From contig NW_003124905.1 of NCBI RefSeq assembly GCF_000003605.2, positions 110,006-165,595 on the forward strand: a DNA stretch of 55,590 nucleotides. Reading direction: 5' to 3'. The translations under genes were made by a program, and so were the position numbers. This DNA is from Saccoglossus kowalevskii (lineage: Eukaryota > Hemichordata > Enteropneusta > Harrimaniidae). Numbering within the stretch: position 1 is the stretch's first letter; every line of letters begins with the position of its first letter. This document shows positions 1 through 55,590 of the stretch, in pieces. The notes under the pieces are model-generated. The model had not been told where the DNA came from. It worked only from the letters and a program-made list of their open reading frames with translations, and searched no databases.

Positions 1-794
1 AAAATCAAAATCAAAGTAAAATAATAAAATAAAAGGGCATTAATAACAAAAGTAATAAAAAATTAAATTAAATAAGTTTATAGCCAAAATAATTAAAGGC
101 CGTACACTACATCAGATTATAATCAGATTGGGAAAGACCTAACGTAGCAACACGAAAGAATTGTACGGATGAACAGTACTGTCATTGCAATTAGGCGTGA
201 CCCTAAGACGTCTGTTTAAAATAGCTAAATTGAAAAACAACGCTCAACAGAAATTAGCTATCCGCAGCTCTACACAATAAAAAGAAGAAAGGTTTGGATT
301 ACTACACTTTGGGTATAACAGCCGCTTCGTTGAACTCCCTATCTATCTCCCCCACTGGTAGAGATATTAGACGACGTCAAACAAGATTGGCATATACCTG
401 GAATCAATTCCATTAGCGAACGCGGACATATTCAGTATTCCTTCTTCCTTCAGAAGAAGAATGAATCAGAACTCACCCATCGTACTTAAATAAAACCACT
501 GTTATATCATACAGCTAATCCGACACGAGATAATGTAAAGCTCCATTAAAACTGCGGATTACACTCTTCAATGGATTTCTTTTAAACAGGGCGGCCAGAA
601 AGATTAGTTTGAGAGTCTTCATATTTAATAAATGCGAGGCGACTGTTAAGGCAACAAAAGCTCTCATCTTCACTTAGGTTTCTGCCAAGTAGTTTTTATT
701 ATCAAAGGTTGCAATTATTTACCTGAAAACCACTGGACCACTGCTTATATCATTTGTATTATGCATGTATTACATTATACACCGTTACAGTGAA
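1..794. other. intergenic, nothing recognised
   Basis: AT-rich sequence with no open frame, splice-bounded exon or repeat structure that I could support on either strand. Confidence 0.5.
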
Positions 795-929
795 TTTAAA
801 GCGCGGCGGTCGTCGCGCAGCGCGTGTTCGAACTTCATGTAAATAAACAATGTATTTTACACGCGTTGTATACGTCGCTATGAGTCCCATATCGAACAGG
901 ACGCGGCGCGACGACTGCCGCCCTTTAAA
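795..929. repeat. MITE family A, copy 1
   Basis: A 135-bp non-autonomous element with terminal inverted repeats. It opens TTTAAAGCGCGGCGGTCGTC and closes GACGACTGCCGCCCTTTAAA, so the outer ~25 bp pair as a hairpin. The interior (ATGTAAATAAACAATG, TATGAGTCCCA) is shared with the copy at 44714-44845. The ends contain TTTAAA, so a TTAA or TTTAAA target duplication is possible. No transposase is present and the superfamily is not assigned. Long open frames here on the minus strand are by-products of the GC-rich arms. Confidence 0.85.
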
Positions 930-3333
930 CAACCCATATGGTAGGGCTCTTTCGTTTTTAAAATAATACAAGCGTACACGTGAATTTATTACAGAATATA
1001 GACAATGTTCTGTTTATATAGTAACATATACACAAAAATAACAAAACTGTGTGGCATAATCCGGGTCGGGGTCATCGAATCTATCAATATTAGCGAGAAT
1101 TTATACCCCGTCTGTGTGCGTCCGTTTACTGGCACGTAATAGTGCATTGGCGTTGTGATGCACTGGTGATTTGAATGCATATTTTTAATCGAATTATAGC
1201 CGCTACAACGCGCAACAATTCTCTTCAACTCTGGATTGAATTTCCAACGGAATCTCGAGAAATAACCTATTACGTATGCGAGTTTAGATAAGTAGCTCAG
1301 TTATCGAATGTACATAATCATATTTGATGCTAAAGAAAATAACCACATTTTAATGTTCGGAGTTTTTATTTTTGATTACATTCTACATCGCTGAGTATTG
1401 CTTTTGAAATACAGGATGCTTTTAAAACGCCACGTCGTTTGCAATTATATTTTGTAACCGACTACTTCAATAGACGGATTTTTCTAAAAGGAATATTAAC
1501 TTCCTACTCCCTTGCGCACAAACGAGATGCAAAACTATCTCCCCTTGTACAACGCTTTCAAATACGCTCTAACTGGCAAATATATTTCGTACATAGACTG
1601 CTGATTCCTTGCATTCAGTTTATAAACGGGAGTACAGCACGATGCGTGAATATATAGTAATTTAAATGTAGGAGAATTACCCCAGTTGTTTAGTATATAA
1701 TAGAAGGCAGTATCGCATGATCTTCATTCGTTCAATACAAATCAGAAATTACTTTACTCGTGTGGGGAATTATTTTCAACAGCACAAATTATCATCAAAT
1801 CTTTGTTAATGAGAGTTTCCGTCGTTTTAACAGAAATGCGATTCTGAATACGTTTCTTTTGCATTGTGATGTGGGTTACTTCTATCATGCTTTAATAGAT
1901 TTCTCGACACATCTTACAGCACTCTTATCTTAAAAACAAACTCACGCGAGACGTGGACTCCTTTAACAGAAACCAATTCTGATAGCAAAACATATGCATA
2001 TTTAATATTCGTAGATTTTTTTTTATTCGAAGTCTTGGCCGGCGGGGGGGGGGGGGGGTAATCGATAATTCTATTACGTTGGAATTACATCACGTAATTG
2101 TGAGCAATAAACCTCAGATACTTTATGATCGTTGTTCATAATTTAAGACCATTCACTTCACAGCCTATAAAATTTAATGAGTACACAAATCACGTTTGAC
2201 ACAGCAAATATTCACCCAATTTACTTAAACTGGAATGGTCAGTAATGTTGCCCATTTCAAAAAAAATCATTTATTGTAATTTGTACTTAGCATTTATGTC
2301 TAATGCTTAATTATCAGTTTATTGAGAAAATCTAATAACAGGCGCCATATTCAGATCGTTTTCGTTTTTACTACAAAACAAACGTTTTCTTAAATAGTTC
2401 AGTACCTCATAGCACACAGTGCCGGTTCAGCGCAGAGCGCAGAGTGGGCGCCGTAATTGATGATATCAATAAATCACATATCTTGCCGCCAGCAACTACT
2501 GCCATGTACGATAAAATTTCATCTAGGACAAATGGAACTTCGATTTAAAGAGTAGGAGGACGAATCAACTTCCCGGTCGCCAATTTCAGCAAACTGTATT
2601 CAATTACCGTTACCGAATGCGCTCCCTGTGTAGAGGAGGAAATACCTTGTATTCTAATCATTGAATTACTTAATTTAACCCAGATCCTTCAATTTTATCA
2701 TAAGTGCGTAGCCTGTAATTAACCCCACTTGCTATTTTTGTTTTTTTTATAAAACCTCCCTAATATTTCTTGGACCATAACATGTAGCCTTAACGTTTAC
2801 TTTATTTGGCTATCTATTACAGCAACTGGAATCCTGCAGTCTTAAATAGCGTAATCGACTTTGCAGACGGGCCCAACTTCACTGTGGGCGTGGGTATACG
2901 ACAACGCGTGTTGAACACATTCCATCAAGAGAAAAAGACATATAATATATATATATAAAGAAAACGAAAGAGACCGCCGGAGAGCTAATGCAGACCCCCC
3001 AAAAAACATATCATTTATTCTGGCCGCATACATTATAATGAACTGTCAAATGTCCCCATATTTCGATCGAAATGTGTATTTCCTGTACAATGAAACGCGC
3101 GGAAAATAACAAATCATTGTCGTGATTTTGGTTCATTCGATTTACACGCTGTCGTAAACGGGACTGTAGACAATCACACGTACTTCTATTGTTCACTTCT
3201 GAACCTTTTCCCGATAGTATTATAAGCCTTGTAGTGAGATATTAATTGAATGCGTGATAATAGCTACGCTACACGAACGCCCAAGGCTACCAGATTAGTG
3301 CATGCAGCGCGCGTAAGAGTGCAATGACGTCTG
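930..3333. other. intergenic, no gene recognised
   Basis: AT-rich DNA without a supportable exon. The one distinctive element is an uninterrupted run of 15 G at 2044-2058. Short open frames are at chance level. Confidence 0.45.
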
Positions 3334-4010
3334 TTTAGAACGAGATGCTGAACTGTTCGAGTTACGGACACCGAGTTACGAACATCGAGATACGAAAACA
3401 TTGAGTTACAAAAAATGACCACGTCCATATTTCAGAAACCACGCCCACTGTCGCGAAACCACGCCCAAATTGTTACTCTATGTTACGGGAAACATGAATA
3501 GATAAACAAAAAATCTATGTTGCTTGTAAGTTCAGTTCAGTTAAAGGGCGGTAGTCGTCGCGCCGCGCATGTGCGACATTTGTGTTGAAATGGAATTCAC
3601 AAGAATGAGGTTTGACCTGGGCACTAATTACAGCCGGTGACGCTTTTGGTGCCTTCTAGTCACCTAAAAATACCTAATTAAAGCTTAGTAACGTCTCAAT
3701 TTGTACTCGTTGATCTGCGCAACAGGCAAACGCGCCATCTTGTTTATATGAGACCCACATATTTCGCGCATGCTTGTCGTAATGACTACCATCCTTTAAA
3801 TTAAAGATCGAGCTACTAAATGTGGACGTTCAACAAAAAAATATGTTAACTGTTAATTGCACGTCGAGTTACAATTTAGGCATGGTTTTGCAAAAGTGGG
3901 TGTGGTTTCTAACATATGGGCGTGGTCAGTTTTATAACTCGATGTTTTCGTAACTCTATGTTCGTAACTTGATGTTCGTGGCTCGAGCAATTCGGCATCT
4001 CGTTTGGAAC
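3334..4010. mobile_element. foldback-type element with long inverted arms
   Basis: The left arm (about 3334-3465) and right arm (about 3881-4010) are imperfect reverse complements over ~130 bp. Each arm carries a short internal tandem array of an ~15-bp unit (CGAGTTACGAACAT and variants) and an outer GAGATGC near GTTTAGAAC/GTTTGGAAC. Another element (3541-3800) sits between the arms. Long, internally repetitive arms are the hallmark of foldback or multi-TIR non-autonomous DNA transposons. No transposase is visible. Confidence 0.75.
3541..3800. repeat. MITE family A, longer variant nested in the foldback element
   Basis: It begins TTAAAGGGCGGTAGTCGTCG and ends with ATGACTACCATCCTTTAAA. The ends are inverted copies of each other and match family A. 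The middle (ATTTGTGTTGA, TTTGACCTGGGC) is shared with the partial copy at 5699-5825. At 260 bp it is about twice the size of copies 1 and 2. Confidence 0.7.
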
Positions 4011-5698
4011 GTGCCATTATTGAGAAGTGGACCATTTTAAATTCTTGGGATTGTGGGCTTGAAGATTAAGTAATCTCTTATAGTAATGCGTAAATAAGTA
4101 AACACATTCGGAGTTTATTCCTTTACTATGCGATAGTAAATGGTCCACAACAAATGATCATGTCTCCGAAGTTCAGCGGCATGTCGGTGTACATGTATAT
4201 CACCCACACGTTCGCCGGATGAACCTGAGGTTTAAGACCACATCAAAATATTTTCAGCAGATTATTCCTTTGAAAGATGACTCGAACATTAGCCATTTCA
4301 TAATGTGATAATTTAAGCTTTCTAGAGATGGTATACTACTCCGATTCCGACCATAAGCTTCCAATGGTTTTAGTATAGGCCGGCACACGGTGATACATGG
4401 GTGTTTAAATTTTACAAGTCAGCATGGGCGTGTCTTGCCGAACAATTTTGTGCTCGGGTCATCGTGCCAGTTAGCAACGAAAGCATGCGTTCTGTTAGCA
4501 GGGGTTGTAATGGGGAAGTGGGATGTCTCCGCTTACGTTTTTTTGGTTTCATACTTTGGTAAGACGATTCCCGGGGAGGATTCCCGTTCAATTGCAAATG
4601 AATGCGAGTGCTGGTCATTGTTTGCTATCGGCGATGTAGTGAGAGAACTACTTTTCTTTCGATTTAGTGATTAAATGCGGTGGTCGTTGCGACGTGCATG
4701 CGCTATGATGAGTCCCACACAGACAACGATGGCGCCTTCGATTATTGTGTATATCAATGCGTACCCGAACGAGACTATATTAAGTCTTAACTCGATAATT
4801 TCCGAAATCAATGGAACGGCTCAACGATGTATATATTACATATAACGCCCAGATCTAAAGACGCATTCGAGCTTGCCACTGGAGTGCATTGCATTGTGGG
4901 AAAAATAATGTTTCTAAACATTGTAACAAATCTTCGTCGTGCGTGGCGCGACAACCTTTACTGAGGGTGGTTTATGACAAAGTAGCATCACGTACATTTC
5001 ACCGGATACCTCAGTTCTTTGGTATATCGACATGGTCGCCATTCAATGGAGAACATCATCACTGCTAATGGCGTACACGAAATACGTGCCAATTCAGATA
5101 TTTCAGTATTCAAACTGAACACAACGCCGACGATTACAGAAAACAAGGGGCGTGTCCCTCCAATTCACGGAACTGACTGCTTGTGCGTGATAAATGTGTA
5201 CTGCAAGATATTCGGGGGTATTTGGGCGACTCAGAATGCCAATATAAATCATTAATTTGCATTTCGCGACGTTGGGAGAATTAGGAACCAATCACCAATG
5301 CCGTATACGTTCAGAGAAATGGAGGAGAATGGGGGGGGGAGGGTCTGAAACCCCAACCCTTCAATAGTATTTGGCTAGATGAATAATGTGTTTTAAATAA
5401 TAGACATGAAATGAATCATGTCCTACAGGCGACGTATTGACGACGTCCACTGGCGAGGTCAAAGGTCATATGCGCATCTAATTTGATCCAAGCTGAATGT
5501 ATGTCAAGTAGTATAGTGATAAGATAAGAAAAGTAAGATAAGAATGATTAACAATTGGAATTCCTTTAACATACGTATATGCGAAAATAGGAATATAGGT
5601 CAAGATAGTAAGAGGAGATTACGAAAAAATATTCTCATTCTTTTGTCAGATTTTATAATTTGCTAGACATACGCTCCTAATAAAATGGACTTGTATTT
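4011..5698. other. intergenic with MITE scraps
   Basis: A GC-richer patch (4390-4740) is open on both strands but has no splice or family support. A family A end-like scrap lies at 4671-4731 (TTAAATGCGGTGGTCGTTGC, GATGAGTCCCACA). A run of G lies near 5331. Nothing here is a convincing gene. Confidence 0.4.
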
Positions 5699-5825
5699 AT
5701 TTAAAGGACAGTGGTTGTCGCGCTACGCATGTGCGAGATTTGTGTTGATAAACATTGATTTCCCCGCAATTCCGTGCGTTCTCAGAATGGCAAGAACGAA
5801 TGGGTCGTTTGATCTGGGCGCTTTG
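5699..5825 (+). repeat. MITE family A variant, solo left arm
   Basis: It starts TTTAAAGGACAGTGGTTGTC and shares CGCATGTGCGA, ATTTGTGTTGA and a GTTTGATCTGGGCGC-type segment with the 3541-3800 element. No matching right arm follows, so it looks truncated. Confidence 0.55.
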
Positions 5826-6927
5826 TACTTTTTATTTTTATTCACAACTAGTCCACTCATTATATAGGAATTCCATGTGATATGTAGCAATTTGTTCGTA
5901 CTTAGGCATAGTATCGTTTGAAAAAGAGAGATATGTTTGTTTGGAGACAGTGATTAGGTCTATTCAACTAAGTACATCGACACAGACTGTATTTTCTTCC
6001 TCGTGGATTAAATTATGACGTCACCAATCGTCCTCGGGACATACATATTCATATTTCAAATCAAACCGTATGGAAAACTGTGAAATGTTGTAGAAATAAC
6101 ACTCATATCTATCTTCCTATATTCCACCCCCGAAGAACACAAAACACGCAGAAAACAAGAAACGTAAGAAACGGACTTACACACTCGTGTATATTACCTT
6201 CGCGGCAGATGGCGCACACACCACTGTATCTACAATGGTGGTAGAACGCCGAATGTCTGCACCACTCGCTAACAAATTATGGTTTAAAACACCAGTTGCC
6301 TTCGCCGACACATGGGTTGTACGGCGTCAGTATGTACACCGACATGTATAAGGAGCGACCCGATTGAATAAGCAAGGACATCGTGACAACCCCAGGGACA
6401 TTCCACAAATGGTTGAAAGAACATTACTACCTCAACTCATCTGTATTGTGAGCGCTTTTCTCATACATGTAAGGTAAAATGTTAGTCATCAGAAATCCTT
6501 AAAGACTTCCTACTATTATAAATGATTGCTATTTCAAATCCGTGACCATCTTTGACAAAGTGGTTTTCACAGCAAGAGTCTTCTCCACACCAATGTGAGT
6601 GGATTAAAGTCTTCGAGTATGTCGAGCAAATAATAACGAGAACGCACAAATAAGGTCACGATGTAAAAAAATACTTACTTGTCGTGTTGGGGTCGGACTA
6701 ATCATCGTGATTAATGGAATTACCTATGTAAGAGGCAAACCAACTGTCAAAATAGGCAAACAAACGTCTTGTCGCGTTGTTTGTAAACCACCGAATGAGT
6801 GACATCAATTTGGGCGCACATGACAAGCATATTTGTACAAGGAAATATCGTTATATACAGATTATACGAGACGCGAAATAATGCTGTTTTGCGTTTTTAC
6901 TAGTCACCGGATTCTTCTCACTAGGCG
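5826..6927. other. intergenic, nothing convincing
   Basis: No open frame above chance. A Cys-containing minus-strand stretch near 6200-6250 ends at a GTAAGT but was not supported by a second exon. Confidence 0.35.
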
Positions 6928-7233
6928 GTTTTCACCTTCACTGCAAGATCTCGCACAATGCGTGAAAGCAGCGGGGTGACCAGCTACTGAAAAAAATCAG
7001 TTTAATTTTTAACTTCTTCTTTTAATTGTTCAATGTCGAATTATCGAGATTCCAGTGAGAAATATAGGCATTGAGATGCACTTACTTTTGCAACATTGAA
7101 CATCATCAAATTTGTACAACACATTAAACGTGGAAAAGCTCTAAACAAGTTTTGCGATTGTATGACCTTTGTTCGTCGTGTTTTTACGTTCTATTTCACG
7201 CATAACGCGAGATCTCGCAGTGAACGGAAAACT
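6928..7233. repeat. 306-bp inverted-repeat element
   Basis: The arms at 6928-6968 and 7194-7233 are inverted copies: TTTTCACCTTCACTGC..GATCTCGC..ATGCGTGAAA on the left and its reverse complement on the right. The spacer is ~225 bp. The size and layout fit a small MITE. No second copy was found in this window. Confidence 0.6.
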
Positions 7234-10200
7234 GTATATTTTGCTACATTACATTGCCAATGTTACCCAAGTCATATTTTTTTAGACGGACGTAGAAAAC
7301 AGTGTAATCACCAAAGTTTTGAGTACATTATTGATTTTTTTAACGTTTTAATATTTGTTATCTGTTCGTAAATGTCGACAGGGAAAGTAATCACTATACG
7401 TTTATCGATTATTATACAACGTTTATCGATTATCATACTACTTGTCCCATTGCGATGTTAACATGTTTGACTCGTCGTGTGGTTATTTCGAAAACGAATA
7501 AACTGTATTTAAATTCAGATATGAGAGAATTACGTTTCCGGATATTGATTTTAGTAACCCCCTTAGCGTACAATATTATTTATCACTTAGAGTGTTAAGG
7601 GTATTCACTCGCCGTAATGACAACACGACTTTACGGAATGACTCAAGTAATTCAGAAAGGTTCTTTTGGACAAGACGATAAACGCAATTGTGTGAGCTTG
7701 GGTCACGTGTCTCGCTTGTCATATCATGTTCGATCTTGGAGGCATGATCTGTGGCATAATTGGTGGATGAAACGCGGTTCAATTATCTTCAAATCAAAAT
7801 CTAATTAGCGTCTGGTATTTTGAAAGAGACTCAATTACATTAATTTAAACTGTTCATAACAATTCCCCAGTAATCTAAATTATTTTGTGTTTACGATAAT
7901 GCATTTAATAATCCGGAGATGTTGACAACAAAAAGATTCAATGATAAAATGCGTAAACTCTGTTTTAAATAAACTAATAATGGAATTAAATACATCAAAG
8001 TCTTTGTTAGCATTGACTAAAATATTAAAATTAAAGAAAAAAATGTAGTGCAAATGATGATAAATTTGGAATTTAAACATTTATTTGAACATACTGTTAC
8101 TAAACGCGTTCCACTCTGTCGGATTGATTCTGGCTAAGGCTAAGGAGCCATGCATGGACTTTCCAGTCTGCATGACGATACTTCCCACATGATCACAGCA
8201 ATTCAGTTTTTTGTCAAAGTCAACTTTCCCTGACACCACTGACCTCTTGTAGATCACAATAATTTGTTTTCAGTTAAATCTAAGAGAAAATTTAACATTT
8301 ACTGTGATTGGTATCTTAAAAGTCACATGTTTGACTAGTTAACAATACTATTACTATTAGGGTCAAAGATTCTGCAACTGCAATAGTCGCTCTACAACTC
8401 TTCATAACATCTACGAACAACAATGAATCAGAATTAAGTATATCGCATACGTATAAAAACATACAGAAAAGTAAACCAAGGTGAGAACCTTGGAGTACGC
8501 CAGAATGTACAGGTGTCCACTCAGTGAAAAAATTCTTTATAAATACCTTATTGTACCGATTACGTATTAGGTATGATGTAAGCCATTTTGTAAGCTCCCG
8601 TCATCTGACAATAACTCATAAAATAATATTGCATTGTTGTTGTTGTTGTAAGGCCGGGTATGTATGGAAATCATATAAGTTGGTGAAACAAGATCTACTA
8701 TGGAAAATTAATTTAACTGATAAATTAATTTGTGGTATACCATGTTTCCAATGACCTTAGACAATTATGGTAGAATAGCTATCGGTGTATAGTGTTTGAC
8801 ATTGCACCGGCAGCCTGCTTTAAAAAATATATATAATATTGGCGCATTTTCACAAAACAGGAAATACATCTTCATTAATTGTTTGTTGTCTATTACGTTA
8901 TTGTATGTTTCAATAAGTATGTTACAGATTAGGAATTCAATATTGATTCAATATGACGTCATTTCAGCTGTTGTTGTTGTTTAATCTTCGACATTTTGAT
9001 GGTTATTATAATTATTATAGAAATCACGTGACATATTGACGTTGGTAAATATTAAGTTAGACTGGTAGATAAAATAGCGGCAGGCATTAGCTGACGTCAC
9101 TGATGGAAATCACGATTTCTGTAGATCCGCTGTTTTACAGCATATATTAAAGTTATTTCCCTTGGCAGGTCAGTAATACTCGCGCCACGCATGCGCAATA
9201 TATTGAATTCCATAAACAAAGTAGGCGACTTTGATCGTTGCGCAATCCAACGCCTATAAACAAGATACACCAACAAGTTTAATGAGGTAATTCCTGAGAT
9301 GACTGAACGCACAGAGGAATTTCACTAAGTAGTTATAGTTGCTATTTTGTACACGTCGCGGCCTGATCAAAAGACGTATTCGGGCTTGCCACTTGAAGTG
9401 TGCACATGACGTCAGTTCAGAGAATATACCATGTTACTTATTTTCAAAAAAAACAAAAAAACAAAAACACGACCGCCGCCACAAAACCAAAGAGTCATAT
9501 CTAAATTGCCTGCGACTTTCAAACAGTTTGACATGTTATTGGCCCAAGTACGTCTCCAAACATCAACATAATTGGATCTGCATTTCCGTGACTCATTCTA
9601 GCAAACAAAATAGGCGATTTTCAGGAAAAATGTGTCCAGTTCACCGGAAAGTTTGGCGGGATAACGACAACCGGAACCTGATTACATGTCTCATATTTTT
9701 TATGTCGCATTGTATTATAAACAATAATACAACGTTTTGCTGGATTTGAGATTAATGCTTCAATCGTTCGGGCTGCTAGATTGCACTTTTCAGGTAATAT
9801 TAGTGTCGTTTGTTATGTAATGTACATTTTTTTTCGCAGTGTATGATAGCACAGACTTTTGGAGACTAGCCAGGCGAGCACATACTATATAACCACTTCA
9901 AAACGCGTGGTAGTTACAAAGATCTGATATATGAGATGTGATTGCAGGAACATTGTCCCCCTTATTAAACTAACGCAAACAAAAAAGTATGAGAAGAGCG
10001 AATGTAATAATCCATATTATAGAGGTCAACGACCCGGATGTTTACGAGGCGCCACTGGACGCCCGGAACTGAAATGCATAGGGGGTCGAATCTACGTTTT
10101 TTTTTATTTATGGTACAGTCGGCATTTGCATTGCCGCTAAACATGACATGGTTATACCACGTGACAAGAAAAGAAGAAAACATAGAATGTAATGACACAG

Positions 10201-10664
10201 CGGGAGTCGTGTCCTGTCAACTGTGAGCCGTTGTGTGAAATGAGCATGGCCATTGTGTATATTTCAACGTTATGTCTAACGAACCTTAATCAAACCATTC
10301 TGAGCGAGGGGAGGTATAAAATGAATATTTTACGAAGTGCGGAAACATAAGTATTGGATTTAAAAGACCAAATTACTAGTATTCATCGCCAATAATTTAT
10401 GATCTCACTAAATCAGTCGAAATTGAGCAATCCTATATTGTTAATTTTACTCATTTTAGGGCATATATGATATTTCTTCGATTATGTACTGTAGTATAAC
10501 TGTAAACCAGCGAGGAGGTTGAATTAACTGACACTGAAAATATATATTAATATCATGTTGGGTCATACCTCATTTGAGGTCGATTTAAAAAGCCATAATG
10601 GTTTACGTCATATATAATTCACATACATATAGTATATGATGTCTATACAACCCGGCCCTGACGT
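7234..10664. other. intergenic
   Basis: Contains (TTG)n-like tracts near 8640 and 8965, an imperfect ~21-bp tandem duplication with ACGTTTATCGATTAT near 7398-7440, and a possible family A-like scrap near 9170-9280 (CGCCACGCATGCGCA). A segment near 9365 (GACGTATTCGGGCTTGCCAC) recurs diverged near 4860. The 136-codon plus-strand open frame at 9339-9749 lacks an ATG start and family resemblance. Confidence 0.4.
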
Positions 10665-10865
10665 NNNNNNNNNNNNNNNNNNNNNNNNNNNNNNNNNNNN
10701 NNNNNNNNNNNNNNNNNNNNNNNNNNNNNNNNNNNNNNNNNNNNNNNNNNNNNNNNNNNNNNNNNNNNNNNNNNNNNNNNNNNNNNNNNNNNNNNNNNNN
10801 NNNNNNNNNNNNNNNNNNNNNNNNNNNNNNNNNNNNNNNNNNNNNNNNNNNNNNNNNNNNNNNNN
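10665..10865. other. assembly gap (201 N)
   Basis: Run of N. Any frame read across it is meaningless. Confidence 0.99.
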
Positions 10866-11701
10866 CTTGATAATTGAGCTAGTTTAAATTGTGATACTAA
10901 TCACCTGATGTTAGCAGTGCCAATATCCGTCTTGGAGTACTTTACTCCATTAATAATAACCACCTTCCTTAAGTTTTTATCATATACCTCGTATAGCCCC
11001 GTTTCAGACCGTTATCAGAAATCAATGGCCACCCGTTGCAATAACTGTCAATATTGGCCATAATTAGACATAATAATTTTGATCGGAGCTCAAATACATC
11101 GAAAACTTGTTTCCGATTGTTTACCGGTATATTTCGCATGTGAAATTTGGGAATTTACCGGCCTAGTCGCCGAAAACTTCACATCGATAGAGCAGCAAAC
11201 TGATAAGAAACAATCACGCGTCTTGTTAAGTAGACATTGAAATATTAATCCACACTGTGAACATTTTGAAAAAAAACAACAAAAAACGACAGAAATGAGT
11301 AATAAAATTGAAGTATGTGATGAACTACAAGTACGAGATGATGCAATTTATTTATAGTCGGGACGATATGATTTATGATAAATCCTTTATTTGACTTGAT
11401 ACGGATTTTGTATCTTTTAGGTCCTATAAAATGAGCACTATAATTATTAGCTGTTGTCAGATATGCTGGTCAGTCAGGCGGACGATTATAATACCCGCAT
11501 ACCATTCCATCTTTGGGATATGCTAAGCACATGTGGTTTTGTCTTTAGCACTTTGCAACACGTTATACACAAAGCTAAGCATAATAATACAACGTCGACA
11601 CGGAACAACAAGACATTAGATTGGCTGATACGCACCACGTGGTACTTTGAATATGGATGAATGCATACACATTGTCGCATACGACTTGTTTACCACTTCC
11701 G
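10866..11701. other. intergenic, nothing recognised
   Basis: AT-rich DNA without exon or repeat evidence that I could see. Confidence 0.4.
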
Positions 11702-11710
11702 TGTGACTGA

Positions 11711-11723
11711 GAATGTTCTAGAA
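11711..11723 (+). promoter_or_regulatory. heat-shock element 1
   Basis: GAATGTTCTAGAA matches the HSF trimer site GAAnnTTCnnGAA at every fixed position. It lies ~170 bp upstream of the TATA box. Confidence 0.6.
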
Positions 11724-11802
11724 CCGTACTGTGTCTGGGTGGAATTTTTAGAAGTTGGTTGAATAGGTAATAGGACACTGTAGAAAGCAATAGAAGGTAA
11801 TG

Positions 11803-11815
11803 GAACATTCTAGAA
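11803..11815 (+). promoter_or_regulatory. heat-shock element 2
   Basis: GAACATTCTAGAA is a second perfect GAAnnTTCnnGAA, 66 bp upstream of the TATA box. A weaker GAATTTTTAGAA lies between the two sites. Confidence 0.6.
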
Positions 11816-11880
11816 ATTTGTAGTAAGTTCCAGACTCATTATGTATGCTGATGTAATGGTCTATTTATAGACAGTGTGGG

Positions 11881-11913
11881 TATATATAGGGGAGTTGTTC
11901 AGCACTGAGATCA
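11881..11913 (+). promoter_or_regulatory. TATA box and initiator
   Basis: TATATATAGG is followed about 32 bp later by TCAGATC, a spacing normal for RNA polymerase II core promoters. Confidence 0.45.
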
Positions 11914-12102
11914 GATCGGAGATCTCGTTGAATTGTATTGGAGTTTAAGTATCTAGTTATTGGAGTAGTGGAGTTTTACCGCGTTATTGTACTTGATATT
12001 TGCAGAGTATAATAATACCAGTACCAGTTGAAACCTCATCTGTTGGCTCCGTGTTCGTATTTTATCATCACCGCCAGAGAAGTCTTTTTGTTACTGTTGC
12101 CA

Positions 12103-15100
12103 TTTTGGTATTTGAACCATCACACCTGTACTATACCAATTACGGTAATATTACGTTGCGTGTGACACACATATGGCATGACATAAAACATAATTGAACA
12201 TCATGAACATTCAACATTCACAAAATGATGTTCGTTTCATGCGAAGTACACTTGTAAGTAAGATAAAACGGTAGTTTACATATTTAAACAAGATTCACAT
12301 GTAACATAATTGCACCAACAACCCACCGGTCATGTGATTACCCACAAATCTATGTAGCGTGCACGAACGTATAATGATTAGTAGAAGTTTGGTGAATGTC
12401 ACCAGTACACACATTTCTTTTGATATGTTTCATGCATTCTGAAAACGTACATATCTTATTTATTTTCTCTTCTCCCCATATCTCAAAATTGATAAATAAT
12501 TACCAGTCTATAGCCATACTATACGACTTTTAGATAAATAAGGGAATTCGCCGGCGCAGCACCTGGTTAGTTATTTTAATGAATCAATCCCCAATGATTC
12601 AAATAAATATTAATTCCCAGGTGATGAGACCGAGTGATTATATATTATATGGTGATTATATTCCCCCGAGATTTACAGTATTTTTAACACCTTTATAAAT
12701 TATTATTCGTCAGAGTTTAGGGTAACTTTGACATTCTGATCACACATTGCAAAACATGCGTTTGAAAAAAAAAACAAAAAAACAAAACATAAACAGCAGA
12801 CTCCGAGTCCTGCAACTGAATTTAATAGGGTCCAAAATGGAAAGTTGATAACAAGTTTTAAAGAAATCGATGTCCAATGAAATAATAAATCATAGAGAAT
12901 TCGTTATAATCATGTGAAACTACGCCATCGGCTTTCTTTACCTGGAATATGTGCAATTTATGGTATATACAAAGTAGTAACGATATAGACGCAAAAGAGA
13001 TATGTAAAGTGCTTTTAATATAATTAATTCACGATATATTAGTAATGTAGAAATAAGGTGAATTTATGAAACCACTGTTTATTTTCCGGCGGCATCAAAT
13101 ATTTAATTTTCCACTCTACAGGCAATAAACCCATTTAATAAATCCGTAATATAAATAAATTGTATCATATATCTGAACAGAGAGGTTTATAGTAATCTTG
13201 ATTTATGGCGCACAGACATCAGGAAGTTGATATATAATAATTATGATTCTTTCTTTTTTGCTAGATGGATATAACATTCTATTTAGGGATATAACATTTT
13301 ATTGAGTAAATACCCGCTGAATTTATTACAGCGTTGTTAAACAAATATACTACTTTACCATTCATAGTCTAGGTTTACATTTCACGCTTGGTGACGGCAT
13401 TCGAAGAAGTAATATGCTTAAATGACTAGATTTATTAATTAGCATAACTATCATTAGCTATTGAAAGAATATACATTATATCCCGACCATCACATATATT
13501 CGTTCAGCCTAAATTTAAAAAAAAACTTGTACTTTTCTGATATATTTTTTCTATACCACAGATAATTACGTTATCAAAGTATGGAAATTAATCTACACTA
13601 ATGCATTCTGGGAATGACCTTTCCTTGGCCTTTATCGAAACTCTACAAAATAGAAAATGCCTCAAGCTGTGCGAGCTATGATTAGAATATCGGGGAGGTC
13701 TAGCACATCACTGCCGTTCGACTAACGTATACAGAAATCGTGTCCCCATAGCAACGAATACAATATTGGAGATGTTACGACTGGGTCAAATGGGGCGTAG
13801 TTTATGGTCACAAGTTTGAAGGAAATTGCCTCTAAATTTGAAATAAACCGTCGATTTGAAATTGATGGGAAATATACACAGCCACGTAAAGATGTGGCCA
13901 TACACTTGGATGCACATCTATGCTTTTACCAATGATCTCAGCGCATGTAGTTGATAATCATTATCTGATCTCTGCGCATGACACTGTGTGCCTATTAGTG
14001 GCATCTCACTGATCACGTTCGGGTTATTGTCGAGCTACGACAACATTTAGTTTGTTGTATCAAACTTGGGACGATCTTTTGTCTGATAGGCTTTCACAGT
14101 TCAACGCCTGCGGGCGATTTTAAAATTGGAATTAACTGGTTTGATGCGATGGACCAGTGTTTGTTTTGAGCTAATACTGTGTATTCTATAGAGTACATCG
14201 GCGCTAGAAATGCTTTGATTACACGAAAGCCTGATTCAGCATGTTCTAAATAATAGTTTAACGTAGCAGGCAGCTGTTTTCATAATTTTGTTCGATAATG
14301 GATTTTTGAATTAATTGGCCGCCGAGATCACGTTAAACGCGAGAATCCACGAGACGTTCTTTTGCTCTTCAAATTAAGTTCTATTCTCTTCAGTTCTCTC
14401 TGCGGTTTCAAATACAGTTGTTACACGTATCGGTAACACTATTTTAGGCGGAAAGTATTACGACTCGCAATCAATATCTCTAATATATGTTTAAGAACCG
14501 TTAACTGTAATACATATATAGAAACTGAGTTTTATTTTATCTTCAGGATAATCTCCGTACTGTTGCCCTAGAAAGGAGAAGCAATGGTTGTATCGAATGT
14601 ACAAGTACATCGCGTATGTCATCAGTGAAGATACACGTGGTAACACAAACACACGTGCAACTGCTCAAAGCGATAACCATGAAGAGTCCGATGATTTGTT
14701 TAAATTCAAACCCATTCCCAGATGAAACTGTTCGATATACACGGTTAAAGTTAAGGAATAATACGCGTTAATTCGTCGATTAATTAAGTACTCAAATTAA
14801 TCTGCTACCGAGGAGACATTTAAATCGTTATCCCTTCGACATGTCACGTTTCCGTGGGAACTGTCACCTGAGACGCTTGAAATTATGGGAGACATCGCAC
14901 ACACGACCGTGTCAACCCGAGTGACAGTTAGAGTGTTCAAGTGCTTCGTATACTCTCCTTCGTGAAGGAGGGGGGGGGGGGGCACACGACAAGCAGAGTC
15001 GTGCGGTGATTCAAGAACGCAACACTTGATATCTGAATGCGTGTATAAATGTGTCATTTTATCTTAGTTTGTTGATCCCACTCGTCGGGCTCATTGCAGT

Positions 15101-15240
15101 AAAATATTATTCTAAAATCGTTCCACAATACTCTAATACTATTTTTTTTGTATTTTAATATATTTTTATTGGGTACTCATATTTAAAATATTTGTCTGCA
15201 CAAATTATTAGTCTATATACTACATACATAATATTTACAT
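12103..15240. other. intergenic
   Basis: Long AT-rich stretch with no supportable exon. A G-run lies near 14968 next to a small CTCCTTC/GAAGGAG hairpin. An open minus-strand frame at 14797-15057 crosses that homopolymer and is not credible as a gene. Confidence 0.4.
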
Positions 15241-15486
15241 AATGTTACGAACTGGCGAATTAATGCGGCAGGAAGTGACGTCGCTACGAAGCGTGCATAA
15301 CCAATTACAAGCCTCAGATTTAAATAATGTTACGGACTGGCGAATTAATGCGGAAGGAAGTGACGTCGCTACGAAGCGTGCATAACCAATTACAAGCCTC
15401 AGATTTAAATAATGTTACGGACTGGCGAATTAATGCAGCAGGAAGTGACGTCGCTACGAAGCTGCGTAACCAATAACAAGCCTCGG
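15241..15486. repeat. 85-bp tandem repeat, 2.9 copies, with ETS-CRE motifs
   Basis: Units start at 15241, 15326 and 15411 (period exactly 85 bp) and are nearly identical. The last one has a 1-bp loss and ends in diverged sequence. Every unit carries GGAAGTGACGTC (15271, 15356, 15441), an overlapping ETS and CREB/ATF half-site arrangement known from animal promoters, and a CCAAT box (AACCAAT). The short frames read through it on the minus strand repeat the same peptide and are repeat artefacts. Function as an enhancer is inference. Confidence 0.85.
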
Positions 15487-18400
15487 ATAGATGTGTGGGT
15501 GAGTTCACTTTTTGATCTTAAAATTAAACTATCCAACTTACCCATTGTAAAAATGTTTTTAAAATGTTGTGAGTAAACTGTCATTAACTTCATGTGTAAA
15601 ATACAATTCCTTGTTCAGTATTTACAGCGGAGTGTTTATGTTTAGTATGGGACCTTCGTTGGATGTTTTTTTTTTTCATTTTTGAGGCAAAACAGGTAAT
15701 GAAATAATGAGCTATAAGCTATAGCGCACAGACGTTAGTCGCTTGTCACATGTCACTCTTTGGAAAGTAATCAAACCCGTAAAAGGAACGCTAAATTCAC
15801 TGAATAGTGAGCGCTGTAAGCTAGGCAACTGTAATACTTTAATGAGAATCAGAAAGGCTTTACTAATCCTGCAATACATTCTTAATGATTGAATTTGACG
15901 CTTAACAAGAAAGTGGTTATACTACCCCTGGTGCTGTTGTGTGTTTACTAATGTTTGTTGACTTGAAAGCGATATTGATACGATCATGATTGTGGCTATG
16001 TAGTTTTATATATTGTGTTTTTCTGTCGAAATCGACTATCGAAATAGACACTCATACGATGTTAAGTAAAGTTCTACTGATGTCGTTGGGGGTATTTTCC
16101 GTTAGCCGCAAAAAATAATTTCCTCACAATCTCTTCAGCACAAATAGCGAAAATAAAGTATTTTACAGTATATGATTTGTTTTTTTTATGTTTTATATAA
16201 CAACTATTTAGATTTTGTTCACACTCATAACACATCCCCCGTCTCACTTAAATTATAAACGCGAATTTGTACATACGTCATTACATATGTTCGGTGTGAC
16301 TAATATACTGCCTCGGGAATGTGTAAATATCTGAATAATTTTTAAAAACGAAATTTACTAATTTAAATACTGTGATTATATTTTATTTTATCCTATGGTA
16401 TTTTATTCGCAAATTTCCCAATATTTGAGTGAATATTTAGTTATATTAAAACAGCGCGAGATGATGCACATTTTCGAACTTCAATGAAATTGTTCAGCCG
16501 TACTGGTGATGTTTGAAATTATGTCACTATGATCACGGCCCTATATGTATGCTGCGAGTCGTAAAGACTAATATTAATCCTAACTTGTAACGCTAACTAA
16601 TGGGATAACATATTCTCATCCGAAAGAAAGAAATGACGCGTAATTTCACCCACTTCAATCTTCATTGGTTTTAAGGTTTCTTTCATAGGAGGGAAGATCT
16701 ACACCGACAACAGCGACATTGCAAATGAACGCGTCGTCTCTGACGTGAAATAGGTCATTGAACCTATATATTAACATTCATCTGTTTTAGGGTGAGTGCT
16801 CAACACAAAATGAACATCGACACTTGTCAATATTAACATTGTACTATATCGCTTTGCATTTGGAGTGTAATTTAAACATCAGATAAGAGAGACGTATACA
16901 TCGTGCATGGTTGTCCTCATTTTTTTTTCAAATTAAAGGCCGATAAATTTAATCTCGTAAGATATAAAACCTCAGTAATTATGTTCGTGTTATTGCGTTA
17001 ATGAGATGAGAAACAACCGTGTGCGCTCAGAACATAAACAGTTTATGGTAAAAGAATAAAGATTAAGTCGTTTACCGATGTTCAATGAGTCGAACTTGTT
17101 AGGTCGTTATTTAAAGTACTCAGTAATCGCTTAGCGACAGAACCGTGCAAGGTAATAATAATAGTAGTCTATGCGTAGGGATACATCGTCAGTGCTATTA
17201 TTAAATTGATGTTTGGTTGTCAATATAATCAACAGTTGCGTGCTTCCCAGTATTAATCGCATACGCGCTTTCATTTGCGTAACAAAATAATCAACTATTT
17301 TATTTTTCAAAATGAACGTTATGTATGTCTGTATGGTGATGGTCGATATGGCGTGAATGTGAAGGTCGATTCTGTAAGTCGGTGAGGCACAATATAAATA
17401 GCGCTAACTGACCATGGTTATTAACTCGTAATCCGTGGGGAAAAACGAATCGCGATGTTGAAATATATTACAATCAACATCGAAAATGTCCGTTTCCGTT
17501 CGCGCTGACCGCGGGAAGTTGTCGTACACGCGCGCCAAGCTTTAATTGCGTCTACCTTAACTGCGCGTGGGCAGTAATTAATATGACGCGTGTGTCTTTA
17601 GAAAGCGCTGCCTCTAAACTGAGACACGGCAGCAATAAACAAAACACAATCTGGATTTATACACGCTATACTATCCACGGTTGTAGTTAAGTCAATCAAG
17701 AATATATTCTGATTGTCAAACACAACATTAAAAACACGTTTTTTACGATTCTATAATAAAGAGTCAAGGAAGTCAATTGTTAAAATGTGACGTAATACGA
17801 AAGATTTAATGTTACAGCTATGTCCTATCTGGAATTATAATTGTGACGTGTAGTGATATTGTCACTCGACATTTCCGCAGATGTACGTTTTCATGTTAGG
17901 AGGCCGTACAGATTAAAACCGCACGTAGGTATCACTGGCGGATCCAGAATTTTTTTTATGAGGGCCGCGCGCTTCTAATGACGAGGCCGAAGTAGACCTC
18001 CGGTGGGCTGGGTTTGTCAATTGATTTGTCTTTTTTATTTGTTTGCGAGCTGAAGGGGGAGGTACGCGTGGGTATGGCGAGAAACACAGTCTGTGCCGCT
18101 TTATGTAGTGTCGTGCAGAATACACCATTGCAACCCAAACTACTAAATATATGCGCAAAGTTGGGGCAAAATAAACGTCGCAGTTAAGAAATACACAATG
18201 ACGTTACTGTATCTAGAACGACACGGCTTAGAACATTACTTGAGTAAAGAAATAACAAGTAAACCCCGCGGCAATTTTCACTACAAAGTCCCGCCAATCG
18301 CCCCTGCACTTATTAGACTACGTGAATGGATAATACGTAGACGACATCAACTGCAATTATCTTTAAGCATTACATACTAATGTTTCAAATCAGCGTTGTA

Positions 18401-19234
18401 CGCTGAGCGAGCCCACTAACTAATAAATGATGGGGGAATCAAACACGCAATTATATGGTAAATTATTCTTGACACCGATCACCGTGGGCGAGGTCATATC
18501 ATTTATCGGACTCTGTTCGCTGTATATTTCAAGTCTTGGCGCGTTGTTTTAAAGATATTTCTATTACTCGTTAACCAAGCGTTTGTTTTCAGACGGTGTT
18601 ACGCTCGATAAAAGAGCATACATATAAAGCATGTTTTCTTAACCACATAACATCGTGCTTTCTAAGAGAGCGATGTGTTATCCTTTGAGAGATACGCTAA
18701 GAATGTTTAACCGAGAATTACATAACATGCCAGCTCGAATACGAGGATCGGGTCAGTGGTGAGTTGTTTTCAAAATAAACAAACGAGTTTCTCCCGTACG
18801 TATGAATGAAAAATGTGTTTAACAATGTAAATGAGATGGGTATTGCTACCTTCCGACGTATATCAGTCTTGTTAATAGGCGTCAAGTTCACACATACGGT
18901 AATGCTTTTCCAAATCAACCACCAAGTGTTTAGCTACCCAGTTTGCTCCACAGCCGAAACTGTAGTTGTATGGCATATACGTTCAGCGGTAAGAAGCTTT
19001 CAGCTGGGGATATTTTTTTCCCGGCATGCGCGGGTGACATATTTGCCCGATGATCTGAATGTGAATTTGTCTGGTAATGTACGTATGCGTTTTACCACGT
19101 GGTTCAATATGAATCTAGACATCGAACGCGGAAACGACCATTTCTAAATACGAGCTATATATAGACGATTTTGACTAATGACACCAGACTCATCGACCAC
19201 ACTTGTACGTAAAATTATAGCAGTATGTACTCAC
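15487..19234. other. intergenic, possible 3' continuation of the receptor gene
   Basis: If the exon at 19235-19922 is spliced locally, its next exon should lie here or beyond the left edge. I looked for an acceptor followed by the conserved continuation of the binding domain and found none I trust. At 17933 CACTGGCGGATCCAGAA plus a T-run resembles the recurring terminus of invertebrate DNA transposons. The 113-codon plus frame at 18806-19147 is chance-level. Confidence 0.35.
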
Positions 19235-19922
19235 CCCTGGCATGTTTACTGGCATCCAACAACATTAACTTGTAGTCTTCCTGTGTAAGGTAGTATTGGT
19301 CAAAATCTTGAAAGTAGGGTTCCGGGTAGCCTCGTACGTCATAGAGTTCCGTCCAAATTGCGTTAAGTTGCAGTGCGCAAATTCTCCGGTTTTGATCCAT
19401 TATATCGTCATCTGTTAGCATGGCAACGTGTTTGAAATGATAATATTCTAGAATATCAGCCAATGTTGTTTTCATATGGGAATACGAACTCATCATCCGA
19501 ACGAGAAAGAATTCATCTTTTCTACCGAAATGATCGGACATTGTACCAGCCGACAACATCGGGATATCCCAATATCTGGTGTACCTTGCAACGGGTGCAG
19601 CGGCGTAGTCGCACACTGGGCCTAAGAACACGTGGACGGATTTCCGCATAACGAACTCCATGGCACGAACGGGACCGATTGTCAGCGAACATTCGGAGTC
19701 GGTGTAATCGACCGCCAGCTCATAGTTGGGTAAATATCCATGTACACGCTCGCTCTGGACTGCAATGTCAATCCCTGGCAGCGTCATGTTTAAATTAATC
19801 GGATACTGGTTTTTCTCGACGAACATTCCTGGCATGATGACGACGATGTCAAGCTTTTCTTGAACACCGTTTGCTACCAGTGACATAAAAAACAATGCGA
19901 ACACTCCGCTCACTCGACCCAT
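19235..19922 (-). CDS. first coding exon of an ANF-receptor / receptor guanylate cyclase type protein
   Basis: Codes 229 residues plus one base. Residues 1-20 form a signal peptide (hydrophobic VFALFFMSLVA). From residue 24 (LDIVVIMPG) the N-terminal lobe of a type I periplasmic-binding / ANF receptor domain follows. It has the family landmarks DSEC (Cys78), FLGPVC (Cys104, likely disulfide partner), the W-D-I-P turn (118-121) and SAGTMSD, then FKHVAMLTDDD beginning the next strand. NMT at 45 is a potential N-glycosylation site. Known members bind peptides outside the cell and signal through a cytoplasmic cyclase, or lack one, as in clearance receptors. The frame ends after ..SKHAR at a strong donor (GG|GTGAGT, minus strand), phase 1. 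The start is the only ATG before the signal peptide. No later exon was found, so cyclase activity is unproven. A longer paralogous exon lies at 35999-37640 on the same strand. Confidence 0.85.
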
Positions 19923-22900
19923 GACAAATTACCGAAAGCGCCGAGGATACTGTGTACGAAATACCTATACCCAACGACAGTACTCTTGCTACACGACGCG
20001 ATTTGAAAAAAAAAAACGCCGCACAATCCCAACTGAATCTAAACACACTCAATAGTTTCAGTGACAACTTTCGAACGCTGTGTTCCCACGACTATCTGCA
20101 ATTAGGAAATCGACTGATTCTGCCGTGGTTGGAGTAAATATGACTTGTAAGCGGCGACCTCTTAGCGGTATACACTCGACACGAACCACCAATAACAGAG
20201 TGTGGATTACAGACCACTAGAGGGCGTTTTTTTATTGGATCACATACACTGGGCACGCACGCAAAGAGATACCTTGAGAATGTGAATATTGCTTAACAGA
20301 AGCCTTATGACAGAAATAATTGTCTGGAAGCAGACATACATGTTTTTTCCCTCTTCAATAATTCTAATTTTGACCGTCAGTATAATAACAGACTTTGAAC
20401 AATGTGTTCTTAGTACTTAGTGATTTACAAACGCCACTCAACTTTTTATTCTGTTTATGACAGGGGTGTGTGCGCATATAAAGTGCTAAGCAAAGCACGC
20501 CGTTCGATTCATAGATTTACGACCTACCTGTTTGCTCATAATTTACACAGTAAGCCGATAATATAGTATCAGATGAACTCCCAGACAGTCAATGTAATGG
20601 ACAACAATGTTTGTTTGTGAAATGTACGACACCTCGTTTATTTAAATGTAACGTATTTATGGCATCGCTATATCCATGGCGAATTGTTCCGTAATATACC
20701 ACTTAAGTGAAGAACTGAACTTTGTAAGTTTTTTTTTGTTTGTGGCAGTTTGGTGTGTGTTATCGATTGTGGTGTTTATCAGTGTTGTGATAATCATTTT
20801 ACCAGACACTCGAGTATTCCTCGGCAGGGGACTCTGAATTATTAGGTACAGTCAGGTCGGCGTCATTATGTCTTCAATCGCTAATCGATATGCGATAACC
20901 TTTGTACATTAATTAATTATATATTACGCTAATATGATGTCATTATGTGGGTTTGAGGACATCCGGTAAATACGTCTGGTGTGATCAGGGTTGAGTCGCT
21001 TAATGCTACTGTACACATTTCCTGCACTGAGTGGCTTTTCACTATTTATTAGTCACTTGTGTACACTGAAATTACACTGACCTTCAATATAATCTGAGTG
21101 TATTTTTTTTTCTCTTTCGATAATTACACGTAGTTTGTGGTTTTAAAGAAATATACCGTTTGTGCCATAGTGTAATGTACATCATAGCTGGAAATGACAA
21201 TGTCAGTGATTCAGTGACAATAGCTTAACACTTGTTGAAACCTTTTGTCAGTTTACGCCCCCCTAATTCAGTATATGAACTCCTCGACAGCCCACAATGC
21301 TAGTACATCATAGCAATTATTAAGTAGTTGAACCCCAGTGTCACATACCACAGATTCTACAATACAGTGAATGGGGAACAAGACGTCTATGTCAGACACT
21401 TAACATTTTCATTCGCTCATAAAAAAACACATTAAGCCCGATAGAAACATGTAATTTAACAGTCGCCTATATTGAATCGCGAAGTTGGACAAACGCCAGG
21501 TCGTCCGACGCAGTCGTCGCCGTCCCTCGGTGTATTATGTTTTGGTAACGAACATTACCAACTGATTATCCATTGTCAACTCACCGGTTATTTTATTGTT
21601 ACCACCAACGTCGTCCATGCTTAAAAAACGGACAAAACAATAAAAAACAAAGGAATTAAACCTCATATTTCTTGCTCATCTATATAAAGGTAAATATAAT
21701 GACTTAAAATGGCTGGCTGACGACGACTTCGGGTTTAATCGCCAAAATAATATCAAGTACATGTTCAATTTATTAAGCAGAAGTTCAATTTGCATTTCCG
21801 TCACAAGATTAAAAAAATCGGAAATCACTGATAACTGTCCGCATTTTGAAAGAAGTATACGCAGAGCGAACACAAATGTGAAAAAAAAATGGAACATCGT
21901 GACGTCGCTCGGAATTCTACGAGCCTGCCGGGCAAGACTTTACGTCATGACGACCGGTCATACCGCCCATTGTGACTCCAGCAAGTTCAAAAATCGTTGA
22001 ATTTGCGTCGAACCCAAGCACTAGGTTCGACTAAAAACACGCACACATTGAAGTACGAACGTCAATACCCAGACGGAACCATTGAACATATCAAGCCCCG
22101 GCCAGTATCAGTTTATCGAAACGTGCCTCGCAAATTAGGCAAACTAAATACACAGAAAACCTCGAGATACAATCTGGCTGATAATCTTCTCTTTATAGAT
22201 TTTTACAGCAAGTCACGCAATATATCACTATTCAGTGTGCGTGTCAGATACATCATGGCTGAACACTATACGAATCTCAGTCTGAATGAGTTTCACGTAA
22301 TATAAACATGCAGCCTTAAGGAACAGTATAACGCAGGTAAGGTGAACATACATCGAGTGTTTATTCACAAAATATATCTTTATTCTTTCTACAAATTTAC
22401 AAATTATTTTCCACCTATCAATAAGTAACCCTCGGGGGACACTTTATTTTTTCGATAACTTTCTTTGGTGGGAAGGGATTTTATACAATGTCATTAATGC
22501 ACTAATCTCCAAGAATTAATCCGTAATATATTATGAACAAATTCCGTGTTTTGCCATGCATTCACCAATAGTTAAATCGGATTTTATTTTAATTGAGATT
22601 CCTAGTATATCTCTTTGTATACCATGAATCTCGTGTAAACTTTCGAATAGTCCAAGGCAACTCAAAATCAAACCATTCTGGCTGATGGACACCTGTCAAT
22701 GTAAATACAACAAAATAAACGAAAAGAATTTAACACGATTCAATAGAATAAAAGCAAAGGTTAGTTATATCACGGTAACATTTATTTGATAATGAACAAT
22801 GTGATTTTGTAACCATGACATTCGTGGGTGCTAAACAACATTCAGTACTATTATTTGACATTGATAACCATTTTATTATTGAATCTGTCAATTTCGGTGT

Positions 22901-23804
22901 TCAGCTTGAGGAGGCAATATCTTCGTTTTACATTGTATTACAATGCATATCAGTTATCTATATTTAACAAATAATGTAGGTATAATTGGATTATCTATTT
23001 AGATCATATTTTCTGTGCTGGCAATATGTGCCCGCGATCCCTGCCGAAACGTTCACGCATGCTATTTCTCCTGTGATGTGTACATTTCTTGAATTAATAG
23101 AAGAATGGCAACTCAGTAACTCACTTATCTAATACAGTCACTAACATATTATGCACACAAGACATCTGGCGACGAAGTTGAGGGATATATCAAAACTGAA
23201 ATATGGCTTTGTGTGGACGTCAAAAGTGAATTCCAAACAGATGGTAGCGGTAATTACCAATGACGACGTTTCTATGCATCGGTGAAAGAGGCAACAACAA
23301 TTTGCACAATTTGTCGATGAATGCAGAATTGATGGAAACGACTTGCATGAAAAGATGACGCAGAGGAAAAATAAACTGTAGTTGTTATGATTAACAGAGT
23401 AACTGATTAGTTTTGACGAAGTTGCGTATGTTCTCAGGGAAGTGATGAAATAAATAAACAAACAACGAATGTGGCGCAAGTATCACAGATAACGATCAGC
23501 GATTAAGTTAATAAACAAAAAAAAAAAGCTATTTAAACAAACAGGATGAGGAAAAGCTACGGAGAAGCCTGAGAACACATAGTGATATTTTCATTGACAA
23601 ATTCCTTAAGTAAAACTAAACTTGCTACCAAAATAATCGTTAAATTGTTACAATTGAAGTATTTATATATATTACAGGCATGGAAAAACAAACACAGATC
23701 TCTTTGCGTTGTGGAGTAATTAACATTTCAAATTCATGCTGGCAAGATAAACAACACAGAACGGTGTAGATTGATAACACTCAGGCTTTTCATTTACATT
23801 AACG
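19923..23804. other. upstream region of the 19.9-kb receptor exon and intergenic
   Basis: The minus-strand promoter of the receptor exon should begin here. I see no clear TATA box, and the 5' UTR is not delimited. Two back-to-back plus-strand frames (21761-22000, 21997-22305) look protein-like but have no splice sites or family match. The minus frame 23141-23479 is likewise unsupported. Confidence 0.35.
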
Positions 23805-23959
23805 TTAAAGCGGGGGAGTCGTCACCTGCGCATGCGTCAGATGGCCATAGCGTGTCATTGTTTATAAACAATGAGCCTTTGCGTTGTTAGTGTATGTTGT
23901 TATCGTCGCTTGGGACTCAATTCCCGCGCGCGCGCAGGTGACGACCCTCCCGCTTTGAA
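23805..23959. repeat. MITE family B, copy 1
   Basis: A 155-bp element with ~30-bp terminal inverted repeats: TTAAAGCGGGGGAGTCGTCA at the left, and at the right the reverse complement ending ACCCTCCCGCTTTGAA. The arms contain CTGCGCATGCG, an NRF-1-like palindrome. The interior holds TTGGGACTCAATTCCCG. It is ~80-90% alike to 32447-32613 by eye. The tips resemble family A (TTAAAG, GTCGTC), which suggests one mobilising transposase. Confidence 0.85.
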
Positions 23960-25544
23960 TGTATGTTTTACACTACTGTCCTGATTATGAACGCAACGTA
24001 TACGTACTTGAGTCCGTTGTATGCGTGTATAAAACAGACGTTTCAAGTAAATTATATTGTCATCCACGGTGAGCTTACATGTTCGAATTTGGAGAATAAC
24101 CGTCAGCATACCAAACAACATATTAGTAAGCTACGTGCAGTAGGTAATAAAGGATTCGATCTGAGTTGATGATCGCATGTCATCGTCTTTATGATTTCAT
24201 TATTATATGTTAATGCCATTCGGATACCGAAAATGGAAAACAATAAATTGGTGTCACCGAACTATTTTTAGAGAAACAATATTCTATGAGTCATTGACGT
24301 AGTCCCCGTTTGTTCTATAGACGCAATGTATTTATGTAAATATGTGTTAAACTTAAACTTGATTTGTGACCGCCAGTCAGCCATTTTGGATTTGAGAGTG
24401 ACAAAAATATACGTGCGTTTGTATAATAAAATGGCTCGTGTATATGACGAATGTATATGTCTGATGACGAAAATTAGTTGACATGTATCAATATTCCATC
24501 GTGATTAATGTATGTACAAATTTATTTCCCAAATCCTGACACACCCGACTGAGATCCGGCTCCGGAATGGTGAAAAAGTGTGACTCTGATGCATTTTAGG
24601 TCTTAAAATGGCTGCCATTCGATGTGTCTGTGAAATTTGAATATAATCGGTCCAAGCGTGTACGGGATACGGCTGGATAGCGGCGTACGATTGTCAATCA
24701 ATAAATCCTCGTGTTTTGGATTTTGTCTTCGTTTTTGTTTTCTATTACATGTACATACGATTTATTCATTCCCATAATGTATTGAATATCTGTGTAATAA
24801 TATGATCAGTAGGCTGAGCACAATTTTAAATCGGCTCAAAATCAGCACGATACTTTTTTAAAACACTGAGCATGAATACAACTGTCGAGAGACGCATTCT
24901 ATTTGGCAGAACACTAAACTACTAGAGAAAGTGAAATAACATCTTCTTACGCATATTTCCATATTTCACTGGATAACATAAGAAATACTATTTTACATTT
25001 AAATGTGTTACGTGTCGCATAATGTAAATACGACATGCATTATTTTAAAGTTTAAACCTGGAAAAAAAATATCATTTTCTGGTTGTTTTTAGCCATTTAA
25101 TCACAATCAAAATATGTTAATAATACTCTAACTCAACCTCTCATTTATGCCCATTAAACCTATCGCCAAACGTTTCACTTTGCGATTTAGGTAACACGCA
25201 AACACAAGTTTAGTGAAGAGCCGGGAATCCCTGATGATATTTAGAAAGTTGATTTTTAAGCATACGTAAGTCTGATAACTGGGGAGCAATTGGTATAGAT
25301 CGACCTTATTGACTGAAAGGCCTGTACATCGAACTACATTTTGCTACCAAGTAACTGCAATGAACCAACCAGCAGGAATAGCTGAGACATGCACAACACG
25401 AATACGATCCGATAGCGGAATGTAAGAGCACTGCACTCCTAGTACATTGGACGTATCGATTTTTACAATGTGAATACAATATATTCAACATCAGTTTATT
25501 TATTTATGTCACGGGGTTTGGGTCAACAAATAGAACACGGGTAA
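23960..25544. other. intergenic, nothing convincing
   Basis: AT-rich. Two AAAATGGCT-type motifs (24430, 24606) are isolated. No exon could be supported. Confidence 0.4.
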
Positions 25545-25964
25545 AGTGCGTTATCCTCGGGGGCGGAGCTACGTCACGGACGTTCTACGTTGCTAAGACG
25601 CGCACCACTGTACCACGTATTTCTATGGGCTTTGTGCGCGCTGCTGTGGAACGCCGGTGGAGCCGGTGAAAACTCGAGAAAACAACACAAACTCAACTTT
25701 GAAATAATCCCGAACAACCAAATTCATATATGTTACACACGTAGGGCTAATCTTGTTACACTGTTCAGGGGACTCTCAACAACCATCGCAAAGTACCGTT
25801 TTCTGCGAGTTGTTGGTCTTTGTTTTCACCGCGAGGGTTGCCAGGCGGTAGAAAATGCCCGGATGTCCGCCCCCGAGAATTGGTACTTTGTCATTGCTGC
25901 GTCGGCCACATCAATTCTTTGGAGTCCGACCGGACAGTGTAATCGATACATGACGCACCTCTGA
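25545..25964 (+). CDS. candidate exon for a secreted Cys-containing protein (weak)
   Basis: A GC-rich frame open from 25545 to a stop at 25962-25964. It contains a signal-peptide-like stretch (HVFLWALCALLWNAGGAG) followed by ~95 polar residues with five Cys (HICYTRR, GLCFHREGCQA, GQC). The order signal peptide, then a KLNFEII strand, then KYRF and a C-x(5)-C loosely recalls the start of the ANF-binding exons, but conserved GP-x-C and W-x-I-P are missing. No in-frame ATG precedes the hydrophobic segment, so a start would have to come from an upstream exon. A stop-to-stop frame of this length can occur by chance. I do not recognise the family. Confidence 0.22.
   Translation, partial: SALSSGAELRHGRSTLLRRAPLYHVFLWALCALLWNAGGAGENSRKQHKLNFEIIPNNQIHICYTRRANLVTLFRGLSTTIAKYRFLRVVGLCFHREGCQAVENARMSAPENWYFVIAASATSILWSPTGQCNRYMTHL
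25559..25600 (+). promoter_or_regulatory. possible CpG-rich core promoter motifs
   Basis: A GC box (GGGGGCGGAGC, 25559-25569) directly abuts TACGTCA (CREB/ATF half-site) and is followed by GTTGCTAAG, an RFX-like half-site. The cluster lies immediately before the open frame at 25545-25964 and actually overlaps it. A role is inference. Confidence 0.25.
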
Positions 25965-28045
25965 GACTTTTAGAATGTTACAAGCGAAATACAATGCTGG
26001 GAGAGGTGGGTTTTTAGAACGTAATCGAACCATGTCTTAGTTTTTAATGTTAAAATAGTTCCTAAGACGTCGAGGGATGTGGAATGTGTACGCACGTCGT
26101 TCAAATATTGGGCTTACGGAAGTTGAGCTTACATGTGCCCGACGTGCAACATCCTGATCACTCTGAAAATGAGAAGCTGCCGTGGGTGTGATCAACATAT
26201 CATGAATTGGAAATAAAACTGAAAAACATTTCTGAACACGTGACTCTCTCTTACAACTGTATAAATTAATGATACATGTATTTGAATATAGAACTGACAC
26301 TGGCCAAACTAAGACATGTGTGTCGACACAACTGTATTTTCATTTTTATCAAACAGGAAAAAAATATTTCGAATCACATTATTATGTTTCTGTTTGATCA
26401 TGAGGTCAAAAGATCTGAGTTACCGTGAGTCATCTCGAAGGTCACTCATAAACCGAGGCCTTTATATATCACAATTGACTACAAAGTTATTTTCGATTGG
26501 TGTTAAAGTGAAGATTGAGTTACAAAACGCGCCCTCTCACTTGAACAAATATTTTGCGATAGAGGGCGCAATTGTGATTTACAGCTTGAGTAATGAATCC
26601 AATGTACACGTGTCAACCAATTTACATCGAGGTTTCCGATAAGAACACTTCCGCTAAGAATTATTAGTTTAATAGTGTTTTGTTGGCACTGTATGTCGCC
26701 AACATCGCTAAGCTGCTTAAATTTCCCGATAAAATACACACAATTTTCTACATTGTTCGCGTACGTTCTAAAATACACATAAATTTCTGCATTGTCCGTG
26801 TACGTTCTTGGTTGAAATCAATCATCACGATCGATCGTTTTTTTGTCTAGCATACCTGAAGGAATGAGAACCAAACATACAGCCAAATTCATCTACTCAA
26901 CTTAGTGTGTGATAACTATACCAGTTATTAATTTAAAAAATATACGTATCAATTATAAACACGTGTTTTGTTAGTATCTCCCCGATCTTACCATTCATCG
27001 ACTTCTTTTTTAAAGACACGTACTGAATATGCGTCTGATTGGATATACGAAACAACAATTGCAATGTGTCAAATCCTCGTTCAGTCCCGTGTAATCTCTC
27101 TTTATCTCGTTTCCTTGCAATATCAAAATGAATAGAAACTAATCTGTTTCATTTTACTGACTCTCGATTGAAGATATCCACCAACAACGCCAAGCTTTAC
27201 TCATTATTAAAGCTAGCTGACAGCAATAATGTTACCCACTACTTATATGTCTAATATTACAGTTAATGTTTTTTATTCTGCCAGGGTTTATTGTATTGCT
27301 ACGCTCCCGTTACCACGCCGACTCTCCACCTAATATCGTAGTTCTCACGACCCGTTCTTATTGCCAGGTTATCCCTACAAAGTGTGTAATTGAAAGATTC
27401 CAGCATGCAAAAATGCGTCCACAAGGGAACAATTCTCATACCATTACTCACTTATGCATTATAAAGACCATACATTCATACGTGCGAACATGTGCGGTTG
27501 TACATAAATGTGTATGTTTCGAATTTAATAGTCGAATCATAATCGATGGTTGAGACAAATTACTCGTTCAAAACGTGTTATGTTTTACACTACGCATGCG
27601 TCAAACATAACTAGGCGTTGTATAATTAACCACCACCCGGTAAGATTTACTACAAATTATGTATATTATTTCAACATTACAACTGCCTGAATACATCGTT
27701 GATCATCAGTGATTGGCCGCGAGCGTGTTATTACTTAGACAGTATACCACAATTTTTCATGTTTAGAAGTAGACCCAAACAACATTATTTTACGATACGA
27801 ATATACTTGTTTTGTCATAGTTTATTTGTATTTCTATGGTCAATACACAAACTTTGACATTAAATATGTCCGAAATATTTATTTACAGAAATTAAATTAA
27901 ATTAAGCCTAACGATTTCTTTTTACCTTTGACGAGTCGGGTAGGTAAAGCTGGGCACCATCCATTAAACATCCGATATATAATTATGGTTTTGATTATGT
28001 GCAGATAGCACAAAACGTGGGAGACAAAAAAATGGTTATTTCGAA
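25965..28045. other. intergenic with small repeats
   Basis: Contains a hairpin with GCGCCCTCT/AGAGGGCGC arms (about 26527-26569), a 39-bp tandem duplication (26731-26808) and a 9-bp-stem hairpin at 27577-27611 (GTTATGTTT ... AAACATAAC). Frames at 26037-26300 (-), 26316-26642 (+) and 27266-27553 (+) are chance-level. Confidence 0.4.
26731..26808. repeat. 39-bp tandem duplication, two units
   Basis: AAAATACACACAATTTTCTA..CGTACGTTCT is repeated at 26770 as AAAATACACATAAATTTCTG..TGTACGTTCT with a few substitutions. Confidence 0.8.
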
Positions 28046-28227
28046 ATGTATGTCTTCAAGATTTCTGCCGTCAACAGTGGTGGGCGAATAAGTTTTAAAC
28101 GCGCATCGGAGACTGACAAATATTTATCAAAGTGCTTGCATGTTTCCGTTGTGTGTCTTCCTCTTGGTATAAGAGAAGAGTTCAGACACAAGGACATTGC
28201 AATCACCGCCAGATTTTGTAAAATTGT
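28046..28227 (+). CDS. candidate 5' exon of a small unknown gene
   Basis: ATG at 28046 opens a 60-codon frame (MYVFKISAVNSGG...) that runs into a good donor (TTGT|GTAAGT) in phase 2. The exon at 29076 begins with exactly one base before a codon, so the two join in frame (366 nt including the stop, 121 residues). The peptide is mixed and not low-complexity, with no signal peptide, membrane segment or family that I recognise. The opposite strand is also open for 93 codons here, which weakens the case. Confidence 0.22.
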
Positions 28228-29075
28228 GTAAGTTAGTAACTGTGGAATATGAATTTCATTTCCTTCTTGTGTGTTCTGCATATCAAATGCTGAAGGCACA
28301 ATTCCGAATGATTTCAAATTTCAATTTTTATTACGCTCCACAAACACTCGTATATTACGTGACCTGTGTACTTTTATTTTTGAGGCACTACGTATAAGAA
28401 AAATACGAATACACTAAAGCAATAAAGAACATTTGACTCACGGGTATTAGAAATGCACGAGAAAACTAATTTTTCATAACTACACAAGTTACTTGACTTG
28501 ATTTTTTTCCTCTCAAATAGTATTCCATTTCTCCCGTCATCGGGTCCAGTCTTTCACTGATCATTATTATAGACAATGTTATTAGGATCATTGAACGCAA
28601 TGACAGGAGAATGGAACATTAATGTAGGGGCGAAAACAGGTTTCAAGGTTCTCTCGCTCTCAACGAGATCTCGGAGTTTATGTGCGTCTAAGATTTGTCT
28701 AAAATAATATAGTTAGTTTCTCGTGTGTGAATTTAGTATATTTATGTTTCGGGTTTGACAAGAACACCATTACTATAGTACATCACAGTTAGTATTTGTC
28801 AAAAAAGTTGTAACAGACAATTAAACGACAAGAAATAGACATAATATAATATACATAATATCGTACATAGGTATAATGCACTACAGTATATAAATTATAC
28901 ACTTATGAACGCTGTTTCTTAAACGTCAAAAACATTTTATTTTTATTCCAGAGTAAACCGATTACTTCCGAGTACCTAACGACGTAATTATCCACCACAA
29001 CACATTTCTTGTATGCATTTAATAAGCAAATCTAACATCAGCTGTCTCTGTGATTAGTTTTACTTTTATATACAG

Positions 29076-29259
29076 GTGTAATACAAAACTCGACTTAAGG
29101 ACACGGAAATGTCTATTTGACTCCAATTTCTTTGTTTCCGACTGTCTGTCTCTCAGTCACGACAATTTACTTATAGAACAGGATAGAACACTTCGCGATA
29201 GTATCGATATGATTGAAGTAAATGTTTCTCCAAATAACCTAACATTGGTTGAGCATTAA
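29076..29259 (+). CDS. candidate 3' exon of the same small unknown gene
   Basis: A pyrimidine-rich acceptor (TTTTACTTTTATATACAG) precedes 61 codons (CNTKLDLRTRK...) ending in TAA at 29257-29259. It is charged, with a C-x(10)-C and LLIEQDRTLRDSIDMIEV, and no recognised domain. It abuts the truncated 3' end of the LINE on the other strand, so the exon may be LINE-flanking or LINE-derived noise. Confidence 0.22.
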
Positions 29260-29302
29260 TGAAGATATATATTTGCAGTAGCTTCAGCGAATAGCTAATG
29301 CA

Positions 29303-29850
29303 TCATTTAAAGCCAAAAGCACAAAGAGGAAATCGACCACATTCGCCAACAGCCGATACATCGTTTCTGTTATTACTCACATCAAGTAGAAATTTACAAA
29401 ATTGACTCTGAACTTGTACAATTTGAGGAGCGTTCTCATAACCACAAATTTCACTATCATATAAGATTGGCACAATGATGGGGTCATTTAATTTAAATGA
29501 ATCAGATATAGTCATACCACATGGTTTTCAAATCAATACTTTAAGTTGAAATTTTTTTTTCTGTGATGATTGGTTTTACATTAGCCGTTTTCCATGTCTG
29601 AATGAAAATAACACACCAAGATACTTGTAATATGTGACAACCTTAATACAATGATCACAATAAAACCATTTTTCGCTTTGCTTTAGATAACCACCTCTGC
29701 TAAAAATAAATTATCTGTGTTTTGTTCTGGTTTAGAGGTAGACCCTAGTGAAGAAAGCAAAATTGGTGCACTTTATTTATTTGTCGGTGAGTGTGTATTG
29801 TCATATCAGAACCCACGGCTATGTCATCCGCGTACATCAAGCTAAATGTA
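29303..29850 (-). mobile_element. LINE relic, C-terminal part of reverse transcriptase and downstream
   Basis: Read on the minus strand from 29845 there is LMYADDIAVGSD (the Y-A-D-D catalytic box), then LPLNQNKTQIIYF after a stop, then PIILY/LYDSEICGYE and GECGRFPLC (29515-29303), all in the order of animal non-LTR retrotransposon proteins. Stops and frameshifts separate the blocks, so the copy is dead. The sequence is truncated just beyond 29303. It is a different copy from the LINE end at 55.1-55.6 kb. Confidence 0.75.
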
Positions 29851-30223
29851 GTAAATAATACAACCTTTACGTGTCTGAAAATGCATTTAAAGTATTCAGA
29901 CCACCAGATGAAATTACACAAGATTGCAACTGAAATTACTGTACATTAAAGTGAACCTTAAATGCGGCGTTAATTTATAGTTGTGTATATTCTAAACTGT
30001 ATTCGAAATAATATTACAGTGGTTTAAGTTTGTTTTAATTATAACTGTAGCTTGGATAAGCATTTGAAGTGCTTGCAATTAAACACCATGGAGGCCATTC
30101 ATGGAGGGAAATAAATAACGAACGAACATATTTAAAATCCGGGTACTTTTCAAAGCTATGACGTTTTAGTATCTGATCGCATTCGTATACGCCATTGTAC
30201 ATAGCCGTTCATGCTGCCAAGCA

Positions 30224-31050
30224 TTGTGTACTACTAGTATAAACTCAACTTTTATATACACAATGTGCTTTTTAAAACTTGGGTTAGAGCCTTATGCGTT
30301 TGAACCACAGTATTCTGAGAGTGAAAGCCCAATTGCGTTAAAGTACCGTACTTCCCCCGATCGTAAGTCCCTCTCGAGTATGAAGCCCATTCCTATATTT
30401 TTACTTGGTATTTATCGAGTTGAGAGCATTCACGATTATAATATGCGTGTAAAAGGTGGGTTTCATTTCATAATAATCGTGATTGGCATGGTAGTTTGGT
30501 TCATGCTTTTAGTTTTAGTCCACTGTTTCCTCACAGACCTTACCCATTATTTCACCGTAAATTCAGATGGTATGTAAATCGTATTGTAATAAAATGTGTG
30601 TGTTTTTATGAACATGTTTGTTTCTTCATTGTAAGTGTCGTTCAAATCAATGACGCATTTTTAAAAAAAATAAGTATTATTTCCCCGAGCCCGGCGTGGT
30701 GAACGAATGACTTTTTTGGATAATTTTCCCTTGCGTGTTCATGCCTCCGGGCTTATGATCAGGGAAGATTCTGTGAAGATTCAGATCAGTCCAATGTGAG
30801 TGGTGAGAGTATATCGTCGACGATGCCCCTTGTTCGGATGATAGTTTTATTCCAAATTACACGGAAGTCTGTGAACAATCTGCTTGGTGTTCATGTGACA
30901 CTTGTCCCATGATTTGCCAGTGTAGCCCCGTGAATACATGGACGAAAATGTTTCCACCATCACCCTACGAACTCAAGATTGTATACTCCGGCATCTATAC
31001 TTTGAATAATTTGCACGCCGCACAGTGCAGTACTGGAAACAGCATTTATT
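30224..31050 (+). pseudogene. relic resembling P2X7-C-terminus-like transposon protein
   Basis: The frame at 30224-30577 contains LEPYAFEPQYSESES. About 570 bp later another frame (about 30810-31050) reads an Asp/Ser-rich stretch (DDAPCSDDS) followed by WCSCDTCPMICQC. A Y-x-F-E-P start, an acidic/serine linker and a W-C-x-C-x-x-C..M..C-x-C cluster are the order of the P2X7-intracellular-domain-like proteins found next to many invertebrate and fish transposons. Stops and shifts lie between the blocks, so it is broken if real. It sits between the two halves of a LINE on the opposite strand. The assignment rests on short motifs. Confidence 0.28.
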
Positions 31051-31249
31051 AGACAGTTAGACAAAAAACAAAACAAAATGCCTGGCTCGATCAATCGCAC
31101 ATCCATAATGTTTGTATGTTGATACGCTTGTAAATAACATTAACGTAAAAGTCGAAACAACCTCGACTAGAAGTCAATTCACCAGTCCAGCCAACTATGA
31201 CTTCCTAAGTTGCTTATGTTTAATCAGATACTATTTCGTCATCATGCTT

Positions 31250-32230
31250 TGTTACCTTACCTGTTTATACCTCACGAGGGCGTTTTTTATGGCAAGATGG
31301 CGCAAACGGAAGTCCTTCGCAGGTTTATGGTTTCTCATATTTAAATCATCATAACTCTGAAGATAATCATTTTTTTTTATTTTTTTTTTCAAATTTATAA
31401 TCAATATACATAACTTGATAAATACAAACACCAAAATAGGCTCTATTTTGTTCCCCTTTAAGCAAATAACCGACAGGAATTTGGCATTTATATCATATTT
31501 GATTAGTTTCGACAACAAAATATCGTGTTGAATCGAGTCAAGCATCTTGATTTCTTTGTCTGTAGTGTGAACACGTTGTCATTTCTACTGTAGTCTCGCC
31601 GAAAACCAGATTGTACTATTTTTATTTTAACGACACCCGAGGTCCAGACGTTAATTTATTTTTTTTTGTTAAAATCTTACTTTTTAAAGCAGGAATTGTA
31701 ATTGCTGACATGAGAACGATCACCCGTTTTATGTAGTGGCGAGATAATGGCTTTGCAGGTGAGATTGGTTTGTTCAACAGGCCATGAAAATACTTGTACA
31801 AACGGTCAGATTGAATTTCATTGGTTAAGGGCGCATCACTATTGATATTTCTACATATTGTTGTGACATTATTATTAGCAACTCTATAAGTGGCCAATAT
31901 CTGACGATATTTGAATGTCTGAATTTTATTAGGACATTATATTTTTTCTAGTTTAGCTGCGCTGCATTCTTTATCCTTCCACGCTGATTGGGATTGGTCT
32001 CAGACACGAGATTTATTAGTTGACTTCATTTCCGATGCAGCGTGACCAAATATTTCACCCAGTAAATGTATGTCTTGGTCTTGATTATTCAGAGTGATAT
32101 ATTCAGAGGCTTGTGCAAGCTGTTGTTGCGTGAACTCATCATTCATACGACTAATGAATAATTTAAGTACCGATGTTTTCCAGTTGAAACGACACCTGGG
32201 TGTAGTGTAGTTATCGTTACACTTCCTGGT
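31250..32230 (-). mobile_element. LINE relic, linker and N-terminal part of reverse transcriptase
   Basis: Minus-strand blocks in order are QQQLAQASEYI (linker), SAWKDKECSAAKLEK (the W-x-D-x-E-C-x-x-A-K motif common before animal LINE RT domains), ATYRVANNN, and LDSIQHDILLSKLIKY (RT block 3, equivalent to the usual F-D-S-I-x-H-x-L-L). At least one in-frame stop and several shifts are present. The 5' endonuclease is absent. With 29303-29850 it forms one element, but the ~1.6 kb between LDSIQHD and YADD is much longer than a normal RT domain, so something is inserted. Confidence 0.7.
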
Positions 32231-32446
32231 TTATTTTAGGGTGGAAAAGATCATCAACATCATGAAACTACTCTGACGATAAGATACCATGGTGATTTAC
32301 ACAAACGCCGTTATTGGCGAAACACGTGAAATCGCCGCTTCTATTTCCAATATAACGACCGTTCGCAGTATGAAAATTATTTCTCACACAGTAATTATTG
32401 CAATATATTTCAGACTGTTACAACGACACATGTTCAAAGATTTCAT

Positions 32447-32613
32447 TTGAAGCGGGGGAGTCGTCACCTGCGCATGTGTCAGGTGGCCATAGCGTGTCAT
32501 TGTTTACAAACAAGCGTCTACCCATAAGCCTTTGCGTCCTTAGCGTGTGTTGTTAACATCGCTTGGGACTCAATTCCCGTGCGTGCGCAGGTGACTACCC
32601 TCCCGCTTTAAAA
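32447..32613. repeat. MITE family B, copy 2
   Basis: Starts TTTGAAGCGGGGGAGTCGTC and ends ACCCTCCCGCTTTAAA. Its interior, shared with copy 1, includes GGCCATAGCGTGTCATTGTT and GCTTGGGACTCAATTCCCG. It is 12 bp longer than copy 1 (GCGTCTACCCATA insertion). Confidence 0.85.
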
Positions 32614-32989
32614 CCTGTTTTGATCAGTTGATCACATACAGGCAAATCACAATTCACAGTGATCACCGTGAGTAGTGTGATCTCGAATCAGTTAGATATT
32701 TAAGCAAGTTTATTCAGTTCGCGAACAAGATCCCATATCTTCTAGCGCCATTTATAAGTTATACGACTTTGCTTCAGCCAATCAGATGGCTAGATTCAGA
32801 CTTACGATGCTGTAATGCAGCACAATGCAGTAATAAAATCCAACACGAATTTTACAATCGACAGTAATAATCATATATTGAAAACATATACAATTTGAAT
32901 TCCATTTTCATCTCGCGTTGCTCTATGTTTATATGAAAAATACATATGTTATTTTGTGTAAATCTCAAATAGTTTATTTTCAATAATTG

Positions 32990-33003
32990 GTTGCCATGGA
33001 GAC
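32990..33003 (+). promoter_or_regulatory. RFX X-box-like site
   Basis: GTTGCCATGGAGAC matches the two-half-site X-box of RFX factors almost perfectly. GTTGCCATGGTT at 34276 and TTGCCATGGTGA at 34801 are partial versions. Function not shown. Confidence 0.35.
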
Positions 33004-34924
33004 ATGGACTTTATTGGGCAACGTTCTCAGGGGTAGTAATAATTGGGTTTTAGAATCCATATCATGACCAGATTATGGTTGCAGGGTGTTATAAAACTGT
33101 ATGAATACAAGGGTATTTAGGTTATTCTATCATGTATATAATTATTGAGGGTCATCACTTGAGGCGTAGAGGATATTCTACGTGCAAACAATCTCTAAAC
33201 ACGCATCAACGAAATAAATCTCCAATTACTAACTTGATATTTCTTGATGCCTACAGCGTGTCCGGATTAATTTGCAACTTGGCATTCTTAGGTGAACGTT
33301 TCCATTTATATATATATTTCTATACAGCAGTGCAAGCTTGAAAGGATGAGGAGAACAATAATTTATACATATTTGAATAATCACGTTTGGTATTTTGGAA
33401 ACCCGACTTGGCTCTCAGAATGTGTTCACGTTTTGCATTTTTGAAACTTTTATCCTATATGTAACTGCCTGGGATACTTTCACGTGTGACAATTTTGACT
33501 TGAGTAAAAAAAAAATATCTTTTTTGTACGTTTATAACTTGCTTACTTTAAATGCCACACGTACAAGTCAAAATATACAACTGTCCATTTTTGCATTTTA
33601 AAGCCAGATTACAAGCTTTGAATATGAAAATGCGGAACCTGCATTTCACAAATAAAAATAAATAAATATTAAATCAGCTTATGTGAATGGGTCGTTTCGT
33701 ATTTAGACTTTTTAGAATACATATTTAAAACGGTCTAGACAGATTTGTCAGGGGGTTCAAACAAAAATGCTCGACTCATTGCGCCTATGGGGCGCAAGGA
33801 ATGGTGTCGGTGCAGACCTCGCCCCCATGCGAAAATGTCGTGCCGCCGCCACAGTGTATGTGGTACTGTCCACAGTGTACGTAATATCACCATTGTCGCG
33901 GGGAGTAGCGGATTGTCGCTGAATACTAGTATTAGAACATTTTTTAGAAACTGGAAATAGCGCATGAAAACGTTATTGCTGGTGACGTCATGTACGCTGA
34001 TGTGAGGGCGTGTGTAATAGGGTCAGTCTGACTACAGTTACATTTAGCGCAGTATGCTAATAAAACAAAAATAAGCCAAGCAAGCATGGACTTCTGCCGA
34101 TTTTTTAAATAATTAATCACGTATTTAATTAATTATTTAACTAATGACGTAATGTGATTACTTATTCATATTCGGACAAATAAATAAGTAAATTAGGATA
34201 CCGCAGACTATAGTGTCAATATAGCCAGGTAGTAATACCGAGGCGCGACACAAATTCATAATTTTACCTTATTCGGTTGCCATGGTTTAAAACGATACTG
34301 TGCTTCGGTGGTTTTCTCAGCCATACGTCTAATATAGTTCTACAGACAGCCTGATTGGTCCAAACTGTCGCCAAGACGCATGAATGAACTAAACGTTCAA
34401 AGCAGTATAGTTATTGCATACGTAATCCACAGACTCATGCAATTATTACTGTTAACGTATGTGCATAGAGCATTGCACGAAACTTGTAGAATAAGGCTTT
34501 CAAAATTGACTGTTGTTTAAAGATTCCAAATCATCGGTAAGTCTTTAGTAATAATCGGAATTAAAATGAAACCTTCTAATCGCCGTCTTAATCAGAATTT
34601 GGATGGAATCAATCAACGGGCACCCAGCGCGGCATACTGGTAATTTGACCAGCTCGTCAATAGTGTACATGACGCTCGATATTACCCGCCGTCATTACCG
34701 AGCCAAACACCACAACCAACAACTATAATATGTTACACCAGTCGTATTTACAATTGCCAAAATAGCGGCGTCTTTCGGGCAAGTATTTTATCTCCATCAA
34801 TTGCCATGGTGATTGCAATGAGATGCACAACATAGCCGTATTACACGTCGTCGACGTTACAATTCAGCATTTTGTCACAATTGCCATTAATCATTCACCT
34901 TAGAAGACAGTGTGCATATGTAGG

Positions 34925-34957
34925 CGCTCGCGCTTTTTTACGTGTTGCGCGCGAGCG
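34925..34957. repeat. CpG-rich hairpin
   Basis: CGCTCGCGC (34925-34933) pairs with GCGCGAGCG (34949-34957) across a 15-nt spacer, in a CpG-dense patch unlike the surrounding AT-rich DNA. Confidence 0.6.
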
Positions 34958-35998
34958 GTTGCGTGCGCAGAGAGTGGTTGGCAAGAATCAGCCGCTCACA
35001 GCCTGAGCCGACGACAACATATCGACGTTGTTTGTTTTCATCGCTATTAGATATATAAGTGTCTCTGTTTATTAAACAACTCACGATCAACGTTATCAAA
35101 TCACACACAATAATGGCAATAATGAAAACATATGACGTCACAGTGCGACGGCCAATATTCTTCAAACCATGGTTACCAATCATACACAGAAAATTTAATT
35201 TTTTACCTGATTTCTAGGCATAATTATCAAGTACGTGTCAAAGTCAAAAGATTGTATGTGAAGGTCTCAATTCAATATTGTTAGCCCGATTGATTTATAA
35301 ACACTCAATATTGTACTGTAGTAGGAATTACCTCGTAATTACATTCAATCAAAGAACGTACATAAATAAAAGTAAATTCTGGTGTCATATATAGTATATA
35401 TTATAGTCTAAATGTCATCAATAAAAAGTTATAATCCAAAGACAGTCTTTTTTTTTTTTAAATTTGAATCCGAGGCCGCCTCTAAAACCAATCCTAGGTG
35501 GTTAGTCAGTTACTATTAAAATTAGACATATCGTAGGTTAGGCCTGTTGTTGAATATCTGTATGATTGGGTACCATCAATACAAATACGACTACGAATGC
35601 TACTCTTTGCGAGTATGTAATATTATCGGCACGCGTACATATACACTTAACGAGGTGGAACATTCAATTTAATTGGATGCAAAATGACACTGCGCGGAGA
35701 ACCAGCTAAATCGTCGCATAAACCTGCCATTTACGTTATACATTTACTGACTTCTAGGGATTCAATACGGTAAACAAACTCGAGATATTGTGTGAGCGGG
35801 TCATTGGTGTAATCATCGTACAATTCTTATGATCTTTGTTTACGTGAGCGTATTTAAGTTTTGAATCGGTAGGCGGGCAATTATAGCAGACGCAGGCACA
35901 TAACAATCAACACTTATGTCAGCTCGTAGTATACAAAATTGCAACGAATGTTCGCACAACAGGTTACAAATTACAAATTACAAATTAAATGTACCTAC

Positions 35999-37640
35999 TT
36001 CTCGATATTTGCATCGTCTTTCTCATCATTGCACCCACATAATTCTCCACATCTGCGTTATTTTCGTCAATTTTCAGGTAATCAGCAACTATCAAGTTTT
36101 CTTTTCTGGCTCCATCAAAAATCCCGTCTGCTCGGACCACCCACTCGAAAGAAAGCGAGGAAATAAGAATAAATCTATTCCAATCATAGAAACGGCAAAT
36201 TTCGACAAAAAAGTTGCCGATTTTTTCCATGGCTCCCCACAAGCGGGTAAGAAGAGGGTGACCAACTTTGTCTCCCAGATATGAAGCGCCGCCAACACCA
36301 GTCAGTATTGGGATGTTCCAATGCGAACATAATTTAGAGCAACTGGCGACTGCTAGTGAACAAGCTGGGCCAATCGCGGCGTGGATATTACCCTTAAGTC
36401 GTATATAAAAGTCGGCTAAGATACCAACTGAACGTATATCAGAACACTCAGTGTCAAATACAGTGTAGTTTAAAACAAAATTGTATTTTGAGTGAGTTGC
36501 ATCCATCGCTATTTCTATCGCAGGAAATGTTCGACTCCAACAGAAAGGTCGGAAGGTGTTGTAGCGTTCCGGTAGAAACACTGCCACATTCAGTATTGGG
36601 TTTGTGTTTTCAAGAGGAGTAGATGTTGTTACAACATCAGTCGTCGATTTAATGTTGTCTTCGAAATGCTCGGTAGAGTTCAGACTGGTATTTGTGACAG
36701 TGTCGAGAGACATGTCCGTAATGTTCAAGTTTTCAAAACCAGTGGCTGGAGAGGTTAAGGTCAATGAATTGGTCTTAGTCGCGGCCACCACATTGTCACT
36801 GATTAATGTTGTGGCGTGTTCATGTCCTGTTGATACCGACGGCGATGATGTGGTCGGAGTCTGGACTGTAATTGAAAACGTAGTGTCATTAGTGAGTGTA
36901 GTAGCGTTATTTGGTCTGGTTATCAACGGTGATGGTTGCGGTGTCTGTTGGACGTCGGGTTGCAAAAGTTCTGTCCCGTCAACGGTACTCAGATATAAAG
37001 AACGAGAGACATTTTCTTCTTTTTCTCTGTTATCTTGAGTGTTATTGATATTGTCTGTTAACCCGTTCGATGTCACACTGGGCCCAGATGCATGGTTTGA
37101 ATCAACAGTGGCAACAAGATCCACCAATGATAACGTTGAGATAGTTGCCGATGTCCTCAATTCGACGTCGGGGTTGTACACGTCACTTGAAAACATTGTG
37201 GTTACGTCATTCTCAGTCGAATCTTTCGTAATAAATTGAGCAACATTGCTATCGTGGTTGTTTGTCTCATTCGAGTGGGCACTGCTCGTTGCACTCATTG
37301 TGATACCCTGCGACGTAGTTTGATTACCTGGTGAATATTCCGACAACTCGATGTCTAGTGTGTCCGTAATTGCAGTTACACGGTTAGTGTTAATGTCAGT
37401 AGTATTTTTTCCATCGGTTGTCATAGTCGGTGGTTGAATATCAGTATATTGCGAGGTCCCTGCATTGACTTCTCCGGTGCTGTTGACACCCGAATCTGCA
37501 GTCAATGCGGTAGCTTGGACACTTCCGATCGTTGATCGAATTGAACCAACACCTTCAGTTATCGGTACACCCATGCGTATTTCAACCAACAGATAAAACA
37601 CAGCTATCCACAGTACATCGTGTAACCTAAAAGATATCAT
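35999..37640 (-). CDS. first coding exon of a mucin-stalked ANF-receptor type protein
   Basis: The start is taken as the ATG at 37640 in GTCACCATGA, the best Kozak context, directly before the signal peptide (ISFRLHDVLWIAVFYLLVEI). An upstream in-frame ATG is possible. It encodes 547 residues plus one base. Residues ~25-345 are Ser/Thr/Asn-rich with many N-x-S/T sites and almost no Cys, a mucin-like stretch. From ~348 (ILNVAVFLPE) the ANF-receptor ligand-binding domain begins, with FDTEC, AAIGPAC, HWNIPILTG and the strand NRFILISS. The exon ends after ..MQISR in phase 1 (AGAA|GTAGGT). A second possible donor lies 4 nt further (GTAG|GTACAT), but phase 1 matches the exon at 19235-19922 exactly. 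ANF receptors normally lack such an N-terminal extension. It presumably acts as a glycosylated cell-surface spacer. No further exon, transmembrane or cyclase region is seen. Confidence 0.85.
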
Positions 37641-38976
37641 GGTGACTAAGAATTCACGCATGCAGTTAGCCCTTAGTGACACAAAATGACTGATTCACTC
37701 AGCTGCAACGGGGAACCATGTTACGAAAGACCCAAATCAATATGCCTAGAGACAGAAACAACACGTGCCGGAAAGTAGATACAATTTATGAATGAAATTC
37801 GCGGAACACTGACCAAAGATAACGGAACCGACGTATCTTCATTTTCTTATTACAGACAATCTGACAGAACATTAAAGAACCCGCCTGCGCAGATGGTTAC
37901 CGCGCTGACAAGTCACATTTCATTTCATTTTACAGTAATGTGACCTGACGTTAATTCCCACAGTCAGAGTCGATCATTAATTTTTGCGTACATTGCGTTT
38001 CTTAACCTTGCTTGAAATTATTTCTTACTCGAAGTAGGACCCCCTCGCTCACAATGTCATAGTGATTAACAAAAACCTGGATTCAATCAACTGAATGAAA
38101 CATCACTTGGGAACATTTTGACTTAATAATTATTTTCTTTATTTACGCATTAATTGCATTTGTGTAGGATTTATTGACTCCTACTAGTTTAATCCTTGGC
38201 AGAATTTCTTCAATTAGAAAAGGGATGAAATCTGATTAATCCGATCGTGTCACCACGGCTGTCGACGTAATATGCGGATTGTATTTATTATTAGACATCT
38301 TATCAAAGAACTCCCAGCTTTTTAAATGTGTCCAAATAGGTCAATGAGACAAGTTACCATTTATATATGCTTGAGTCATTTTCACCAGGTTTCATAGTTA
38401 TTTATCTACAGACTATGCTTCTTCGGTTTGTATACACATTGACTTCACATGTATGTGCCTATATGAGTAAACAAAAATGTGCCACACACGGCGGAGTACA
38501 GATATGGGAAAAAAGTAATATTTAAGTGAAATGATTGATTGCACAAACTAAATCCGTTGAAACAAAACGTTGTATAATTAAGAAATACATATATGCTTAT
38601 TTGTATACACCACCTCCAAATTGTTGTCAAATTTTGATTTCCTCGACATCTTAGCTGATATTGACAAAAACGCGAGCAACAATCAACAATCAAGAAATCA
38701 ATAAACAACAGATATACTTCTGTTGATGTGGAGTTTCCGCTAGTAATAGAAAAATCCCGCAAGGATTTTTTTTGATACAGCTGTTATGGTAATATTTGGA
38801 AACGTTTTTTTTTGAATGCGTGACCGCCGTAAGATATGTAAAAGTAAATGTTCGGAGATCTAATGACACATAATGGGATGCGTACAGAAGACTGTGTTTA
38901 TTCTATAAACATGTACCCAAGCTTGCATCATTGAATTCACACACAAGATAAAATAATGATGTTGAATATTTATATT

Positions 38977-39010
<34 letters not shown>

Positions 39011-39020
39011 AATATATATA
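37641..39020. other. upstream of the 37.6-kb receptor exon
   Basis: The expected 5' UTR and promoter of the minus-strand receptor. CCGCCTGCGCAGATG near 37880 resembles an NRF-1 site. No TATA box is obvious. The rest is AT-rich and ends in (TA)n beside the gap. Confidence 0.35.
38978..39020. repeat. (TA)n microsatellite, left of gap
   Basis: An alternating TA tract with AAATATATATA interruptions. It resumes at 39229-39255 beyond the gap, so the gap is probably an unresolved expansion of this repeat. Confidence 0.9.
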
Positions 39021-39228
39021 NNNNNNNNNNNNNNNNNNNNNNNNNNNNNNNNNNNNNNNNNNNNNNNNNNNNNNNNNNNNNNNNNNNNNNNNNNNNNNNN
39101 NNNNNNNNNNNNNNNNNNNNNNNNNNNNNNNNNNNNNNNNNNNNNNNNNNNNNNNNNNNNNNNNNNNNNNNNNNNNNNNNNNNNNNNNNNNNNNNNNNNN
39201 NNNNNNNNNNNNNNNNNNNNNNNNNNNN
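39021..39228. other. assembly gap (208 N)
   Basis: Run of N inside a TA microsatellite. Confidence 0.99.
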
Positions 39229-39762
39229 ATATATATATATATATATATATATATATTCTAAGAGGTTTCTCGACAATTATTTATACATCTACTTACAGTT
39301 GGTTATTATTACGTTCTCATCGACGGTATTTAGTAAACAGTCGATTCGTTTCTGTGCCATCTCTTTACTTCAAAGATGATTGATGAACTCAACGGATGTT
39401 ATTATTATTATTAGTAGAATATATGTATTTTAAGATGTGCAGGCGCCTGTACTTTTATAAATGTCATGACTTTCAAGACTTTTTCTAAGAAAGCCACCGT
39501 GACGTATATTCGTTTCATCAAATCAGTTTTCCCATCAGCTATGCTTTTTGGAGTCGGGTCTGATATTAACCTCATAACACCAAATAATACTCAATGTATG
39601 TAACGTCTCGTGTTCTTAACCAAATTAAAAACTACACAATTCGTGTAGTTGATCACAATTATATGCATATATAAAAAAAAAATAACAATACACACTGGTC
39701 AATCGTACACGACGCCATGCATGAATCATTTGACTCTATAGATTACTAGGGACAGCAAGATT
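39229..39762. other. intergenic, nothing recognised
   Basis: Starts with the continuing TA tract (39229-39255) and holds a short (ATT)n tract at ~39400. No gene seen. Confidence 0.4.
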
Positions 39763-39861
39763 ATGCTTGGTATGGTTCTTGTCTCCGGCAATATCTCCCG
39801 ACACTCAACAGTTCAGCGCCAAGCGCGGCCTACACCACACACCAGTGCGGGCGCCCGGTTG
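39763..39861 (+). CDS. candidate coding exon with a strong donor (weak)
   Basis: ATG at 39763 starts 33 codons (MLGMVLVSGNISRHS...) in a locally GC-rich patch. They run exactly into GGTTG|GTAAGAA, a good donor, in phase 0. GACAGCAAG just before could be an acceptor. The peptide is basic, with no signal peptide or family I recognise. No partner exon was found, so this could be coincidence. Confidence 0.25.
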
Positions 39862-40345
39862 GTAAGAATTGAAGATAACGAGATTACGTACTACGAACAC
39901 TACATCAAGTTCGAAAGCAACACTGAGACAATAGAAAGAAACAGAATTCTCTACTGTTTACATATATATTTTGTAAAAGATGACATAAATAAAATTTCAC
40001 GGTGAATAAATTAATTACATTTTGTTTTAAGGTCAAAAATCAGGTCATAGTTTGCGCCTCGTATGTTAAGTATATAACTAGATTATGTCTTATTAACTGT
40101 AGTTGTTAACTAGAAAACAGTTATTTAGATAGTCTTTATAACATTTGTTTTTGTATTTGTTACTTCTATATTCAATCGTTTACCGTATATCTATGTTCGT
40201 TTCATGTATACTCATATCGTTGGATTAAGTTAGTGGATCACACTTGCATCTGTATATCATGACTGTCACACATGAGCTCTTGGTGACGCCCTTCCTGCTT
40301 CATGGGTCTTGAATTTAGTTCTTTTCTGATATATCTCAGACATAT
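39862..40345. other. intergenic, nothing recognised
   Basis: AT-rich, no exon or repeat supported. Confidence 0.4.
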
Positions 40346-41775
40346 ATGCTACTCAAAACAATTTAAGTAACACTTGAATATTCTCAGTTATAGCAAAATC
40401 CTTTTTTTCAGATAAACCCATTTGTTCACATAATTGACATCTGCACAATGAAACAGATAATAAGGACTGCATGTAATCATTACACATTTCATTACATGAG
40501 TTCTGTTAGAGAGAAGGGTTGAAAATGAAAATCACAGTTCATGGAACATTTCAATAATGGGTGTGACTACCTCTTGCAGTAACACGTGCAACACAACGTC
40601 GCCTCATGGATGTCACTAATCTCTGCAGTGAACGTTGTGGTTTCGCTTGCCACACCTGGATCAGCCATTGAGCTAGCTGACGACGATCCACTGGTGGGGG
40701 ATGATTGCCCATAACACAAAGACCAAATTGATCCCACAATTGGTGCTATGTCAGGTGAATAAGCAGGCCGATCCATTCTGTTGATATTGTGTTGGCGTAG
40801 AAAATCTGTGACAACACGTGCACGATGTGGCTCCTATCCTCTATAGACAAGGTAACACAATAGGTCATAGGATCTCGTCTCTGCCATCAATAACATGGAG
40901 AGGGGTCCTTTGGTGGTAGCTGAAGCCACCCCATACCATGATGCTGCCACCACCAAACTGGTTGTGCTGTCTGATAGTGGTATCAGTGAAGCGTTCACCA
41001 GGGCAAAGTGAATCTTGACTCATCTTGAAGACGACAGAAAACCACTGCCGACGTGTCAAACGAATGTGCTGTTGAACCCACTCTAAACGAGCAGTTCTGT
41101 TACGTTGCAGAAGGACTGACCTAACAGCCTGGCGCCTAGGCCTGACATTTCTGGTCCTTAGACGGTTCCGCACAGTCTGGTCACTCACGTTGGTATGAGT
41201 TGCTGCTCTGAGGGTCCTACGCAGGGAATTAGCAGTTACGGTTCGGTTACGAAGGGCTGAAATAAGGAAGTAGCAGTCCTCAGCAGAAGTTGTGACACGT
41301 GGACGACCTGACCTGGGTCTGCCATGTTCTGTATGGGTTTCTCTGAAGCGGATAGTCTGTGAATAACAGATGGGCTCACATTTAGCGTTCTTGCAACTTC
41401 TCGCAAGGAAATTCAACCAGCCCATGGCCCTAGCTCTCTCTTCAATTGTTAAATGTCAACGTGGAGACATGCTTACAAAAGCTACGACAACGCCATTAGT
41501 GATCACAAGGATGCATTATGTACAGGGGAAAAACTCAACATGCTTCGAAGCATAAGAATTAGAGCAGGTGTGTGATGAACAATGTTCCATCTTTTCACCT
41601 GATTTCCCCCTGAAAGAATACGTAACTGTGAAATTGAGGGCGCACGTATTCTCATCTACTGGGTTAAGAAGGAATTTATTCATGTGTGGCAGATTAAAAA
41701 CTGCCATTGTGGCAATATTGGGGTTACATGACATCGTTTAACGTATTTGATGTAAAAACTCAGGTGTTCCTTAAA
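40346..41775 (-). mobile_element. Tc1-like DNA transposon, degenerate
   Basis: The left end carries TGCTACTCAAAACAATTTAA, AGTAACACTTGA next to a TA-rich flank. The right end carries the inverted counterpart AACTCAGGTGTTCCTTAAA but lacks the outermost ~15 bp, so it is truncated or diverged there. The ~1.4-kb size and the minus-strand transposase relic fit the Tc1 branch of Tc1/mariner. Confidence 0.8.
40551..41470 (-). pseudogene. Tc1-type transposase, inactivated
   Basis: The reading starts with MSPR at 41470 and meets a TGA at codon 5. Recognisable blocks follow: HLTIEERARAMGWL (helix-turn-helix region), HGRPRSGRPRVTT (linker with the GRPR AT-hook-like motif), RQWFSVVF, GERF, FGGGSIMVWGGFSY, TPLHVIDG, RARVVTDFLRQHNI, DRPAYSPDIAPI, WDQFG, RQLAQWLIQVWQ, and SMRRRCVARVTARGSHTHY at the C-terminus. 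The first catalytic Asp (D-E-S-R-F) survives only out of frame after a 1-nt loss, with more sequence missing behind it. The catalytic Glu after S-P-D-x-A-P-I is deleted in another frameshift. It cannot encode an active DD34E enzyme. It would cut and paste DNA at TA sites if intact. Confidence 0.88.
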
Positions 41776-42218
41776 GGTAGATTAGTTGTATTTGTACCCA
41801 AAGACCTCTAACTCCTGAAAAAAACGTAACCGTATAGGAATACAGAGTATACTAGTACTTGTTATACTGGTAACGTTGTTTCTTGTTGAGTTTGGTTGTC
41901 GACGCTATCGTATTATTGAGACAATATACGCCTTCAGAACTATATAAAAACTTTCCCACAAACTTTGCAACAGGAAATTATATGATACAGGTTGCATGAG
42001 ATTGAAAATGTGTTAAAAAATACTCGACGAAACTTCTAATTTTAACCGCCCGACAAATGATAGACTTTCTAAATTCATGTGTAGACGTTATTCTGTTTCT
42101 CCTCTTCGTTGCCGAAAATAGACCCCAGTACATTTGCATTACGGATCGTCTGCGCTCCGAAGCCGGACGTAACGCGTTGATTGGTCATGTTTTCATTATT
42201 CACGTTATTCAAATGCCC
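41776..42218. other. intergenic, nothing recognised
   Basis: AT-rich spacer between two mobile elements. TTAAAGGTAGATT at its left edge recalls the end of the next repeat. Confidence 0.4.
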
Positions 42219-43822
42219 TAAAGGTAGAGATGCAGTTTACCTGATAGGTATTTTAATTAGTTAATTAGGAAACCAAGATGACATCCCTTGTCCACAAAAC
42301 TATATATTTTCGGAAAGCTTATTGTATGAATTTTAAAATGTTAGTATTTTTTTTATGGCCACTGTAGTTTGAAATATACACAAAAATGTGCTTTTTTTGG
42401 TCAAAAAATGATTTAAAAAAATAGCTTCTAAGTCATGCTTCCGTTTCCTGTCAAAATTGGTTTACGGGTACATCTGTTTACTATGAAGAAAGTGCCATCT
42501 TGAAAACTGTCTACCAGTTGTCAATTTTGCAGGGCAGCAGCTCAAATTTCACTACTTCAAGTTTATGCATAAATTAACACCCAGGCTAGTTGTCTGTCCG
42601 ATTGTTGTAACACCATTCAACTAAAAACAATGCCCCGACGGCGTTTTGAAGATAAACACATTGTCAATCATTTGTAAACATTTCAAAACAAGAGGTCAAA
42701 GCGTCTAGGAGTTATTTTTTTTTAAATTCTAGGATGTGCACTAAAAAGAAGCTGAGATAATTGCTAATTTGCATAACAATTAACTCAGTAAGAAGTTTGC
42801 TAATGCTCATAATTAAAATGGCTGTAAAAGTTCCAAATTTAAATGTATCATCAGGGGTAAATTCTTTTCCTCTGGGGTTCTCCACACTGTCAGGGGGGAA
42901 ACTCGTCTCGTCTCTATATCTCGTCCCCTTGAGGTACGGGATCGGGAAAGTCACTTTACTTTACAGTCAAATAAGGCACACACAACGAAATACGTTTCAA
43001 CTCTCGTCTTAGTCGGTCAATCGAGCACTCTATAAGACACAGCGCCCTGGGGAAAAAATCCCCAAGACTCTCGCAAGGCTGACCCAAGACTAGCCCAAGA
43101 CTGGACTGCCTCAAGGCTCGCCCCTGGACTCTCTCGGACTCTCGACTCGACTCGACTGCGTCTGTCGTGGAGTATTCGCCAAGACCAACTCAAACTCTCT
43201 TTATTCATTTTCAAAACTCTAACCAATTACAAAGCAGTAAAAAGACTCTAAGGCGTAACCTTCAATCATAAAGCCAATCACACTAAGTACTGAATACGTC
43301 ATATCTTTTGATTAATCGTTCACTACATTAATAACTACGGATACCAACTGTCAGAATGAGTAGTCTAAAAAGCGGCGGCTATCTGGTAATTAGTTCCAAA
43401 TCACTGAGCCAAGTTCCGTCCAAAATTTCACAAATAGGCCTACACGATGACAGACATAACACAGCAATTCGCTAATAATCAGTTAATTAAGTCGGTCAAC
43501 AGATACGCAAAAACAAATTCATGACAGTATTATCGTTTTGTAAAAAGTTAATTATAGTGATTAATATGGAGATCCCGTCATTTCTTTTTTCACCATGTTT
43601 CTTTTTTATTATTTATATAAAGCCTTGCTAAATCTTGCTAAATATTCAAAAGAGAGAATGTTTGCACCTGCTATCTATATTTTAAAATCGTCTTTTGAGC
43701 ATGTTCCACTATTCGCAATTCAACAAAATTTTAACAGTTTATAGCCAAGACTGTTTGGATAATAAAAAGCAACAAAAAAAAAATCACTACCAAGTGCCCA
43801 CGAACCTGCATCTCTACTTTAA
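42219..43822. mobile_element. TTAA-ended non-autonomous DNA element, copy 1 (with insert)
   Basis: The left end AAAGGTAGAGATGCAG and right end CTGCATCTCTACTTTAA are inverted repeats. The body is ~85-90% alike to 50594-51280 by eye. Compared with that copy it carries an extra ~680 bp (about 42848-43527) plus ~140 bp and ~100 bp elsewhere. The extra block has a (GACTC)n tract and GGGGAAAAAATCCCC, and reads like a separate element with AATAAA on the minus strand. Either it inserted here or copy 2 is a deletion derivative. Confidence 0.75.
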
Positions 43823-44713
43823 TTGTATAAGTTACCAGAGGTATACAAAAACCTAATCGGCGTCATCGTCAATCGAGCCTCGCAAATCTTGTTTGCATTA
43901 CATCTAATTTGTCGATCAATTCTGCGTTCTATATTTCGCTTGGGCTCAATGACTCAACCTCAATGAGCGAATTTGGTAGGGCGGAAAGTTTTCATTTTGA
44001 ATGTCTGTCAAGTATTCGAGAAATCAATTTTTCGCCGCTTGGTGGATGTTCAACGCCGCATTCTCATTGGTCGAATGGTACTACGTGCAGTAGACGATAA
44101 CATGATGGCAGTACTTTAGGTCAATTCACGAGTATACGAACAACAAGAAAGCGTGGGTGTGCGAATCAATGTTTCGCCCATATGGATAGTTTAAACACCA
44201 ACAAAAACAAGAATAGCTCTGTCCATAATTTGTTCAGATTGGAAAATCTTGGTCACTTATATCTGGGCATTTATCTCCGTGCATTTGTTCTCGTGTTGTT
44301 AGCTCGTGAACTACTACCCGTCCACGTTGCACTAATCACACTATCACTTAATCAACGTGAAGCTACCAAAGTACATATATTAATTTTTACGACAGTTATA
44401 ATTGAATTGAACTACGCAATGCCCAGTATTTTGCGTTATAATATGGCTCGGACGGGGCATTTCTCTCAAATAGTTTGCTTGACTACGTCTCACCCATTTG
44501 TGCGCGCATCGCCGTCCATGTGCTGTTATCGTGCAATATATCGTAGTGTGACCTCTTTTATTCTTTAAATAATTTGTAGCATATATATAATGTTTAAAGT
44601 CGCTTATGTAATGATTATTATGTGTATTCTGTACGCATCTGTCCTATAAATTTATCAACATGGTGCTCAGTACTGATTTGTTTTCATGGATGACTATGAC
44701 AGCTGTCATCGCG
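43823..44713. other. intergenic with one 128-codon frame
   Basis: The plus frame 44182-44568 starts with ATG and has a hydrophobic segment (LRAFVLVLLARELL), but its length is reachable by chance, and there is no splice or family support. Confidence 0.35.
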
Positions 44714-44845
44714 TTTAAAGCGCGATGGTCTTCGCGCAGCTCGTGTTCGAATTTCATGTAAATAAACAATGTATTTTATACGCGTTGTATATGTCGCTAT
44801 GAGTCCCACATCGAACAGGACGCGGCGTGACGACTGTCGTCCTTA
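44714..44845. repeat. MITE family A, copy 2
   Basis: Starts TTTAAAGCGCGATGGTCTTC and ends GACGACTGTCGTCCTTA. The interior is nearly identical to copy 1 (ATGTAAATAAACAATGTATT, TATGAGTCCCACATCGAAC). Confidence 0.85.
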
Positions 44846-46094
44846 CATTCCAGTTCCAGTCAATGGAGGGAAAATATGAAAATTTCGATTCCTTTTTTTT
44901 TAAGCTTAATACGCCTGAATCCTCATTCTTCACTGTTGAAATGTGATTTTTCTTGAATTATTACCGGTAACACCAGAGTGGGGCGATACTACTACTGGAA
45001 GCAATCACCAATTGCGGTTACAGTGAGTGTGAAGGAATAATATTATCATAATGTGTGTTTTTCCCGATAAACACAGCGTGGTGTTTACAACAGTTCAACG
45101 GTATTATCATTTTCATTGAGAAAACCGCCACAATACGTCAGCCAAACACGGATTAGATTGATCTTGCATATCTGAATAGTAATTAGTGAATGATACAACA
45201 TAAGCGACTGTCACTCTACCACGTTTGACTTTCACTCAATTCTATTAGTGGATTTCAATGTAGGTTTACCGATAATATGTATAATAAAGTGAATTTTCAC
45301 CGCAATTTGTTTCTCTTCTAATTATTTTTATGCCCAGTAATTTATTAGAATTTGATAATGGTAGCTGGTAGTACATTTTTCAAGTTGTTCTCTCGGATTT
45401 TAATGTATGTATTTATGTTGTTTACACTTTTTTTAAATTATTGATATAATGCAAGAAACTATACATGACATACCATGTCTGGTGACGAAAGGCCTGCCGA
45501 GAGTGGCAACATCGTTTATCTGTTAGTAACATGTTGTTTTTGACAACAAGATCTGTTCAATGTACGGTTTAGCATTGACAATGGTTGAAATGTCAATACC
45601 ACAGCTGGTTCATCCAATTACAAAGGAGACAATGTTTCATATAGGGATCCTATTTATATGCCACTGGAAATAAAGGTTTTCAAAAACCGAATTAAAAAGA
45701 TCAATCAATAGAGATCATTTTCACACTCAAAATGAGCTTACATTGTATTCATTTCACACATTGGAATTAAAACACAATATATAAAACAAATAGTTAGGCG
45801 ACTTATGCATGCATATAAGCTATACTAAAACATTTTCATTTTGTGAATTACTTTGAACTTCTCCCTCAATGTGTTTTAGAATTATAGGTAAGTAGATATT
45901 ATAACAAATTACCTTGGCAACCCACACTCAACTAGTTTTAATTATGAATGTGTGAAAGCCATGGTCGTGAATTTCACATTATTGCTTAATTACCGACAAA
46001 TACCCTCACGTATTATTAATCAAACTTTTTGATTTTGCACATGCATATATCACAGATTTGCATAGTTCATAATTTGTTTGGGAGCTATCATATC
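44846..46094. other. intergenic, possible 5' UTR exon end
   Basis: No open frame of note. A strong donor (TTATAG|GTAAGTAG, GT at 45888) could end a non-coding first exon of the plus-strand gene at 46.4 kb. Confidence 0.35.
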
Positions 46095-46187
46095 TACGTC
46101 ATCAACGTCATGTGCAGATTGTGAAGGCTGAAAAACTCTCGTTATTGGATGCAAATCTCTATTCGACATTACACGTCATCGTCCAAT
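46095..46187 (+). promoter_or_regulatory. candidate promoter motif cluster
   Basis: Within 93 bp there are TACGTCATCAACGTCATG (two CREB/ATF half-sites), ATTGG (CCAAT box, reverse), ATGCAAAT (perfect octamer, 46149-46156), ACGTCA again and CCAAT (46183). It lies ~230 bp upstream of the 3' splice acceptor before the signal-peptide exon. Alternatively it is intronic. Confidence 0.35.
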
Positions 46188-46422
46188 AGGTATTCGCCAA
46201 ATTTGAGCCGGTGTACGCTGCTGGAAGCTGTACTTGCAAGGCCAAATAACTACCGAACGTGTACATCATTGTCGAACACTCGCAGCCGTTTGATCTAATG
46301 GTATTTAATTGCGAAATTTCTTTTAATCACGCATGCTAATTTAATTGAAAAACGTTACGAATATAAATGCATAACGTCAGCTCATCGGGTTTTCTTTTCT
46401 ATTTTTTTTTTCAGAAAAAAAT

Positions 46423-46482
46423 ATGAAGCTGAACTTACTCACGGTGTGCATTTCATTACTTCATATGGGTAGCGTATTGCAG
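46423..46482 (+). CDS. secreted protein of unknown family, exon 1 (signal peptide)
   Basis: A classic acceptor (long T tract then TCAG, ending 46414) opens an exon with 8 nt of leader, ATG at 46423 and 20 codons (MKLNLLTVCISLLHMGSV..) that form a signal peptide. It ends at the donor CAG|GTATGTAAG in phase 0. The next exons at 52203 and 52496 continue the frame: A-A-S-V-E-E-Y-N, then DVTVTYRRLTDDCYEFKM and a beta-rich sequence. The mature protein would be a small secreted or extracellular domain. I do not recognise the family; an immunoglobulin or fibronectin-type fold is only a guess. The inferred first coding intron is 5.7 kb and contains several repeats. The promoter is probably near 46.1 kb or upstream of 45.89 kb. 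Confidence 0.6.
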
Positions 46483-46861
46483 GTATGTAAGATTTCAATA
46501 TAGCTATTAATTTTAAGAACTTTTGCATGGCCATATTCCACTGACATCAATGAGGCAAAGAATTATTATCATTTATATTTATATTTTCTTTAGTTTGTTG
46601 TGATATAAAAATCAGATGCTAAATTCGTGGTTGTTCATTTTTATAATTCTTAGAGTCAGTCATTCCCCGGGTACCATGTAAGCTAATGACTGTTCACTTA
46701 ATACATAATACTTGGTTATTATTATAAAGTTATTATACAAAAATATCCGATTACATTATCTGGAATAGGAGAAACAATCAACGGGCGGAACCGTGCATTC
46801 ACTCTCATTTTCTCGTATACAAAGTTACGCTATCCGCCGGCGCATTTCAGTGGTTTAATCA

Positions 46862-47095
46862 AGCATAATTTATTTCGAATACAAGAATGTACTTCCGGAT
46901 TAAATATAGCAAGATTAAATGATTTCCTTTACGTAGTTCAGCTGATGTGGTTTGAGGATGAACATAAATTCAATAACGCTGTAGATGTGCATAATAATTT
47001 GACTCTACGTCCTAGTTTGCATAGTTAATGAATTCAGATACCACGAATTATTGTATTGCATATGTTATAGTAGAGGGCACAAAATAATATTAGTT
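46862..47095 (+). repeat. dispersed direct repeat, copy 1
   Basis: About 230 bp shared with 48234-48450 in the same orientation (CTTCCGGATTAAAT, AGCAAGATTAAATGATTTC, GATACCACGAATTATTGTAT, GAGGGCACAAAATAATATTA). This copy has ~30 extra bp around 47010-47030. Both are inside the inferred intron of the secreted-protein gene. Confidence 0.8.
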
Positions 47096-47911
47096 ATTAA
47101 AGTTACCATAACCATTACTGAATACATTTTACGAGCAATTTTGTTGTGAATACATGAAGAAAAAAAGTAAAACATCCATAATTGGGTTAATAAAACCAGA
47201 ACAAAGCGGTGAACAGAATTTAACATCTGCATAACCGTAATTATTAGCGTTTTATTACATGCTTGTATCTTGTATTGCCCGGGAAAGACGCCCTAAATTG
47301 CAACATGTATGGCATTTGATTCCTAGATGGATATTTCAATTACGCGCGACGAGACTCACCTTATCAAATCTCTTGCCACTCAAACATTAAAGAGTAGTGT
47401 CTTTACTACAGATTTACATTTTCAAACATTTACTACAAGTCGATGTAAAAGCACATATTTCCACGGCCGTACTGTAACATCCTTGACTAAATGTGAAATG
47501 AGGCATTATTCAATTTATGTAACAAATTTTTAGCTCCGCAGTCGACTTTGACCGATTGCTTTGATGTTATACAAATACTGTAAAACATGTCTTTTTAGCT
47601 AGCATGTTACTTTAGCGAATCTATAATTCACTAATTCAAGATGTCTGTCAGCATCCTTTATTTTATGTTTTTGTCATATTACCTTAAACCCTGCCAATGG
47701 AAGTGTGCATGGAATCATGGGAAGACATGGTGTGAATTGCCTTGTGATAACTGTCATAAAGGTGATTGACAGGTCATACTAATTTAAAATAAAGTATATT
47801 CTCACAATGAGATTGTTGGCACTTTAGATAAACTGAGATTCAGTTAATTCATGCATGGAGTCAAATTCGCTAAAATGGCATGTAGCTATTTAAACATGTT
47901 TTACAGTATGT
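47096..47911. other. intronic sequence, nothing recognised
   Basis: AT-rich. The frame 47327-47533 is chance-level. Confidence 0.4.
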
Positions 47912-48135
47912 ACCTCAGGTAGACCTCTCTCAGATTTGTTCATTTCGTGATGATATCTTCAATTCTCTAATTTTAATGAATATTTTTGTAATTTTTGATT
48001 AAAAGTGATATTTTTGTCTTCTTGTTGAAAACGGCAAGTCAGATTGCTTTGATATTGAACATAACGTTACTACAGGTGGACCTCTCTCAGATTTGCTCAT
48101 TTTGTGATGATATCTTCAGTTCTTTAATTGAAATG
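47912..48135 (+). repeat. local ~63-bp duplication, 160 bp apart
   Basis: GACCTCTCTCAGATTTG..CATTT.GTGATGATATCTTCA occurs at ~47920 and ~48080, each preceded by a splice-acceptor-like CAGGT. It could be a decayed duplicated exon or a simple repeat. Confidence 0.65.
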
Positions 48136-48233
48136 TGCATTGCTAACAGTGGAACTATCTTAGCCGAGAGTCTGCTTGTTAAATTTCGTAATTTTGCTTT
48201 ATGCCACTGCAATCGAAAAAAAAAAACAAGTTT

Positions 48234-48455
48234 TAATCACGCATATTTTATTTTGAATAAAAGAATATACTTCCGGATTAAATTTAGCAAGATTAAATGA
48301 TTTCGTTTACGTAGTTCAGTTGATGTGGTTTGAAGGAGAACACAAATTTACTAACGCTGTAGATTTGCATAATGATTCAGATACCACGAATTATTGTATT
48401 GCATATGTTATATTAGAGGGCACAAAATAATATTAGTTATTAAAGTTACATTACA
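48234..48455 (+). repeat. dispersed direct repeat, copy 2
   Basis: Second copy of the 46862-47095 repeat, by eye ~90% identical across most of its length and missing one internal block of about 30 bp. Confidence 0.8.
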
Positions 48456-48619
48456 CAGCAACATATAATTCTCACTTAATAAAATTTACAATTTAGTTTT
48501 GAATAACATCCTGAAATAATTGGGTTAACAAAACCATAACAACGCGGTACAGTATTTATCGTCTGCTCAACTGTTATTATTAGCGGTTTTGTACATATCT
48601 CGTATTTCCCGGCCTCGTA

Positions 48620-48875
48620 ACGCTATGGAAATTGCGCCATCACATCATGGCAATAATTTCACGCCCGGCTCAGCGCGCCCGGCTTTCACCAATCAAAACA
48701 AAACGCATCATTCTAAATTACGTCGTGTGTCTAAGGTCACACTGTTGTAGAAACTGTAATTACACCAATAAGTTATATGATACAGCCTATATGGACTGGA
48801 AACGGCTTTTACAGCCCGAGGTCGTGCGGCGGGAGCGCCCAAGCTTGCCATGATAATAAAGATTATTATTATACA
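48620..48875 (+). mobile_element. retrotransposon 3'-tail-like segment
   Basis: A GC-rich 73-codon open frame ends (..RRERPSLP) just before CTTGCCATGATAATAAAGA and a (TTA)n tract, as at the 3' ends of many non-LTR elements or their SINE partners. The peptide has no recognised domain. The assignment rests on the abrupt GC-rich body plus the simple A/T tail. Confidence 0.3.
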
Positions 48876-49836
48876 TCTGTCACCGTAAGTTACAGCGTGG
48901 CATAATTTTACGGTATTTTACGGGGTATTTTCATCCTACCATATTAGGAAATGCAAATTCCAAATATTTAATGATTACGCACGTAAGCGTCCTCTTATAA
49001 TAAAAACAAACATGGCTGCCACCAGAGTTTGACCGGATTCAACTCAAAGAAGTTCGCTGATTCTGCTCTAAACATTTTGGATTTTGGCATTCCCATGGTG
49101 AATCCTTGGAAGGAAAAGATGTATAATAATAAGGTTATTACGAGAATACCTCAAAGTATGCACTCAGACAATACTCAGTCGATACTCTCGTTGTACTGTC
49201 TTCGTGCATACTTTTATGTTTTACTATTGTTAGGACAGACAATAATCTGCCTTTCATACCTCTACGACAGCTTTACAGCTGGAGTCAAACATATCAATCA
49301 CACGTGGCGCAACTCAAAATCCAAAAATTAAATGGCGTGATTATCATCGATAATGACAACAAAAATATGTTTGTCAACACATTTACAATTGTTCACGAAT
49401 TAATATATATATTCAAACTTGTAGAGGACTTCACAGAAAATATGAGCTTGGTTTATTATTTTCTAGGTTAAGTTTTAATTTGTCTTTATAAATAGGCAAA
49501 CTAAATCCCAAGATCAAAATAAAAAAAAATCTTAGGGCAGTATTAAGTTTTAAAACATCGAACCACCAGCATCACCACCACCTTCTAAATGTATATATTC
49601 ACAATAAAATTCTCTATACAATATAGTTCTATGTTCAAGTATAATTGCTCCATGAATGTTCAAAGAAAAAAAATCAACACATTTGTTGGTAACACTGAAC
49701 ATATTTTGCTCAAAATACCACGTACGCAACTTCAAAACTTTGAGTAATGTTTTCTATATTATATTGCTTTGCTAGTTGAGAAGTTGGTGAAACTCTTATT
49801 TTCATACAGAGACATTGCGAAAAATGTACTAAACAG
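48876..49836. other. intronic sequence, nothing convincing
   Basis: The 100-codon plus frame at 49029-49331 has no ATG at its start and no splice or family support. Confidence 0.35.
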
Positions 49837-50247
49837 TCACGTGTGAATCGCGCACAATTTCGTACTTGCTTGTTTTATCGTACTTGCATGAGGGTATGTG
49901 TGACGAATACCATACTTACCCAATCTACAACAAATTGTTCGTACACCGACACCCAACATTTTCGAAATCTGCACACCTGTAAACCGAACCGACAAATTAG
50001 ACTGTTTCTTATGTACAGTATAGGCCTGTCTGGGTTGTTTTTTCGATACGGGTCGCTTGATAGCCTTCGCCGCCTGCCACGCAAAGCTGCTCAAAGAAAC
50101 TCGGAGCCTTTGCAAAAAATGCACGACATTATCAGTAACCATTCCTACACCATTCGATAGCATGGTTTCTCGAAGTGAGAAAAGACGGATAAGATACCCG
50201 CGCAGAAAAAAACAAAACAGGAGCTCCAAATGGTGGCAATTGATCAC
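49837..50247 (-). pseudogene. integrase-type transposase relic (HTH segment)
   Basis: The minus frame contains FTGVQISKMLGVGVRTICCR followed by LGKYGIR, which fits the helix-turn-helix segment that precedes the integrase (rve) core in a family of animal transposon proteins (usual form: F-T-x-x-x-I-A-x-L-L-G-V-S-x-R-T-x-x-R-R-x-x-x-x-G-L). The basic stretch RPVSKKQPRQAYT lies just before, and an upstream region could match the family's N-terminus. The rve core does not follow, so it is a fragment. Confidence 0.5.
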
Positions 50248-50593
50248 GTGGTTTTAATAACACCCAGAAGTGGTCTATCTGTCATATAGAGAAGATGGTA
50301 GCTCAGTGACGGTAATATGTTCTAGTGGCTGGCACGAGGATCAACGATCAAATGTTCTACATATTACTTTTTTATTGCAATAAATGTTTATCTAAATACT
50401 GCAAGCCATGGTGTGGAAAGCTGTGTTGGCACTGTTTGTTTAACTGTATTTACATGTGAATGGTTGCGTGTAGTGTGATGAGTCACTGATATTGACCTCA
50501 ATGCAATGAGCGCAGGATTAGTAATGTAGATAAATCAGATTGCGGCAATTAGTTCTAGCAGAACTAATCTAGTCCCTGGCCTCAAAACCATAC
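50248..50593. other. intronic sequence, nothing recognised
   Basis: No supportable feature. Confidence 0.4.
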
Positions 50594-51280
50594 TTAAGGT
50601 AGAAATGCAGTTTACTTGACAGGTATTTAATTAGTTAATTAGGTCAAAAGTGATTTAAAAAAAAATAGCTTCTAAACCATGCTTCTGTTTACTGTCAAAA
50701 TTGGTTTACCGTTACATATTTTTACTACGAAGAAAGTGCTGTCTTGAAAACTGTCTACCAGTTGTCAATTATGCAGGGCAGCAGCTCAAATTTCACTACT
50801 TCAAGTTTATGCATAAATTAACACCCATGCTAGTTGTATGTACGATTGTTGTAACACTATTCAACTAAAAACAATGCCCCGACGGCGTTTCGAAGATAAC
50901 ACACATTGTCAATCATTTGTGAAGATTTCAAAACAAAAGGTCACAGCGTCTAGGAGCTATTTTTGTTTTAAGTTCGGGCTTCTGCACTAAAAAGAAGCTG
51001 CGATAATTGCTAATTTGCATAACCATTCACTCAGTAAGAAGTTTGCTAATGCTCATAATTGAAATGGCTGTAACAGTTCCAAATTTAAATGTAATATCGT
51101 TTTGTAAAATGTTAAATATATGGCATAATATGGAGATCCCGTCATTACTTTTTTTCACCATGTTTCTTATTTATTATTTATGTACAGCCTTGCTAAATCT
51201 TGTCTTGCTAAGTCTATAGTCAAGACTGTTTGGATAATAAAAGGCAAAAAAAACGAACGAACCTGCATCGCTACCTTAAC
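50594..51280. mobile_element. TTAA-ended non-autonomous DNA element, copy 2
   Basis: 687 bp from TTAAGGTAGAAATGCAG to CTGCATCGCTACCTTAA. The inverted ends are bounded on each side by TTAA, the target duplication used by piggyBac-type elements, although TA duplications cannot be excluded. There is no transposase gene. It is the compact relative of 42219-43822. Confidence 0.8.
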
Positions 51281-52202
51281 TGTTAAAATGTACGTTGTTG
51301 TGAATAGTGATACACAAACAAAATTATGTGGTATCTTAAAAAAATACATAATTAAGTAAATAAAGAGGCTACAAACTCTCACTAATAATACTGAAAAAAA
51401 CAAAAACAGACGATGATAACAATAATGCATATGAGAGCACAGCACGGTAAACTCTATACCACAGAGCAAACAATTGATTATGTCTTCGGATCATTCAAGC
51501 GGTCGTACGTTTAAATCTTGAAGAGAGAGAGAGAGAGTTGTTTTAACTCTGAACTTCAAATATGACTGATCTTTCATTCCATAATTGATCTGTGCATATG
51601 TTTGCGTTCATATGTACATTTCTATGGAAATTTAGTGTAAAAAGTTATTTTTGACTGAAACACAATTAATGTTAATCAATATTGTGTGATATTGACTATT
51701 CACAAATCTAATTTCTAAATATAAATACATTTAACGATTTATAATATTGCAAGACTTGGGACGCTGAGATGTTGTTTGCAGCTTTATTTGTATCCATTTT
51801 GCAAACCAGTCAACCCCACATAGTTTGGTAGTCACGCTGAAAACTTCAAATAGAATCTGAAACTCGTAGCAGTCTAGCTATGAAACAGGATTTTCGCAAT
51901 ATGTTATTTAGAAGAACGTATTCCGTTATATGGAGGTGACCTATCAGAGTGGTATGTTATGATTATGGCTTGAATATAGATAAAACAACTATAACGTTCG
52001 AATACACAGAGTAATCATTCAAATATTTGTTTGTGAATCATGTTATAATAGCTTCCAGTTGGACAATGTACGATCACCGACCCCCGAGTTTCGTGATACT
52101 AATATGCAGCTCGTGCAAATTATATTGAGAATTAATTAATGACTGTTTATAACTAATTATTAATTAACCATCACACTTTGTTTACTTGTTTTTTGTTCCA
52201 AG
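51281..52202. other. intronic sequence with (GA)n
   Basis: Apart from a (AG)8 tract at 51522-51537, I see nothing distinct until the acceptor at 52202. Confidence 0.4.
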
Positions 52203-52227
52203 GCGGCATCCGTAGAAGAGTATAATA
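52203..52227 (+). CDS. secreted protein of unknown family, exon 2
   Basis: A 25-nt micro-exon between a T-rich acceptor (TTTTTTGTTCCAAG) and the donor AATA|GTAAGTAT. It reads AASVEEYN in the frame left by exon 1 (phase 0 in, phase 1 out). Confidence 0.5.
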
Positions 52228-52495
52228 GTAAGTATGTATGTACATTGTTTGTAAAATTGTTGCACAATACGATCACACGGTATATGTGACAATCGTTCAG
52301 GCAAATTTAATGATAATTCTTTGGTAGAAAACGTACGTGTTTTTTCAATTGCGTATCTACAAAAGCGTTACTTACTGCTGACGTCTTCAACTGCTAATAT
52401 CAGTTTTGCGATTCAACGTTTCTATCATACACGGATAGTATTTCACCAGCCCCACAAATTATTTATTGATTGTGTTTTTTTCTGATCACACACAG

Positions 52496-52734
52496 GCGAT
52501 GTAACAGTAACGTACCGTCGACTGACAGATGACTGTTACGAGTTTAAAATGGAGAGAGTCGATCCTTCTTTCTCTCCTCCGTTAATGGTAGACTATGAAA
52601 TTTACAACGACGATGGAGCTGCAATAGATGGTGGGAGTGTTGTCATATAACGCGAGTTATCGCACATAACTTTCAAATGGACTGATCTCTCGGAATCAGT
52701 TTCTCCAACCCCATATTTCATGACCGGAATAACA
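52496..52734 (+). CDS. secreted protein of unknown family, exon 3 with in-frame stop
   Basis: Acceptor TTTTTTTCTGATCACACACAG. Phase 1 entry gives DVTVTYRRLTDDCYEFKM, then DYEIYNDDGAAIDGGSVVI, and a TAA at 52648-52650. The same frame remains open for 28 more codons (..HITFKWTDLSES.., PTPYFMTGIT) to a strong donor ACA|GTAAGTC, so the exon was built to be longer. The stop is either a disabling mutation, a sequencing error, a polymorphism, or the true end of a 79-residue protein. One Cys remains before the stop. Confidence 0.55.
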
Positions 52735-53919
52735 GTAAGTCTCGGATTTACGGAAGCTAGTGGCTATGTACGATATGTTGATATACGACATGACTGATAA
52801 CATCTGCTCATTGGACCATTGGATTGGATATGGCACAATATGAAGGACATAGCGTAACAACAACTTTAGTAATGTGTGTAGCAGGTCATTACAGATAACA
52901 TTTCCTATTCACCAGAAGCAGCTATATCAAAATTAAGAGAATCACACATTGTCTACACCTAAAACGATTTGATTTGAATAAGTTGGGAACACGGAAAATT
53001 TAACTGATTTCCGGTGTATCCGGGTATTTGTATGTACATATGGAGGATATCATATGAGTGACCCTACACCAATATATTAAAGCTGTGTAGTAATTATTTG
53101 TACAGAGTCTTTGGCGATACAAAAACTTGCCACGTGCGTTTGATCAATTCAACATATCTAATATTTTGTTCATCCTATATGTGCCTTTCGTGTGTTTTTT
53201 TTTGAAATGCTTAAACTGAAACGTAAACTTAATGTTAAGGACATTTGTCTCGTCTCGAAGATGTATTCCTAACATATTTACTAATTTTAAAGTGCTTCTT
53301 ATATAAACTTGAAACTTAATTGAAAAGATTTAATGCGTTTTTGATTAAAATTTTAATTTGTGTTATGCGTTTTTATAGCGGAAACCTTATGTTTATCTGA
53401 TATGCCAGAAATGATCAAATTAATATGATTCCTAAAAACCCGCCAAGTGTGTTAAACCACGTATATATTAATATGATAATTGTTACGTAATTGTTATAAA
53501 ACATAGAGAGAAGATTGAGTCCATAGTGTTTACACTGAATTAATATAGCTCGTGGACAGAAGGTAACATTTTCGCCAGATGAGGGCGTAGTGATATGCTG
53601 TTTTTGCGTGTTTTGTGAATTGAGTATGAAAATATTTAAGTTAAAATATATTGTAATTTGGTTGAGTGTATATATTGTGCAGGTTTTGAATAGCTGCAAA
53701 GTTATAAGTTGGGAACTGTTACGTATGGCATGTAAATTACCTACAAGATAGGGAGTTGATACGGTGTGCGAGTATCTGAACCGTGATCGATCTAAGGGGT
53801 ACAATTTGGCTACGTGGCGGAGTTGCAGATTATGGAAAGAGTTGTCTCGCACGTGGTTGCTGCGCGCTGGTTCCGGATTTGCTGCTGATAACGTGGCTGT
53901 GTTTCTCTCCTTTGTAAAG
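52735..53919. other. intron or intergenic
   Basis: No phase-0 exon continuing the secreted protein was recognised. A 145-codon minus frame (53415-53852) is AT-rich, not low-complexity, starts in a variable context and matches nothing known to me. Confidence 0.35.
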
Positions 53920-54004
53920 TCTTACAAATGAACTGGCTGACCAGCGAATTCATGAATTCAGAAGAGATTTATTCCCCGTCAATGAAAACGTCGTTTCTGG
54001 ATCT
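53920..54004 (+). CDS. possible exon between good splice sites (weak)
   Basis: A pyrimidine tract (TTTCTCTCCTTTGTAAAG) is followed by 85 nt and the donor ATCT|GTAAGTACAG. The frame starting at 53921 (LTNELADQRIHEFRRD...) is open to 54073. Phase 0, which the previous exon would require, gives S-Y-K-stop, so it might instead be a terminal exon. No family match. Confidence 0.2.
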
Positions 54005-54254
54005 GTAAGTACAGTACACGTCGCCAAGACCACAGACTCTCGTCGAACTATTAACCCAGCGAACTTGCACTAGCATAGAGACCTTGTTTGACATGACACT
54101 CCAGTACACCCTGCTCATAGTTGAATATATTTTTGTAGTTACTATTATGAGAAACGTCCACCTGTCATATTAAACTAGATACTATTTGTAATGTTAATAT
54201 TTATTAATCCTGGCCTATGCTCACTGTTATCACTGTCACTGATTGGACTAGTGC

Positions 54255-54260
54255 AATAAA
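54255..54260 (+). terminator. polyadenylation signal (AATAAA) with GT-rich downstream region
   Basis: AATAAA followed within 10-30 nt by TTTTGTAGCACTTGCTGTGT. It could end the transcript of the secreted-protein gene, or be the R region of an LTR (GTTAGTGGCAGGGGCTTG at ~54325 would then be near its primer site). Confidence 0.3.
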
Positions 54261-55129
54261 TCTAGTTTTGTAGCACTTGCTGTGTCGTTCTTCCTTTATC
54301 GGAAGTGGGGGATCGTACCCTAAGTTAGTGGCAGGGGCTTGATCTTAATGAACAATTATACCTTGTCTCGGGGACGTAGCAATAATATAGTTAAGGATAT
54401 AAGACAATCGGATTACTGGATGTTTACGAAATAGTATGACTATACATGTATCGAAAACTATTACACTGCCTTTATTATACTGAACTGCCATCATGGTATA
54501 TATGGTAGGAATATATTAATGTCTAAACACCGAATATTTTGATGTGTGATTCATATACTTGATACTAAGTTTAATTTTAGAAGATGTATTTTGTTTGACG
54601 TAGAATAAAAGAGTAAACAATCACTATATCCTGCCTTGTGATATGGTGTGGTGTTGTATGATTGCTTTTACAAGTTGTAAGTCTTACTACTAGTGTACAC
54701 ATAGCCGTAATTGTTCAATTGGTTTAGCCTATTTCGGAGTTGTTTCGAGTATCAAATGTGAACATCTCGCCATGGTATATACATTCATATTTAGTGGGAA
54801 CGACAAAATAGTCGATAATTAAATGTTAACACTGCATCAAAGATATGCACATACCCTAGTAATATGTACCGCCTGCATTTGCGTTTTTTTATTTTTTGGG
54901 GGGGGGGGTTTGTATTATCAAACCAATTGGCATCCAATCAAATACTCCCATTACAAAAATTGCATTTGTCGTGACCAAACGTACTCCATTACTTCAGCAT
55001 GGGTTAATAGTTCATTCATTGATCACAGTTATCGATGTCGTGAAGTCAAAACATATAATATATTGGCTTATTTTATTTTTAAAACTCTATAATATAATTT
55101 AATATATATTGGTTTATAATATTTTATAT
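54261..55129. other. intergenic, nothing convincing
   Basis: Contains a run of 10-11 G near 54898-54908 after a T-rich tract. Frames crossing it are not credible. Confidence 0.4.
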
Positions 55130-55590
55130 ATATATGTGGTCTTTATTTATAATAGAAGGCCATCGGCCCATAATATCTACATACATTATTTATATTTGAA
55201 AATAAAATTACAATTTTTAAACAATTGACAATACTTGTAGCTCGTTTCACAATTTCATTGCGTGAAAAGTAAAGGCTCCCAGTCTTTGAAGAAGATCTGT
55301 ATTTTTTGTACCCATTAATTTGTAATATTTACTGACTGTTGGGGGATTAAAAAAGTTAGCAGGAACATATTTTATTCTTAAATTAACAAAAAAGGAACAA
55401 ATAAGTAAAAAATGGTATTCATTTTCAATGTTACTGTTACAAAGCAAGCAAATGCGTTCACTCCTATCTACATTATTTTTTCTATCTGTTTCAATACGAA
55501 GATAGTGGCATGAACAGCGGAATCGAGCTAACATTTGAACATGAGAATGCACTTTCACACAAAATAAATACTTTTCAGGTCCAAAGAAAA
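55130..55590 (-). mobile_element. LINE 3' end, running off the window
   Basis: The minus-strand protein is open from the right edge (55590) to the stop near 55247. It reads VQMLARFRCSCHYLRIETDR, then ICLLCNSNIENEYHFLLICS and KYYKLMGTKN. Cys-x-x-Cys followed by E-x-x-H-F-L-L-x-C is the zinc-knuckle-like C-terminus of a large group of invertebrate non-LTR retrotransposon polyproteins. Its 3' UTR ends with the stem GGGCCGATGGCC, TTCTATTATAAATAAAGA (minus strand), a typical 3' end. There are no stops in the visible 115 codons, so this copy looks younger than the LINE at 29-32 kb. Confidence 0.8.

Follow-up and report, generated by a model that had tools for sequence, protein, structure and literature searches.

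Exons A and B are two first coding exons on the minus strand of the window (the whole 55,590-nucleotide stretch of Saccoglossus kowalevskii DNA that was analyzed), and each encodes the N-terminal half of an ANF_receptor ligand-binding domain. Judged from sequence, they may be alternative first exons that share one set of downstream exons, although this reading is held tentatively. The best precedent is a sister locus, C3981, where two first exons lie in front of a single downstream set.

The preliminary description of this DNA had reported two ANF-receptor first exons on the minus strand, each ending in phase 1 after an Arg, and both the coordinates and the Pfam scores agree with it. Exon A is composed of 229 codons plus G and reads HAR/G at its 3' end (phase 1; a slash marks the exon boundary in translations and DNA alike). 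It has its own start codon, with an in-frame stop 3 codons 5' of the exon start. ANF_receptor (PF01094) scores 79.7 bits on A against a cut-off of 25.4 and covers the N-terminal half of the domain only; the closest PDB match is NPR-C (1jdn, 1.5e-18). The donor, GGG/GTGAGT, is among the best 0.14% of minus-strand GTs by a position weight matrix (PWM), which was used to rank both donors.

Exon B is made up of 547 codons plus A and ends in ISR/A, also in phase 1. It begins with a putative signal-peptide-like start, followed by a Ser/Thr-rich extension and then the N-terminal half of the ANF_receptor domain, the only part matched by PF01094 (65.1 bits, same cut-off). Its closest PDB match is NPR-A (3.7e-13). 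The extension, between the signal peptide and the binding domain, is 32.5% Ser plus Thr, carries 11 N-glycosylation sequons and no Cys, and has no Pfam match at E<=0.001. The donor GAA/GTAGGT is weaker than that of A (top 2.8% of minus-strand GTs); the same form, AGAA/GTAGGT, also terminates the paralogue C1740_384m. An AlphaFold model of the binding-domain half of B had a mean pLDDT of 33 and was unusable. Homology between A and B is well beyond chance (BLASTP E 1e-11), with an identity of about 20-22% (39 of 196 aligned residues in one alignment, 34 of 153 in another). Chance resemblance of either exon to the receptor domain is ruled out by the Pfam, PDB, and BLASTP scores.

Table 1. Features of the window, in window positions.
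Feature	Position	Strand	Basis
First coding exon B	35999..37640	-	PF01094 match, ORF coordinates, donor
B mucin-like extension, ~323 residues	36600..37568	-	composition
B binding-domain half	36000..36599	-	Pfam and PDB matches
B splice donor GTAGGT	35993..35998	-	PWM score
Interval between exons, without exon 2 match	19923..35998	-	profile, Pfam, tblastn, and acceptor scans
First coding exon A	19235..19922	-	PF01094 match, upstream in-frame stop, donor GTGAGT
A putative signal-peptide-like N-terminus, ~20 residues	19863..19922	-	by-eye reading of translation
A splice donor GTGAGT	19229..19234	-	PWM score

No second exon was found between the two, in agreement with the preliminary description. 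The window has two runs of N (10665-10865 and 39021-39228), and 19.9-36.0 kb is gap-free. Pfam searches of the minus strand at ~1-37 kb and of 10 chosen ORFs elsewhere, tblastn and hmmsearch with NPR-A/C on both strands of the window, and an acceptor scan of the window all found no exon 2. In a test with 35 fragments, each 40 residues long, 11 were recovered at E<0.01; such searches thus have limited power on short exons, and they were replaced by a profile built from this genome's exon 2 sequences and NPR-A/C. Each left-out member was regained by this profile at E<=4.5e-6 (6/6), and its top match over the window had an E of 1.2. The profile thus found no exon 2 within 36 kb below B or 19 kb below A in the window, the gap at 10665-10865 aside. 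The C-terminal half of the binding domain, a transmembrane segment, and kinase-like and cyclase domains were likewise not found within the window. A codon-usage scan for extra exons was given no weight, as its model fails to transfer between A and B (negative cross-test scores).

The common phase-1 boundary pointed out in the preliminary description is not evidence of sharing. For the first-exon tree, exon ends were set at the Arg (Lys in C562), so that phase 1 there is by construction; GT was then checked separately and occurs at the same point in all 18 first exons that were read, regardless of gene layout. An in-frame stop lies upstream in all 18 (for B, counted from within the exon). The boundary is no proof of shared exons because all of these first exons have it, including four one-to-one exons at C1297, and the argument from shared boundary to shared exons was rejected. 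The expectation that exon 2 would start with T and restore Val or Ile fared better. In the tandem genes examined, exon 2 is short. Of the five genes with an acceptor read, four have an exon 2 that starts with T (TC, TC, and TT in three genes of the C1297 cluster, TC at C3981); the exception is C562, where it starts with CA. A donor ending in A or G joined to a T-starting exon 2 gives an Ile or Val codon, and NPRs have Arg-Val where the first exon terminates.

C3981 contains two first exons (ORFs 228654-227875 and 221249-220386) separated by 7 kb. Both end at A/GT in phase 1, and no frame resembling exon 2 was found in the stretch between them at E<=1. Downstream is a single exon 2 at 212.5 kb, TCAG/TCATTATT, matched at E 2.2e-7 by a profile whose training set left it out. 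It is followed by later binding-domain exons, kinase-like pieces, and a cyclase; some head exons at C1297 and C562, as here, also continue into guanylyl cyclase. Neither first exon of the pair looks like a decaying copy, since dN is 0.31 against a dS of 1.6-2.0. The donor of the lower one is weak (GTAATG), and this exon might be used less than the other or not at all. From this arrangement, the two first exons probably share the one downstream set.

Variable-first-exon clusters are characterized by at least two homologous first exons in the same phase, every one carrying a start codon and a signal peptide of its own. This is found both for A and B and for the C3981 pair, with the signal peptides judged by eye. 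No second exon was found between the first exons in the window, at C3981, or at C1740:500001-524500, and one common downstream set was read at C3981. C1740 is the 528-kb contig of the window, parts of which are N. Sharing by A and B is supported by the C3981 precedent and because the stretch from B to A repeats the pattern of C1740:500001-524500, where two first exons but no exon 2 were found in sequence free of N. C1740 as a whole has 11 first-exon matches and one matched cyclase gene, with four minus-strand first exons upstream of it. Similarly, C2725 carries three first exons, two of which precede its sole matched cyclase, and at C355 two first exons accompany one weak exon-2 match (E 0.09). 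The preliminary description framed shared and separate downstream exons well as alternatives, and its suggestion of distant shared exons has a precedent at C3981.

Several findings argue against sharing. A and B are only 20-22% identical and are not sisters in the first-exon tree, unlike the C3981 pair (59% identity, support 100). C1297 has four first exons and four exon 2s, one each, and cyclase pieces follow three of these first exons; ordinary tandem genes therefore also occur in the family. C1740 mixes the two strands, and its plus-strand first exons are unable to supply the cyclase on the minus strand. In the parts of C1740 that were read, none of the first exons had an exon 2 match; these parts include the sequence available at 334-364 kb next to the cyclase, where the best E was 0.34, on the wrong strand.

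It is possible, if somewhat doubtful, that A and B are the first exons of separate tandem or dispersed paralogues with their own distant exons, A lying inside a long intron 1 of B or the other exons of B having moved. The one-to-one genes of C1297 and the strong divergence of A and B are consistent with this, and long first introns exist (C562 has exon 1 at 182 kb and exon 2 at 153.5 kb). However, with no exon 2 found between B and A, intron 1 of B would exceed 36 kb and hold an intact first exon on the same strand, and C3981 shows that the other layout exists.

Orphaned duplicates had also been proposed, and it is improbable that at least one of the two is a first exon left by duplication or rearrangement without functioning downstream exons. 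First-exon matches outnumber cyclases on C1740, and a relative close to A on C3689 is split across two reading frames. The match between A and its C2725 relative (635 bp, 88%) is confined to the exon and does not extend into the flanks. Against this, both frames are intact over their full length with possible donors, and A and its C2725 relative have a dN/dS of ~0.29-0.38 over the whole exon and 0.25-0.36 over the binding-domain part. They have diverged under purifying selection, which makes orphaning unlikely for A; B is without a close relative for comparison. The dN/dS values for 463m/510m, 384m/510m, and 313m/384m were saturated or undefined and were left unused. An apparent lack of exon 2 for ~31 kb below the A-like exon of C2725 was dropped because the stretch is mostly N, with only ~8 kb readable.

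A and B are unlikely to be clearance-type receptors without a cyclase, like NPR-C, a reading that is compatible with the others. NPR-C is the top PDB match of A, and C1740 has no cyclase match below 334 kb, an absence on the A/B side of the contig that would mean little if the receptors were of this type. Yet N stretches there could hide a cyclase, the missing exon 2 stays unexplained, and a four-sequence test resolves neither a grouping of A with NPR-C nor the sisterhood of A and B.

A and B belong to a large family of head exons of natriuretic-peptide-receptor-like receptors in this genome, which carries many more of them. Each head exon has its own start codon, a signal-peptide-like start, and, we infer, its own promoter, and encodes the half of the ligand-binding domain farther from the membrane, as far as the conserved phase-1 junction. 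At C3981, two heads in a row precede a single set of a short exon 2, the remaining binding-domain exons, the kinase-like domain, and the cyclase. Use of either promoter, with splicing onto the common set, would give different sensor halves on one signalling body. If A and B are alternative first exons, they would stand in a similar row, with constant exons left of the window.

In clustered protocadherins, the ectodomains are encoded by the variable exon, whereas a head exon here would encode just the outer half of one ligand-binding domain. The likeness lies in variable first exons set in rows ahead of constant exons, an arrangement that yields cell-surface proteins (PMC1885805). The vertebrate UGT1 and UGT2A clusters are described as tandem variable first exons spliced to common downstream exons, and each UGT1 first exon, like the head exons, codes for a signal peptide together with an N-terminal recognition domain (PMC1885805). 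These are enzymes rather than receptors, and splicing is described there and deduced from layout here, for a window pair that is 20-22% identical. A and B share the ANF_receptor domain with NPR-A, NPR-C, and receptor guanylyl cyclases, and the C3981 gene has their kinase-like and cyclase domains. They differ in the 323-residue Ser/Thr-rich extension of B and in the excess of first exons over matched cyclase genes on C1740, C2725, and C3981. Nematode receptor guanylyl cyclases have likewise undergone lineage-specific expansion by intrachromosomal duplication, but gene duplicates are described, and 'exon', 'splic', and 'tandem' are absent from the main text of that source (PMC1435932). Venus kinase receptors also have a Venus-flytrap ectodomain in invertebrates but are tyrosine kinase receptors, whereas the C3981 body has a cyclase (PMC2680970). 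No report of this layout for a receptor guanylyl cyclase was found in the literature searched, a scope with most subscription journals outside it.

More broadly, the receptor guanylyl cyclases of this animal could conceivably be assembled in a combinatorial way. Head exons arranged in rows, all under separate promoters, would connect to a common set of exons that supplies the remaining half of the binding site, the membrane anchor, and the cyclase. Where no cyclase was matched on the strand of a head exon, as for the plus-strand pair of C1740, the constant exons would be reached over very long distances or in trans. In these receptors, the binding domain folds into two lobes. If this picture is true, exchanging just the outer one would vary which ligands are recognized and leave the signalling body unchanged, much as UGT1 does for substrates. 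Automatic gene counts would then be unreliable at C1740, C2725, and C3981, and it would be explained why first exons of the binding domain outnumber matched cyclase genes on these contigs.

Exons A and B are minus-strand first exons that each encode the N-terminal half of an ANF_receptor domain. They may be alternative first exons with common downstream exons or parts of separate tandem paralogues. The Pfam ANF_receptor match covers residues 59-177 in A (79.7 bits) and 373-531 in B (65.1 bits), and the nearest solved structure by sequence is NPR-C for A (1.5e-18) and NPR-A for B (3.7e-13). The two exons match each other at E 1e-11, yet only 39 of 196 aligned residues are identical. The reading frame of B is intact and has no close relative; its nearest neighbor in the tree is the first exon at 524 kb of C1740, the 528-kb contig containing the window (support 56). 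Between signal peptide and domain, B has a stretch of ~323 residues (Ser/Thr 32.5%, 11 N-glycosylation sequons, 0 Cys). This long extension (36600-37568, minus strand) occurs in B only among the 18 first exons read and is likened to a mucin stalk, at the receptor's far end.

Both exons end in phase 1 after an Arg (HAR/G in A and ISR/A in B), as the preliminary description stated. This end is a trait of the family: all 18 first exons read, 16 of them besides A and B, have GT at the phase-1 point. Because the boundary is common to every member read, it does not by itself discriminate between alternative first exons and paralogues. GT follows Arg in 17 of them and Lys in one; 12 end on the base A, 4 on G, and 2 on T. 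The splice donor is strong in A and weak in B, and the weak form of B is found again in one paralogue. NPR-A and NPR-C have GR/V and ER/V at the matching point of an alignment whose last residues are loosely aligned. Vertebrate NPR genes presumably have their first intron here.

Exon 2, the short exon that follows in sister genes, has 43 codons, split codon included, in three tandem genes of contig C1297. In these genes it starts with TC or TT after the acceptor and reads Ile-Ile/Val and then a VRxLML..YDKG block. The first bases are TC in contig C3981 and CA in contig C562, whose longer exon 2 spans about 105 codons. The predicted T start is therefore seen in four of five genes read (three from one cluster) and fails in C562. 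A profile of six exon-2 sequences (leave-one-out recovery 6/6 at E<=4.5e-6) has its best match in the window at E 1.2, or 2.2 after C3981 is added, which agrees with the earlier claim of no second exon between A and B. The search covered 36 kb below B and 19 kb below A, except a 201-base assembly gap (10665-10865), and turned up no exon 2. Thus, if B is spliced to an exon 2 of this family, its transcript must extend past A.

Contig C3981 carries a comparable pair, and 201001-229000 was read, except for a gap of 50 bases that lies after the lower first exon and before exon 2. There is no exon-2-like frame between the two first exons at E<=1. Downstream of exon 2 and the later binding-domain exons come pieces of a kinase-like domain (PF07714, 34.5 bits against a cut-off of 23.1) and a cyclase. 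Past the cyclase lies the only further exon-2 match at E<=1, which is at chance level (0.75). Joined to TC, the A/GT donor of either first exon forms an in-frame Ile codon. The two donors differ, the upper being good (GTAAGT) and the lower weak (GTAATG), a point against equal use. The pair are 59% identical and sisters in a 20-sequence tree (support 100). With dN 0.31 against dS 1.6-2.0, both have long been kept by selection, though one downstream set was found. Alternative first exons are the simplest account of this pair, and a probable one.

Features of the window and of contigs C3981 and C1740
Sequence	Feature	Position	Strand	Basis
Window	Exon A: start codon, signal-peptide-like stretch, N-terminal half of ANF_receptor	19922..19235	-	Pfam; signal peptide by eye
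Window	Exon B: start codon, signal-peptide-like stretch, later N-terminal half of ANF_receptor	37640..35999	-	Pfam; signal peptide by eye
Window	Tc1/mariner-type transposase fragment	40865-41455	-	Pfam HTH_Tnp_Tc3_2, 37.1 bits
Window	Reverse-transcriptase-like fragment	29706-29858	-	RVT_1 E 0.0016, under its cut-off
Window	Reverse-transcriptase-like fragment	8316-8600	-	By eye, no Pfam match
Window	Reverse-transcriptase-like fragment	55247-55588	-	zf-RVT E 0.038, under its cut-off
Window	85-bp tandem repeat, three copies	15233-15488		94% matches
C3981	Upper first exon	228654-227875		ORF limits
C3981	Lower first exon	221249-220386		ORF limits
C3981	Exon 2	in 212567-212337		E 2.2e-7, profile not trained on C3981
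C3981	Exon 3 after exon 2; later binding-domain exons	209.4-208.7 kb (later exons)		
C1740	First exons upstream of cyclase	384, 463, 510, 524 kb	-	
C1740	First exons below cyclase	313 kb, B, A, 60 kb	-	
C1740	First exons	216, 236 kb	+	
C1740	Partial match close to contig end	527.7 kb	+	

B followed by A with no exon 2 between them is the same layout as the C3981 pair, but A and B are far more diverged from each other than that pair. On this layout, a common downstream exon set for A and B is a tentative reading, at somewhat less than an even chance. From layout we infer splicing onto common exons, which would provide the remaining part of the binding domain, the membrane segment, the kinase-like domain, and the cyclase. 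In the literature searched, which leaves out most subscription journals, no receptor guanylyl cyclase with variable first exons came up.

The 572-Mb genome has at least 117 Pfam ANF_receptor matches (115 of 195 candidates scored), which by eye take in other receptor classes, e.g., mGluR-like exons. Eleven are on C1740, A and B included, and each of them maps to the model's N-terminal half. For the cyclase family there are 103 matches, two of them on C1740 at 334-338.7 kb; as both are on the minus strand, they are counted as one gene. Two more pieces lie beside them: one is again cyclase, the third such piece, and the other is kinase-like and sub-threshold. Stretches of C1740 read N, so further cyclases may have escaped matching. 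Exon 2 is absent from C1740:500001-524500, which has no N and holds two first exons. No plus-strand cyclase was matched on C1740, although the plus-strand first exon at 236 kb and the minus-strand one at 60 kb are 76% identical (dN 0.15-0.16, dS about 1.2-1.4).

Relatives of A are two exons on contig C2725 (81% identical) and one on C3689 (67981-68683), whose halves match in different frames, so that either the copy is broken or the assembly is wrong there. With the C2725 relative at 33 kb, A shares a match of 635 bp of exon sequence (88%), and the adjoining flanks do not match. The dN/dS is about 0.29-0.38 for the whole exon and 0.25-0.36 for the binding-domain part, from which A looks to be in use. 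The match (19226-19860) stops ~nine bases beyond the donor on one side and at the signal peptide on the other; the signal peptides differ. Possible causes are gene conversion exon by exon or constraint confined to the exon. A further ~313 bp (25561-25873), 85% like C2725 and out of line with the exons, is probably a dispersed repeat. The window has a GC content of 37% and a CpG observed/expected of 1.15, so there is no sign of methylation-driven CpG loss.

Other contigs differ in their ratio of first exons to downstream sets. C355 has two first exons, one weak exon-2 match (E 0.09), and no cyclase matched in the genome-wide cyclase-family search. On C2725, two of the three first exons lie upstream of the one cyclase. 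By contrast, the four first exons of C1297 are accompanied by four exon 2s, with cyclase pieces behind three of the four. In C562, C1516, C1875, and C1345, first exons and cyclases are one to one by position. Both layouts, a common downstream set and one-to-one tandem genes, seem to be in use within the family.
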